Assembly: GCA_002049455.2 (NCBI GenBank)
Contig: KV918906.1
Coordinates: 118,983 to 182,982 of the forward strand
Length of the DNA stretch: 64,000 nucleotides
Source of the DNA: Porphyra umbilicalis
Lineage: Eukaryota > Rhodophyta > Bangiophyceae > Bangiales > Bangiaceae
Direction of reading: 5' to 3'
The notes beneath the pieces are model-generated. The model was given only the letters and a program-made list of their open reading frames with translations. It was not told the DNA's origin and did no database searches. Shown here piece by piece: positions 1 through 64,000 of the stretch. Each line of letters begins with the position of its first letter. Position 1 is the stretch's first letter. A program made the position numbers and the translations under genes.

Positions 1-2042
1 TGGTTGAACTCCAGGAAGTGCTTCGAAAAGTGGTCATTGGTGTGAACAGCGACATCAGGCATGAATACCCATCGGACTCTTGTCCGTTCTGATTGGACAC
101 GCGAGTCAGCGGGGACCTCGATTTCATCCGTCATCCGAGTCTCTGAGTTGTTTGTGCAATATGAGGAGGTACAGGGGGCGCATCAGGCCACAGGAGCGAC
201 GCCCAATCTCGCAGAGGAACTGCATGTCAGGCCACGTCGGACGGCCGGGCCCGAAGCGCCGTGGCCTAATGGCTGGCTGCCTGTGCCGGCTCGGTCCGCT
301 CGCCGATCTGGTCCCTGACCTTATAATTCACCTCTTGACTCGGCTGGCCAATGCGGCGATGGTTTAAAACGGGCATACGCTGATCCCTTCCCCTCCATGC
401 ACGCGTCGCGCGGCCTCTCGCCGCGGGCAATGTCGGTTCCCAAGCGTGAGTGGTCGACCACAGCTGCCTTCGCGACGGTTGCAGTGATGGTCGGCTCTGC
501 ATCTCGCTCACACCGCTGCTCCGGCCTCGTCAGGACTCCCCCCGGTTCCGCGCTGCCCTCCCGTGGGCGCCTGATGCACGTGGTCATCCCACCTCTCGAT
601 TCGCCTTTGCGTGGCGATGCTCTGGCCGCCGCGTGGCGCCTAGCGCCTCCCGTCACGGATCCGCCCGGAGCATGCGCCACCCGCGCGTCTGGCGCGTCTC
701 CAGTGCGGTCCCCCCGCCGTGGCGGAGCCCCACGGGGGTGGCGTCGGTCCCGCCGCCGCCGCCGCAGCCGCCACCACCCGCCCCCCGTTGAGTGGCGGGT
801 GGCGCATGGGGCCGATCCCGGCGGCGGCTGCCGTTCAACTCACTCGGCGCCACGCCGCCGGCGGGCCAGCGGGGATTGGCCTGCGCGGGCGCACACTGGC
901 GGGGCGCCGCGTCTGGTGCCCCCGTCCACTGGGGGGGCTTGAAACGAGCGGCGCGGCAGCCTGCGCGGCCAGGCGGGCGACCGCAGCGCCGGGCTACGCG
1001 ACGGCCCGCAGGAGAAGCCACCCGGGTACCTACCCGCTGCCCACGAGGCGGTGCCGGCCCCCCCGTGGGGCGTGGGGGGCCACTCAGGCAGACCCGCTGG
1101 CTGGCGCTGGATGAACCGCGGCGGCAGAGGCGGTGGCCGCCTCGTGCGCCCGCCTCTTGTTGACACCCGCCCGCCACCTCACGTGGGTGGGGGGGGGGCA
1201 GAGGGCTTTGTTCCTTGCCGCCGCCGGCCGCCGATACGCACTTGCGCGGGGCAACTGCAACGCTGAGGCGCCCGCCGGCGGCCACGCACAACAAGTCACT
1301 GGAGCCCCGGGTGACGGCGGCGTTGGCGGCGCCGGCGGCGCCGGCGGCGCCGGCTACGGCGGCACTGGTATCGCTGGGGACTGGGTGGGGGGGTGGGCAG
1401 GGGAGCGCTTGCGAATGGCACCCGCTCCTGCCGTGCGCTGGTCGGCACTCCGACGCACCACTACGCAATGTACCCGCCGCTGCAGTAGCGGCCGCTGGGG
1501 GCCGTTTGGGGACGGGGTAAGGGGGGTGTAGCGCGCCGCACAGAGTGGCAGAGGCCTTGTGGGGTGTGGGGCTGATGCTCTCGCCCGCGTGGCGGGTGCG
1601 GGGGTGGTATGCTCCCCTTTGGTGCCCCGCCGCGCGGCCCGGTCGCCACACACCAGGCGGCGGGCGGGCGGCGCGCCACACTGGCGCCCGGCGGCCGTGC
1701 GTGACGCGCGCGGCCGCCATCCCCGCCCCGACGGCCCGGCGCGGCCGGGCGGCAAGAGTACAAATAGGGGAGCCGGCCATTGGGGAGCGATGCGGTACTG
1801 CGTCCGCCTCCACCAAAGCTCGGCGCAGTGCGCTCAGGACCCTGTGGTGCTCACAAATATCCACCGACTTCCCTCACCGTCGTCGTATCTCCCTCTCTGT
1901 TTCCCTTGCACCCATCGGCCGCGAGTTGTGCAAGTATCGCTTGTCACACTGCCGACGATAGCGCGTTGGCCCTCTCCCCCACACTCGCCGCCCTGCCTCT
2001 TCTTCAGCCCGACGGGCGCCCTGCTGCCGTCTCCCCCACGCC
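1..2042. other. intergenic, no gene recognised
   Basis: No reading frame here has recognisable protein sequence. Long open frames from about 400 to 1900 on both strands are composed of Pro, Arg, Ala and Gly, as expected from very GC-rich DNA with few stop codons. The last part is the 5' flank of the LPMO-like gene that starts at 2043. Confidence 0.6.
1756..1770 (+). promoter_or_regulatory. possible TATA-like core promoter of the LPMO-like gene
   Basis: An isolated A/T-rich motif, AGTACAAATAGG, lies about 285 nt before the ATG at 2043 in otherwise GC-rich DNA. A related GTACAAGAG motif lies about 190 nt before each of the three collagen-like genes. Function is inferred from position and recurrence only. 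Confidence 0.25.
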
Positions 2043-3665
2043 ATGGCATTCTTCCCACGCCTCACTGGCCGCAGGCCGACGCTGATGGCGACGGCGGCGC
2101 TGCTCGCAACCGTGACGGCGCTGGCTACGACGGCGCCCGCTCCGGCGGCCGCCCACAGCTTCCTGTCCATGCCGCTCCCCATCTCCCGCCTCGACGGCTG
2201 CCGCATTGGCGGCGTAGGCGGCACGCCCGGCCACTGCCCCGGCCCCTGCCCCAACTCTGACTTCCGCCCCGACACCAGCTCCAAGAACCCCGCCGCCATC
2301 TACCGCCGCGGTAGCCAGTACGAGGTGCGGTGGACACGCAACAACCACGAGGGCGGCATTGTCCGCTGGGCCATGGTCCCCGTGTCGGAGATGTGGGACA
2401 TGGGCAGCCACGAGCGCAATGCCTTCCACTGGAGCTGCTGGAACATCAACCGGTTCAAGTGTGGTGCGATGGACCACAACCGGGATTGCTACTTTGACAC
2501 GTCCAACATGGCCTTTAAAGACCAATTGCGGATCCCCAACAACCTACCCGACGGGGACTACGTGCTCGGTTGGACGTGGTATGGGGGCGGTGAAGGGCCG
2601 GTGGGGAAGCAGGCCATCTTTGGCGATTACTATGACTGCTCGTACGTGCGCGTCGAGGGCGGCAACCCCCTCGCTGACAAGCACATCCCGACCTTCTCAG
2701 GCGACGCGACTGGCACCTGCCTCTCGACCGTCAACCGGCCCGGTATTTGCAAGCGGGAACCTTGCGCGCCGATGCCCTATGTTCGGCGGCGGGTGCCCGT
2801 CGAGTTTGAGGGCGGCCGCCACCCGCCACCCATCTACGCCTCCAACTTCCCCAACGTCGCTACGCAGTACCGGTACGACTATGATTACACTGTCGCCACC
2901 CAGAGCGTCTTCTCGGAGGCGGCCGTCAAGCCCGCTGGGAGCTCCGTGCGGGTTCGCGAGCTCCGCCTCGTCGACATTAACAGCAACCAGATCATGTGGT
3001 TCGCGGACCTGACCAAACCGATCAAGTTTGGCTACGACGCCAAGCTGTCGATTATGGCCGAGGTGTCGGGACCCGTCAAGCGGGTTGAGTGGTTCATCAA
3101 CAGCCGCAAGACGCACCAGGATACGGGGGCACCCTTCTCGATCGCGGGTGACTTTCGCGACCGCTTTTATGAGATGAAGCACGCCAAAACCGACCGCCGC
3201 ATGTTCATCACCGCCCGCGCCATTGGGCCGGACGACCACGAGGACTACCTGTCAACGGACATTGTCTTTTTCAAGGACGGGGGCGTTCCGTCCCAGTACA
3301 TTGGCAACTCGAAGCGAATGGCGCTGCCAGAGGCGGCGCGGGCGGCGCGGCTCGCCGCCGGAAAGTTTGTCCGTGGCCGCCCGCCCATGCCTCCCGCCGA
3401 GGCGGTTGTGACGGCCGACCGCACCGCCGACGCCAATGCCGATGCAGAGGCGGCAGCGGCGCCCGCCGCCACGGCTTTGGCGCGGACGGCCAAGGTCCCC
3501 GCCGCCTCGGTCGTCCACGCCGCCGCCGCCGCCCCGGCCGAGGCCGTCGTGCGGATAACCAAGCGGGCCACCGCCGCCAAGGCGGTGGCCCGGCAAGCAA
3601 CGTTCGCCGCCAAGGGGACCCGGCAAAGGAGAGTCGCTGCCGCCGCCGTCTCGCCCGCCGCCTGA
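2043..3665 (+). CDS. secreted LPMO-like (chitin-binding type-4-like) protein
   Basis: A single uninterrupted 540-residue frame. The N-terminus is a signal peptide (hydrophobic residues about 14-37, ending APAAA) followed directly by His38, which would be the mature first residue. A second His at about 102 lies in the motif RNNHEGGIVRW. N-terminal His plus an internal His forms the copper 'histidine brace' of lytic polysaccharide monooxygenases, which oxidatively cleave chitin, cellulose or other glycans. Several Cys (53, 65, 69 and later), a GDYVLGWTWYGGG strand and YYDCSYVRV fit the same beta-sandwich fold. Residues about 240-420 look like a second beta-rich domain (ITARAIGPDDHEDY). The last ~110 residues are Ala/Arg-rich low complexity. 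The substrate cannot be read from sequence; a cell-wall glycan of the alga or of its microbial associates is possible. No other gene is close by. Confidence 0.65.
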   Translation: MAFFPRLTGRRPTLMATAALLATVTALATTAPAPAAAHSFLSMPLPISRLDGCRIGGVGGTPGHCPGPCPNSDFRPDTSSKNPAAIYRRGSQYEVRWTRNNHEGGIVRWAMVPVSEMWDMGSHERNAFHWSCWNINRFKCGAMDHNRDCYFDTSNMAFKDQLRIPNNLPDGDYVLGWTWYGGGEGPVGKQAIFGDYYDCSYVRVEGGNPLADKHIPTFSGDATGTCLSTVNRPGICKREPCAPMPYVRRRVPVEFEGGRHPPPIYASNFPNVATQYRYDYDYTVATQSVFSEAAVKPAGSSVRVRELRLVDINSNQIMWFADLTKPIKFGYDAKLSIMAEVSGPVKRVEWFINSRKTHQDTGAPFSIAGDFRDRFYEMKHAKTDRRMFITARAIGPDDHEDYLSTDIVFFKDGGVPSQYIGNSKRMALPEAARAARLAAGKFVRGRPPMPPAEAVVTADRTADANADAEAAAAPAATALARTAKVPAASVVHAAAAAPAEAVVRITKRATAAKAVARQATFAAKGTRQRRVAAAAVSPAA

Positions 3666-5734
3666 GTGTGATTGCATCCAACACCCGCGGTGTGACTGTC
3701 GTACGACATAGAACACAACATAATAAGCTTTTCTCGCTCACGCCTTTTCCAGGTGGCGCGGATTTGAGAAAGCCCGGCTACATGACACAAATTGGATGAA
3801 AGCGCCCCGACTCCTGCGGTGGTCTCAGAAGCTCTCGTGGCCGCCGATCGTGGAAGTGGCAATTGGAAGGCTTGTATTGAATGACAGAAAGGCAGACTAT
3901 TGCAAGATTGCCTTGTACGAGGACCTTTGTCGTCGTGCTGCCACCCTTTCATCCACCCCTCCCGCCCCATCGAGTGAAGTCGCTTGACAGACACCCCCAC
4001 CCTTGAACACTCACCTGGCAGAGCAGGACCCCTGCTCAACGACGCTATAGGGTGGTAGAGACTGGAACGTGACCCCGTAGCCGTTTCTGTATGGATATCA
4101 ATTTCTCTGGGTACTTTCTGAGATAGCCGTATGTAACCCGTGCGTTCGGCATGGCATCGTGTTTCCTGGTCAATGTTGCCCCGGCAAGATGGGAAGGTAC
4201 CGAGCCGACCGCTATTGGTTTGGGCTGTAGGCGGCAGCAAAGCTAGCCATCCACTTGGCCTCTTCAATCCCATCGCGTTCGACCGTCCTGATCAGGCGAA
4301 TCGGAAATGAGTTTCACAATGTCGGGTGGTCTGGTGTGTGCGTGTCGCAGGCCCATTGGCCCCAAGAGCCTTTCGGCTCGAAGAATGAGCGTTGTGGAGG
4401 GGGGGAAGTGGAGAGAACCTGAACTCAGCCGACAGCCGCGGTACCAGCCAATAGAAGGCATTAGTTGGTCGTGCCACCCAATGGAGTGTTCAGAAATCCA
4501 AAAGAGCCGCTTGAGGCAGGCTTGACTAGGCGTGCGCTCCACGCGCGTGTTGCTCCGACAAGGGCAGCGCTGGCGGCTCTTGTCCATGGTGAACTGGTCA
4601 ATACCACTGCCCAGCACACAAACAGTACACAGCGGGGTGGTTGAGAGCCAGTACGCCACACCCAGCCGACGGCTTGATAGTTATGTTTCAGAACAAAACA
4701 CAGAAGTAGACCTTGGCAGCAGCACTTGGCCGATAGCTCTGCCCCAATACCATGCACGTGCCCATGGGACCGCAAGCTGCCACGCAGTCGAGGCCCGCCT
4801 GCTGCAAGCCACAGCACTGGCACTGCGAAGAACTAATTCAATGCGCATGGCTCCGTGCACATACCTTTGTCTTCCCACTGGCACACGCAGCAGCTTTGAG
4901 ACACAACCAGGAATGCCCCACTCGTGACCACCTACCAAGTGCCCACCGATGAAAACGTCGACACTACCCACTGGATGGTCGTTGGCCGACGCGCGCATGA
5001 AAACGTACGGTCCCCCCCCACCGCTCCCGTTGCCAACTATGTCCGCATCGCGACCGTCTGGCGCCAGTTGTTCACCCTAGCAGCCACACACGTGCGAGTG
5101 TCACCTCGGAGCGGGAGCGGCAGTCCTTGCTGCCGACGTCCCCCGCCACCGCCCCCGTTCATGACTTTTCCTTGTCCGCCACGGACTGGCCGCCGGGCGG
5201 GACTTGGTGCGCCGACACCAACAAGGCCGTCGCCACCCCACCAAGCAGCCAATGGGTCCTCCACGCCAGAGGAGAGCACCCTGCCTGGTCCCGCACGAGC
5301 GCCACGTCCACCTGGCCAGCAGTCTCGACCGAAGACGTGCGCATCCGCAGCGCACAGAGGTAGCGCACCGCGCTGCACCGCACGTTCCCAACGGCTGCCC
5401 CCCCCCCCCCTTGGTGCCGCACCGCACGCATGGTGGCGGCAGTGCGGCGGCCAACGCGGCCCCAGCCGCCGTCTGCGGGCTCACGCGGACGGCAGCGCCC
5501 CTGCACCCGTCCCCGCTCGCCCGCCCCAAAGAGCGGGGTCGCCACAGGCGGAGCGGCGACCGTGGCCGCACCGGCCGACCGGCCGGCCGCCCGTTGACAG
5601 TGGCGGCGGGACGGCACAGGCCGCGCGCCGGCGCGCCGTGCCGGCGCGTCAACGAGGCGGCAACGACGTATCCGGGAACAAGGGCGCGGCCGGGCGGCTG
5701 GAAGGGCGGACAACCCTCTGGCACTGGCACGGTT
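3666..5734. other. intergenic, no gene recognised
   Basis: From 3666 to about 5040 the DNA is less GC-rich with only short open frames. From 5040 to 5734 it is very GC-rich with Pro/Arg/Ala frames on both strands. Part of a dispersed repeat lies at 4490-4545. No conserved protein is visible. Confidence 0.55.
4490..4545 (+). repeat. dispersed repeat, copy 1 (matches 41522-41578)
   Basis: The stretch containing AAATCCAAAAGAGCCGCT and a following GAGGC-x-G-x-CTT-x-ACTA is shared with 41522-41578 in the same orientation, followed in both by AGGCGTGC. Weaker similarity (a CCAATAGAA motif) precedes both copies. It is probably part of a dispersed element of unknown class. Confidence 0.45.
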
Positions 5735-6772
5735 GCACTGACTGCCCGTCCGGCACCGCGGGCCGCCGCGTTGCCGACAGCCACGGGGGCGCCACGTCAC
5801 GGGGCCGACGCCCGGGCGGAAGCAGCCGTTACGCCGCGTTCTTGGTCGGCCGCCGCGCACGGCGAGGCGGATCAGAACCCAATGGCCACGGCTCTCTTCT
5901 CTTTTCCTATGCGCTGGGAAATGGAAGCGCAATACCCGGGCTGCATGTGCAGTCCATCCGGGTAAATCCTCTTTTACACCCACGTCCTCGCCCTGCCTTG
6001 GCCGCGCAATGCAATCCGTGTCGCCCCCGCCACCGCCCAGACTGCATTGACGGCGGCAGGCGGCGGCATGGTGCGCTTCACACCAATGCAGGGCCACACC
6101 CCTCCCATCTTCCCTGCTGTGCGCGTAGTCCTGGGCACCCGGACGCGCACTTGTCGCGGCGCGCCGAGCCGTCCCGACGCCCAGCGTATTGCTAACCGTG
6201 TCGCTCGTTGCCCGTATGGCGTGCCTCTGAGGCGACGGATGGCCACGTCCATGACCATTGGGGTGCCCCGAATGCATTGCGGCGGCAGCGGCGGCGACGG
6301 CGACGGCGGGGGCGGAGCTGGCGGAATCCTGCTTCTCCGAGTGGTGGGATGAGCGCGCTCTGCGTTGACTCCTCCCGTGCCTCGCGCTCCCGGTGGCTGC
6401 GGCAGGCGATTGTCTTGCGGCTGGCTGCCGGCGTGAGCATGGACGGCAGCGGACGCCGTGGGGGGGATGCGCCGCAGACGGGGCGGGTGGCGGGCGGCGC
6501 CAGCAGCGGCTGTACGCCGCCGCCCCTCCGTCTGCTACCCGCCGGCGGCGGTTGGGGTCGCCCGCCCAAGACCGGCGCCAGTACAAGAGGGCTGCCAGCG
6601 GCCGCCGTCAATCCCATCCGCTGACCTCATTCCACACAGCGCCACGCCCACACTAGACTACTCACCCGCCGGCGCCGCACCTGCGCTTCCTTCTCGGTTG
6701 GCGGTACCTGCCCCGCCCCCCCCCCCCCGCCACGTTTTCTCTTCATCGTCAATCACCTTCCCCCCTCCGACG
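5735..6772 (+). repeat. duplicated 5' flank of collagen-like gene 1
   Basis: Positions about 5832-6772 are nearly identical to the reverse complement of 17361-18311, upstream of collagen-like gene 2. Positions about 5735-5832 match the reverse complement of 19793-19895. In this uninterrupted copy the two parts are contiguous, which defines the empty site of the transposons at 18310-19794. The flank of collagen-like gene 3 (22811 to about 23170) is related but clearly more diverged. A GTACAAGAG motif at 6581-6589 is retained in all three. Confidence 0.75.
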
Positions 6773-8392
6773 ATGACGTCGCCCATGGGCCCCGGCCGCA
6801 CCACCGCGGTGGCGGTGGCCGCGTCGGTGGTGACAACCATTGGCTTCCTCGTCGTCACGACGGCCGTGTCGGGCCCCGCGGTGCTGCCGGCGCCCGCCAT
6901 GCACGCGGCCGTGGCGGACGCGGCTGCCACCCTCGGTCGCCAGCTGCGCGCCGAGTGGTCGGCGGCGGCAGCGACCAAGCTCGACGCCGCCGACCACGAG
7001 GCGGCCGTCGCTCGCCTCGACGGGCAGGCCGATGCCCTCGCCGCCATCCTCCGCACGTACTACCGCCAGCCGTCTCGGTCGTACCAGCCGTCCCGCTGCT
7101 CGTGCCCCGCCGGCCCACGGGGGCCCCAGGGACCGCGTGGCTACAATGGGCACCGCGGGTTACAGGGCGCGACCGGCGCGACCGGCCGGCCGGGCAAAAC
7201 CGGCTACATCTACGTCAAGGGCAAGGTCGGCCCGCCGGGCAGGACCGGCCCCAAGGGCGCCCCCGGGGTGCCTGGCAAGGCCGGCCCGCCCGGGCCCAAG
7301 GGTGACAAGGGGCCTGCCGGCCCGCGGGGCGTCGGCGTGGCTGGCCCGCGTGGCGCCGAGGGGGAGGACGGCGACGACGGCGACGACGGCGCGCGCGGGA
7401 TGAAGGGTGACACGGGCAAGGCGGGTGCAACCGGGCCGCACGGCCCCAAGGGCGACGCGGGGGCGGCCGGCATGAAGGGGGCGACGGGCGCCGATGGCAA
7501 GACTGGCGCTGACGGCTCGCAGGGCGCCAAGGGCGACAACGGCGCCAAGGGCGACGACGGCGCCAAGGGCGACACTGGGAAGACGGGGTTGACGGGTGCG
7601 ACGGGGCTCCGTGGTAAAGAGGGGGCGACGGGGACGCTTGGGCCGGTCGGCCCCCAGGGCGACCGCGGCGCGCAGGGGAAGACCGGCGCCGACGGCGACC
7701 GTGGGATCAAGGGCGACACTGGCGCCACTGGGGAGTCGGGCAAGGACGGCGCGCCGGGGGCGCGCGGCGCCGCCGGCGACGCCGGCGACAAGGGCATGGC
7801 GGGCGCCGACGGCGCGCCCGGCAAGGACGGCGCCGCGGGGCCACGTGGCCCGGGCGGCGCCAAGGGCGACGCTGGCGCCGACGGCGCGCCGGGCAAGGCC
7901 GGCGCCACCGGTGCGGCGGGTGCCGACGGCGCGGACGGCACCGACGGCGCGGTCGGCGCTCGCGGCCCCCAGGGCGACAAGGGCATGAAGGGGATGAAGG
8001 GGCGCGCCGGCGAGCCGGGCTCGCCGGGCAAGGACGGCGTCGACGGCAACGACGGGCCCGTCGGCGAGACCGGCGCCAAGGGCAAGGACGGCAAGGACGG
8101 GGCGCTGGGCGCCACCGGCGCCGCCGGCGCCAAGGGCATGCCGGGTGCCGACGGCAAGCGTGGGCCGGCGGGGCCCGCGGGCCACCCGGGCGCCAAGGGC
8201 CACAATGGGAAGGACGGTGCCAAGGGCCCCAAGGGCGACAAGGGCCCCGCGGGGCCCAAGGGCGACAAGGGCCCGCGCGGCCACCCCGGCGCCGCCTATG
8301 TGCCGCCGACCCACGGCTACGCGACGCCGCCGCCGTCGTACGGGCCGCCGCCGACGGTGCCGCACTATGGGCGGCTGGGGATGACCATGTAG
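6773..8392 (+). CDS. collagen-like membrane-anchored protein, copy 1
   Basis: The protein has 539 residues. Residues about 10-32 form one hydrophobic segment (VAVAASVVTTIGFLVVTT) that would act as a signal anchor (type II) or uncleaved signal. Residues about 45-100 are an Ala-rich, heptad-like helical stretch suited to trimerisation. A Cys-Ser-Cys pair at 109-111 just before the triple helix could form inter-chain disulfides. Residues about 114-506 are almost unbroken Gly-X-Y triplets, rich in Lys/Asp/Pro (GPKGDKGPAG), with one interruption near 143-152. The tail is Tyr/Pro-rich (PPTHGYATPPPSYGPPP). The start was chosen because the same MTSPMGPG start is retained in all three copies. This copy differs from copies 2 and 3 at several sites, for example GKEGATG versus GIEGATG. 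An extracellular structural role is inferred. Confidence 0.85.
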   Translation: MTSPMGPGRTTAVAVAASVVTTIGFLVVTTAVSGPAVLPAPAMHAAVADAAATLGRQLRAEWSAAAATKLDAADHEAAVARLDGQADALAAILRTYYRQPSRSYQPSRCSCPAGPRGPQGPRGYNGHRGLQGATGATGRPGKTGYIYVKGKVGPPGRTGPKGAPGVPGKAGPPGPKGDKGPAGPRGVGVAGPRGAEGEDGDDGDDGARGMKGDTGKAGATGPHGPKGDAGAAGMKGATGADGKTGADGSQGAKGDNGAKGDDGAKGDTGKTGLTGATGLRGKEGATGTLGPVGPQGDRGAQGKTGADGDRGIKGDTGATGESGKDGAPGARGAAGDAGDKGMAGADGAPGKDGAAGPRGPGGAKGDAGADGAPGKAGATGAAGADGADGTDGAVGARGPQGDKGMKGMKGRAGEPGSPGKDGVDGNDGPVGETGAKGKDGKDGALGATGAAGAKGMPGADGKRGPAGPAGHPGAKGHNGKDGAKGPKGDKGPAGPKGDKGPRGHPGAAYVPPTHGYATPPPSYGPPPTVPHYGRLGMTM

Positions 8393-8998
8393 GGTGGCGG
8401 ACGGGTGTGGGGGACGGGTGGGGGTGGACGACCCAAGCAAGCAAGCAGCACATGGGAGTGTGGGTGGCGGGGTGTAGAGGGCGAATGCACGCCGTAGGCA
8501 ACCGACCGACGCGTCCGCTTCGGAGGCGATGTTTCTTTTTATTGTTATCCTTGTCATGGGCAGCGGGGCGACGCAGGGCGTGCATGCCAACGGGCGGCCG
8601 CGTCGGGCCCGCGGCGGTGGCCCCATCCCCGCCAGGCGGGCGCCGTGGCCGCCCACGCCGCCCGCCCGCAGTGCCCGCGGCCGACCCACAGCAGCGGCGG
8701 TGCCGCCCCTCCCCCCCAGCTCGCCACGCCACACCGTCGACGCGGCGCCGACGGGAGCCGCGGGCGGCCACCCCACCCGCGCCGCACAGCGGTCGAGCGC
8801 GGCGCCGCGCCCCACCCCCGGCCGGCACCGGGGGTGCAGGCGTGGCGCCGACACCCCCCCCCCCCCCCCGCCCCCCCCCACAACGCAGCCAAACGACCGG
8901 CGCCCTGTGGCGGGTACCCCCCCGGCGCGCGCGCCACGCGCGCGCCCGAGCGGCGGGTGCACCGCGCCGCCCGCCGCCGCAACCGCGCGGCGGGCGCC
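8393..8998. other. intergenic between convergent genes
   Basis: This is the 3' flank of collagen-like gene 1 and the 3' end of the minus-strand companion gene. It is duplicated in inverted orientation at about 20584-21190. The first ~150 nt are also present after collagen-like gene 2 (15589-15740), up to a T-rich stretch (GATGTTTCTTTTTATTG), after which that copy diverges. The T/A-rich stretch may mark the transcript end. Confidence 0.6.
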
Positions 8999-9859
8999 TC
9001 AAAACCACCCCTCGTGGAGCAACCACAGCCGCTGGCGGGAGGCGCCGATAAACGACACCCGCGCCGCCCGCACGCGGTCCCCGTACACGCGGTCCGCCAG
9101 GTCCGCGGGCGACTCTTGCGGCGGCGCGGGCGTGCCCGCCGCCGCGTCGGCCGCGGGGGCAGGGGGTGGGGGCGCCGCCGCCGCCGCCGCCTCCGCCACT
9201 GCCGCCGCCGCCGCCGCCGCCGCTGCCTCCACCGCCGCGTCGTCCGCCACCGCCACGAGGTCGAGCGGCGCGGTCGGGGCAGCAGCCACGGCCGCTGCGG
9301 CACGGCCGCCACTGCCGCCGCCGTCACCGCCGCCGCCGCCGCCGCGGTCGCCGGCACCCCCACCCCCCGCGGGCGGCACGCCGTCGCCGTCCACCACCGC
9401 CCCTGCGTCGGCGTCTCGCGCCGGCGGCGCCACGGGCGGCGGGGCGGTCAGGTCGGGGACGACCCCCCCCAGGGCGCGGAACGCCACAAACACCCGCCGC
9501 GCCGCCTCCCGCGCCGCCGCGCGCTCCCGGTCGTCTGCATCGTCCACGGCGGCGGTGGCCGCCGCGGCCGCCGCCGACTGCAGGGCCGCGTCGAGGCGGC
9601 GGCCGCCGGGGGAGGCGCGGAGGGCGCGCGCGGGCGCGTCGTTGGGGGGGAGGGGGGTGGGGGGGGGGGCCCCGCCCGAGGGGGGAACCACCACCGCGCG
9701 GCGGCGGGGGAGAGGTGGCGCGACACGGGGGGGGGGGGGGGGGGGCGCTGAGTTCGGAGAGAGACCGACGGGGGGGGCGGTGGAGGGGGGGGGGGGGGGG
9801 GGGGGGGGGCGGTGCAGCCGACGGAGGAGGGGCGGCAACGCCGCCGCGCGGCGCGCCAT
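8999..9859 (-). CDS. uncharacterised protein with possible mitochondrial leader (complete copy)
   Basis: A 286-residue frame read from the ATG at 9857-9859. The N-terminus (MARRAAALPPLLRRLHRP) is Arg-rich without acids, like a mitochondrial presequence. It is followed by poly-Pro encoded by C/G homopolymers, a helical segment (DRERAAAREAARRVFVAFRALG), Gly- and Ala-rich linkers, and a distinctive C-terminus (YGDRVRAARVSFIGAS...LLHEGWF). Conservation of this frame in the second copy (19840-20583), with substitutions rather than stops, supports it being protein-coding. Homopolymers of 18 G (9727-9744) and 25 G (9785-9809) lie inside the N-terminal part, so the exact frame there is uncertain. I do not recognise the family. 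Confidence 0.45.
   Translation of the reverse strand: MARRAAALPPLLRRLHRPPPPPPPPSTAPPVGLSPNSAPPPPPPRVAPPLPRRRAVVVPPSGGAPPPTPLPPNDAPARALRASPGGRRLDAALQSAAAAAATAAVDDADDRERAAAREAARRVFVAFRALGGVVPDLTAPPPVAPPARDADAGAVVDGDGVPPAGGGGAGDRGGGGGGDGGGSGGRAAAAVAAAPTAPLDLVAVADDAAVEAAAAAAAAAVAEAAAAAAPPPPAPAADAAAGTPAPPQESPADLADRVYGDRVRAARVSFIGASRQRLWLLHEGWF
9727..9809 (+). repeat. long poly-G tracts (18 G and 25 G)
   Basis: Runs of 18 G at 9727-9744 and 25 G at 9785-9809. They can form G-quadruplexes and are prone to length error. They encode poly-Pro on the minus strand within the companion gene. Confidence 0.8.
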
Positions 9860-12296
9860 GGCGTGGAGGACGGCGGCGGACGCGGAAGCGACGGTCGGAT
9901 CGGGGGGGGGGTCGAGGAGAGAGACGAGGGAAAAGGAAGAGGGAGGGGGACCGCGGCAAAAAGTGGGCAACCAGCTACCACACAAGCAGCAGTGGGCAAA
10001 GCGAGGGGCACGCAGCCGCGCGGGAGAGAGGCAGCTCAAGCACACAGAGCAGGCTGCACGGGGAGGAAGCCGTCCACGTCGAGCGCCCGCTTGACTGAAA
10101 ACGCGTTCGCGGAAATACCCTGAACTTGTTTACAACGTGCGAAGCAGCCGCCGACGACCAGCCCACGCGAACCACCCCCCTCGCGCGGCCGCGCATTCTC
10201 GGCAAACTAGGCACCGCCAACAAGCACCGCCGCCGCCGCCGCCCACGCCGCCGCCGTCACCGCCGCGCCTCCCCCCCCCAGCCACAAGCAGATGAATACC
10301 CTCGCACCTCCAGACGTGCACACCGCCGCCGGCCTGCCGTCGCACCCGTCCCGGTCGCCACGGCCGCGGCAGTTGGGCGCCACCGCCGCTGCCGCAGGCA
10401 GGCCGCCGTCGAACTCCGCGCCGCCGCCCCCCGCCGGCGCGTCGGCGGCGGTGCGCACGCCCGCTAGCGGCGGCAGCGGCGACGGTGGGGCCATGGACCA
10501 CAGCCCGCCGCCGCCGCCGCCGCCGTCGCAGCCACCACCTGTCGCAGTCGCGGCGATGGCGGGCGCGACAGCGGCGGCAGCCGCGGCAGGGGAGGCGGCG
10601 GTGGCGCTGCCGGCGCCCTTCCTCGCTGCTAACGGCGGCGGAGCTCGTCCCCCGTCAGACAGTGGCGGGGGCGAGGAGTGGGGGGGCACCACAACGGGCG
10701 GGGCCGCCGTCTGCGGCCGCCGGCGGGGACACCCACACGCGCGCGCGGGGGGGTGGGTGGGGCTGGTCGCCTCGTCGGCGCGACGGCTGACCGCGCGCCG
10801 GCTGTGTTGGTCGCGGGCGGTCGCGCACCGACGCGCGTGCGGGGGGTGTGTCGGGCGTGTGCGGCCGCCGCGGTGATGACCCCGACGACAGCGGTGGTGC
10901 GGCCGTCGGCAGCTCCCGCCGGCCGTCCACGCCCAGTTAAGGGGGGACATTAGGATCTGGACACGTTTCGTCATTACAGTGAACACGTATTGCTTCGTGG
11001 CTTTCCACCGACTTCTTGCGCCGTCTTCGCCTCGCCGGTGATCTCTGTCAATGAACCCCCCCCCCCTCCTACCCTGACCACCCACCGTGACAGCGAGTCC
11101 AGGGGGCTTCTACAGAAGCATATACATATACCCTATGGTCTGAGTCGGTTCTGCGGGGTCTGTTTGCCCCACAGCCATGGCGTCGACATCGTAGCTGCGT
11201 CGCCCACCACTGTGCTCCCTGTGGTACGTGCATGTATGGCAAAAAAGCAACAGAAAAGCATCATCCGATTTCTTTGCTCTTGACGGCATATGCGAGAGTG
11301 ACCCACAGGGTACATTTGCATGTGGAAAGATAACCGTCGATGACACCTACTTTTTTCGGTATGGTCGCTGGGACTTTCTGGTCGCATTGTATGCTATCTT
11401 GATGTCTGGCTTTGCACAGTGAATCGGTTTCCACCACTCTGCGGTCTTTATTCCCTGAGAAGGACCATGCCTATGTGTGCAAAGGGTGTCACCGACCCTG
11501 TTTGCTCCAGAACGGGACAGCAGAGGCATGGGCGGCGCGACGGGAGGACTGGCTCTTGAAAAACACATTTTTTTTATGCCCACAATTTCACTGGCTGGAG
11601 CAGGAGGCCTGTGCAACGCTGTTTTGATCTCATGGATTGCGCGGGCTCGTCAACGCGCGCAACACGCGCCAGTCTCCGCAACTTGGGGTCCTGATTTTGG
11701 GCTTGACTCTGGCACTTTCTGGCACTTTCTTGAGGGGTGACCCAGTCCCACACCCTGTGAGACGCCCTTGCGTGAGACAGCTGTTGATTGTTGAGACACG
11801 GCTGGCGAAAGTAAAATATCTTCCGCACACGTATGCACGTAAATCGCGTTTGTCTGACACTGAGCCTGCAAGCCAATGGATGGCCGAGAATCCTAATGTC
11901 CGCTTTGTTGGGATCTTAACTGGGCGTGCGTCCGGGAGCCCTCTCCTCCAGGACGATGGGTCGCGAGCGTCTGCTTAAAAATTCGAACAGAATGTGCCTT
12001 GGTTGTCCCGTGGAGCGCCATCGCCGGACTTAACCACAAAATACAGTCCACGCGTCTGACCAGATCGACGTTTCCGGGGGTCTGAACGCACCACCCTCAT
12101 TCTGAGGCAACTGACCCGGACATCCTACGAAAAGCGACGTACAGCGTCCGTATGACCGCGGCTGGCATGCTACAAACGAGAAAAGCTACAGAAAGTGCTG
12201 GACGCATGTTGCGCACCGAACCATGCCCAAAGGACCCGCAGCAGTGATCGATACACTGCGTACCGCCCGAAAAGGTGTGCACACGGGGCCAACCGC
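9860..12296. other. intergenic, no gene recognised
   Basis: Positions 9860-10940 are GC-rich. An open frame at 10292-10876 (+) encodes only Ala/Pro/Gly-rich low complexity and is not convincing. From about 10960 to 12296 the composition drops to moderate GC, with short frames only and no similarity I recognise. It resembles the gene-poor DNA at 25.6-33.8 kb. Confidence 0.5.
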
Positions 12297-12392
12297 AAGT
12301 ACTCCCGCGCGTGCACTGGAGAAAAAAAAAAGTTATGTGTGTGACCCCATGCGCATGTTGATAAGTACCCTAGACTAAAGTCCAGGGAATTG
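12297..12392 (+). repeat. dispersed repeat (inverted relative to 44040-44131)
   Basis: AAGTACTCCCGC, then GTGCACT, a poly-A run, a GTGTGTG-like stretch and the near-palindrome CCCTAGACTAAAGTCCAGGG at 12368-12387. The same order of motifs is found on the minus strand of 44040-44131. It is probably the end of a dispersed element. Confidence 0.6.
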
Positions 12393-12540
12393 CATCGTTG
12401 AGCCGTCATAAATACAAGGAGAAGCACCAAGACGCAATTTCGGGGGGGCTACGCTTGAAAGCGGCGCTTCCTGACACTTTCACAACAGTAGCCAATTGAC
12501 GGTCTCGGTCTCCGCCGAAATCCTCAACGATCAAACAGCC

Positions 12541-14777
12541 CTACTCATCGTCTGCCAAGAGGGCAAAAGGGTTGCCACCGCCCCCATCCGGCGCCTCCTC
12601 GCCCCCGCTGTCGCTCCCGGCGCTTCCCCCCGCGTCGCCCCCCCCACCCCCATCCGTTTCGTCTTCCTCGCTAGTGCTGGAGCACCCCTCGGTGGCGCTG
12701 GAGGTCCCCCCACTGCCGCCCCCCCCGCCCTCGACGCGCGCCCCGGCCGGCGCGGCCGCGTCCGCCGCCCCCCCCCCCCACCCCGGCGGCACGGTGGCGA
12801 GGACGACCCCCCCCGCGAGCCCCAACCGCAGCAGCGCATTCGCCGCGCGGTACGTGTCGAGCCGCGCCGCCTTGGCCGTAAAGTACCCCCGCTTAAGCGC
12901 GTACGCCTCACACACGCGCAGCGCCGTCCACGCGGCGGCCGCCCCGCCGCCCGCGTGCGCGTCGACCTCCTCGTCCTCCCCATTGTACGCCCGCGCGGCG
13001 GCGGCGGCGGCGTGCAAGCCGAGCGTCGCCACCAGCGGCGCGTACGTGGCGAGGTACGCGACCGCCGCGTACGGCCGCCGCAGCTGCGCAATGGGGTAGA
13101 GGCCCGCGAGCACCTGCAACGCGCGGGGCGCCAACCCGGGTAGCACCACGCCGGGGGAGTCGGCGAGCAGCAGGCGGCGGGTGAGGTAGAGCGTCTGAAA
13201 GTGCGTCGTGTGGCCGGGCGTGCGCGACGTGGACGCCGCGTGGCGGCCGAGGAGGGCGTTGAGGAGCGTCGATTTGCCAGCGTTGGGGTGGCCGACGAGG
13301 CCGACCGTCAGGGTCGCCCGCGGGCGGCTGGGCGCGTGGCCACCGGTGGTGCTGCTGTCGTCCGACGCCTCACCGCCCGATGGGACGGCGTCCCCGCCGA
13401 CACCGTCGGCGCCGACACGGGTGCCAGCAGGCACCGCCGCCGCCGCCGCCTCCCCCTCCTCATCCTCCTCATCCTCCTCCTCCTCCTCCTCCACGCCGGG
13501 CCCCGCCCACTCGCCCTCCACCCCCGCCGCCACGCGCCGACGCCACTCCTCCACCGCCCCCTGCTGCGCGGGCGTCAAGCTGGGGATGCTCGCCACCGCG
13601 TCGACCAGCCCGCCGACGCCCCAGCCGCGCACCCGCCGCGCGCGGCGCTTGGCGCCCTGCTCCCCGTCGGGCGGACGGGACGCCCCCCCCCCCCCCCGTC
13701 CCCCCCCGCCGCCGCCGCCGCCGCCGCCGCCGCAGTCGCCTCGGCGTCACGGCGCGCCTCGACGGCTTCGCCAAACGCGGAAAAACAGGCGACGGGCACC
13801 CCCCCCCCGACGCGCCGAAAGTAGTCGACCCAGGCGGCAACGAGCGGCGACGCCACGAGGTCGACCTTGTTGAGGACGAGCACCAGCTCCTTGCCGGCGC
13901 CGCGCACAGCGTCAACGAGGCTCGGCGCCCAGTGCAGCGCCGCCACCCGCACGTCGGCAACGAGGAGGACAACGTCGGCCATTTCCGTGACGCGCCACAG
14001 CTGGCGCCACGTCTCGGGGTTGCGCTCAAACCAGCCGAGGGGGGCGACCGCCCCGGCGGGGGCGACCGCTGGCGCCACGGGCGGTGGGTGCGCACCCGCG
14101 ACCGCGGCCGCCGCGTCGCCGCCGGCCACCCCGTCGGCGGGGCACCCCGCGGCGGCCGGTGCGGGGTGCGCGCCCCCCCCACACCCGCCGCTGCTGGCTC
14201 GGTCGCCCCCCCCCCCTCCCCTCCCCCCCCCCCGCCGCCTCTGCGCGCGCGCGGTCGAGCGTCGCCTCGACGCGCGCCACCCACCGCGCCAAGTAGGTCC
14301 GCTCCCGCGCGTCCACCACCGCCGCCGCCTCCCCATACGCCCACGGCGGGCGGGTCGGCATGCCGAGCTCCCCCCGCAACGCCGCCGGCCGCACGTCCTC
14401 CACGCCGAGCACCAGGGCGGGGCGGAGGCGGCTGCCCGGCGGCTCCCCCGCCGCGGCAATGGGCGCCGCCGCCGCCGCGTCGTCGGCGGCGCGCGCGGCC
14501 GCCGCCGCTGCGGCGGCGGCCGACGACGACGCACCACCCTCCTCCGCGGCCGCCCCGAGCTGCAGCCGATACCGGTGCTTGCGGGTCGACGTGCCACCCG
14601 CCGGGGGGGGGGCGCCGCCGCCCCCGCACCCGCCCCGGGGGGTGGGGCCGCCGCGGCGCCCTTGGGCGGCGGCGGGTGCGCGCCGCCGCCGCCATTGGTC
14701 GGCGCCGCGGCGGGTCGTGCGCGGCGCGCTTGCAGCTGCGCCTTTTTCTTCTTGGAGGAGAAGGGGCGTTTGCCCAT
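12541..14777 (-). CDS. GNL1: GNL1-type circularly permuted GTPase, frame-broken at homopolymers
   Basis: The product is a YlqF/HSR1-MMR1 family GTPase of the GNL1 branch, implicated in ribosome biogenesis. The order of motifs is permuted. The start MGKRPFSSKKKKAQLQ (ATG at 14775-14777) matches the basic N-terminus of GNL1. Next come RYRLQL, PPWAYGEAAA, then FERNPETWRQLWRVTEMADV, then G4 NKVD. G1 GHPNAGKST and G3 DSPG follow, then LQVLAGLYPIAQLRRPY and the C-terminal NPFALLADDE. These segments lie in two alternating frames: 14777 to about 14612, about 14602-14230, about 14200-13700, and 13690 to the stop at 12541. Each switch falls in a C/G run (14603-14612, about 14207-14232, about 13682-13697). 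No GT-AG introns fit as well, so assembly indels are the simplest reading. Acidic and Ser/Gly-rich insertions lengthen it. Confidence 0.85.
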
Positions 14778-15588
14778 GGTCGGCGGCCGCGGGGGCACCG
14801 CCGCGCGCGGGAGGCAGGGGGTGGCGGCGCAAAGGGACGGGAGGGGGGCGTCGACGTAGGCAGCGCAAAACAGCAAGAGAAGAACACAGACGGTCCGTTG
14901 CAGGCGGGGGGGGGGTCGTGGCCGGCGCGCTGGGGGGGGGGGGGTGCAGCGCAGGGAGCGCGGGGCGTCCACGGCGGGGCAGCGTCTCGCGGTGGCAACT
15001 CGCCGTCCAACACAAGAAGGGTTGCACGACTCGTCTGCTGCCCCGCGTGACCCGTCATGACTGATTGGCCGAGACGAGCTGCACCTGGATCAATTCGGGC
15101 GTGCCTCCCCGTGTGCGACAGCGTGCCCGTGCGTGTTTTTCCGCTGGTATTTGCTCCCGCGTGCACGCGGGGCATGCCCCGGGGCCCCCCCGGACGGAAA
15201 CGGTGCTGCAAGCACACGGTGTCGCCGCGCGGGGGGCCCGGCGGCACGCGGGGCGGGTGGCCACCACCGGGTGCGGCCCCGCACGGGCGGTCGGCGGCGA
15301 CGCTGCGCAGCGACGGCGTGGCGGGCACGGTCGGTGGCGGCGGCGGCGGCGGGCGGTGGCCGCGGCCGCCGTGGCGCCGTCGGTGCCCTGCCCGTCGGAC
15401 CGCACCAGCGGCGGCGGCGGCGTCGGTGGGGTGCGACCGCGCCACCCGGTGGCGGCTGCGCTGCGCCGCCCGTGCCGCGCGGCTGGCACTCGCGGCTGGC
15501 GCCACCGCGGGGGTCCCCCGCGGGAGCGGCCGCCGCGTGCGGCGGCGGCGCCTGCTCCTGTTGCCCGGCTCTCCATGACAGGGGTACC
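14778..15588. other. intergenic between GNL1 (5' side) and collagen-like gene 2 (3' side)
   Basis: Very GC-rich, with overlapping low-complexity frames on both strands. Nothing recognisable. It contains the presumed GNL1 promoter. Confidence 0.5.
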
Positions 15589-18311
15589 AATAAAAAAAAA
15601 ACATCGCCTCCGAAGCGGACGCGTCGGTCGGTTGCCTACAGCGTGCATTCGCCCTCTACACCCCGCCACCCACACTCCCATGTGCTGCTTGCTTGCTTGG
15701 GTCGTCCACCCCCATCCGTCCCCCACACCCGTCCGCCACCCTACATGGTCATCCCCAGCCGCCCATAGTGCGGCACCGTCGGCGGCGGCCCGTACGACGG
15801 CGGCGGCGTCGCGTAGCCGTGGGTCGGCGGCACATAGGCGGCGCCGGGGTGGCCGCGCGGCCCCTTGTCGCCCTTGGGCCCCGCGGGGCCCTTGTCGCCC
15901 TTGGGGCCCTTGGCACCGTCCTTCCCATTGTGGCCCTTGGCGCCCGGGTGGCCCGCGGGCCCCGCCGGCCCACGCTTGCCGTCGGCACCCGGCATGCCCT
16001 TGGCGCCGGCGGCGCCGGTGGCGCCCAGCGCCCCGTCCTTGCCGTCCTTGCCCTTGGCGCCGGTCTCGCCAACGGGCCCGTCGTTGCCGTCGACGCCGTC
16101 CTTGCCCGGCGAGCCCGGCTCGCCGGCGCGCCCCTTCATCCCCTTCATGCCCTTGTCGCCCTGGGGGCCGCGAGCGCCGACCGCGCCGTCGGTGCCGTCC
16201 GCGCCGTCGGCACCCGCCGCACCGGTGGCGCCGGCCTTGCCCGGCGCGCCGTCGGCGCCAGCGTCGCCCTTGGCGCCGCCCGGGCCACGCGGCCCCGCGG
16301 CGCCGTCCTTGCCGGGCGCGCCGTCGGCGCCCGCCATGCCCTTGTCGCCGGCGTCGCCGGCGGCGCCGCGCGCCCCCGGCGCGCCGTCCTTGCCCGACTC
16401 CCCAGTGGCGCCAGTGTCGCCCTTGATCCCACGGTCGCCGTCGGCGCCGGTCTTCCCCTGCGCGCCGCGGTCGCCCTGGGGGCCGACCGGCCCAAGCGTC
16501 CCCGTCGCCCCCTCTATACCACGGAGCCCCGTCGCACCCGTCAACCCCGTCTTCCCAGTGTCGCCCTTGGCGCCGTCGTCGCCCTTGGCGCCGTTGTCGC
16601 CCTTGGCGCCCTGCGAGCCGTCAGCGCCAGTCTTGCCATCGGCGCCCGTCGCCCCCTTCATGCCGGCCGCCCCCGCTTCACCCTTGGGGCCGTGCGGCCC
16701 GGTCGCACCCGCCTTGCCCGTGTCACCCTTCATCCCGCGCGCGCCGTCGTCGCCGTCGTCGCCGTCCTCCCCCTCGGCGCCACGCGGGCCAGCCACGCCG
16801 ACGCCCCGCGGGCCGGCAGGCCCCTTGTCACCCTTGGGCCCGGGCGGGCCGGCCTTGCCAGGCACCCCGGGGGCGCCCTTGGGGCCGGTCCTGCCCGGCG
16901 GGCCGACCTTGCCCTTGACGTAGACGTAGCCGGTTTTGCCGGGCCGGCCGGTCGCGCCGGTCGCGCCCCTTAGCCCGCGGTGCCCATTGTAGCCACGCGG
17001 TCCCTGGGGCCCCCGTGGGCCGGCGGGGCACGAGCAGCGGGACGGCTGGTACGACCGAGACGGCTGGCGGTAGTACGTGCGGAGGGTGGCTGTGAGGGCA
17101 TCGGCCTGCCCGTCGAGGCGAGCGACGGCCGCCTCGTGGTCGGCGGCGTCGAGCTTGGTCGCCGCCGCCGCCGACCACTCGGCGCGCAGCTGGCGACCGA
17201 GGGTGGCAGCCGCGTCCGCCACGGCCGCGTGCATGGCGGGCGCCGGCAGCACCGCGGGGCCCGACACGGCCGTCGTGACGACGAGGAAGCCAATGGTTGT
17301 CACCACCGACGCGGCCACCGCCACCGCGGTGGTGCGGCCGGGGCCCATGGGCGACGTCATCGTCGGAGGGGGGAAGGTGATTGACGATGAAGAGGAGACG
17401 TGGCGGGGGGGCGGGGGGCGGGGCAGGTACCGCCAACCGAGAAGGAAGCGCAGGTGCGGCGCCGGCGGGTGAGTAGTCTAGTGTGGGCGTGGCGCTGTGT
17501 GGGATGAGGTCAGCGGATGGGATTGATGGCGGCCGCTGGCAGCCCTCTTGTACTGGCGCCGGCCTTGGGCGGGCGACCCCAACCGCCGCCGGCGGGTAGC
17601 AGACGGAGGGGCGGCGGCGTACAGCCGCTGCTGGCGCCGCCCGCCACCCGCCCCGTCTGCGGCGCATCCCCCCACGGCGTCCGCTGCCGTCCATGCTCAC
17701 GCCGGCAGCCAGCCGCAAGACAATCGCCTGCCGCAGCCACCGGGAGCGCGAGGCACGGGAGGAGTCAACGCAGAGCGCGCTCATCCCACCACTCGGAGAA
17801 GCAGGATTCCGCCAGCTCCGCCCCCGCCGTCGCCGTCGCCGCCGCCGCTGCCGCCGCAATGCATTCGGGGCACCCCAATGGTCATGGACGTGGCCATCCG
17901 TCGCCTCAGAGGCACGCCATACGGGCAACGAGCGACACGGTTAGCAATACGCTGGGCGTCGGGACGGCTCGACGCGCCGCGACAAGTGCGCGTCCGGGTG
18001 CCCAGGACTACGCGCACAGCAGGGAAGATGGGAGGGCTGTGGCCCTGCATTGGTGTGAAGCGCACCATGCCGCCGCCTGCCGCCGTCAATGCAGTCTGGG
18101 CGGCGGCGGGGGCGACACGGATTGCATTGCGCGGCCAAGGCAGGGCGAGGACGTGGGTGTAAGAGAGGATTTACCCGGATGGACTGCACATGCAGCCCGG
18201 GTATTTCGCTTCCATTTCCCAGCGTATAGGATAGGAAGAGAGAAGAGAGCCGTGGCCGTTGGGTTCTGATCCGCCTCGCCGTGCGCGGCGGCCGACCAAG
18301 AACGCGGCGTA
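15589..18311 (-). repeat. inverted segmental duplicate of about 5832-8545
   Basis: The whole of collagen-like gene 1 with about 940 nt of 5' flank and about 150 nt of 3' flank is repeated here in opposite orientation, at roughly 98% identity by eye in the 5' flank. The 5' edge is the TA target site at 18310-18311 of an inserted element. The 3' edge is the T-rich stretch (A-rich on +) at about 15589. Confidence 0.85.
15741..17360 (-). CDS. collagen-like membrane-anchored protein, copy 2
   Basis: The protein has 539 residues with the same architecture as copy 1: a hydrophobic anchor (about 10-32), an Ala-rich helical neck, a CSC pair, about 390 residues of Gly-X-Y and a Pro/Tyr tail. Differences from copy 1 include ALTATLR in the neck, GLRGATG for GLQGATG, GYVYVK for GYIYVK, GEAGAAG for GDAGAAG and GIEGATG for GKEGATG. 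Most of these are shared with copy 3, whereas its 5' flank is almost identical to that of copy 1, so this copy looks like a recombinant. All changes keep the Gly in every third position, which argues that the protein is under selection. Confidence 0.85.
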   Translation of the reverse strand: MTSPMGPGRTTAVAVAASVVTTIGFLVVTTAVSGPAVLPAPAMHAAVADAAATLGRQLRAEWSAAAATKLDAADHEAAVARLDGQADALTATLRTYYRQPSRSYQPSRCSCPAGPRGPQGPRGYNGHRGLRGATGATGRPGKTGYVYVKGKVGPPGRTGPKGAPGVPGKAGPPGPKGDKGPAGPRGVGVAGPRGAEGEDGDDGDDGARGMKGDTGKAGATGPHGPKGEAGAAGMKGATGADGKTGADGSQGAKGDNGAKGDDGAKGDTGKTGLTGATGLRGIEGATGTLGPVGPQGDRGAQGKTGADGDRGIKGDTGATGESGKDGAPGARGAAGDAGDKGMAGADGAPGKDGAAGPRGPGGAKGDAGADGAPGKAGATGAAGADGADGTDGAVGARGPQGDKGMKGMKGRAGEPGSPGKDGVDGNDGPVGETGAKGKDGKDGALGATGAAGAKGMPGADGKRGPAGPAGHPGAKGHNGKDGAKGPKGDKGPAGPKGDKGPRGHPGAAYVPPTHGYATPPPSYGPPPTVPHYGRLGMTM

Positions 18312-18765
18312 AGAGCAAGTGTATCCGGATACACGGATATCCGTGGGCCATTGTGCTATCGCCATCTGGCCGTATTTTTTGGCTATTCCCAAGAGCATCT
18401 CTATCAGTCAATTCTTGTGCTATATATGCAAATCCAGCTGCTCACCCCCTTCTGAAGACCCATACCTCTCGGATGACTCGCAAAGCACCTTCCAGTACAG
18501 ATGATGGCCTTGTATGGTTCGAAGTCCGCTTACAGAGGGCCTGTGGTAAGGTAGCCAAAATAATTCCGAACTGGCGCGTTCGAGAGACGCTGTTGCTCGT
18601 CGTTCTATTGGTCCACGTCTTTGGCACAAAGGATGGCTATAGCTATCCTTCTGGCTATCCTGCGCACATTTGGCACGAAGGATAGCAATATGGCACAGGA
18701 TATGGCAAAATGACCTCCCGATAGAGGCCATCGGATGGCAAAATGGCACACCGATAGACTTGATG
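18312..18765. mobile_element. short TA-flanked element (MITE-like, 454 bp)
   Basis: It interrupts sequence that is continuous at 5821-5835. The flanks are TA (18310-18311) and TA (18766-18767). The ends are imperfect inverted repeats: AGCAAGTGTATCC at the left against ATCAAGTCTATCG read inward from the right, followed in both by GCCATT and CCAT motifs. The left end carries the perfect palindromes GTGTATCCGGATACAC (18319-18334) and CACGGATATCCGTG (18332-18345). No transposase frame is present. Confidence 0.55.
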
Positions 18766-18767
18766 TA

Positions 18768-19792
18768 CTGTCCCTGACGCAATTCTGGATCAAGAATACT
18801 GCTCTGGAGGATAGCGTTGTTGGATCTCATCGGAGGAAACATCTGAAGACAGATCTGAGAAGGCGCTGAGGAGAGCTTTCTTTCGTCTACGGCATGTGCT
18901 GCCTTTTTTCTCGTTCTTCTTGTCCTTTTGGTAGCTTGAAGTTGTGTTTCATTGATGACCTTCCGTGACACGGGCGACGCAACTATGGATCACGGCGAAT
19001 CGGATTGATTTCGTAGGCTACTTGGCAACTGTGGACGATCGTCAATTGGAGCAGGCGATCGTGTTCGATGCGTTGGTCGGTCGTGCTCGCCTCCCCATGC
19101 CTGTGCACACAGGACGCGTTGCCCCCGCGTCAGGACTACGCCATCACCCGAGCCGCCCCATCCCTCCCTGCGGCCAGGTTGGCGCGCCTCGATGGCTCCT
19201 TCGCGGCGTCCGCGCCGCCCCAGCCTGCCACCACGCCGGCGCTCCTCGTCGTCGCCGTCGCGGCGGCCGCGCCACCCCACACTGCTACCACGCTGGCACG
19301 CCTCGTCGGTGCCGTCGGGGCGGACGCGCCGCACTACCATACCACAGCAGGGGGTGTTGACGGAAAGGGCGCGCGGGCTGGCACTTGGCAGCAACGAGTG
19401 CACGCGTCAGCGAGAAAGTGCGCGCTCGCGGATGAGTGCCATCCGTGCGGAGGGCCCCCGATCACTGCTTCGGATCACCGGTTTGTGATCCCGACCGCGA
19501 TCGATCGGCCGGATCTGCAATGTTACGAGCACTTCGCGCCGAAAGGACGGCCTCCTTCCGTGCCACCCCGACCGTCTCCGTTTTTTTTCGAGCATACGAG
19601 CGCCCTTGACAGAAAAAGATGCGCCTTCCTCTGGGCTTTCTGTTGGTATGTTTTCTCCCCCTCCTCTGTTTTATTTTTGTAGCAGCGCCGAAGAAGAGAG
19701 AAAAAGCAGTAAAAAGACGGGCAAATGAGCTGGAATCGACGATTCCGGTGATCCAGCTTTGCGTCCCTGATCCAGAATTGCGTCAGGGACAG
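18768..19792. mobile_element. non-autonomous DNA transposon with perfect 25-bp inverted repeats
   Basis: The terminal inverted repeats are perfect over 25 nt (18768-18792 and 19768-19792, beginning CTGTCCCTGACGCAATTC) and flanked by TA on both sides, the target duplication typical of Tc1/mariner-type elements. Length is 1025 bp. The interior has no transposase. It contains about three tandem copies of a ~57-bp GC-rich unit (about 19180-19350). The empty site is preserved near 5830 in the undisrupted duplicate. Confidence 0.8.
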
Positions 19793-19895
19793 TAACGGCT
19801 GCTTCCGCCCGGGCGTCGGCCCCGTGACGTGGCGCCCCCATGGCTGTCGGCAACGCGGCGGCCCGCGGTTCCGGACGGGCAGTCAGCGCAACCGT
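19793..19895 (-). repeat. inverted duplicate of about 5735-5832, joined to the companion-gene duplicate
   Basis: It reads as the reverse complement of the region just upstream of 5832. At about 19895 it is fused to sequence equivalent to about 9690, inside the companion gene. This is the junction of a tandem duplication: on the minus strand, the end of one 5.7-9.7 kb unit runs into the start of the next. Confidence 0.75.
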
Positions 19896-20583
19896 GTTGG
19901 TTCCCCCCTCGGGCGGGGCCCCCCCCCCCACCCCCCCCCCCCCCAACGACGCGCCCGCGCGCGCCCTCCGCGCCTCCCCTGGCGGCCGCCGCCTCGACGC
20001 GGCCCTGCGGTCGGCGGCGGCCGCGGCGGCCACCGCCGCCGTGGACAATGCAGACGACCGGGAGCGCGCGGCGGCGCGGGAGGCGGCGCGGCGGGTGTTT
20101 GTGGCGTTCCGCGCCCTGGGGGGGGTCGTCCCCAACCTGACCGCCCCGCCGCCCGTGGCGCCGGCGGCGCGAGACGCCGACGCAGGGGCGGTGGTGGACG
20201 GCGACGGCGTGCCGCCCGCGGGGGGTGGGGGTGCCGGCGACCGCGGCGGCGGCGGCGGCGGTGACGGCGGCGGCAGTGGCGGCCGTGCCGCAGCGGCCGT
20301 GGCGGCTGCCCCGACCGCGCCGCTCGACCGCGTGGCGGTGGTGGACGCGGCGGCGGTGGAGGCGGCGGCGGCGGCGGAGGCGGCGGCGGCGGAGGCGGCG
20401 GCGGCGGCGCCCCCACCCCCTGCCCCCGCGGCCGACGCGGCGGCGGGCACGCCCGCGCCGCCGCAAGAGTCGCCCGCGGACCTGGCGGACCGCGTGTACG
20501 GGGACCGCGTGCGGGCGGCGCGGGTGTCCTTTATCGGCGCCTCCCGCCAGCGGCTGTGGTTGCTCCACGAGGGGTGGTTTTGA
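19840..20583 (+). CDS. 5'-truncated, chimeric copy of the uncharacterised companion gene
   Basis: From the VPPSGGAPPP segment to the C-terminal HEGWF it is close to the protein of 8999-9859, with substitutions such as QSAAA to RSAAA. The first ~56 residues, including the Arg-rich leader, are missing. The open frame instead begins with residues encoded by the duplicated 5' flank of the collagen unit (MAVGNAAARGSGRAV). It is 247 residues as read, provided the C runs at 19919-19944 have the correct length. It could be a pseudogene or a newly formed chimeric gene without a mitochondrial leader. Confidence 0.4.
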   Translation: MAVGNAAARGSGRAVSATVLVPPSGGAPPPTPPPPNDAPARALRASPGGRRLDAALRSAAAAAATAAVDNADDRERAAAREAARRVFVAFRALGGVVPNLTAPPPVAPAARDADAGAVVDGDGVPPAGGGGAGDRGGGGGGDGGGSGGRAAAAVAAAPTAPLDRVAVVDAAAVEAAAAAEAAAAEAAAAAPPPPAPAADAAAGTPAPPQESPADLADRVYGDRVRAARVSFIGASRQRLWLLHEGWF

Positions 20584-21190
20584 GGCGCCCGCCGCGCGGT
20601 CGCGGCGGCGGGCGGCGCGGTGCGCCCGCCGCTCGGGCGCGCGCGTGGCGCGCGCGCCGGGGGGGTACCCGCCGCAGCGCGCCGGTCGTTTGGCTGCGTT
20701 GTGGGGGGGGGGCGGGGGGGGGGGGGGGGTGTCGGCGCCACGCCTGCACCCCCGGTGCCGGCCGGGGGTGGGGCGCGGCGCCGCGCTCGACCGCTGTGCG
20801 GCGCGGGTGGGGTGGCCGCCCGCGGCTCCCGTCGGCGCCGCGTCGACGGTGTGGCGTGGCGAGCTGGGGGGGAGGGGCGGCACCGCCGCTGCTGTGGGTC
20901 GGCCGCGGGCACTGCGGGCGGGCGGCGTGGGCGGCCACGGCGCCCGCCTGGCGGGGATGGGGCCACCGCCGCGGGCCCGACGCGGCCGCCCGTTGGCATG
21001 CACGCCCTGCGTCGCCCCGCTGCCCATGACAAGGATAACAATAAAAAAAAACATCGCCTCCGAAGCGGACGCGTCGGTCGGTTGCCTACGGCGTGCATTC
21101 GCCCTCTACACCCCGCCACCCACACTCCCATGTGCTGCTTGCTTGCTTGGGTCGTCCACCCCCACCCGTCCCCCACACCCGTCCGCCACC
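20584..21190. repeat. inverted duplicate of the 8393-8998 intergenic region
   Basis: It is nearly identical to the reverse complement of 8393-8998, lying again between the convergent companion gene and collagen-like gene. No gene. Confidence 0.75.
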
Positions 21191-22810
21191 CTACATGGTC
21201 ATCCCCAGCCGCCCATAGTGCGGCACCGTCGGCGGCGGCCCGTACGACGGCGGCGGCGTCGCGTAGCCGTGGGTCGGCGGCACATAGGCGGCGCCGGGGT
21301 GGCCGCGCGGCCCCTTGTCGCCCTTGGGCCCCGCGGGGCCCTTGTCGCCCTTAGGGCCCTTGGCACCGTCCTTCCCATTGTGGCCCTTGGCGCCCGGATG
21401 GCCCGCGGGCCCCGCCGGCCCACGCTTGCCGTCGGCACCCGGCATGCCCTTGGCGCCGGCGGCGCCGGTGGCGCCCAGCGCCCCGTCCTTGCCGTCCTTG
21501 CCCTTGGCGCCGGTCTCGCCGACGGGCCCGTCGTTGCCGTCGACGCCGTCCTTGCCCGGCGAGCCCGGCTCGCCGGCGCGCCCCTTCATCCCCTTCATGC
21601 CCTTGTCGCCCTGGGGGCCGCGAGCGCCGACCGCGCCGTCGGTGCCGTCCGCGCCGTCGGCACCCGCCGCACCGGTGGCGCCGGCCTTGCCCGGCGCGCC
21701 GTCGGCGCCAGCGTCGCCCTTGGCGCCGCCCGGGCCACGCGGCCCCGCGGCGCCGTCCTTGCCGGGCGCGCCGTCGGCGCCCGCCATGCCCTTGTCGCCG
21801 GCGTCGCCGGCGGCGCCGCGCGCCCCCGGCGCGCCGTCCTTGCCCGACTCCCCAGTGGCGCCAGTGTCGCCCTTGATCCCACGGTCGCCGTCGGCGCCGG
21901 TCTTCCCCTGCGCGCCGCGGTCGCCCTGGGGGCCGACCGGCCCAAGCGTCCCCGTCGCCCCCTCTATACCACGGAGCCCCGTCGCACCCGTCAACCCCGT
22001 CTTCCCAGTGTCGCCCTTGGCGCCGTCGTCGCCCTTGGCGCCGTTGTCGCCCTTGGCGCCCTGCGAGCCGTCAGCGCCAGTCTTGCCATCGGCGCCCGTC
22101 GCCCCCTTCATGCCGGCCGCCCCCGCTTCACCCTTGGGGCCGTGCGGCCCGGTCGCACCCGCCTTGCCCGTGTCACCCTTCATCCCGCGCGCGCCGTCGT
22201 CGCCGTCGTCGCCGTCCTCCCCCTCGGCGCCACGCGGGCCAGCCACGCCGACGCCCCGCGGGCCGGCAGGCCCCTTGTCACCCTTGGGCCCGGGCGGGCC
22301 GGCCTTGCCAGGCACCCCGGGGGCGCCCTTGGGGCCGGTCCTGCCCGGCGGGCCGACCTTGCCCTTGACGTAGATGTAGCCGGTTTTGCCGGGCCGGCCG
22401 GTCGCGCCGGTCGCGCCCCTTAGCCCGCGGTGCCCATTGTAGCCACGCGGTCCCTGGGGCCCCCGTGGGCCGGCGGGGCACGAGCAGCGGGACGGCCGGT
22501 ACCACTGAGACGGCTGGCGGTAGTACGTGCGGAGGGTGGCGGCGAGGGCATCGGCCTGCCCGTCGAGGCGAGCGACGGCCGCCTCGTGGTCGGCGGCGTC
22601 GAGCTTGGTCGCCGCCGCCGCCGACCACTCGGCGCGCAGCTGGCGACCGAGGGTGGCAGCCGCGTCCGCCACGGCCGCGTGCATGGCGGGCGCCGGCAGC
22701 ACCGCGGGGCCCGACACGGCCGTCGTGACGACGAGGAAGCCAATGGTTGTCACCACCGACGCGGCCACCGCCACCGCGGTGGTGCGGCCGGGGCCCATGG
22801 GCGACGTCAT
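21191..22810 (-). CDS. collagen-like membrane-anchored protein, copy 3
   Basis: The protein has 539 residues with the same domain order as copies 1 and 2. The neck reads PSQWYRPSRCSC where the others have PSRSYQPSRCSC. It shares GLRGATG, GEAGAAG and GIEGATG with copy 2 and GYIYVK with copy 1. Gly-X-Y triplets continue unbroken except for the same single interruption after the CSC pair. The upstream flank (to about 23170) is only about 85% like that of the other copies by eye, so expression could differ. A role in the cell covering is inferred from the anchor plus triple helix. Confidence 0.85.
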   Translation of the reverse strand: MTSPMGPGRTTAVAVAASVVTTIGFLVVTTAVSGPAVLPAPAMHAAVADAAATLGRQLRAEWSAAAATKLDAADHEAAVARLDGQADALAATLRTYYRQPSQWYRPSRCSCPAGPRGPQGPRGYNGHRGLRGATGATGRPGKTGYIYVKGKVGPPGRTGPKGAPGVPGKAGPPGPKGDKGPAGPRGVGVAGPRGAEGEDGDDGDDGARGMKGDTGKAGATGPHGPKGEAGAAGMKGATGADGKTGADGSQGAKGDNGAKGDDGAKGDTGKTGLTGATGLRGIEGATGTLGPVGPQGDRGAQGKTGADGDRGIKGDTGATGESGKDGAPGARGAAGDAGDKGMAGADGAPGKDGAAGPRGPGGAKGDAGADGAPGKAGATGAAGADGADGTDGAVGARGPQGDKGMKGMKGRAGEPGSPGKDGVDGNDGPVGETGAKGKDGKDGALGATGAAGAKGMPGADGKRGPAGPAGHPGAKGHNGKDGAKGPKGDKGPAGPKGDKGPRGHPGAAYVPPTHGYATPPPSYGPPPTVPHYGRLGMTM

Positions 22811-24359
22811 CGTCGGAGGGGGGAAGGTGATTGACGATGAAGAGAAAACGTGGCGGGGGGGGGGGGGCGGGGCAGGTACCGCCAACCGAGAAGGAAGCGC
22901 AGGTGCGGCGCCGACGGGTGAGTAGTCTGGTGTGGACGCGGGGCTGTGTGGGACGAGGTCAGCGGATGGCGTTGACGGCGGCCACCCCCAGCTCTCTTGT
23001 ACCGGTGCCGGTCATCAGCGGGCGACCCCAACCGCCGCCGATGAGCGGCAGACGGGGGGGGGCGGCGAACCGCCGCTGCTGGTGGCGCCCGCCGCCTGCC
23101 CCGTCCGCAGCGCACCCCCCCCACGGCGTCCGCCGCTGCCCACCCTCTCGTCCGCACCCGGCACGCCGCGTGAGGACCAGGAAGAATGCACACAACGGCC
23201 GAACCCCGGCCGGCGGTCATGGCGTGGGCTGGTCTGGGAACCGCGTCCAAACAGGCGCCCGGCAGGGACGCGGTCGCCTTGCACTCGGGCGCGGCATGGA
23301 CGCCTCCATCGTGCAGACGGCGATGCCGCGCCCGACCGTGCCGGGTCGACTGCGGTGTGCATCCAAGGGAAGGTGCCGGGGTCGGCCCGCGTGAGTGCTC
23401 GGCCGGGTGGCAGGGGCAAGAATGCAGGAAGACGCGGCCGGATGCCGTCGTGCTCTCTCGTCTCATCTCCAACAGGCGGGCAGCGCGCTGCCTCGTGTCA
23501 GACAAAGTACGGCTCAACTGCTTGTGCCGGCAACAACAACTTGCTCAAATATTCCGACAGACATGCTGCTGGGCCGGTGAGGTGCAGCGAGATCGACCAA
23601 TCGCCAGCAGGCCTCTGTTTCAATCAGTGACAGGGTTCCGCCTGTTGTCCCCGCAATGAGCCCGAGCACACTCCGCCGCTCAGGCCGCTTTTTCGTGCGG
23701 CTATCTTGCGGCCGACAGACGCCATAACGAGCGCGGCATTGCAACGGGGGCTGGCCGTGCCGGCGCAGCGACGGCGGCGGCGGCATTCGTGCCAGCGGCG
23801 TGCGGTGCGCGTGGGAGGCGGCGTCGGGCGGGGGGCCTCCGGCGGTACCTGCAGCACCATTGCTGGGGAACCCCGCCTGCCCCGTGGGCACGAGCGCGTG
23901 TGCTGTGGAAGCTTGGTGGCAGCCTCTTCAGCGGGTACCTGTTCGGGACCCGACGCAGTCTTTCCTCCGCAGTGGCCGCCGTCGCGCAGTGGTGTGACGG
24001 CTCGTTGCGACCGCTTTTGACCGTCGGACGTACGCGGTGTCCGTCGTCTTCGCCCGCTCATTGGCCGGGCTCTTGGTTGGTGGTGGTGCTTCTCCCCGTC
24101 TCCCTCTCCGTCCCCTTCTTCCGTCTCCCCCCGGTTCTCCTGTTTCTACGCCGCCGGTTGATGTTCCGTCCGTTCCCCCGTCGTTGCCCCACGTGCTCTG
24201 ACTGCTTTGCCCTCTGCGATTGGGTATTGGACGGTTTGTTGCGGCTACCACTGTTGTGCGCTTGTCCGATCCGTTGGTCAATACGAGCGCGCCGCTTATC
24301 CTGCTGCGAACAGACCGTGGCGTTTCCCCACTCCCCCACTGTCACGTGTTGAGGTCGTC
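22811..24359. other. intergenic; diverged collagen 5' flank, then bZIP 5' region
   Basis: Positions 22811 to about 23170 align with the 5' flanks of collagen-like genes 1 and 2, including GTACAAGAG on the minus strand near 22998, at lower identity. From 23170 to 24359 no gene is recognised. The last few hundred bases would hold the promoter and leader of the bZIP gene. Confidence 0.55.
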
Positions 24360-25625
24360 ATGGCGCTTCCGAGCGTGCCGTCCACGGCGGGGCCGCCCCC
24401 ATTGGCAACGGAGGCGGCCGGCCACATCGCGCCCATGCCGTCGCCATCGCGGTGCGCGGTGTCTTTTCTCACCCACCCTTCCGCCTCGGGTGCCGCCGCC
24501 TGCGTGCCCCAACTGCCATCTACCCTCCCCGCCGCGGCCACGTCTACCACCCCGCCCGCGTGGGTGGGGGCGGCCAAGCCGAGGGCGTCGGCCGACCCGT
24601 CGACCGCGGTGGCGCCGCCATGTTGCCAGCGGATCCTTCCCCGCCTCGCGCCCCGGCCGACGGCGATGCCGCAGTGGACACGCGACGGCAACAGCACGAG
24701 CAGCTGTGACAGTGGCGTTGGGAGCGGCCGGTCCGCCGGTGGCGCGGCAGTGGCTGCGCCAGTGGCGTCGCACGGCTCTCGCCCCGCCTTGACGCCGGTC
24801 CGCTCCGCCGCCCCCGCGCCCGTCCCCTCCGCGGCACCTACACGTGTGCCGTCCCCCCCTGCGGCGATGCAACTCGCCCCGCGGCCACTCCCTCGCCGGT
24901 CGACTCCCCCCGCCATCGCCCCCGCGGCCGCGCACCCGGCTTCCTCCCCTTCCACCTCCGTGGGGAGCTCGCCGCCGTCTCCACCTGTGTCTCCCACCCT
25001 GCCGGGTGCATCCCCGCCGACGCTCACCTCCCCCACCCTCGGTACTGGCAGCGGCTGCGGCTCTGCGTCAATGTCGGGCGGCGATGGCGGGGACGCTGAC
25101 GCTGGCGGCGGTGCTCGCCGCCGCCGCCGCCGTGGCAGCCGGGTGGAGAAGGACACGCCGCCGCGGGAGCTCCGCCGCGTTCTTCGCAACCGCGAGTTGG
25201 CGCGGGTGTCCAACGAAAAGCGGCGGGTGCGGCTTGCGTGCATGCAAGATGAGATGGAGGCGCTTCGGGCAGAGGCTGCAGCGGCCGTGGCCGAGCGGGA
25301 CGCGGCGTTGGCGCGGGTGGCTGACTTGGAGGCGATCTTGGCCCGCCGGGGGGCGGGCGGGGCGCCGACTCTGGCGCCAACCCCGGCGGTTTCTGGGGCG
25401 GGCGCGCCCGGTGGGATGGCCACGCTCCCGCTGCGCACACAGCCGCTGACGATGCCGCAAGCGCCGCCAGTGCATCTGCCGGATGCGACGGCGGTTGTGG
25501 GCAACGGCTACGTCTATGCGCCACCGCACCAGGTGTCTCCGTGGGCGCCAGGGGCGGTGTCGTCGGTGCCCGTGCGGACCGGTGCCCATATGCTTCTGCA
25601 AGCTGCCGCAGTGGGGATGACATGA
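24360..25625 (+). CDS. bZIP transcription factor, atypical
   Basis: The protein has 421 residues. Residues 1 to about 250 are Ala/Pro/Ser-rich. A basic stretch (RRRRRRGSR) precedes the basic region RRVLRNRELARVSNEKRR at about residues 270-290. A coiled coil of about 45 residues follows (MQDEMEALRAE...RVADLEAILARR). The invariant Asn of the bZIP signature N-x7-R is present but the Arg position is Asn, and the heptad positions read Met-Leu-Ala-Ala-Leu, so the zipper is weak. The C-terminal ~80 residues are Pro/Ala/Val-rich, a possible activation region. It is expected to be nuclear and to bind DNA as a dimer. The start is the first ATG that leaves a plausible leader; an upstream in-frame ATG at 24207 is possible. 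Confidence 0.65.
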   Translation: MALPSVPSTAGPPPLATEAAGHIAPMPSPSRCAVSFLTHPSASGAAACVPQLPSTLPAAATSTTPPAWVGAAKPRASADPSTAVAPPCCQRILPRLAPRPTAMPQWTRDGNSTSSCDSGVGSGRSAGGAAVAAPVASHGSRPALTPVRSAAPAPVPSAAPTRVPSPPAAMQLAPRPLPRRSTPPAIAPAAAHPASSPSTSVGSSPPSPPVSPTLPGASPPTLTSPTLGTGSGCGSASMSGGDGGDADAGGGARRRRRRGSRVEKDTPPRELRRVLRNRELARVSNEKRRVRLACMQDEMEALRAEAAAAVAERDAALARVADLEAILARRGAGGAPTLAPTPAVSGAGAPGGMATLPLRTQPLTMPQAPPVHLPDATAVVGNGYVYAPPHQVSPWAPGAVSSVPVRTGAHMLLQAAAVGMT

Positions 25626-26573
25626 GTGTTTCGACCCACGCTGGTGAGTACTGGTCATCTTTTCGTACCTATTCTTTTCTATTTCCTTTGTGATGTTTCC
25701 TTCACGTAAAAGTTTTGCTCACTTGACTCTCATCGAACCCCTGAACCTCGCCGGAGAGGTCACCATTACGAGTTATGACAACGGCCGATCCAGTCCTCGG
25801 GTGGGCCATTGGCCCCAACTGGTCCTGCCTCTGCTGTTCTGTGTTGCTCAACCTCCGGCGTCGACCGCCAGCCCCCGAGCAGGCCAACATTCGATGTGCA
25901 CCACAGGCCAGGGGTGGCCCTCGCCGAAATGACAACAGATGTCACTGGTGCCCCCTCTCATTGTGTCAACCACGCGTGGCGCTGTGCGCCCAAACCGTCC
26001 AGAGTCCCACTCTGTACGCCTGCGGGTACAGCAGAAAGTACCCTGCACTGGGTGGGGGGGGCACCTCGCATGCGATGGGGTACGTCCAACGTGGAGGCAT
26101 GCGTACACAGCCCGGCCACGCGCCAAACTGCCGTCGCGGGGATGACTCCACAGCATCGCAATCAGTCTTCTCCCCATGAGGCAGCACCCACCAGTGGTGT
26201 AGGATATCGCGTGCACAGTATCGCACGGCCGCGTGTCAAGCAGAGAAGCGACGACGTCGTGACGGCTGACGAGGGCCCCACTCGTGCTTGTTACTGGTGC
26301 TTGCCCAAGGTCAGTCATCACGATCTCGGGCGGGCCAATCGCGGCCCGGAATGGTGGGTCGGTTACTCGGATAGGGATGGGCACACCTTCGTGTCGGCCG
26401 CACTGGTCGCCAAACCAAAACGCCAACTATCGCACAGCGCGTTGACCCATATGGTGTTTTTTACATCCCCAAAACCATGCGCATACGAGTTCCCGCGGCT
26501 CAATATAAATGCCCAAGTCAGTGATCTTTATCCAGCATAAAAACTGGAAACTCTAGAATAAAACAAGCTTTTG

Positions 26574-27094
26574 CAAAGGCGTATCATACCCCGTTTGCCG
26601 AGGCGCCCAGCGCAGCGAGCCCAGAACCATCGTCAAGAGCACGTCTGTTTTTGCCTGTTTTGAGCCTCTTGGAGGCGCGTGTTCCTGTTTCAAGAAACAG
26701 AATTCCTGTGCAAAAAACAGATCGACCCCCCTTGACAGGCGGCTCTCAGAGGCCATCCCATGCGAGGTCCTTGCATATTTCTGTTTGCGAGAACAGGAAT
26801 CGTTCCTCACTCCACACATTGCGCCTGCTAGCAGGGCCATAGATGCTTCTCCGTCTCTCTCTCTTTCTGGAAGGGTGAAGTGTATACGTCTTATGCTGTG
26901 TCTCTCTTTTTACGAGTGGAGATGCATCAATCCCAGCGAACAGATGATTTTGGCGCCCTTTCTGGAAAAAAGCAGACCTGACAGAGCCCCAGGGCGGTTT
27001 GCAGATTATCTGTTCGTCCCAAAACACCCAAAAGCAGACGTGCTCTTGACGACGGTTTTGGGCCCGCTGCGCAGGGATTGAAACACCTTTGATT
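26574..27094. mobile_element. inverted-repeat element (possible MITE)
   Basis: A block around 26618-26656 (GCGCAGCGAGCCCAGAACC, then CGTCAAGAGCACGTCTG) recurs on the minus strand at about 27034-27072 with few mismatches. Weaker matches extend outward (CAAAGGCGT against CAAAGGTGT). Spacing is about 0.5 kb. No transposase frame and no clear target duplication. Confidence 0.4.
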
Positions 27095-28325
27095 GTAGCG
27101 GCGGGGAGGCGCTGCGCCTGTCTGGCGGCGCGGCGGGGGCGGCGGGGGTCGACGAACCCCCCCGTGACAGTCGCGACGGTCCCGTTCTCATTGCCGACCG
27201 GTGGCGCCCGCTGTGCTGCCCTGTGGGAACTGCCGTGGACGTCGGCGGCGGCGGCGGCGGGTGCCGCCGCCCGCGGAGCCGCCCGCCCGCACTCGCGGCC
27301 GGCAGCGGCGGTGGGGGAAGCGGCAGCGGGCGGCGTGGCCACCGCCACCCCTTCAACGTCCACGACGGGAGTGGCGCACCGGCGGCCGCGTCTCCCCGAA
27401 GCCACGCACCCATGACGCGGGCGCAGGGCCGCTGGTGGCGGTCGCCGCGTCCGAAGCGCACCCCTTTTGTTGTCTGACGGCCAGCCGCAGATCGGCCGGG
27501 GGGGCATCTTCATGGCGGCGCTTCCTCTTCCCCCCCCCCTCCCCCAACCCCCCAACACCAGAGCGGCGGCCGACGGGCGCGGTCATTCGGCGGTTTGAGC
27601 TCGGCGGCTTCCCGCTGTTTGGGCGCGAGTTTGGCACCTGGTCGGCGATGCGGGTGGTGTAGGGGGGGGGGGGGTGCCACGGCGGTGGTGGCGAGGGGTG
27701 TGGGGGGGGGGCTGGAGGAAGGGGATAATGGTGAGCGTGGTGACATTTTAAAAAGACAAGAGTCGTCGGCAATGTATCCAGCAGTACCTTGAGCGCCACA
27801 GGACGGGCACGCGCACGCATACATGACCAGACAGATGCGGGCGACAACAAGATAGAATCAGAAGACCTGATCACGTCGACCTGCTTTTCTGCAGGGAGGC
27901 GCTGCCACGTTGATGGACAAAGCGTTGCACCCGCCGCGTGGCGCCCGGTCAGCCGTCGCATGCCGCGCCCTCTCGGCCGCGCCAACCCGGCCCCCCCGTG
28001 GGACCCGCGTGCCGCGGCGGGGTGGGTCAGGGACGCCCCTCCGCCGACTTGGGCCAGGCAGCGGGGACGCCCCCGTCACGTTTGCCCCTGCGTCGTCGTC
28101 CCGCCACCAACCACCGCCGCATGCACCGCCGTCCCCCCTGCCGGTTGCCGCGTCCCCCGGCGCCTCCGGCGCCCGCGCGGTGGCCCCCTCCCGCAACGTG
28201 GGTCCCATAGCACTACAATCGTGTAATCGCGTGATTTCCACCTCCCTCGCGGCAGCGTCGGCCGCCGACATGTAAAACGCCGCTGGCGTCGATGTGGTGA
28301 CAAGAAGGAATCGAACTAGTACATG

Positions 28326-28696
28326 CACACACAGGGACTGTCACAGGCTGTCACAGAGAGTGTCACAGACTGTTACTGTGGCTTTCACAGGCTGTTACTG
28401 TGGCTGTCGCAGGCTGATACTGTAGCTGTCACAGGAACAGTCACAGGCTGTCACAGAGCCAGTCGCAGGCTGTCACAGGGACTGTCACAGGCTGTCGCAG
28501 AGACTGTCACAGGCTGTTACGGTGGCTGTCACAGGAACAGTCACAGGCTGTCGCAGGGACAGTCACAGGCTGTGACAGGGACTGTCACAGGCTGTTTCTG
28601 TGACTGTCACTGGGACTCTCACAGGTTTTTTCTCTGACTGTCACAGGCTGTCTCTGTGACAGCCTGTGACAGTTCCTGTGACAGTCCCTGTGACAG
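28326..28696. repeat. degenerate tandem repeat built on CTGTCACAG / CTGTGACAG
   Basis: About 370 bp of a roughly 20-bp unit, (A/G)CTGTCACAGGCTGTCACAG with variants. The core is nearly palindromic, and the last ~60 bp switch to the opposite orientation (CAGCCTGTGACAG), so the array can fold into hairpins. Confidence 0.8.
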
Positions 28697-30058
28697 CCTC
28701 CCCCGTAGGTGTACGAGGCCTGTGAACAGGGCTGTGTTGCGCTCTCCTGGCACAGCCCACGTTCCGATGCTGCTCGCTGCGCTTTGCGCCCGCGTTCATG
28801 GAAGAAAAGGGAGGGCCCGGCGAGTGCAGACTTTTAAAAAAAAAACGGAAAATAGTGAAGACTTGCAAGACTGCGCCACAATCAGAGGTGTAACCGGACA
28901 GACCCTTCAAATTAGTTGGACATTTCAAAGTCATGAACCAAATGGATGACTGAATGCCTCAAGAGCCATACCGGTGGCTTGTCACTTAACTACCAATATT
29001 GAACATGAATGAAAGGTGTTTCAAAAGACACCCAATAGCCTATCGCTTTTTCTTTTGGTAATACTCCCTCTGGGCTTGCTGGCATTCAAAGCTGGCCACC
29101 GCTTTCCGGTGCGCACACGGTCCGTGGGACTTTTTTTCAGCGGAACCATCCGGGCAGCCTCGCGCAAGACCTTGTCTTGCGAATTCGCCAAGCCTCATGT
29201 GGTTGCTTGGACTGTGACTGCGCACAGCCAAAGCGGAGAGGGGCTCGACCGACCCATATTGACTATGCTCATGGTTGATTTTGCGACTTGGGCATCGAAC
29301 AAGCGGCTTTTGCAAGCTCGATGAGAAGAAATGCTTCGTGTTGTTGTGAAACACCTTCGGTTCCCAGAAACGACGCGGCATTGTTGCCATGGTCTGCGTC
29401 TCCTCGCGGGGGTCCTGCCGTGCTGAAGCGCGCACATTCTTAGAAAGACCACGGTCCATCTATGACATCCGAGAACAACAATCTTGCCCCTGCATTAGCG
29501 GAGGCGAGGGCGCTTGCTCCACGACATACAATGCGCACATATGGAAAGAAGAGAGCATGAGGAGTACGATGGTGCTTTTTTTTTTCTCATAACGTGTGTT
29601 GATAGTGAGTTATGAGCAGAAGAAGAAGAACTAGTGTAATGGGATGTGTGTTTGATGTGGACCATCTATCTCAGCCAATCATGCTGGTGATGTTTTGACG
29701 TGCCGCGCCACGCGCCAATCAATCGGACGCATTGCAGTGCCTTTCCCACGCTCTGGGGGGTGGGGGGGCCAGCAGGGCCTTCTGAGGCGCCTCCTGGCAT
29801 GACCGAGAAATACAGGACAACGAGAATAAAAAACAGCGCGAGAAGGCTGTTTGGGCCCGGTGTCGGATTTTTTGTCAGAAAACCATTAAGACCTTGTACG
29901 CAGAGTATTCCCGCGGTGCCTTTATCCAGGTCATAGAATCGGCGCGTACGACCACATGGGGAGGTCTCGAGTCTGGTCATCATTTCCGGCGGTGGTCGAC
30001 ATTTGACACAGCACTGCTACGGAGCACACCGCCGCTTTGCGCAGCGCCAGGCGTGGGC

Positions 30059-31805
30059 ATCGTCAGCTTTGACTAAGTTTCCCAACGGAGCCCAACGGTT
30101 CTTCAACGGACGGCCCGTTGAAGACAACCTCCAACTAAACGCGAAACCGTTGGGCTCCGTTGAAGCTCAACGGAGCTCAACGGAGCCCCAACGAACGCCA
30201 TTTCCGTTAAGCGTTTCCAGCCCATGGGGGGGGGTGGGCTCGCGATGGTCACACGTCGCAAAAGATAGACTCGTGATGGTCACATGTCGAACACGATAGA
30301 GACGCGGTAAGGACGCGTTAAGGACCGGATTGGTGCATTAAAGTAGATCTGACGGAGGCTAAGGACTCCAGGCGATTGCAATGAGAGATCGTGGCAATGG
30401 TATGTGGCGTGTCCTTCGAGCGCAGGCCCACCCGAAGACACAGTGGGAATCGTAGCAGCTGGCCCAATTGCCCCTCGCACGGCTCTCTGATGAGCCATGT
30501 GTCCAAGCTGCGAGGGGGAGCTCGTTTGTGCCGAGCAATCCACGAGACTTCGGGCCACTGGTCGCTGCAGTACGACACTGGGGCATGCTGACGGGGACAG
30601 ATGGTGCTCTGAGTATCCTACGCGGCGCACTTGGGCTGCCAAGAAGAGTGGAAGGGACGGCGACCACAGAAAGAGTGTTGCTCCACTGGGTCAAAGGAGC
30701 ACAGTGTCTACAGTTTAGCAATAGAAATAGAGCAAGAGACCGACGAAAATCAAACGTCCCATGGATAAAAGACGTTCAAAAAGTAATGCATTGCTAGACG
30801 CTCAGCGAGCTGGCTGTCCAGCGCGGAAGGGGAAGCCCCAAGGTCCTTGCGCTCCGTCAGCTCTGCGAGTTCGGGCACGACATGGATCACCCGCCGGACG
30901 CGGGCTAACGGCACCACCCGCAGTGCGCAGTCCGTCTAGACGTCGTGCTTGTGCTGGCAGCGGTCGCAATGTTGGCGTCGATGGAAACCAAGCCAATGAG
31001 AGGCCTGTACACACGGTCGGCGAGGCGGGTGAAAAGAGCGCTGCAGGTGCCGGCGCCGCCGAGGCAGCGACGGTGGCAAGCGCGTCGGCTGTGGACGCCT
31101 GCATTGACGGGGATGCGGCGGTCGCAGCGGCTGCCTTCTTGTCCCCTTCCCATACAGAAGACCTTTCCTCCACAGCAGTCGCACGCATCTTCTCGTTCGC
31201 GACTTTCGACATCTTCTGCTTCCGCGTCAAGCGTGGTTGAAAAGTTCATGACACACAGAAAGCGTCGTTGTACATATCAGCATGTCCACCAGCCGGTACC
31301 GGTTCAGGCCAGCCTCAAAAACCGCAGCATCACGGCCTGTAGCGCGGGTCAGCACGAAGCGGCGTAGCTGCAGACAACACGCACAGAACCACGGTGTGCG
31401 TCCACCCCCCGAGCCCGCGCGCCCTGTGCACTCAGGACGGGCTTGTTGAGTGGTTGGCTGCCAAAGTAAATATCAAGAAAGTGCGACCGATGCTCCACAT
31501 AACTGCAGAACTACAGTCCATGACATGAGCTTAAGTCGGATAGTTAGAGACGTGCTTCCCGTCGATGGCGTCTGTGTGGCCAGGAAGCTCTGTCCTTGCA
31601 CACGATCGCGTCAGACTCACGCGCTCGGCTCCGTTGGGGCAATGCCCAACGGTTCCCCAACGCTCTTCAACGGAGGAAAGGGCTTCAACGAACGCCCCAC
31701 AGCGCCCAAAAACGCACAACTAAAAGCAGACGCGTTGAGGCCCAACCTCCAACGGTTCCCCAACGGAAATGGCATCCGTTGGGCAACTTAGTCAAAGCTG
31801 ACGAT
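30059..31805. mobile_element. non-autonomous element with 31-bp terminal inverted repeats
   Basis: The termini (30059-30089 and 31775-31805, starting ATCGTCAGCTTTGACTAAG) are inverted repeats with one mismatch. Both ends carry clusters of CAACGG / CCGTTG motifs over about 150-180 bp, which could be transposase-binding sites. Total length is 1747 bp. The internal 1.4 kb has no recognisable transposase. Target duplication is unclear, at most AT. Confidence 0.6.
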
Positions 31806-33822
31806 CCTGGAGGCGGCCGTGGCTACCTCTGAGCGCGCCTCGAGACGCTTTATGGGCGCTGATTGGGGATGTCGAAGCTTTTGATGGTGCTCGGATCGTG
31901 AGGTCCCATGGCTGCCAGTCGGTTCTTTGGGTCATGCCCATTCGCGCGAGGCGCGTGCGGACCACACACTTGGACTGCGCGGGAGCTGCCTCCACTCGCA
32001 TGCGGAGGGGTCCTGGCCTGACCCCTGTTGGACACTTGGCCGCTCAGCGGCAACGCGGCGGTTCGTGCCAAGGGGAGTCGTCGCCGTTCTCACCATCTGA
32101 GAGCGGGCCCGACAGTGCCACAATGGTCGCCATCATGGGTCCTGATGACTCCGCAAATATACCCAAACTAAATATCTGCTGAACACCGGGGAATGGCAAC
32201 GATCACAACCCACAAGAGATCTCCAGTGTCCGACCGCCTCGCCAATCGTCGAGAGCTGAGAGATGGTTGGACGAGGCCTGCCACTATCTTCAATACTTGT
32301 TTGTTTTCGACGAGCTGAAGTCCAGCAAAAAGCACTCGTCCTGTTCTTGTCAGGAGAGAAATTATCGGAAAAGACGGCAGTGCATAGCAAAGACGAAGTT
32401 GAACCTCACTTACTGGAACAGTATGGCCTTCAAGTGAATCGTCCCACTGACGAGTCGGTATGGTCCCTCCGCCAATAACTGGAGAAGCACAAGGGTGCGC
32501 TCTGTGCGATTGATTGTCTCAGACGTCTGTTCTTCAGAACCGACGCTTCCTTTTTTGGCCGCATCCACGATACTGCCGCTGCATTGCACAGCCATGTGGA
32601 AGGGGAACAGGAGGTGAAACGTACATGTGGTTGGTTGGGAATGCGGTTCTGGTGGTCTGCAGACGAGCTTCCGCACCCAGTAATTGGCACATCGACAATA
32701 CTCTGCAATCACTTGTCTGGAGTGACGTGGCACTTGATGGCAAGTCAATTATGAGTGACTGTTCTCGTACTCGTGAACTCGCAGGAATAGGAACGAAGAA
32801 TCCAATATGAAACTTGTCTTGTGGCATACCATTCCGAACTCTTCAATCAAAGAATTTGAAATTCACATGTTTGCGGTTGCCCACGTGATATCACGTACTC
32901 GTTGATTGGCTGGCCTAAGGCCTGGCCCGACTTCTGTGACATCGGTCTTCAGCCGCCCATTGGCCACGCCCTCGGCCGAGTCTTTCGGCCAACAGGCCAC
33001 AGGTGTTGGACCATTTGCCCCTGTCGCAGCCGTCGCAGGCGACAGCTGGGAGCCGTGCCAGCCCACGCCGTGGCCAAAGGGTGCACGCACAGCAAACTCC
33101 CACGCCGATGCAGGCTCCGTGGTGGCGACGGCGGAGAGCAGGGTCGTGACGAGGGCCAGGACCGTGCAGCTTGGACCCTGAACCTCCTGTGCGAAGCTCT
33201 CCCCCAGCAGCCCCCTGAGAGCCCGTGCTCAGCCGCCTGGCCTAGTGTGTGGGGGTGTTGTGAGGGGACGCCTCCCACGCTGGGGGTGCCGCCCGCTAGC
33301 GCATGCTGCTGGCACGACGTAGTGGGGGCGGGGTCGGGAGGGCACGCTCCTCGGCCACTCTCGCTGTAGTGTGGCGTCGCGGGCCGCACGGTTTAGGTGC
33401 GGCAACGCCTGGTTCACCTGTGGATTCACGACGTCTGCTCTTACGAGCGCGTGGTCACGGGAAGCAGGGGGTGGAGCAGTCCCTCACCTGGTGTTGCAGG
33501 TCCCCTACCGTCGCCCACGCCGCCCCTCACTTGTTCAGGTCGTCAATCTCGGTGACTGGGCGGGCCCCTCCACCGTCACTGCGGACGCTGCCTGTCGTGC
33601 CCCCCTTTCGGTTGTCTTGACCGTTCACGTTTGTGTATTTCTTTTGTCTGGCCCGTTGTCGATCCAGTGCTGGGTCGGCTGGTGTCGTCGCTCCCACTCG
33701 CGTGTGCATCCTTCTGTGGTCAACGTCTCGCGTCGTTGTTCCCTCTTCCCGCCTTAGCCACTCCCGCCTGGCTTTCTGTCCACCCACTGTCTTATCATCC
33801 TGGCGTGTGCTGGTACGTCGCC

Positions 33823-35403
33823 ATGAGCTTTGCGCCAACCTACGGCTGGGACGGGGCGACCGTGGAGCTCGCTGGCCCGCCCGTGGGCTTGGGGAATGGC
33901 CCGGCAGGCGCTACCCTGGCGGCTGCTTACGAAGTCGATGGGGGCGACAGAGGTGGGTGTCCGGCGGAGGGCCAGGCCGCTGACGCCGGTGGGCTGGGCG
34001 CCACCCGCACGCTGGCGGCTCCGTCGCCGCCGCGGCCTCCAGAACCGGCACTCACGGAACCTTCGGCGGCGGGAGTGGAGGCGGTACAGGCGCTGCCGAC
34101 AGCGGTACGTCCGCCGTCGGCAACACACCCGCCGCGGCGGACCCGGCCCATGGGGCCATCCGCAGTCGATGGGGGGGTTGGGGGTATGGCCTCAGCAGCG
34201 CTTGGCGGCGGTGTCTGGAGCGGCAGCGGCTTGAGCGGCGTTGGTGGTGGGTTTGGGTACGGTGGCGGTGGCGGTGGCGGTGGCGGTGGCGGTGGCGGTG
34301 GCGGTGGCGGTGGCGGTGGCAGTAGCGGTGGCGGTCCCGGCGGTGGCGGTCCTGGCGGCAGCGGTGACGACCAAGGTCTTGAGAGGCAGTTGTTCGTCTT
34401 CGACTGGATCCAGGAATCCCATGACCAATGGACAAAAGCGACGCTCTCCGAGTTTTTTGAAGCGTGCCGTTCCTCTGAACTCGGCGACGAAGCGTTTCGT
34501 CACTGGCTGGAGGACCGTGCGGTGCTCTCCAGCCGCCTCGCGTTGGCTGCCCGCCGCCTCGCAGGCCCCAGCGGCCCCATACCCCCATCAATCATCACCG
34601 TGGTCAACGAGGACGCCGTCCGCCTTGACGCACTGCTCACGTACTTTGGGCCGGACGGCCCCGGCGGCTCCCCGACGCAGCCGCCGGTCAATGGTGGGGC
34701 AGGGACCGGGCACACTGCCATCCCTCGCCCCGCCCCGTTGCCGACGATGGCCGGGGCGCCGGTGGCGCAGCCCGCGTCGCGCCTGTCTTACGCCGGCAAG
34801 CGACTCATGGACCTGATCGACTTGACGACGACCACCGCTGACACGCCCGCATGCCTGGGGCCGACCGCCATCTGGGCGCTGCTGATGGTGACCTGGCAGG
34901 GCTGGCGACTGACCCGCAATCGCGCGCTGCATGAGGCGCTGGTGGCGGCCGCCGAGGCTGCACGCGGCGGCCGGGCCGGAGGGCGAGGTGGCGCCGGAGG
35001 CGGACGCCGTGGCCGCGGCCGTGGCGGCCGCGGCGGCGGCCGCGGCGGCGGCGCGGCGGGAGGAGGCGCCGCCTCGTCTGGCCTGTCGCTGGCCGCCGGC
35101 GGTGGCGGCGTTGATGGGGGCGGTCTCAACCCACGCACTCGCGCTCTCGTTGACATCTTTACGCGAGAAGACGCGATGTACAGCATCATGGAACTCGAGG
35201 CGGTTCTCAGCGAGGTGCTGAATCAGCTGCCCGAGTCTGGGGTGGCCGAAGCACACCGGGCCTTCGAGCAAATCGTTGAACGGCTGGACGGCACGTACGA
35301 GCAAGCGCTGACCGTCAACGTGTCGGCCGTCAAGAGCATTTGCGACAAGTGCGGTCGGGCCGGGCATGGGGGTGACCGATGTACGTTTCAGAGCCACGTA
35401 TGA
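33823..35403 (+). CDS. glycine-rich protein with C-terminal CCHC zinc knuckle
   Basis: The protein has 526 residues in one frame. The N-terminal half is low complexity, with about 20 consecutive Gly encoded by a GGTGGC hexanucleotide array (34260-34320). A middle region looks globular and helical (LFVFDWIQESHDQWTKATL, then FFEACRSSELGDEAFRHWLE). An RGG/GRG-rich stretch at about residues 385-420 resembles RNA-binding RGG boxes. A second globular part (FTREDAMYSIMELEAVLSEV) follows. The C-terminus is CDKCGRAGHGGDRC, an exact C-x2-C-x4-H-x4-C zinc knuckle. Zinc knuckles of this kind bind RNA or single-stranded DNA and are common in retroelement Gag and in RNA-processing proteins. No protease or reverse transcriptase is nearby. 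The gene could be a domesticated Gag or a host RNA-binding protein. Confidence 0.55.
   Translation: MSFAPTYGWDGATVELAGPPVGLGNGPAGATLAAAYEVDGGDRGGCPAEGQAADAGGLGATRTLAAPSPPRPPEPALTEPSAAGVEAVQALPTAVRPPSATHPPRRTRPMGPSAVDGGVGGMASAALGGGVWSGSGLSGVGGGFGYGGGGGGGGGGGGGGGGGGGGSSGGGPGGGGPGGSGDDQGLERQLFVFDWIQESHDQWTKATLSEFFEACRSSELGDEAFRHWLEDRAVLSSRLALAARRLAGPSGPIPPSIITVVNEDAVRLDALLTYFGPDGPGGSPTQPPVNGGAGTGHTAIPRPAPLPTMAGAPVAQPASRLSYAGKRLMDLIDLTTTTADTPACLGPTAIWALLMVTWQGWRLTRNRALHEALVAAAEAARGGRAGGRGGAGGGRRGRGRGGRGGGRGGGAAGGGAASSGLSLAAGGGGVDGGGLNPRTRALVDIFTREDAMYSIMELEAVLSEVLNQLPESGVAEAHRAFEQIVERLDGTYEQALTVNVSAVKSICDKCGRAGHGGDRCTFQSHV
34260..34322 (+). repeat. GGTGGC hexanucleotide array
   Basis: About ten tandem GGTGGC units in frame within the zinc-knuckle gene, coding for poly-Gly. 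Confidence 0.85.
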
Positions 35404-36113
35404 GAAGTGGCTGGAGCGGGGCGGCTGGAACGGCGAGGGCGGAGGAATGGGGTGTGCACGCCTTTTCTTGTCGACGTACCGATGAGGTCGGTGGGTGGTT
35501 GGGATCGTGGGTATGCCGAGAGACAGCGAGGGGATACGACCTCGGACATCATGATATTCGCGGCCATATCCAGTCGCAACCACACGCCGCATGCTATCAG
35601 CCTATGCAACGCACTGCCCTTGTGGCGGGCAAGCCGGCACGGCATGCCATCTGGGACTCGTCCTTGACTTTGACGATATGGGCGGCGGCGCGCATTGACT
35701 CGCAGCGCGGATGTCTGGCTACGAGGTACACCCACACGTGGCGGCTGGCAGGGTGACATCGCGACGAGAAGGCGCTAGTGGGCGAGGTTGGCTACGCGAT
35801 GGACCATGGACAAGCACACATCGTGTGCCGGCTTGACTGACGTTCCTTTTTCGTCACGAGCGTTAGTGTCTAGAGGTAAGCAGCAGAAAGTGAGGAATAT
35901 GTACAGCGCTTTCGGCCAACCACCAACGGTAACTTGGAAAACAAATAAACAGCCTGTGGTGCGACACGTCCACTTGGCAACCGCAGCAGGCTATCGCAGG
36001 AGCAAACGTAACAAATGTACGTACACGGACCGATGCCCAGTATCTGGGCCCGCCCTTGCCAGATTACTCAACTCTTGTGTATCCTCCCCCCCGACTCCAG
36101 ACCCTGCTGTCGC
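35404..36113. other. intergenic between convergent genes
   Basis: 3' flanks of the zinc-knuckle gene (+) and the CBM20 gene (-). Only short frames; no feature recognised. Confidence 0.6.
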
Positions 36114-39100
36114 CTACACGTTGTCCGCGGACCGCGTGTGCACCACGTACAGCTCCCCCTCCCCATGGAGAGCGCCTTGCAAGACCTGCGGCGCGCCGAG
36201 GGCGCTGTCCAAGATCGCAACGACAGCCCCAATCCGGCGGAAGACGGCCGCGCGGTACGCCGCATCGCGCCGCAGCCGCGCGGCAACCGACTTGTCACTC
36301 ATCGACGGCCGCGGGGGCTCGACGCGCGCCGCAGCGGGCTCCCCAGTGTCCACAGCCTCCTCCATCACGGCTCCATTGGCGCCAACGATACCCCGAAACG
36401 GGGCTGGGTCGGCCGACTCGCCGGCGGCCACCTCCAACTCAATGATCGAGCCCGGCGACCGGGCGGCGGCGACAAAAAGGGCGTCGACGGACACGACCGC
36501 CTGCACAAGCACCGCCATTGCTGCCCGCTCGTGGGGCACGCCCGACACGGCGCGCGCGGAGGCGGCGGCAGGGGACCAGAGGCTCCCCCACACCCGCCGC
36601 ACGGCCGCCGCCACCGAGTCGGGGTCGTTGGCCGCCACCGCCACAGGCGGGCCGTACAAACCGGCGCCACCGTCTGCCGCCGAGTCGTTGCCGCTTGGGT
36701 AGAGAAGCAGCGCCGCATCGCGGGGGAAGGCCGCCTGAATAAACGCCATGGCGCCCCGCGGTACGGTCGTCGACGACTCGATCCACTCGCACGCCTCTTC
36801 GGCAGCAGCCGCCGCGTCGTCGCCCGCCGCGGCAGCTTCATACGCAGCTGACAGGTTGGCAAGACTCGTCGTTGCGGTCGCGGACCGGGTCGCTGCGGCG
36901 ACGGCGGCAGTGTAGATGCCAAACGGTATTACTACCGATGGGGGGGTGAGGAAGTTGTCGCCGTCGGCGGCGAGGCGCTCAAGCGTGCCCGCTGCGTCCG
37001 CAATGGCGCCGCCCGTTGCGGGAGAAATAGCAGCGGCGGGAAGGACGGCCCTGGCCACCTGATCCACCTCCCACACCTTCACCGTCTCGGTCACCGTCGG
37101 AAAGCCGCCACCCTTGCCCGCTGGCATGGGCCACAGGCCCGCGGCCTTGTTGCCGCGGGATGACGAGAAAGACGATGAAAAGAAGCTCGCCGTCGACGTC
37201 CCCGACATTGGCGTCTTGGTCGGCAGATGCGCCGCGCTGCTAGAGATGGGTGCCGACACTCGGGAGCTACGCGTAAAGGAACGCACCGATGACACCGAAC
37301 TGCGCGAAGTGTACGTTGACTTGCTAGAGCTCTGTCGCTGCGAATCATGCGGCGGCGTGGTGGCAACTGTCGCCGGCCCAAGGGTGACAGGTACCGCGTC
37401 CCCTGTCGACTGCCCGCCCGCCGTCCTGGCCCCACTCGTCACGGACCAGGTCACGTACTTCTTGGGACGGGACAAGCCCGTCACCGCACTCCTGGCGTCC
37501 GCGGCGGCCTGGTGCAGCTTGGCCGCAGTCGATTGCTGTGAACCTTTGTCGACTGCCACCGTCTTCTCGGCGTTGGTAGAGCCCAAGTTCGCTCTCTCGG
37601 TATTGGTGACATGCTGCGACCGGATTGCCGTCGTCGTCGAAGCCGTTGCGCCCGTCGTGGAGGCTGTCTTGGACGTGACGCTGGACGTCTTGGAGTCGGT
37701 CAAACCTCTATCTGCCTCCTTGGCGTCGGTGACGGTTGGCTGCAACGTGGAGTCGGCCTTCGGCAGCACCTTTCGGGCACCTGCCTCCATCGACGCCCCA
37801 ACGCCTGCAACCACTCCTTTTGAATGAGCACAGCCTCCAACCATTTCGGCATCGGCTGCATGCGTAATCGGCTTCTTGGCCTTGGACTCGGCGGCAGCCT
37901 GGTGTGTCTTGGACGCAGTCATCGTCTTCGTCTTGGTGGCACTCGCCTTGCCCGACCTTTCGTCGCCCGTGACTCCACTAGCGTCGGCGGCACCCTCCGC
38001 GGCCTTCTCAGAGTCGGTGGCGCCCGCAACCGCCTTCGTGGTACCGGCCGAGTCCGCGACCGCCTTTTTGTCAGCCACAACGGCCCGCTGCGTCTTGGAC
38101 GTGCCTCCCACCTTCTCGGCATCGGCTGCATGCGTAATCGGCTTCTTGGCCTTGGACTCGGCGGCAGCCTGGTGTGTCTTGGACGCAGTCATCGTCTTCG
38201 TCTTGGTGGCACTCGCCTTGCCCGACCTTTCGTCGCCCGTGACTCCACTAGCGTCGGCGGCACCCTCCGCGGCCTTCTCAGAGTCGGTGGCGCCCGCAAC
38301 CGCCTTTGTGGCACCGGCCGAGTCCGCGGCCGCCTTGGAGCCGGCGACACCGGCCCGCTGCATCGTGGACGTGGTGGACGACTCGGCCGTCGAGGAAGCC
38401 CCGCGGGACGCCCCGACCCCCGTGGCCGCCTTCTTGGCGACGGTCGAGCTCGGCACATCGCGCGTGTCGGCGGCCGTAACGTCCGAGTCGCTGCGAGCGC
38501 CCGCTAGCGACGCTTTGGCCGACGCGACCGTCGCCCTCACCGGCTCGGCCGTCCGCTTCGCCGTGTCCCACGTGGCCGCAGCCGAACACTTGGCACTCGA
38601 CGCCAGACCCTTGGCTGCACTACGTGCGTCGCCCAGAGCGCCGTCGGCCGCTTCGCGCACGTCGGCGGCGGCAGCCTTGGCCACACCGAGGGCACTCACA
38701 GTCGACTGCTTGGCCGACTCGGCCGACCCCTTGACGGCACTGACGGCGCTCAATGCCACATTACCAACCGCCGTGCCGGCAGCCTCCACCGCATGAGTGT
38801 TGCCCGTCAGCGCCTTGTTGGACTCGACGACCGCCGTGGACCCCTGGTGGTCGGTGCCAGCGGCCGACGAGCCAACCCCGCCGCCGCCGCCACCGCTGCT
38901 GCCACTGCCGCTGCTCTGGTAGCTCCAGGTGCTCGTGATCGTCGTGGTTTGGGTGCCCCCTGTGGAGCGACCCGTCGAGCTGCCCCTTACATTGAACGAC
39001 GACTGATCGGCGGACGTGGCCGTGGAGCGGGCGGTGGCCGTCGTGCCCACATTGCCACCGGTAGCGTCACTGGTGCGCTCCACCACCGCCCGCCCGTCTT

Positions 39101-39788
39101 TGGATCTGGTCTCGCCGTGCGTGGCCGGCTTGGCGTCGTGGGCGTTGCTAAACACCGAGCTGATGGCCAAGCCGACCTGCTGCAGTGGCCCCTTGCCGTG
39201 CTTCGCACCCTCTTTTGACGGACTGGCGCCCATCGTCGTTGACGCGGCGCCCTTGTCCGAACCCGCGGCGGTCGGTTTGGCCTTGGCGACGGCCTCCTGC
39301 AGCTTGCTAGCCGTCGGCGTGTGCACCGCCCAGTCCACAACGCCGTCACTCGGCGCGGCAACAGTGGCCGCAGTGTGACCGTTGGCCGCCCCGCTCACCG
39401 TCGCCCCCCCCACGGGCGCACGAGGCAGCACCCCAAACCAGCCGTCGTCAACAACAATCACGTCCCCCCCCGCGGTCGCCTGCACGGCCGCCACGTCCTC
39501 CACCGTCAGCGTGCGCACGGTGGCCGTGTCGTCAACCTCCCAGCCGACGCCCCCCACGCCGTCATGGACTTCGGGCGCGACCACGTACTTGTACGTCAGG
39601 GGCAACGCGACGCCGCCGAGGTCCACCGGCTCCGTCGTCCAGATGGGGAAGATGGATTGATCCGTGCACAGCGGCGGGCCGGCGGTGAGCACCCAGTCGC
39701 CAACGACCGGCGAGCCGCCCGAGAGGACAATGTGTTGGCCGGGAATGGTAAAGTCGGCGCGAACAATGAACCGCACGGCGGGGGCCAT
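36114..39788 (-). CDS. CBM20 starch-binding protein with degenerate glucan water dikinase domain
   Basis: The protein has 1224 residues. Residues 1 to about 95 are a CBM20 starch-binding domain (VRFIVRADF..GQHIVLSGGSPVVGDW, then PIW, TYKYVV). Residues about 95-890 are Ala/Thr/Ser/Lys-rich, LEA-like low complexity containing two 90-residue tandem repeats. Residues about 898-1224 match the C-terminal nucleotide-binding domain of phosphoglucan water dikinase (GWD3/PWD): VVIPFGIYTAA, GAGLYGP, VRRVWGSLWSPAAAS, AAMAVLVQ, and the terminal LYVVHTR. The phosphohistidine domain (HVSVRAR-type motif) is absent. The ATP-site residues are altered: RSSAN reads YPSGN, the Glu after VQ is Ala, and GLGET is not preserved. 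A catalytic dikinase is therefore unlikely. It may be a starch-granule scaffold or regulator. No plastid leader is seen, consistent with cytosolic floridean starch. An upstream in-frame ATG at 40013 would add 75 Arg/Pro-rich residues. Confidence 0.8.
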   Translation of the reverse strand: MAPAVRFIVRADFTIPGQHIVLSGGSPVVGDWVLTAGPPLCTDQSIFPIWTTEPVDLGGVALPLTYKYVVAPEVHDGVGGVGWEVDDTATVRTLTVEDVAAVQATAGGDVIVVDDGWFGVLPRAPVGGATVSGAANGHTAATVAAPSDGVVDWAVHTPTASKLQEAVAKAKPTAAGSDKGAASTTMGASPSKEGAKHGKGPLQQVGLAISSVFSNAHDAKPATHGETRSKDGRAVVERTSDATGGNVGTTATARSTATSADQSSFNVRGSSTGRSTGGTQTTTITSTWSYQSSGSGSSGGGGGGVGSSAAGTDHQGSTAVVESNKALTGNTHAVEAAGTAVGNVALSAVSAVKGSAESAKQSTVSALGVAKAAAADVREAADGALGDARSAAKGLASSAKCSAAATWDTAKRTAEPVRATVASAKASLAGARSDSDVTAADTRDVPSSTVAKKAATGVGASRGASSTAESSTTSTMQRAGVAGSKAAADSAGATKAVAGATDSEKAAEGAADASGVTGDERSGKASATKTKTMTASKTHQAAAESKAKKPITHAADAEKVGGTSKTQRAVVADKKAVADSAGTTKAVAGATDSEKAAEGAADASGVTGDERSGKASATKTKTMTASKTHQAAAESKAKKPITHAADAEMVGGCAHSKGVVAGVGASMEAGARKVLPKADSTLQPTVTDAKEADRGLTDSKTSSVTSKTASTTGATASTTTAIRSQHVTNTERANLGSTNAEKTVAVDKGSQQSTAAKLHQAAADARSAVTGLSRPKKYVTWSVTSGARTAGGQSTGDAVPVTLGPATVATTPPHDSQRQSSSKSTYTSRSSVSSVRSFTRSSRVSAPISSSAAHLPTKTPMSGTSTASFFSSSFSSSRGNKAAGLWPMPAGKGGGFPTVTETVKVWEVDQVARAVLPAAAISPATGGAIADAAGTLERLAADGDNFLTPPSVVIPFGIYTAAVAAATRSATATTSLANLSAAYEAAAAGDDAAAAAEEACEWIESSTTVPRGAMAFIQAAFPRDAALLLYPSGNDSAADGGAGLYGPPVAVAANDPDSVAAAVRRVWGSLWSPAAASARAVSGVPHERAAMAVLVQAVVSVDALFVAAARSPGSIIELEVAAGESADPAPFRGIVGANGAVMEEAVDTGEPAAARVEPPRPSMSDKSVAARLRRDAAYRAAVFRRIGAVVAILDSALGAPQVLQGALHGEGELYVVHTRSADNV
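37849..38388 (-). repeat. 270-bp tandem direct repeat, two copies
   Basis: The second copy begins 270 bp after the first (shared start CGGCATCGGCTGCATGCG at about 37847 and 38117). Identity is very high, and the repeat encodes a 90-residue unit rich in Ala, Lys, Asp and Thr. The in-frame length preserves the CBM20 gene. Confidence 0.85.
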
Positions 39789-41521
39789 GGTCGTGGACGG
39801 CGGGGGGGGGGGGAAAGGGTCGACGCGCGCGCGCGGACGGTCAGCTCGAGATAATGCGTGGACGCCCACGACGGCGGCCGAGGCGGCCGGGGGACAATGG
39901 GCGACGGTAGCACCGCTGTCCGCGCCGAGGGCACATGGGGAGGACACCCGGTGGGACACACGGGGAGGAGCCCGCAGAAGCGACGGTCGTCGCCACCAAA
40001 CGCCGGTTGGCACCCGAACGCGAGACCCGCGCAGACCGCCTCATCGCCCCCCCCGCCCCCTAGGGGTGGATCAGGGGCGGGGAGCACCCAATGCACACGG
40101 GCACCAATGCCCCGTCATGCGTGCGTCCTCTGCGCCAGGTGGCGCGCCCGTCGCGGCCGTCCAGTGCAGCCGCGGATCGCGCCGTTGCCCCCCCGCGGCC
40201 GCCGGTCGGGCCGCCGACGGCCGCTGCGAGCGCCGGTATCGGCGGCACAGCCGCGTCCGCGGCCACGAGGCAGAGGCGCAGCCCACCGAGGACGCATATG
40301 CAAAAAGGAGGGGCCCGCGGCAATGCCGTCACAGGCAGCGCTGGAAGCACTGCGGCCGTCTGCGCCCCCACCCCACCCGGTGGGCAGCCAAAAAGACACA
40401 CGCCGGAACGTGGCGCGGTCTCGCGAGCATTGCGACGATTCCGAGTCGATGGCTGGGCCGTCAACGGACGGCGAATCCTTCGGGCGAGCGTGTCTTTGCA
40501 GCGTGCGTCCGCGGCCGAGGCGCTGGACGGCGCTGGTGCGGCGCCCAGCGCCCAGCGCCAGCCGGTGAGACGAGGAGCCGGACGAGCATCGGAGGAATGG
40601 TGCAGTTGCACCTTGATGCTCACAGCAAAGCGCAGTCGTAGAGTGAACGCATGCGACACTCTTGGTTGTTGCCAGCGGCACTGAAATTTAGCCAACCGGT
40701 CGAGCCGCCTTCTCTTCTCGGAACAAGTGCTACGGCATCGTGTACCCCTCTCACGCCTATTTAGTCAAGGTGGCTCTTTTGGATTTGAAAAGCAAGATGC
40801 CATTACAGCAGTTGTCTGAAAGCGCCGCGATTCTGGTGTGGCCGTCAGTGGCTCTGGTCGACACTCTCGTGTCGGAGCGGCGATTTGGCAGCCCGTCTTG
40901 CTCGCCGCCCGTCGCCGGATCATCCCGGACCGTGCTTTTGATCGCTGTGCCGCCATCCTGCCGCCTCTCCTTTCGCCCCTTACGTTTCCAAGCACCTTGA
41001 GGGCCGGCCTTGGAGGTCAACAACTATATGGTAAAGGAGAGTCTGCATACAACCATGATGTGCGGTCAGCAGGACCGGACAACACGAGCTCTGCCGTCAA
41101 CGAAGGCAGTCCAATTACTCTGGGTCCCTTTGTTGAAAGTCTTGGGTGGACCGTATGTTTTTGGCATCATCGTGATCAGCGCTCTGAGTTGAATCCAATG
41201 GTATGAACAGAACCCATCCAACCGCTATCAGCTCGGGCAGCAAACTGCATCTTCTTCGAACTGGGCTCGTCGGATGTGATCTCTTTCGCATGAGAGCCGA
41301 AGACAGATCAGAGACCGGCCTTGACACTGAGAGTGGACTCAAGGGCATCTCGCCTGTTGACTAGGTGTCATGCGCTGATTGGCCCACATCCACTTCCGCC
41401 GGAAAAACTGAGGACGTGGAGGCAGTAAGTGCGATGTTTTCCAACCCCACTGCCGGCCACCGCAACCGCCAATAGAAAGCCAAAAGTGTTGGACCGATCC
41501 AATCAGGTGGCTTCCTGGTCC
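39789..41521. other. intergenic, no gene recognised
   Basis: Positions 39789-40640 are GC-rich with low-complexity open frames on both strands and presumably include the CBM20 gene promoter. Positions 40640-41521 have moderate GC and short frames. Nothing recognised. Confidence 0.55.
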
Positions 41522-41578
41522 CTGAAATCCAAAAGAGCCGCTGGAGGCGGTCTTAACTAAACTTTAGGCGTGCTCTCT
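41522..41578 (+). repeat. dispersed repeat, copy 2 (matches 4490-4545)
   Basis: It shares GAAATCCAAAAGAGCCGCT-x-GAGGC and the downstream AGGCGTGC with 4490-4545. It lies just beyond the 3' end of the acyl-CoA oxidase gene. Confidence 0.45.
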
Positions 41579-41758
41579 GTGCAGGTTCCTATATGCGCTT
41601 GGCCCCTGAAGCCAATCGTCTGCTTGCTATTCCTGAAACTGACAACACCTCGAGCGGTTGGCCGTGACCAGACGGGTCCACCGTCGGCCACTACCCCAAC
41701 TTCCCCGCGACGGCCCGCACATAAACAACAAAAAAAAGACAGCCTCCGCTGCTGCCCC

Positions 41759-43777
41759 TCACAGTCGCGCCCGTGAGTTGTGGGCGACCCAGTCGCCCGC
41801 AATCGGCGCGAGCAGCGGCTCGGGGATCCCAAACGCGTCGACGAGCCCCCGTGCGACGCGCGCGAGCGCAGCGCAGCCGTCCTCGACTGCCGCCTCGACA
41901 GCGGCCGCCTCATCCAACCGCAGCGCCCCCGAGCGGAGGTACCCCGGCGACGCCCCAATGAGCCCGAGTCCGTGCAAATGCACCGCCAAAGCGAGGGGCT
42001 CCGCCACCCCCGCCCGCCCGTCGCGCGCGGCGGCGGCGGCGGCGGCCGCCACCGCCGCGCTGCCGACGGCGTGGCCGTGGACGGCCATGACCGCCGCCGC
42101 CGTCGCCGCCGCGGCGGTGGCGACCGCGTTCCACGCGCCAAAGGGGCTCGCCACCTTGGACGCGGCCGCGTAGGCGGCCGCGAGGTCCGTCATGCACGTG
42201 GCCGCGTGCGCGCGGAGGACGGACGCGACAAAGGCGGGCGACGTCACGTCGCGCGGCCCGCCGCGCGCCGGCGGTAGCGGTGTGGACCCGACGCGGGGCG
42301 CGTTGAGGAAGGCGAGGAGCTCCCCAAAGGGCGGCAGCGGCGGCGACGGCGACGGCGCGCCCGGCTTGCGGCGCGCGCCGAGCACCGCCGCGTAATCCCC
42401 GAGCAGCGCCTTGGCAACGGTGTGCATCAGCACGAGGTTGTCCCCCTCAAACGTGCAGCTAATGTCGTGCGTGGCACGCACCCCCGCGATGCGGTTGTCG
42501 GCCTTGTAGCCCTGCCCGCCACACGCCTCGCGGCACTCTTGGAGCGTATCCCGCGCGTGCCACGAGCACAGCGCCTTGGCGCCCGCGGACAACACGTGGA
42601 GGCGCTTGGTGACGCCGACCCGCCGCCCGTCTGCGTCCTTGCGCTCCGAGTGGGCGTTCCACTCGGCCTTGAGGGCGTCCGCCGCGAGCGCGTACACGAC
42701 CGTTGTGGCGAGCGGCACCATCAGCCGCCGCCGGTGCGACGCATAGTCGAGCAGCCGCGCCTCGGGCGCGCCCGGCGACGGCGCAAAGGCACGGCGGGAG
42801 AGGGCGTAGCGGACGGCAATCGTGAGCCCGAGTTTGGCCTGGTTGTTGACGAGCCGCGCAATGCCCACCCGCCCGCCCGTCAGCGCGGCCAGCTGCGCCG
42901 CAAAGCGCGCGTCGGGGGTGGCGTGGCGGGACGTGTAGACGCCCGCGCCCGAGACGGCATTCTCCCCCGCGAGCATCTGCCCGCGGGGCACCCACACGTG
43001 GTCAAACCAGATGCGCCCATTGTCGACGCCGTTGAGGCCGCCCTTGACCCCACAGTCAGCGGTCGTGACGCCCGCCACGGGCGACCCGTCGTCGGCGCGG
43101 ATGCGGACGACAAACGGGTGCACGCCGACGGCCACACCGCCGACCGTCAGCTGCGCAAAGGCGGTCGTCCAGCGGGCCGTCTCGGCGGCGCCGCCGACCC
43201 AGTACTTTTGGGCCGTCTCCCGCGGGGTGTGGAGGATAAAGCCCCCCGACGCCCCATCCCACACCGCCGTCGTCTCGATGCCCCGCGCGTTGGAGCCGTG
43301 CCCGAGCTCCGTCAGCGCAAAGCAGCCGCGCATGGTGTGGGCTTCCACGCCGGGGAGCCACGCCGCCGCTTGGTCGGCCGACCCGAGCAGCGCAATGGTG
43401 CCCCCAAAGAGGCCGACGTGCACGCCAATGGCCACCTCGAGGGAGTGGTCCAGGTACGCAACGCACTCCATGACCGCATCGTGGCGGGAGCGGGCGGCGG
43501 CGCCCGCGCCCGCGGGCGCACCGGGCAGGTGGGAGGTGAGGCAGCCGACGAAGAGGCCGGCGCTGACCATCCGGTCCCACCGGGCGCGCGTCCGCGCCCG
43601 CTCGTCCGCCGTTGCCTCCCCATACCTCAGACCAAAGACGGGCTCCTCAAAGAGGGTAAAAACCCGCCGCCGCACCGACTCTGTGGCGGGGTCGGTGAGG
43701 AGTTGGCGGAGGCGGGGAACGTCTAGGGGAATGGGTGTGGTAGAGGCAGGGAGGGGGGACGGCGCCGGTGCCCCCAT
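41759..43777 (-). CDS. ACX3: peroxisomal acyl-CoA oxidase, ACX3-like
   Basis: The protein has 672 residues, the usual family length. It catalyses FAD-dependent conversion of acyl-CoA to trans-2-enoyl-CoA with H2O2 production, the first step of peroxisomal beta-oxidation. The motif FALTELGHGSNARGIETT (about 153-170) and TAQKYWVGGAA (about 188-198) belong to the FAD/acyl site. GLNGVDNGRIWFD (about 248-259) and ECREACGGQGYKADNRI (about 414-430) are family signatures. TFEGDNLVL carries the catalytic Glu at about 444. The wording of these motifs is closest to plant ACX3, the medium-chain type. The C-terminus ends Ala-Arg-Leu, a good type 1 peroxisome-targeting signal. No intron. The start at 43777 gives a short Pro/Ser leader before the conserved region. 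Confidence 0.9.
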   Translation of the reverse strand: MGAPAPSPLPASTTPIPLDVPRLRQLLTDPATESVRRRVFTLFEEPVFGLRYGEATADERARTRARWDRMVSAGLFVGCLTSHLPGAPAGAGAAARSRHDAVMECVAYLDHSLEVAIGVHVGLFGGTIALLGSADQAAAWLPGVEAHTMRGCFALTELGHGSNARGIETTAVWDGASGGFILHTPRETAQKYWVGGAAETARWTTAFAQLTVGGVAVGVHPFVVRIRADDGSPVAGVTTADCGVKGGLNGVDNGRIWFDHVWVPRGQMLAGENAVSGAGVYTSRHATPDARFAAQLAALTGGRVGIARLVNNQAKLGLTIAVRYALSRRAFAPSPGAPEARLLDYASHRRRLMVPLATTVVYALAADALKAEWNAHSERKDADGRRVGVTKRLHVLSAGAKALCSWHARDTLQECREACGGQGYKADNRIAGVRATHDISCTFEGDNLVLMHTVAKALLGDYAAVLGARRKPGAPSPSPPLPPFGELLAFLNAPRVGSTPLPPARGGPRDVTSPAFVASVLRAHAATCMTDLAAAYAAASKVASPFGAWNAVATAAAATAAAVMAVHGHAVGSAAVAAAAAAAARDGRAGVAEPLALAVHLHGLGLIGASPGYLRSGALRLDEAAAVEAAVEDGCAALARVARGLVDAFGIPEPLLAPIAGDWVAHNSRARL

Positions 43778-44473
43778 CGCGACGAGCGCTCGAGCCGAGA
43801 CAGGTGGGCGGGACGGAAGTGGCGCGCACGTGTCCTGCGGTTGGGGGGAGCCTACGGTGCAGGGAGGGACCGGCCGACAGTCGAGCTACGGGCCGGTCCC
43901 TTGCTGCCGGCAGGCGTCGTGAAGACATGCTGGAAGCGGGCGCCTGCGGCGAGGCATTGATTAGCGAAGCTCCCTGTATTAGACAGTCCTGCGCGAATAA
44001 GTGTGGGTCATCCACTTTGAATTTCAAGTCCTAATGTTCAAGTTCCCTGGACTTTAGTCTAGGGTGCTTTCTCACACCCACACGTCGAAAAAAAAGTCCT
44101 TTTTTCTAGTGCACGTTGCGGGAGTACTTAAAAAAACGTTTTTGGCTGTCCGTTTGGCTCCCTACGCCGTTGGAGGACGTCCCCCGGCGCTTTCTTGACT
44201 ATGGGAACATGCGCCGGGGCTGCCCGCATCTTTCTGTGGAGTTGCTAGAGGTTGCGACGTCTTCATCGCCCGTACGGTCCGCGGAAGCAGAATCGTGGTT
44301 AAAAAGGTGCGTGAGGGCAGGTGCGGCGTTTACGGGGTCGTGGGGGCAGGTGGACGCGGCCACGAACGGCCATGATGACGCAATTCCGCGGTAGTTGGCC
44401 AGAATCGGGCTCTGCGGGCCATGTGGGAGAGGTCGGTTTTGATTTTTCAAACAGGGGGTCGTGTCGGCGCTGA
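43778..44473. other. intergenic with one dispersed repeat
   Basis: Promoter side of the acyl-CoA oxidase gene. It includes the repeat at 44040-44131. No gene recognised. Confidence 0.55.
44040..44131 (-). repeat. dispersed repeat (inverted relative to 12297-12392)
   Basis: On the minus strand it reads AAGTACTCCCGC, GTGCACT, an A-rich run, then CCCTAGACTAAAGTCCAGGG. This is the same order as at 12297-12392. No similarity is seen beyond AAGTACTCCCGC, so that is probably an element end. Confidence 0.6.
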
Positions 44474-45324
44474 ATGCGCTGCGGCCTGCGTGGTCGCGTC
44501 CCTTCCCGCAACACCCGCGCGCGGCGGGTGGGGGCGGCGGCCACCGCCGCTGGCGGTGTTGCCGCCGCGCCTGCCGCCGACGCGGCGGTGAGCAGTGGAC
44601 GACCGTGCTCACAACGAGCGCCCGCACACGGCAGCGAGTGGCGCCCGCGGCCGCGGCGGCCGCGGCCGCAGCGGTGCCGGCGGCGGCGGCGGCGGCGGCG
44701 TGGCGCCCCTGCTAGTTTCTCGCTCCACCCCGCCGCCCGCCCCTCCGTGCCATCGACGGCTTCTTCCCCCCCCCTCCCCCTCTGTGGCCCCACAGACCCC
44801 CCCCTCCCCATCCACCGCGTCGCCGCCGCGCACGTGCGCATCGCGCAGCTCGGCCTCGAGTCTGCGCTGCGGCAAGCGATGACTGCCCAGCCAGCGTCGG
44901 CAGGTGGTTGCTCGGATGGTGGCGGCTGTGCCTCGGTGGCAGCCGCCGCCCGCAACGGCGGTGGCGGCCGCTGCTGACCCTCCGGTGGGTGCGGCAGGAG
45001 CCCCTCGCGGCGATCACCTACCCCCCCTCGGACGAAGACAAAGCGCTGGTCGTCGAGGAGCGTGCGGGCGGCCGCTACCCACCAGTGGGCGGGTACCCCC
45101 CCGACGGCAGCAGCTGCCGCTCGTGCGGGCCGCGGTGGACGCCGCGGCGGCGGTGGGCGGAGCGCCCCCTACGCCAGCAAGCGGTGGTCACGTCGGCGAC
45201 CGCCACCACCGCCGCCATGGCCGCCTTCCTCGTCTCCTTTTTTCTGATCTCCCGCTCGTACGTGCGCTCCCAAGCGGCGCCGGTCGTGCAGGTGACGCTC
45301 ACCCGGGAGGCGGTGCTCGACTAG
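44474..45324 (+). CDS. candidate tail-anchored protein, structure unresolved
   Basis: Two frames carry non-random sequence. About 44790-44900 gives PIHRVAAAHVRIAQLGLESA. About 44998-45324 gives EPLAAITYPPSDEDKALVVE and then a single hydrophobic helix near the end (MAAFLVSFFLISRSYVRS) before VVQVTLTREAVLD and a stop. The frame changes between them. A small intron (acceptor GCGGCAG just before 44998) or an indel could join them, but no donor fits in phase. The 5' end is uncertain. If real, it would be a C-terminally membrane-anchored protein of unknown function. Confidence 0.3.
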
Positions 45325-47551
45325 CCTATGTATCTTTCGTCGTGTGAAAACAGTTCTATCGTTTTGCAAGTCCAGGGTGTTTTCGCGAACGCGCTTTCAG
45401 TAGCGCAATGACCCTGGAGCCAAGGTCTGGTGTTCGAATCTCGCAACAGGATTCTTTGGATTGGGCAGTGTGGCCGCGCACAAGCGTCTGGCCCGCGCGG
45501 AGGACGACCTGCCGCGAGACCAGCTTTGCCACCGCGCGCGCGCGCGCAGTGGCTATGCGCGCATAGCCCGCAGGCGCCCGCCACAGCCCTCCTATGCCTG
45601 CTTGCCTCGTTGCCGAGCGCCGCGTCGCCCACCCCCCCCCTCAAATGGTTTGGCAGCCAACGGCCGCGTGGGACCGCCGCCAAGACGAGCGTATTTTCGT
45701 GCGAGGCGCCGCTCCCGCAAACGCAACCACCCCCCCCCCCTCCCGCTTTGTGATCGACGCCGCCCGCTGCCAAGCCACTCTGACGCCGCGCCCCTCCCCA
45801 GCCCCGCGCTCCCCCCCGCCACCCTCTTGACCAGTGCCCCCCACCATGGGCTTGCAGGCAGACACCTCTTCCGTCACGGTATCCGACACCTCCCCCCTGT
45901 ATCCCGACCCGAGTGCGCCCCCCAAGCCCCCCCCCCCCCCTCTGAGGGGGCGTCTGCTGGCGGTAAAAAGCCCCCCCCCCCCCCGCGGACGCGGGCGCGG
46001 ACGACGACCGCGGCCCGTGCTTCTTCCGCTGCACGTGCTGCTGCTGCTCGTGCGGCTGCGGGTGTGGGTGCTTCCCGTTGCTGCGTCGGCGGCGGCCGCG
46101 GCGCGCGCGGCGGTAGTGGCGGCGGCCGCAACGCCCGCCGCCGCCGCAGGCAAGGGCGGCAACGCGCGACGCGCGCTGCTGCGGAGCCGCTGCCTGCGTG
46201 CAGACGACCGCGACGGGGGGGTGCTGCGGGCGGACGTTGCGCGGGCGGCGCGGGGCGGCCGCGAGGGGCAGGCCGGGGGGAGCCGCCCCGCCACGCGGGA
46301 GGGCGGGGGCCCCGTCGGGTAACAACGACCCGTGGGGCGCTGCCAAACACCATTGCCGGGATTGCGTGGGTGTCGTGTAGCTTTGTTGCCCGCCCCCGAC
46401 CGTCGATGCATGTGACAGCGTTTGGTGCCGGGGGGCTTGCGCGGGAGAGAGGCCTCTTTTAGTGCCTTTTGACGGAGGGACCTCTCTTTCCCTCACTCCA
46501 CTGGCGCGCTTGCGGGCCGCAACAAGGCCGACCCCACCCCCGCGTCCTCAGCTTGTCCACCCGCCACACAAACGCAGCGGCGGCCGCGGATCCGCCTCGC
46601 GACACCCGCCCGCTGCGTCTGCGGCGCGGCGGGGGGGGTCGGCGCCCCGCGCGCGCCGCGGCCCCGCCGCGCCCTCCCCCCCACCAAATAATCCCGACGC
46701 GGGGCCCCGCGCTGCGGGGCTCGGCGGAAATCCACGCCGCCCACCGCCGCCACGGCGGCGCCGCGGCCGCCGCGCCGGTCGGCGGTCCCCCCCCCCGCCC
46801 ACGGGGCCCTCCCCCGCTCGGCCTGCCGCCCTTGCATTGTATCGGCACCGACAGCCAGAGCATGCGGCCGTGTGTGTGTGTGGGCGTGCCGCAGCGCCGT
46901 CGCCCGCGGTCGCCCGCGTCGCCGCGGCGGCGTGCATGCATTCAAGAGCACTGCCCGCCGCGGGACGGCACCCCTCGCCCGACCGTGGGGGCGCTCCCAC
47001 CGGCCGCCCGCGCCACGCAAGCGCTGCCGCCGCTCACGGGCGGGCGTCGGTCCCTCCCCGGCGCGCCCACCCCCCGTTCCCCCCCCCCCCCATGAGGTGG
47101 TTCTTCCTCACCAACGGGGCGACGCCGGCGACGACGGCGCCCTGGTGGCGCGGGCTTAACTCGCCACGCGCGGGCCCCCACCGGGTGTCCGTCCCGCCGC
47201 CCAGCGTCGCCGCCTCGCCGTCGACCGCACCCGTCGCCGGCCGCCCGACGCAGTCCGACGCGGCGGCTGCCGCCTCTGCCGTCTCGCCGCCGCCGCCGGT
47301 CGCCGTCGCCGTCGTCCCCCCGGCGTCTGCCGACACCCGACCACCGGCGCCGTGTGCCCACCCGTCGCCGCTCCCGGTCGAGGCCGCCGCCCACCCCGCC
47401 CTCGCCGCCGCCGCCGCCACCACCACCACCACCACCACCACCACCACCACCACCCGCGACGTTGCCACGGCGGTGGCGCGGTGGGAGCCGGCCGCCCCGC
47501 CCCCCCCGGCCGGCGCGCGGCATCAAAGCCGCCGTTTGCGCCTCGCGGCGC
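45325..47551. other. very GC-rich region, gene content unresolved
   Basis: Numerous C/G runs of 8-14 break every frame. One frame at about 45846-45930 begins MGLQADTSSVTVSDTSPLYP. Another at 46018-46073 encodes a remarkable cysteine string (see findings). A CAC/ACC trinucleotide array is at 47416-47452. I cannot assign a gene with confidence. Confidence 0.4.
47416..47452 (+). repeat. ACC/CAC trinucleotide array
   Basis: About twelve tandem ACC units. Confidence 0.85.
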
Positions 47552-48514
47552 CATGGTCATCTCCATCGTCGCGCCGCCCGCTGACGTGGCCGCCGCCGCG
47601 GCGGCCACGGCCGCGGCAGCCCCCCCCCCCGCCCACCGGCGACGGCGGCACCAGCGGCCATGACGGCGGCGGCGGCGGCGGCCGCCGAGGGCACGCCGAC
47701 GGGGACCCCCCCCCCCCCCCCCCCCGCGTGCGGACGCCGGCACCGTCACCAAAGAGGACGACCGCGTGCGGCAGGTGAGCTACCCATTCGGCCGCACCCC
47801 CTCCCTCAAGGCCATTGCGGAGCGCTACGAAGCGGCCGCCCGCAAAAGCTCCATGGCGTCGGACGATGGGGACGGCGGCCGCCCCGGCGGTGCCGCCGCC
47901 GCCGTGACGGGCGGCCGCCGCGCCGTCGACGCGGGCGCGGGGCCGGCGTCGGCGCCGGGGGTGGTCAACGCGGGGGCCCTCTGCGCGGCCGCGGCGCGGG
48001 CGCCCAAAACGCTCACGCCCGCAATGCTGTCGGCGGCCATGGCGTCGGGCGGGGGGACCCCCCCCCCCCCCCCCCGCCACCGACGGCGACGGGGCGGGGC
48101 GCGCCCACTTTAGCCGCCGCCGCTCGTCGAGCGCCGCCCGGTCGGCGGCGGTCCGGGGCGCCGACGACCTCTCCGCCGCCGGCAGCGACGTGACGGGCCC
48201 GTCGGCCGACGCGCACGCGACGCCGCCGGTGCGGCGCACCGGCAGCGGGGCGGCCAAGGCCCCGCACGCGCGCGGCGGCGCCACGAGCGCACCCGCCGAC
48301 GCGGCGGGGGGGGCGCCGCCGCCGCCCCTCGGCCGGCAGGCGTCCAAGAGCCGCGGCGACCCGCCGCCCGCGGGGGGGGGGAGGCCGCCCCCCCGCCGCT
48401 CCGCCGCGGGCCGTCCAAGAGCCGCGAGGGGGGGGGGGGGGGGGGGACGACGCCCCCCGCGCCCTCCGCCGCGTCGCCTCCAAGCACCGCAAGGAGGCAG
48501 CCGCGGCGGCGGCG

Positions 48515-48551
<37 letters not shown>

Positions 48552-49002
48552 GCGATGGGGCGGCGGCGGCGGCGCCCGCCGTGCCGGCGACGGCGGCCAC
48601 GGCCGGGCCACCGTCAACGTCGACGGCCTCGGCTGCCACCGCCGAGGTGGCGCCCAAAAAGCTCCGGCGGGTGCCGAGCCGCGGGGCCCCCCGCGGCGGC
48701 GGCGGCGGCGGCGCCGAGCCGCCAACGACGACGAGCCCGTCGTCCGCCTCGGATTCCGCCTCGTGCGGCAGCGGCACCGTCGCCCCGCCCTCGTCAGACG
48801 CCTCGTCGGCGGCGTCGGCGCCGGCGTCGGCGACGGCCACGTCGGGGGTGGGGGGGCGGCGGCGGCGGGCGGCGGCGGTGACCGCGGCCGCGGCCGCCGC
48901 ATCGCGTCCATGGCCGCGGATGTGGCGGCGCTGCGCGCGCAGGTGATCACCATGGGGGTGCTCGCGGAGCGGCTGGCCGAACAGCTGTCGCGGGAGGTGT
49001 GA
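47552..49002 (+). CDS. uncharacterised low-complexity protein, frame-broken at C/G runs
   Basis: Protein-like segments follow one another on the + strand in different frames, separated by C/G runs (about 47705-47724, 48057-48077, 48373-48383, 48429-48446). They are: MVISIVAPPADV at 47552; TKEDDRVRQVSYPFGRTPSL and AIAERYEAAARKSS at about 47748-47853; RAHFSRRRSSSAARSAAVRG at about 48098-48160; ALRRVASKHRKEAAAA then APKKLRRVPSRG at about 48458-48690; and IASMAADVAALRAQVITMGV followed by LAERLAEQL, a short coiled coil ending at 49002. The shifts are likely indels in homopolymers. The start is uncertain; an ATG at 47093 is also possible. Ser/Arg-rich patches suggest phosphorylation sites. Family not recognised. 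Confidence 0.35.
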
Positions 49003-49461
49003 GGTGGCCACCTGGCGCCCCCCTCCCCCCTCGTAGGGGGGGGGGGGGGAGCGCCGTCGGGCGGCGTCGCGGGGTCGGGGGGGGCGTCTCGACGGCCACG
49101 TGGCCAAGCCGCAGGGGATACAGGATGTGGGATGAAAAGGCCGGGTTTTTCGTGCATGTGCCGGTTATTACGGTCCACAATTGACGTTCGTGGTCGTACT
49201 TTTGGGTCGTGTGCTTTGGCGACGCGTTGATCCACTCTCTGACACACACTCAGCGGTGGTGCCGGCGGCAGCCGCAAAGCCACCGGCCGCCGTCGGCGAC
49301 GGTCGTCGTCTGACGGGTGCCCGGCAGCGCGTGGGGCGTCAGGGCCACTTTCCTCGCAAGGGGGGAACCCTACATCTCTCGACTCGGTTGTGCTGCTGAC
49401 GGCGGGGTGCGCGCTCGACGCTGTTGCCGTCGTCCCCGGGATCCCCCCTGGCGCCGGCATC
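49003..49461. promoter_or_regulatory. intergenic; upstream region of the isoleucyl-tRNA synthetase gene
   Basis: About 460 nt with reduced GC in the middle (49120-49260). It lies between two same-strand genes and presumably contains the promoter and leader of the synthetase. No specific motif identified. Confidence 0.4.
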
Positions 49462-52400
49462 ATGGCAGCGGCCGACGGTGTCGCCAACGGCGGGCCGGCG
49501 GCGCCCCCCCCCCCGAGATCCCCAATGAAACCCCCGATCAGTTCTCCTTCCCCGGCACGGAAGAGACCATCCTGGCCTACTGGGACTCCATCTCTGCCTT
49601 TGAGACGGCCAACAAGCTGTCGGCCGGCCGCCCCGTCTACTCCTTTTACGACGGCCCGCCGTTTGCGTCGGGTCTCCCCCACTATGGCCACATCCTCGCG
49701 GGCCACATCAAGGACGTGGTCACCCGCTACGCCTACCAGACGGGCCACCACGTGCCGCGGGCGTTTGGGTGGGACTGCCACGGCTTGCCCATCGAGTATG
49801 AGATTGACCAGCGGCTCGGCATCACGTCGGCGGAAGACGTGGAGCGGATGGGCGTCGCCGCCTACAACGCCGAGTGCCGCGCCATTGTCATGCGCTACTC
49901 GGGCGAGTGGGAGACGGTCGTGCGGCGCATCGGGCGGTGGATTGACTTTCGGGGCGGCTACAAGACGCTCGACGCGACCTACATGGAGAGCGTCTGGTGG
50001 GTGTTTAGCGAGCTCCACAAAAAGGGGCTCGTCTACCGCGGCTTCCGCGTCATGCCCTACTCGACGGGCTGCACGACGCCGTTGAGCAACTTTGAGGCGA
50101 ATCAAAACTACAAGGACGTGGACGACCCGGCCGTGACCGTCTCCTTCCCGGTGCTTGGGGGGGCGCCGGCCCCGGCGGGCGCCGACGGGGCGGGGAGCGA
50201 CGCCGACGCGGACGTTGCCGCCCGCCTCGGCGCGTTTATCGCGTGGACGACCACCCCGTGGACGCTGCCGTCCAACCTGGCGCTGTGCGTCCACCCGGAA
50301 CTGACGTACGTGACCGTCGACGAGGCGGCGACGGGGGCACGGTACACCTTTGCGCGTGCCCGCCTCGACGCCCTCTACCCGCCTCCGAAAAAGAGCAAAA
50401 AGGGCGCGCCGCCGCCGCCGCCGCCCGTCACGGTCGTGGCCACCCACACGGGCGCCGAGTTGGTCGGCGTGCGCTACGCGCCGCCCTTCCCCTACTATGC
50501 CGACGCGTACGCGGGGCGCGCCTTTCGGGTGCTGGCCGACACGTACGTGACGGACAGCGACGGGACGGGGGTGGTGCACCAGGCGCCCGCGTTTGGGGAG
50601 GACGACTACCGCGTGTGCGCGGCGGCGGGGGTGATTGACAAGGGCTCCTCCGACCTCCCCTGCCCGGTCGACGCGGCGGGCCGCTTTGTCGAGCCCGTGT
50701 CGGACTTTGTCGGCGTCGCCGTCAAGGCGGCGGACAAGCCCCTCGTCGCCGCCCTCAAAGCGTCGGGCCGCCTGGTGCGCTCCGAAACGCTGCGGCACTC
50801 GTACCCCTTTTGCTGGCGCTCCGAGACGCCCCTCATCTACCGGGCAGTGCCCGCCTGGTTCGTCGCCGTGGAGGAGCTCAAGGCGCGGCTGCTCGGGAAC
50901 AACACGCTCTCCCGGTGGGTGCCGAGCGCCATCCAAACCGCCCGCTTTGGCAACTGGCTCGAGGCGGCGCGGGATTGGAATGTGTCCCGCAACCGCTACT
51001 GGGGGACGCCCCTCCCCATCTGGCGCGACGAGGAGTCGGGGGAGATGCTCGTCGTCGGCAGCGTGGCGGAGCTCGAGTCCCTCTCGGGGCACCCGCCGGG
51101 GTCCTTCCCGGACCTCCACCGCGAGTCGGTCGACGACGTGACGATCGTGTCGCCGACCAGCGGGCGCACCCTCCGGCGGGTGCCCGAAGTGTTTGACTGC
51201 TGGTTTGAGAGTGGCTCCATGCCCTACGCGGCCGTCCACTATCCGTTTGCCGACGGCTCGGCGGAGCGGCTTGCCGAGCGCTTCCCCGCCGACTTTGTCG
51301 CGGAGGGTGTGGACCAGACGCGCGGCTGGTTTTACACCCTCCTCGTTCTGTCCACGGCGCTGTTTGATAAGCCGCCGTTTAAAAACTGCGTCGTCAATGG
51401 CATGGTGCTCGCCGAAGACGGTAAGAAGATGTCCAAGCGCCTCCGCAACTACCCCGACCCGATGGGCGTTGTCAATGCGCACGGCGCCGACGCCCTCCGC
51501 CTGTACCTGATCAACTCGCCGGTCGTCCGCGCCGAAGGGCTCAACTTTCGCGAGGTCGGCGTCAAGGACGTGGTGCGGGACGTGCTGCTGCCGTGGTACA
51601 ACACGTTTCGGTTTTTCGTGCAAAACGCGCGGCGGCTGGCGGCGACGACTGGGAAGCCGCTCGCGCGCGTCGCCTACTCGTTTAGTGGCAACGGCGACGG
51701 GGCGGACGGGGCGGCGGTGGCCAACCCGATGGACGCGTGGATTACGTCGACACTGTCCACCCTCATCACTCACGTGCGCAATGAGATGGCGGCCTACCGC
51801 CTGTACACGGTCATCCCCGAGTTGCTCTCGCTCATTGACTCGCTCACCAACTGGTACGTGCGGCTCAACCGTCCGCGCCTCAAGGGGTTGGCCGGCCCGG
51901 ACGAAATGCGGACGGCGCTGGCCACCCTCGGTGAAGTCCTCATCACCCTATCCATCCTCATGGCGCCGTTTGCTCCCTTCTTTGCCGACCATACCTTTCA
52001 AGCGCTTCGGTGCGTGGCACCCCCGTCGCTCGCGTCCACCGCCTCGGTCCACTTTGTCCAAATGCCCGTTGCGTCCGCGGCGGCCATTGACACGGCTGTC
52101 GAAGCGTCGGTCGGTCGCCTGCAAGAGGCCATCACCCTGGGGCGGCTGGCGCGGGAGCGGCGGGCGCTCGCCCTCAAGCAACCACTCGCCCGGCTGGTCG
52201 TTGTCCACCGCGACTCGGCCGTCCTCGACGCCGTCCGTGGCCTTGAACCATACGTCACGGCTGAGCTCAACGTGCGGTCCGTCGAGTACTCAACGGATGA
52301 GGCGCAGTACCTGCAGCTGACGGCCGACGCAGATGGGCGGGCGCTGGGCCAGAAGCTCGGCAAACGCTTTGCGGCGCTGCACAAGGCCGTCCGCGCGTTG

Positions 52401-53165
52401 GGTCATGATGACGTGGCGCGTCTGGAAGTCGACGGCCGCCTCGCGTCCCTCGACGAGATTGCCGGCCAGCCGCTGAGCCGGGAGGACTTTAAGATCAGCC
52501 GAAAAGTCAAGGCCGAGTATGGGATCAGCGGCGGGGAGTGGGAGGCGGCGGCCAGCGGCGGTACCGGCGGCCTGTTGGTCCTCCTTGACACGGTTGTGCG
52601 GGAGGATTTGGCCGCGGAAGGCCTCGGCCGGGAGCTCATCAACCGCATCCAAAAGCTCCGCAAGCGCTGCGGCTTGGAACCAGAGGACTGCGTCGAAGTC
52701 TTTCTGGGCGTTGCCGACGACGATGGCGCCGCCGCCGCCGTCGCCGCCGGCAACAGTGCGCCTGCGCTCAACCTCCCCGCCCTCCTCGCCGAGCGGGCGG
52801 ATGCGATGGGTGCCACCCTCCGCACCCCGCCACCTGTCGGCATCGACGCGCTTGGCCCCGGCCAGGTGGTCATTGCGGACGAGGTGGTGGAGCCGGTCGG
52901 CGGCGTCCCCGTGCGGGTGGTCCTCGCCCGCGGGGGGGGAGTCGTGCCAAGCGCGGGTGCGATTGCGGCGACGGTGGGGTCGGACGCTAGCGCCTGTCGC
53001 CTCCTCGCGACCGTCCTGACCATGCGCACGGCGGGCGTGGGGGGGGTGCCCGAGTCCGACGGGCGCGTGACGCTGCGGGTGGGGGGTGTGGAGGCGGTCC
53101 TCGAGCGGGGCGTGCACTACTTTGGGAGTGTTGCGGAGCGGCTGGCTGCAGGGGCGCCCCCGTAG
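49462..53165 (+). CDS. IARS1: cytosolic isoleucyl-tRNA synthetase
   Basis: A class I synthetase of about 1235 residues, the size of eukaryotic cytosolic IleRS, charging tRNA-Ile with isoleucine. After the acidic start come GRPVYSFYDGPPFASGLP and the HIGH-equivalent HYGH (about residues 74-77), FGWDCHGLPIEYE, the editing-domain motifs TTPWTLPSNLALCVHP and GTGVVHQAPAFGEDDY, the zinc/anticodon-side regions, WFESGSMPYA, EGVDQTRGWFYTL and KMSKR (codons near 51424-51440). The C-terminal part (INRIQKLRKRCGLEPED) is typical of the eukaryotic form. The natural ATG at 49462 (MAAADGVANGGPAAPPP) and the conserved frame (EIPNETPDQFSFPG) are separated by an 11-C run at 49504-49514 that puts them out of frame. 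One more or two fewer C would join them. Without that, the first in-frame ATG is at 49317. Confidence 0.92.
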
Positions 53166-54646
53166 GCCGTGGTGGTGGACGCATCCTGGCTCGTCAGAAT
53201 GCTTTTGTTCTTTCCTTCCTTTTTTTTGGACGATATAGCCTCGACGTTATCTTGTGTCTAGGCATCGGTTGCTTGTTGCTGCCCCTGTTGGACTTCTTGC
53301 CTATACGCCACATGCTGCTTGGGGGGGAGGGGGAGGGTGACTGCTTCGCTCCCATTCCCGCTGTGTGGCGGGGAATAGCTGGTACTTCTTGCCCATTCAG
53401 TGTTCTGTACTGCGCATGAAGCTGAGCTGTCGCCTCGTCCTCTTTTCTCCACTGCCATGAATTTGCTCGAAGTGACACCCCGGGGACCATTCGCATCTGC
53501 AAACTATGTGCCTCGGTCTTCGGTCAGCGTCTCTCAGATATTTTCCGTTGAGCCGATTCGGCATTACAGCAAATCGCGTATTGATTGCTCCCTCCCCACG
53601 CTCGAGCGTTCATGCCAACTGGAGCGCTCCAGTTGGCATGAGCGATCCAGCCACGTTTTGCGGTGCGTGTGCGGCCTTGACATTGGACACGAGCCTCGCA
53701 TTACAGCTGGTAGCTCAAAGACACACCGGCAGCTCTGGGGTGTGGCCCCCCACCGACCAGCGCGGCAGTGCCACTAGAGACGCGACGTCTCCCCCCAGGG
53801 GCCCCCTGATGGCCGAGTCCCAACGCTCGCGCTGCCGTCCAAGCCGCCCTCACCAGCACCTGGAGTGTGCGGCCGTGCGACGGCGGCGGTCAGAGGCACA
53901 CACGCCCAGGTGAGTGGCCTCCGGCCACACCCAGCACCCCCCCACCCCGCGGCCACGCTCGTGCAGCCTGTCACTCGCACGCACGACGCTCCCGCCCGCC
54001 CGGCACGCGCCAGCTGCGGCGACTGCGGTGGCCGACGGGGCGCGCGTCCGCCGCCCCGCATCCGTCCAGAGTGGCGCATGCTGAGGCGGCCCACTTGGCC
54101 ACACCGCGTTTGGCACGCCCAGCACCGGCTCACCTCACCTGCGTGTTGTGTTCCGCTGCTGCGACCGCTACCGGGCGCGCCCTCCCCCCCCACCCTCCCC
54201 CATTCTGCGACCTCGCGCGCGTGACACGCCCGAGGCGTGGGTGATCGGGGGCGGCCGCCGCCGCTTCCACCCGTACCGCGCCGTCACGAGGAGGGCGGCA
54301 CGGGCGCGCGCGCTGTGGGCCGTCCTTGCGCCGCCGGTCACGTGGCCCGGCGGTGCGTGGGCGTCCCGCCCACACGCTCGGATTGTGTCGACTCATGCAC
54401 GTGGTGCCGACGCGTGTGCCGCCTCTGTTTGGTTGGCGTCGAGAGTGGCGCCCGTTGCAGTCGCCTTATCTCCCACACGGTTCGTGCGTGCGCCTTGGTG
54501 GCGCCCAACCACGACGCTCGGGCTGACAAGTGCGGGTGGTGCCTGCTCGTCTACCCCCCGCTGACTGTCGCGGACGCTACCAGCTGCATCCCTCCTCTTC
54601 CTCACCCCCGTGCCACTCTCCCTCCTTGTCGGCTGTGCGCCCAGAC
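53166..54646. other. intergenic with a perfect palindrome
   Basis: 3' flank of the synthetase gene, then a GC-rich stretch (53760-54646) that should include the promoter and leader of the LisH/LUFS gene. The 30-bp palindrome at 53611-53640 is listed separately. No coding sequence recognised. Confidence 0.55.
53611..53640. repeat. perfect 30-bp palindrome
   Basis: CATGCCAACTGGAGC followed directly by its exact reverse complement, with no loop spacer. It lies about 445 bp downstream of the synthetase stop codon. Confidence 0.9.
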
Positions 54647-56449
54647 ATGAGCGGCCGCAAGGCATCAGACGAGCGACTGGAGACGCTGTTGCGCTCTTTT
54701 GTACATGACTACCTCGTCAAGCAGCAGCTCCTCAAGACGGCGGAAATGCTGCGTCGCGAAGCCCTTGATCGAGGATTTCGGATCAGCCGCCCCGCGCTGG
54801 ACGCGGCGCCCAATGCCTTCCTGTCGGAGTGGTTCAGTTTCTTCTGGGATATATTTGCCCAGCGTTATACGACGGCCGCCATGGCCTTGAGGGCCGACGG
54901 CATGGCGACCGCGCCGCAGGGGTATCCGCCGGCGGCTGGGACTGCTGTGGCGGAAGCGGCGGCTACCGCTGCTGTCGCCGCCGCCGCGTCCGTAGTGGGT
55001 ACCAAGCAGCGCGCCGCCGGTGCCTCCGACGGCCGGCCGGGGGTGGGCATGTATGCCAACGGTGTCAGGGCTGGTATGGGTCCTGGAGACAGCGGCGCCA
55101 ACGGCGCTGGCAGCTACCAGAGTAGCCCGTCTGGGCTGCTTCCCAACGGCGCGGGCGTGGGCGCGCTGAACCCGGTCGCGGCACTGGCGGCCAGCGGGGC
55201 GGGCGCGGCGGGGGCGGGCACCAAGGAGGACTTTTCCCCAGCCTTTTTCGATGGCTTAAGTGGCACCGTTCCGTCTGGCACCAATGAGAACCCCCTCTCC
55301 TTTGACGCGAGTGGCGCGCTAACGGGCTCCATGTCTCACCTGGCGACCTCGGCGGGGCGGGGGGATCGGGGACGGCCGGCTGGGCGCCCGGAGATGAACG
55401 GCGCCATGGGCCCGGCCCTCACCCAGCAACAGCTGGCCGCAGCTCATGCCCGCGCCGCCCGTGCTGCTCGGGCGGCCAAGACCAGTGGTAGCAGTGGCAA
55501 CAGCCACTCCCCCTCCTCCCGGAAGCACCCCGACGACGTGCGCAGCGTGGACGCGACGGCGCAGGGCCCCATACCGCCGTCCTATTTTGCCAACATGGCG
55601 GTTGGCACCCAGCGGGGCGGTGCGCCTGCGAGCGCCGGGCAAGTGACCTCCCAAAGGGGGGGCCCTGGGTTTGGCGGTGTCGCGGGGATGCCGATGGTGT
55701 CGGCTGAAATGCCCCCACCTCCCCCCCCACCGCCGCCACCACTGGCGGTGTCCCGGTTTGGAATGGACGGCGGCGGCGGTCCGGACGCGGGCGTAGTCAA
55801 CGGCGGTGTCGCTGGCCCCGGGCGGTCCATGTCGTTGCTCGGGGAAGCGGCTGAACAGGATCCGATGCGGGCGGCCGTCCTCGTGCTGAACCACGCCACC
55901 AAAGAGGGGCTGCGGCTTCCCGATGGTGCCATTCCCGTCGACTTGTGGCCCCAAGGCCTCGTGTATGTGTACGAGAATCGCTTCCGCTTCCACCCGAGCG
56001 GCCAGCTTATCCCAATTCCGGAACACCCCCACGACGCGGTGTCCCTCAATGCGCGGGCGGCGGCGGCGACGCAGCTGGCACAAGCCAACAGCAACGGGAA
56101 CGGCCGAGTACAGCTGCAAGAAAAGCAAGCATTCCGGCCGCAAGAGCAGCAGCGGTTACTACTACAGCAGCAGCAGCAGCAACATCAGCATCACCAACAA
56201 CAACATCAACCTAATCAAAGTGGGCCGCCGAATGGCCAACCCTTATCCATGCAGATGCAGGTCAACCAGCAGCTGCAGACAAGCCAACAGCAAGCGCAAC
56301 AACAACAGCATCATTTGCGGCAGCTGCAGCAATACCAAGATAGAATGGTGGCGAGCGGGGCAAGGGTGGGAGGCGTCCCCGGCATGCCACCCAACTTTGC
56401 ACCAGGCACCATGGGTGCCGGCGTCGGTGGTGGGCTGGTGCTGGGGGCA

Positions 56450-56481
<32 letters not shown>

Positions 56482-57580
56482 GGGTGTCGATCCTCGCATG
56501 GCGCCCTCACCGGCCCAATCCAACATGGCCCAGCAGCAGCAGCCCGGGCAACCCGGATTCGGGCGGCCCACCGGCCAGCCACCCATGGCCCCGTCCTTTC
56601 CTCAACCTGGCCACATGTCACCGGCCAACAGTGCTGGTGCGCGCTCCGTGCCTCCGCTGGCGACGCCAGAGCTCAGCATGAGCGGCAGCGGTAGCGGCGG
56701 AGCCACTGGCGGCGGTCGCGGCAGCGGCGTGGCGTCGTCGTCGGTGCAGAGCAACACGTCGACGGGGACGGCCAAGACCGGGCGGGGCCGAGGTCGTGCT
56801 ACTTCCACCCGCGGCCGTGGCCGCGGCGGCGCCACCGGGACCGCTCGCAAGGGACGGGCGATTGGGGCGTCGGCATCACCCGCAGGCGGGGGCCGCGGGC
56901 GGGGTCGAGGCGGCAAGGGCGCCCGCGGCGGGGCGGCAGCGGCCAAAGCGGCGGCCGCCGCCGCGTCGGCGGGCAGCCGAGCCGCCGAAGGCGAGGGTTC
57001 CTCCGACTTGCAATCGACCGGGCCGACCGCGTCAGCGGCAACGGCGGCGGCGGCGTCGCCATCTCGAGCATCGCCAGCGTCGGGCGCCAAGGGCGGTGCA
57101 CAACGGGACGAACAGTCGCTCGGCAGTGGCGCGGGCGGTGTCGCGGCAGGTGGCGCCTCAGGAGGTATGCCCGCATCTGCTGTCGACCCGTCGACGTCTG
57201 GGCCGATGTGCCCTGGGATAGGCGGTGCAACAGCCGCCGCCTCTGCTACCGCCGCCGCTGCTGCTGCTGCTGCTGCGAACCCAAGCGAGTACACCGACAC
57301 GCTCGGGCTCTTTGACAGCAGTCCCGCGGTGGGCGGGGGCGGGGGCGGCGACGGGGACGGGGAGGCTCTGCAAAACATTGAGCAAGCGGTCGGCGGGGGG
57401 TCCCTGGGGCTTCCCGACGTTGGCACTGGCGTAGCCGCTGGTGGCGGAGCGGCCGACTTGAGTGGCCTCGGTCTCGGCGACGACGTGTCGGGGCTAGGTG
57501 CGATGGGCGAGAGCAACGAGGCGAGCTTGCAGTACCTCATGTCCGTGGTCGACGGGGACGTTGGCATGTTTCTGGCATGA
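54647..57580 (+). CDS. LisH/LUFS-domain transcriptional regulator (Flo8/SSBP/LEUNIG-like N-terminus)
   Basis: The protein has 977 residues in one frame. Residues about 8-75 form a LUFS domain with its LisH motif (LETLLRSFVHDYLVKQQLLK, then AEMLRREALD and FLSEWFSFFWDIF). This domain mediates dimerisation and partner binding in LEUNIG, Flo8 and single-stranded-DNA-binding co-regulators. A compact conserved-looking segment follows at about 405-455 (DPMRAAVLVLNHATKEGLRL, then LWPQGLVYVYENRFRFHPSG). Gln/His-rich tracts are at about 500-560, Gly/Arg/Ala-rich AT-hook-like repeats (TGRGRGRATSTRGRGRGG) at about 700-760, and Ala-rich sequence after that. There is no WD40 repeat, so it is not a full LEUNIG. 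A nuclear transcriptional co-regulator is the best inference. Confidence 0.75.
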
Positions 57581-58059
57581 GGCGGGCGGCGTTGGGCTCT
57601 GGCGCGTGCGGTGACTGTCGTTGGGCGTCCCCATGCTTTTCTTGCAGCTGAGTGTGTGAGCCATACTTTTCTCTCTTGTGGGCGTGTTGACTCGCGCGCT
57701 TTTCCCTTCTCGCGGCTGCGCGGCCGCCGACTGGCCTCTACGGCCCCCCATAACTGCCTCCTCGACCTGCTATTGGCGACGCACCACCCCTCGACCGTTT
57801 ACACTTCAACGATGTGGCCAATGTCGTCGCGTCTGTTGACCAGCGCTGTCGCCGCAACACAGTTGTCGTGTGTCCACGACAAACGTGTGGCAGAGGGGAT
57901 GCGCGGCAAACCGCCTAGCGGGGTTGAGCAAGCAGCCGCTGCACCCAGCGTTGGTGCGGGCAGTGGCGCCAGGTAGTTCCACAGTTGAGCCGTCGCTTGC
58001 GACGATAGCGGGCCGCACCGTCACCTCACGTGTCCATTTCCCCCAACCCCCCGCCCCCC
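57581..58059. other. intergenic between convergent genes
   Basis: 3' flanks of the LisH/LUFS gene (+) and the BCKDHB gene (-). Nothing recognised. Confidence 0.6.
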
Positions 58060-59505
58060 TTAAAACGCAACGGTCTCCTTGATGGCCTCCAAGCACCGCT
58101 CCACATTCGGCAGGTAGTACTTTTCATGCGCGAGCGGGAACGGTGTGTCCCACCCACACACGCGCTTCACGGGCGCTTCCAGCGAGAGGAAGGCGTCAGC
58201 AGCTACGGTTGCGGCAACCTCTCCCCCCAGCCCGCCGCTCAGCGGCGCTTCGTGGCTAACCACCAATCGCCCCGTCCGCTTCACCGACGCGACGACAGCG
58301 TCAATGTCCCACGGGCAGAGGGTTTGCAGGTCCAACACCTCAACCGAGATGCCGTCCTCCGCCGTCGCTCGCTCGGCGGCGGCGCACAGCACGTGCACCT
58401 GCGCACCCCAGCCGACGAGCGTCACATCCGTCCCGTGCCGGACGACCTCCGCAACGCCCAACGGGATTTCGTAATCCCCGACCGGCGTCATCGTCACCGA
58501 CGCGCGGTACAGGGCTTTGGGCTCCATAAAGATGACCGGATTGGCGTCCCGGATGGAGGCAAGGAGGAGGCCCTTGGCTCGGACCGGGTCCCTGGGCATG
58601 ACGACCTTGAGCCCGGGGGTGGCGCAGTAGAGCGCTTCGGGGCTTTGGCTGTGGTACAGGCCCCCGTGGCCCACGGCACCGCAGGGCATGCGCAGCGTCA
58701 GGCCGGCAGCGTAGGCGCCGCCAGAGCGGAAGCGGAACTTAGCCGCCTCGTTGGCGAGTTGGTCGTAGGCTAGTAAGGGAATACAAGGCGCAAGACCAGA
58801 AGGAGGACGGAAAAGACTGAGCAACTGCGTCTGTCAGCTGCCGCCGCGCACTTGCCCCGCCAAAGTGAATATGCCCATCTCCACTGTCGTTTTGCCCGCC
58901 TCAAGGTGTATCATCCTCCCCTTATCCCCAGATGACTGCCGCGCTACACCACTCCACGTACCGGGCAGCGAATAATCAGCGAATTGTATCTCTGCCACTG
59001 CCGTTACCCCCGATGCCGCCAGCCCAATTGCAAACCCCGCAATGCCCTGCTCGCAGAGCGGGGTATTGAAGACGCGGTCAGGCCCAAACTCGTCGCGGAG
59101 GTCCTGCGTGCATCGAAAGACGCCGCCAAACGCTACGTCCTCCCCAAACACCACCGTCGACTCGTCTGCCTCTAGCGCTATGCGGAGGGCGTCGTTGACG
59201 GCGGTGAAGAGGTTCATCGACCGCGTGCCGCCAGTGTCCGCGGAGCCGACGGTCAGCGGGCCGGTCGAGAGGGGGATGGTCACCGACGAGGGAGTCGACA
59301 CGTCGGCGACGCCCCCTGGTGTTTTCGACGCTGGCTGTTCAGGAACGGACACGGGCGAGGGAGCGGTCACCGCTTGCTGGGCCGCCCGTCGGCGGCCCCA
59401 GGCGGCGACAGACGCGCTGCCGGTAGCCAGCAGCCATGGCGGCGGCAGGCCCCGCAGACAGACCGCTCGGGAGGCTGCCGCACAGACGGCGCTGACAAGC
59501 GTCAT
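58060..59505 (-). CDS. BCKDHB: branched-chain 2-oxoacid dehydrogenase E1 beta subunit, mitochondrial
   Basis: Two exons, 59505-58962 and 58769-58060, with a 192-nt GT-AG intron (donor GTACGT, acceptor CTAG), giving 417 residues. The joined sequence reads across the splice as [22 protein letters not shown]. It is the beta chain of the thiamine-dependent E1 component that decarboxylates the keto acids of Leu, Ile and Val. Characteristic motifs are [61 protein letters not shown]-type [12 protein letters not shown] and [10 protein letters not shown]. These words distinguish it from pyruvate dehydrogenase E1 beta. The first ~95 residues (start [19 protein letters not shown]) are a basic, non-acidic mitochondrial leader plus linker. 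Confidence 0.92.
58770..58961 (-). other. intron of BCKDHB
   Basis: 192 nt, donor GTACGTGG at 58961 and acceptor CTAG ending at 58770. Splicing restores phase 1 between the two conserved frames. Confidence 0.9.
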
Positions 59506-59984
59506 GGCGGGAGGGACGAAGTGATAACAGCAGTAGTGCCAGGCATCAGCGGGACGGGTGGTGTCGGACGTTGGGGACGAAAAAGAGGCTGGGGGTGTGA
59601 CGACACGAGCCAGGTGGCAGCGGATGTCAAGAGAACGACAGCTTCTTCTCTCGGTGAAGATCCTGTGGAAGATGGAGCGCAAAGTAGCTCCCCTGTTGAA
59701 CAGAGACAGATGATAAAACCAACAGCGAAACACAATGCATACTCTTTCTTGCAGGAACAGCCGTCACCCACTCAAGCGGTGGGCTGGGTATCACGCGTCG
59801 CACCAGTTGGGCCCCTGCTCGAGGACAGAGACTATGCGCATCGCTTAGAGTGTCACACTGGTTTCTCGACGGACAGACGAGAAGACTGCGTTTGTACAAA
59901 CGCGTCTGTACACAAACATAAGCAGCTTAAAGAAAACAAACCAGCGCGTCAGAACGGCCCTTAGCTACCAACGCTCCAGGCCCA
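59506..59984. promoter_or_regulatory. intergenic; BCKDHB upstream region and P450 3' flank
   Basis: About 480 nt between two minus-strand genes. It must contain the BCKDHB promoter. No specific element recognised. Confidence 0.4.
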
Positions 59985-61804
59985 TCAACGGTTACCGGAT
60001 ACCAACCGACGTCCACGTATGCCCCGCTCGGCCGCTGGGGGTGTTGGCGGGCCTGCCCCCAAGCCCTCCGCGCCCCGCCCCTGCGGTGCACGACGGCGCA
60101 CACGCAGCTCAAAGTCCGGTCGCACGTGGGGCGGCATCCGCAGCATGCGCACCGCACCTTGCACTTCTAGAGTGTGTTCCATCACCAACTTCGCCAGGTA
60201 GATGCTCACCGCAAGGGTGGCAAAGTCTGCGCCAGGGCACTTGCGAACGCCGTCGCCAAAGGGCAGCCAGTGGGAGCCTCCCGACACGTCGCCGGTCAAG
60301 GATGGATTGCTGATGACAGGCACACGCGATGGGTCGTGTCGTACGTCGCCCACCGTCATGCCACCATCCCGCAAGTGTCGGCCGGGACAAAAGCGACCGG
60401 CGGCGTCACCCCACGCCGCCTCGTCCAGGTGCGGGGTGCGGATGGAGTATGAGAGAAGTTGTCCCGGAACCAACGCATACTCATCAAGGGAGGCTGGCTC
60501 AATGACGGTGCGGTGCATTAGTGGGATGGGTGGGTACAGCCGCAGCGTTTCCATCACCACCGACCGCAGCACGGGAAGCTGCCGCAGCGTGGCGCCGTCC
60601 AGCTGGCCGCCGCCAACCATACCCGCGTCAATCAGCTCAATGAGCATGGCGTCACGGGTGGACTCGTCCTCGCACACGTAACGGGTGGCCGCAAGCATGA
60701 CGGCGGAGAGGCAGTCCGCACCGTGGAATAGGAAGGACATAGCATTGTCCAACAGCTTGATGGGAATGGCATCCCTGTCGTCGGTGGTCGACCAGCTACT
60801 GCTAAGGTTGTTGAGGATGCACGAAGCCTCGGAGGAGCTCAGCGTTCCCGCTGCCCGCTTGGTCGCTAGCTTGGATACCTCCTCCCGCATGAGGACGGCA
60901 ATCTGCTTTCTTGCCCGCAAACCAGCGCGTAGAGCGCTACCGGGGAGGTCGTACGGAAGCAGCGCCGTGAAGCAACCTGACAATCACAATCATCGAGAAA
61001 GTACAAACCAGGCAAGCCGCATCACGCGCGGACAATATAGAGAACCGGCAAACCCACAGGAAGGAGACTGCGGAGCCATGGCAACACAGGTCAGTTTTCG
61101 CAATGGGCACTTCACCCCCCGTGCTAGTCGAGCAACACCCCTCATGTTTGCACACGCGCGACGCACGTACCGTTGACGTCGTCGTAAAGCCGCGCCAACT
61201 GTCGACACGTGCGCTTATCCACTACGCGACCAAAGAGCCCCTCCGTGAGGAGGTGCAGTGCCATCATTTTGCATCGGGGGTAGGCGGAGCATGCGACACC
61301 CGCGGCGACCCACTCGTCCAGCTCGAGGCCGACGCGGAACTCGATCGCAGCCACCAATCCATCGGCAGCGTCCCCCGCCAGGCTCTTGACCGCCGTGGCG
61401 TGGTCCGCCGCATGCTCCGCTCCGTTGGTGACAAAGAGGGAGGCCGCGCCAAAGGTGGCAGACCACGTTGGGGGAAACCACCAGCTCGTCGACCCAGAGC
61501 TATCCAGCGCCAAGATGCGTCGAGCGGACGGCGCGGTCAGGGCTGACACGACCGGCACGGGCCCCAACGTGGTGGTGACGACGGAGCCGCCATTGTGGGC
61601 CACGGCCGCAGCACAGGCGGCGGGGGACAGCGCCAAGCGCATGTGGGAGATGCCAAACAGGGGGGGACGGGCTCCATCCACCCCAGGAGGGAGGTGAAGG
61701 CGGCGCCGTGCGACTAGAAGGCGGTAAATGGCAGGGACAATGGCGGCCAGTACTGTCGCCACGACGACGGCAGCGACCACCATTGCCGGGACAGGCGGCG
61801 CCAT
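59985..61804 (-). CDS. cytochrome P450, CYP120/CYP26-like
   Basis: Two exons, 61804-61171 and 60976-59985, with a 194-nt GT-AG intron (donor GTACGT, acceptor CAG), giving 541 residues. The N-terminus is a membrane anchor (about 7-33) followed by basic residues and the proline hinge HLPPG. The K-helix ExxR is ETLR (VVMETLRLYPP). The heme loop FGDGVRKCPGADFA carries the thiolate Cys. The I-helix reads FHGADCLSAV, so the usual acid-alcohol pair (E/D-T) lacks its Thr. FxPxRF is replaced by FCPGRH. Sequence around PYDLPGSALRAGLRARKQI resembles the CYP120/CYP26 (retinoid, carotenoid or sterol-related) clan, but the substrate is unknown. The C-terminal ~45 residues are an Arg/Pro/Gly-rich extension after the usual end. 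Confidence 0.85.
60977..61170 (-). other. intron of the P450 gene
   Basis: 194 nt, donor GTACGTGCG at 61170 and acceptor TCAG ending at 60977. The exon ends join as DDVNG/CFTALLPYD in phase 1. Confidence 0.85.
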
Positions 61805-62732
61805 GGCAGGGGGTGGGGTTGGTTACGAAAACTAAAGGGTGCATGAGGGACGAGGCCGGGGATGGCAGTGAGCTCGGGCGCGCAAGGCGGTCAAAGCTGG
61901 CGCGCCGGCGCGCAGGCACGCCCCACCTACTGCCAACGCCAATGTCACTGGGGGGAGCGACTGAGCCAGGGGGGTATGCAGCGCGCTGGCCGATTGCCGC
62001 GGGCACCGACGGGCCCCCGAAGACGGCGTTTGCTCGCATCTTTCCACTCAGCGTCGGGCAGCGACGGTGCCGCCGTGCAAGCAGTGGCGGGGACGCCTAC
62101 TGGCCGACGGGAGCGAGCCTGGCGCAGCCGACACAGGTGTCAGCTCCAAGTTTGGGGCCAGCTGGGAGCGTCGGATGGATGCGAATGTGGCGTCCCAGCC
62201 GGCCAACCGGCGGTTCCGGTAGCCAGGCGGCCAGAGGGGGGAGACTTGAGCGTCCCCGCCAGCTGGCTGGTGGCGGTCGGCAGTCGGGCGAGCGCGAGAC
62301 GGTCAAGAGATACGGTGGGCGATGAGGTGCATGGTTGAATGCTGTGTGCACCAGATCTCTGCTGTAATTGATCTCTGTCACTCCAGAGTAGTAGAACATA
62401 CACCTTTTCGAACAAAACAACCCAGACTCCACCGTGCGGATGACCTAGAAACTTCCTCTATTCGCGGTCCAGCCGGGCCCACCGGACCAACCCCCGTGGG
62501 TCGATCGCCAACCACGCCGCCGAGTTGCACCCGCCTCGGCCGCCGAGGTCAGCGCCCGATCCGCGTCGCTCGCCGCTTCCACCCCTCCGCCGCGCCGCCG
62601 CTCTCTGCCCCGCACGCGTCCCTTGCGCCCGCCCGCGCCGCCGCCGACAACGACCACTCGCATCGGACGCTCCGACCGCCCCCCCCCCCCACCCCCCCCC
62701 CCCCCCCCCCCCCCGTCCCGCCACACAGTGCC
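61805..62732. promoter_or_regulatory. divergent promoter region between P450 and GrpE genes
   Basis: About 930 nt shared by two divergently transcribed genes. It has an A/T-richer pocket near 62320-62440 and a 27-nt stretch of C (about 62688-62714) just before the GrpE ATG. No specific regulatory site recognised. Confidence 0.45.
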
Positions 62733-63956
62733 ATGGCCTCCCTCCCCGCCTTCACCACGGCGACGGCGCCACTGCCGCTCGGCGCCGCGTCGCGGCCGGC
62801 CGTCTGCCGCCGGCGGGCGGCGGCGGCGGCGGCGCCCCACCGCCCCGCGGGCGTGCGCATGCTCGGCGGCGGCGCGCCGCCGCCGCCGTCGCCGCCCCCA
62901 CCCGCCGATGGGGATGAGGCTGCCGACGCGCCGGCCGCTGCCGGCGCCGCCGACGCGGCGGCGGCGGGCGCGCCCGGCGCGGCGCCGTCGGCGGCAGCGG
63001 CGGGCGCCGCCGACGCGGCGGCCGACGCCACCGCACCCGCCGCTGATGGCGAGCCTGCCGCCGCCGACACGACGGCAGAGGACATCCTGTCGTCGCCCGC
63101 GTTCTTGAAGAAGAAGATGGAGGTACGTGCCGACTGCTCGCCCGGCCGCCCGCACGGGGCGCCCCCAACCCGGACGCCCGGCCGCCCGTAGTCGCGCGTG
63201 ACGGCGGCGCGCTCCCCCCCCCCCCCCAGCCCTTGGTCCCGCTTTCGTAGGTCGATGCTGACGGCGCTCCGTGTGTTTCTCCCTTTTTTACCCCCCCCTG
63301 CGGACGACGTTGCCACCCTGGTGCCCGCCTACCAGATCCTGACCAAGGAGCTCAACGAGACCAAGACGGAAAAGGAGGTGCTGGTGGCCACCCTCGGCAA
63401 GGAAAAGGACTCGTACCTGCGCCTGGCGGCCGACTTTGAGAATGTGCGCCGCCGGTCGTCGACGCAGCTGGCGGCGGCGACGACGTCGGCGACCGCCACG
63501 GTTGTCAAGAAGCTGCTGCCGGCGCTCGACAACTTTGAGCGTGCCGCGTCGGCGGCCAAGCCGGCGACGCCCGCCGAGGAGAAGCTCCACACCTCGTACC
63601 AGGCCATCCAAAAGCAGATGCTGACGGCGCTCAAGGAACTCGGCGTGGAGCCGCTCGACACGGTCGGCGCCCCGTTTGACCCCACCCAGCACGACGCCAT
63701 CAACCGGATGGAGAGCACCGAGTACGCCGAGGGCGTGATCTGCGCCCAACTGCAGCGGGGATACCAGGGCGGCGCCGGCGTCATCCGGCCGGCGGTGGTC
63801 GTCGTGTCGGTCGGCCCAGGACCCCCCGTGGCGGACGGCGCCGACGAGGCGGCGGCGGCGGACGAGCCGGAAGCGCTCGACGTGGAGGCCACGGTGGCCA
63901 CGGATGCGGCCGACGCGGTCGGTGCGCCGGATGCGGCCAAGCCGACCGAGGCGTGA
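62733..63956 (+). CDS. grpE: plastid GrpE nucleotide exchange factor
   Basis: A GrpE protein, the ADP-release factor of Hsp70 (DnaK). Exon 1 (62733-63122) encodes a plastid-type leader, MASLPAFTTATAPLPLGAAS, with a Phe near the start, then Ala/Asp-rich linker and ILSSPAFLKKKME. It ends at GAG before a GTACGT donor, the same donor as in the two genes just upstream. The conserved part resumes by about 63303: LVPAYQILTKELNETKTEKE, DSYLRLAADFENVRRR (the GrpE helix signature), LLPALDNFERA, LGVEPLDTVGAPFDPTQHDA, and VICAQLQRGYQGGAGVIRPA, the GrpE C-terminal beta domain. The acceptor is uncertain: TTTCGTAG ending at 63250 is the best site, but it needs one base fewer in the 8-C run at 63291-63298. 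The tail is acidic and Ala-rich. Confidence 0.88.
63123..63250 (+). other. probable intron of the GrpE gene
   Basis: The donor GTACGTGCC at 63123 is clear. An acceptor at 63249-63250 gives 128 nt but leaves the downstream frame off by one at an adjacent C run. Other AGs (63190-63191, 63228-63229) fit less well. Confidence 0.5.
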
Positions 63957-64000
63957 GTCGGGCGGTTGGTATGAAGGGAATGATGTATGCCTGGCACGTT

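Follow-up and report, generated by a model that had tools for sequence, protein, structure and literature searches.

We find that a gene of Porphyra umbilicalis encodes a protein in which an N-terminal CBM20 starch-binding domain is joined, through a long basic linker, to a C-terminal nucleotide-binding domain (NBD) of the phosphoglucan water dikinase (PWD) type with a degenerate ATP site. The protein is best read as a pseudo-dikinase that may still be able to dock on starch, and could act there as an adaptor, a decoy or a scaffold.

The window analysed is a stretch of 64,000 nucleotides, in which the gene lies on the minus strand. Its coordinates (Table 1) are those proposed in an earlier reading of the window from its letters (the sequence-only reading), and the protein ends in LYVVHTRSADNV. 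A single uninterrupted frame of 1224 codons runs from CBM20 through the linker to the PWD-type NBD, and its start context is strong; a single-exon model is consistent with both. Third-position GC is 68–88% across twelve 100-codon blocks (codons 1–1200).

Table 1. Features of the P. umbilicalis gene, in window coordinates
Feature	Positions	Strand	Basis or context
Whole gene, 1224 codons plus stop	36114..39788	-	First ATG at 39788, context gaccATGgcc
CBM20, residues 4–91	39516..39779	-	Pfam CBM_20 2.9e-8; alignment to further CBM20 stretches from the same genome
Linker, residues 131–890, basic, low complexity, without Pfam domain	37119..39398	-	Composition, Pfam
In-frame tandem duplication in linker, 270 bp (90 codons) x 2.0, 94% matches	37833..38373	-	TRF
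Degenerate PWD-type NBD, residues 891–1224	36117..37118	-	PPDK_N, BLASTP, shuffles, structure model
Core recognised by Pfam PPDK_N, 48 residues (1055–1102)	36483..36626	-	Pfam
Ile929; ATP-phosphate Lys in 9/9 comparators	37002..37004	-	Alignment
Tyr1030; catalytic Arg (VRSSA) in 9/9 comparators	36699..36701	-	Alignment
Asn1034; Glu in 9/9 comparators	36687..36689	-	Alignment
Pro1047; Ser or Thr in 9/9 comparators (Thr136 of RPH-Lm)	36648..36650	-	Alignment, by eye
Val1202-Leu-Gln1204; Asp and Glu in 9/9 comparators	36177..36185	-	Alignment
His1217; Gln in 9/9 comparators; Arg1219, two residues on, kept	36138..36140	-	Alignment

The N-terminal CBM20 described in the sequence-only reading was recovered with PF00686, at 33.8 bits when residues 1–130 were searched alone and 28.9 bits in the whole protein (cut-off 23.3). 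Three glucan-binding residues, assigned by motif, are kept: the Trp of GDW, the Lys of YKY and the Trp of GWE. Because they are retained, starch binding is plausible, and we consider it likely that the protein binds glucan. Other CBM20 genes are present in the same assembly, and contig C133 of the genome carries a second open frame that pairs CBM20 with low-complexity sequence.

The PWD-like character attributed earlier to the C-terminus was borne out. BLASTP aligned it with a provisional plant PWD fragment at 31% identity (297 columns, 97.4 bits), and the local score of 249 compares with a mean of 40.4 (SD 6.2, maximum 64) for 200 shuffles, that is, a z of 33. The window NBD scored lower against a provisional 216-aa GWD piece (z 15.7) and against bacterial NBDs (z 8.5 at best among the seven compared), and thus stands nearest to the PWD. 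Pfam PPDK_N matched the NBD at 27.9 bits, just above its cut-off of 27, compared with 119 for the provisional PWD; the whole-protein Pfam scan reported no PPDK_N row. NCBIfam returned no family for the whole protein and, for the last 228 residues, nine rows (PEP synthase, prodigiosin ligase and rifamycin phosphotransferase models; 24.2 bits at most), all far below their cut-offs. YPSGND..AGLY stands ahead of VQA in the window NBD, the same order as in the provisional PWD. In GWD-type NBDs a RSDSNGEDLEGYAGAGLYDS motif follows the VQE motif; a GWD origin was rejected on this order and on the lower score.

The structure model of the NBD is of modest confidence (pLDDT 64, pTM 0.65; best matches at rmsd 7–9 A). 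Its top Foldseek match was the RPH ATP-grasp domain (E 1.4e-9, TMq 0.59; TMq 0.63 for 5hv6), a match that is not independent because the model's alignment contained relatives of the matched enzymes. In this model the NBD fold seems to be retained, although the ATP site is not. Scanning the genome contigs with the NBD alignment gave at least 592 pattern stretches, eight of which were confirmed among the matches listed; viral contigs gave 26 pattern hits with this alignment and four with the last 228 residues, with no relative in either case.

The ATP site was compared with nine sequences, eight bacterial NBD loci (including two nearly identical pairs) and the provisional plant PWD. The window NBD departs from all nine at six columns (K, R, E, D, E and Q in every comparator) and at a Ser/Thr column; the Lys, Arg, Asp/Glu and Gln of a PWD ATP site correspond to I929, Y1030, V1202, Q1204 and H1217. 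D1035, Q1096, E1119, G1123 and R1219 are still present. Among the replaced columns are those equivalent to Lys22, Arg117 and Thr136 of RPH-Lm (Ile, Tyr and Pro in the window protein), residues that position ATP in the solved structure (PMC4844700). The RPH-Lm Lys22Ala mutant had no activity; Arg117Ala and Thr136Val abolished the second half-reaction, the first persisting with a 10-fold lower efficiency, and Glu297Ala was harmless (PMC4844700). In view of these last three mutants no single replacement proves a loss; taken over all the residues replaced, catalysis has very probably been lost in the window protein.

Among the changes singled out in the sequence-only reading, RSSAN to YPSGN was correct and is important. 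VQE to VQA is not diagnostic, as the comparators have E, R, Q or P in this column, and of the missing GLGET the first Gly is kept and the second varies between Gly and Pro among the comparators; both were rejected as key evidence because these columns vary. The PWD-type origin, the absence of a His domain and the degeneracy of the ATP site stand from that interpretation, but most of the residues that it named are weaker evidence than I929, Y1030, N1034, P1047, V1202, Q1204 and H1217.

The phosphohistidine domain with its catalytic His, which PWD possesses, was not found: GWD1_pHisD matched nowhere in the window protein in Pfam searches up to E 10, the positive control being the provisional plant PWD (107.9 bits). 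A His domain hidden in the linker was rejected, as the local score of the linker against the His domain of the provisional PWD (27) is below the shuffled mean of 34.9; for the whole protein a score of 40 was obtained (unshuffled).

The linker accounts for 760 of the 1224 residues (62%) and consists mainly of Ala (20.4%), Ser (14.7%), Thr (12.8%), Gly (10.1%) and Lys (7.4%). It is basic (pI 9.84, net charge +27), and the low-complexity Ala/Thr/Ser/Lys middle noted earlier is thereby recovered, with Gly as a further major component. Aromatic residues plus Ile, Leu and Met make up only 2–8% of each 102-residue block (residues 103–816). The charge-hydropathy index, 0.01 to 0.26 in the blocks covering residues 103–918 and nowhere negative, predicts no disorder, so that it is composition alone that argues for a flexible tether. 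Pfam gave one sub-threshold row for the linker (10.7 bits, cut-off 24) and none above, and no LEA family was present among the matches up to E 10; the description LEA-like therefore holds for composition, and membership of the family was rejected. A dN/dS reading of the two linker repeats (pN 0.033, pS 0.080) was rejected as too poor in information, the 82 codons having only 11 differences and a largely identical core.

Searches of the 83.8 Mb P. umbilicalis assembly, which did detect the weak relative under study, yielded neither a true GWD nor a PWD that has a His domain. A phosphohistidine match was also absent from the assembly, one of these searches (14 genomes) having no positive control. 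Further starch genes are present, of the starch synthase type and a phosphorylase. As GWD has been published for P. umbilicalis (PMC7569903, PMC8703398) and the assembly is perhaps incomplete, we do not conclude that the species lacks these enzymes. Three dikinase-type genes are given for Neoporphyra haitanensis (PMC8703398), and the P. umbilicalis assembly yielded one.

The N. haitanensis protein PhPWD (ph11079.t1) is described, like the window protein, with CBM20 and PPDK_N, other domains being unmentioned in the available text (PMC8703398). It has 99.9 Da per residue, the second lowest of the 35 genes tabulated (98.7 for the window protein), and differs in length (1039 versus 1224 aa), in pI (5.49 versus 8.49) and in having one intron. 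Compared by its published description, PhPWD is probably the orthologue of the window gene; since it shares both domains and the light composition, this type of gene is already known. We found no remark on catalytic loss in the literature available on PhPWD. PhGWD2 of the same species is similarly light (100.0 Da per residue), CBM20 being unreported for it in that text (PMC8703398).

These features could also be mimicked by a genuine PWD if its His-domain exon were located elsewhere or had dropped out of the assembly, and the intron of PhPWD indicates that introns are possible (PMC8703398). Such an artefact is very improbable, as CBM20 and the NBD lie in one unbroken frame, the assembly gave no phosphohistidine match (with the reservation made above for one search) and an extra exon could not restore the replaced ATP-site residues. 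These same replacements (Lys, Arg, Ser/Thr, Asp, Glu and Gln), together with the failure to find a separate phosphohistidine domain in the assembly, make an active dikinase working in trans hardly credible, although a separation of domains is conceivable for a swivel family. A PWD in decay would account for the altered ATP site and the absent His domain; it would not be expected to keep an intact 1224-codon frame, an in-frame 90-codon duplication, GC-rich third positions, the CBM20 binding residues and a probable N. haitanensis orthologue, and we regard a pseudogene as improbable.

Alternatively, the dead NBD might keep its phosphohistidine-receiving face and compete with a true GWD at the granule, as a decoy or brake. 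The NBD fold is apparently kept and the ATP site lost, and in the mechanism of the family a swivelling His domain docks on the ATP-grasp domain (PMC4844700). However, formation of the docking face is believed to accompany ATP grasping (PMC4844700), which the window NBD should do poorly, and the GWD to be restrained, though in print for the species, was not found in the assembly; we hold this explanation to be distinctly unlikely. The size of the linker, its charge and simple composition, and the similar open frame on contig C133, would suit a passive granule-surface or structural protein carrying the NBD as a relic without a binding role. This is also unlikely, since the similarity of the NBD to PWD exceeds that expected of a free relic. 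The sequence evidence does not tell a scaffold from a decoy or from a regulator of a true dikinase.

Whether the pseudo-dikinase belongs to the PWD lineage as a non-catalytic member and docks on glucan as a tethered adaptor is, in our estimate, evenly balanced. Floridean starch is located in the cytosol, and the window protein would sit alongside it. CBM20 would dock the protein on granules or soluble glucan, the long basic linker would serve as a tether, and the dead NBD might be a protein-binding head that recruits or restrains another glucan-turnover enzyme, in the manner of LSF1 or BAM4/BAM9.

LSF1 is not known to be active as an enzyme. This Arabidopsis protein is a platform for BAM1 and is grouped with phosphatases in a review (PMC12892837); BAM4 and BAM9 of Arabidopsis are beta-amylase family members that regulate starch breakdown, their activity being unmeasurable (PMC8774843). 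These proteins have phosphatase and beta-amylase folds, whereas the window protein is of the dikinase type. With PWD/GWD3 the window protein shares the N-terminal CBM20, the C-terminal NBD and the motif order, but it differs by its replaced ATP site, by a phosphohistidine domain that was not found and by the low-complexity linker in place of the PWD middle. BSG1 of Chlamydomonas, the deletion of which leads to abnormal granules, is described as a PWD, with a homology that covers CBM20 only and excludes the catalytic-histidine part; unlike the window protein, it has a coiled coil and no NBD (PMC6374437). PspR of Haloferax mediterranei is a PEP-synthase-like protein turned regulator, but it retains ATP-binding and His domains and binds DNA (PMC10948481). 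An adaptor or regulator role of the window protein is a serious, if slightly doubtful, possibility.

More tentatively, and we would sooner expect this to be wrong than right, the 'PWD' of the Bangiales might form a class of pseudo-dikinases: C3 phosphorylation by PWD would have been lost in the order, the enzyme having become a long-tethered granule adaptor, and GWD with laforin/SEX4 would keep the phosphate cycle. If so, the 'PWD' of Bangiales pathway charts may phosphorylate nothing, and starch phosphate in these seaweeds would have to be reinterpreted; floridean starch would have a new handle, of a non-enzymatic kind, in a dead dikinase that has kept its starch-binding end.

The sequence-only reading had placed the C-terminus of the window protein near phosphoglucan, water dikinase (PWD), and several comparisons agree. 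The Pfam scan of the whole protein did not report PPDK_N; the last 334 residues scanned alone gave 27.9 bits (cut-off 27), and the window gene was the sole PPDK_N match in the assembly (28 bits). The plant PWD reference, which like the 216-aa piece of the related dikinase GWD is a reconstructed fragment, scored 119 bits with PPDK_N and 107.9 bits with GWD1_pHisD. BLASTP of the window nucleotide-binding domain (NBD) against the reconstructed PWD gave 97.4 bits (31% over 297 columns), and the score of this pair lay 33 SD above 200 shuffles. In the same test the figure was 15.7 SD for the reconstructed GWD piece and ranged from 1.4 to 8.5 SD across seven bacterial NBDs, an eighth (L022, near-identical to L021) being left out. 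The motif order, YPSGND..AGLY then VQA, is also PWD-like, unlike that of the reconstructed GWD. By these comparisons, the C-terminus is a PWD-type NBD.

Active-site columns were read from an alignment (A2) of the window NBD with the reconstructed PWD and eight bacterial NBDs. Six columns invariant in 9/9 comparators (K, R, E, D, E and Q) are occupied in the window protein by I929, Y1030, N1034, V1202, Q1204 and H1217, and P1047 stands where all nine have Ser or Thr, in the column of Thr136 of the structurally solved relative RPH-Lm by the register of a second alignment (A2 read by eye); the ATP site is substituted, as had been proposed. D1035, Q1096, E1119, G1123 and R1219 are retained. RPH-Lm uses Lys22, Arg117 and Thr136 to place the phosphates of ATP; Lys22Ala abolished activity, the Arg117 and Thr136 mutants performed the first half-reaction with 10-fold lower efficiency and lost the second, and Glu297Ala was harmless (PMC4844700). 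The placement of Arg117 and Glu297 is consistent with the chain numbering in that second alignment (manual count), and Lys22, which precedes its start, was paired with the window protein through A2 only.

Also in line with the earlier description, no phosphohistidine domain was found among the Pfam matches of the whole window protein, and the linker scored below shuffled sequence against the phosphohistidine domain of the reconstructed PWD. A model of the NBD predicted from an alignment of 9 sequences (pLDDT 64, pTM 0.65) had as its best solved match the RPH ATP-grasp domain 5hv1 (E 1.4e-9, TMq 0.59, rmsd 9.0); 5hv6 gave TMq 0.63 and rmsd 7.6, and all ten chains at E up to 0.001 were rifampin phosphotransferase, PEP synthase, PPDK or HpeI. 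The model suggests only weakly, because its alignment included relatives of the matched enzymes, that the ATP-grasp fold is kept, and it is silent on the state of the site.

At the N-terminus, Pfam CBM_20 matched residues 4-91 (33.8 bits, cut-off 23.3). The starch-binding residues named for laforin are Trp32, Lys87 and Trp99 (PMC8703398); their likely equivalents here are Trp in the motif GDW, Lys in YKY and Trp in GWE. This motif-based assignment used 8 aligned CBM20 stretches from the assembly, laforin not among them, and the domain is likely to be competent to bind.

The linker (residues 131-890) is rich in Ala, Ser, Thr, Gly and Lys (pI 9.84, net charge +27) and contains an in-frame tandem duplication of 90 codons with 94% matches. 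Aromatic residues plus Ile, Leu and Met make up just 2-8% of the blocks spanning residues 103 to 816. The charge-hydropathy index was 0.01 to 0.26 in the blocks spanning residues 103 to 918 (values below 0 indicate unfolding), so that this index does not call the linker disordered. Pfam returned nothing above threshold, the single row being HisKA_3 (10.7 bits, cut-off 24); the term LEA-like therefore holds for composition and not beyond it.

The window gene is a single open frame of 1224 codons on the minus strand (window, 36114-39788). Its first ATG, at 39788, lies in a strong start context, and upstream the frame stays open as far as a GTG at 40013 with no further ATG; therefore, barring an upstream exon, a transit peptide is not expected. 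Floridean starch is cytosolic, which fits. Across codons 1-1200, which take in the linker, the twelve 100-codon blocks had 68-88% GC at third positions; the coding signal is weaker in some blocks of the linker, because second-position GC is close to third (0.72 versus 0.74, codons 801-900).

The assembly was searched with PF01326, PF00391, PF22973, the window NBD and the reconstructed PWD and GWD. No other convincing dikinase gene was found; the searches recovered a degenerate 30% relative, which is the window gene itself, and one extra row at E 0.48. The CBM20 genes and other starch-pathway genes sought as controls were found. A P. umbilicalis GWD was used in PMC7569903 and is mentioned in PMC8703398, and Cyanidioschyzon has a functional red algal GWD (PMC11986951). 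A gap in the assembly is the likeliest cause of the missing dikinase, and for this reason we do not advance as a result that the only dikinase is dead. A laforin/SEX4-type gene is present, yet the searches of the 83.8 Mb turned up neither a GWD nor a PWD carrying a His domain.

CBM20 matched 10 times, on five contigs, one of them that of the window gene; gene names were assigned by reading translations (see table). In the C133 frame, only low-complexity sequence follows the CBM20 and no enzyme domain was noticed in the translation; its product is possibly another non-enzymatic glucan-binding protein. Two glucan phosphorylase genes lie on the same strand of contig C169 (60448-62583 and 119329-121464, ~59 kb apart); the Neoporphyra haitanensis list has one (PMC8703398). 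The assembly is that of a red alga, with 12 phycobilisome-linker matches: contig C665, by its appearance the plastid genome, carries 4 of them, and the other 8 lie elsewhere in the assembly. Within the window, the CCHC frame is possibly gag-like, the 1416-codon frame probably arises as a shadow frame in GC-rich coding sequence, and the Collagen-match frames may be Gly-rich simple repeats, not genes.

CBM20 genes of the assembly and other features of the window
Feature	Location	Strand	Remarks
Trehalose-phosphate-synthase type gene	C34		CBM20
DPE2-type gene	C74		two CBM20s
Laforin/SEX4-type gene	C555		three CBM20s over three open frames
Short CBM20 + low-complexity frame	C133, locus L007, 712-1833	-	
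Collagen frame	window, 6458-8392	+	Pfam, over 200 bits
Collagen frame	window, 15741-17360	-	Pfam, over 200 bits
Collagen frame	window, 21191-22885	-	Pfam, over 200 bits
590-codon open frame	window, 33631-35403	+	Gly runs, terminal CCHC zinc-knuckle-like motif; no Pfam match
Acyl-CoA oxidase gene	window, 41759-43777	-	single open frame
1416-codon open frame	window, 47523-51773	-	no Pfam match; antisense to 49317-53165 (+)
Class I tRNA synthetase gene	window, 49317-53165	+	
Transketolase pyrimidine-binding domain	window, 58834-59733	-	partial
Cytochrome P450	window, 59985-60983	-	fragment

The CBM20 proteins reported for N. haitanensis are TPS4, SEX4 and PWD (PMC8703398), and elimination among the CBM20 genes leaves PhPWD (ph11079.t1) as the one to which the window gene probably corresponds. 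Like the window protein, PhPWD is reported to have CBM20 and PPDK_N, and its composition is unusually light, only one of 35 genes lying below its 99.9 Da per residue, against 98.7 for the window protein; the two differ in length, pI and intron number (PMC8703398). That paper calls ph11079.t1 a PWD, and its available part does not discuss catalytic residues.

The domain content, altered ATP site and missing His domain are read directly from the predicted protein. In such a protein the CBM20 would dock on floridean starch, the basic linker would supply reach and the NBD would act as a binding head. Plants offer precedents: LSF1 serves BAM1 as a platform (PMC12892837), and BAM9, which is related to beta-amylases but has no measurable activity, is proposed to activate starch breakdown (PMC8774843). 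The Chlamydomonas CBM20 protein BSG1, which influences granules, has likewise been described as a PWD and is without the catalytic part (PMC6374437). A literature search by title and abstract start, red algal CBM20 PWD/GWD topics included, returned no description of an inactive or degenerate glucan dikinase. In conclusion, the window gene is, as judged from its sequence, a pseudo-enzyme branch of PWD, and a related seaweed probably has such a gene already on record under the name PWD.
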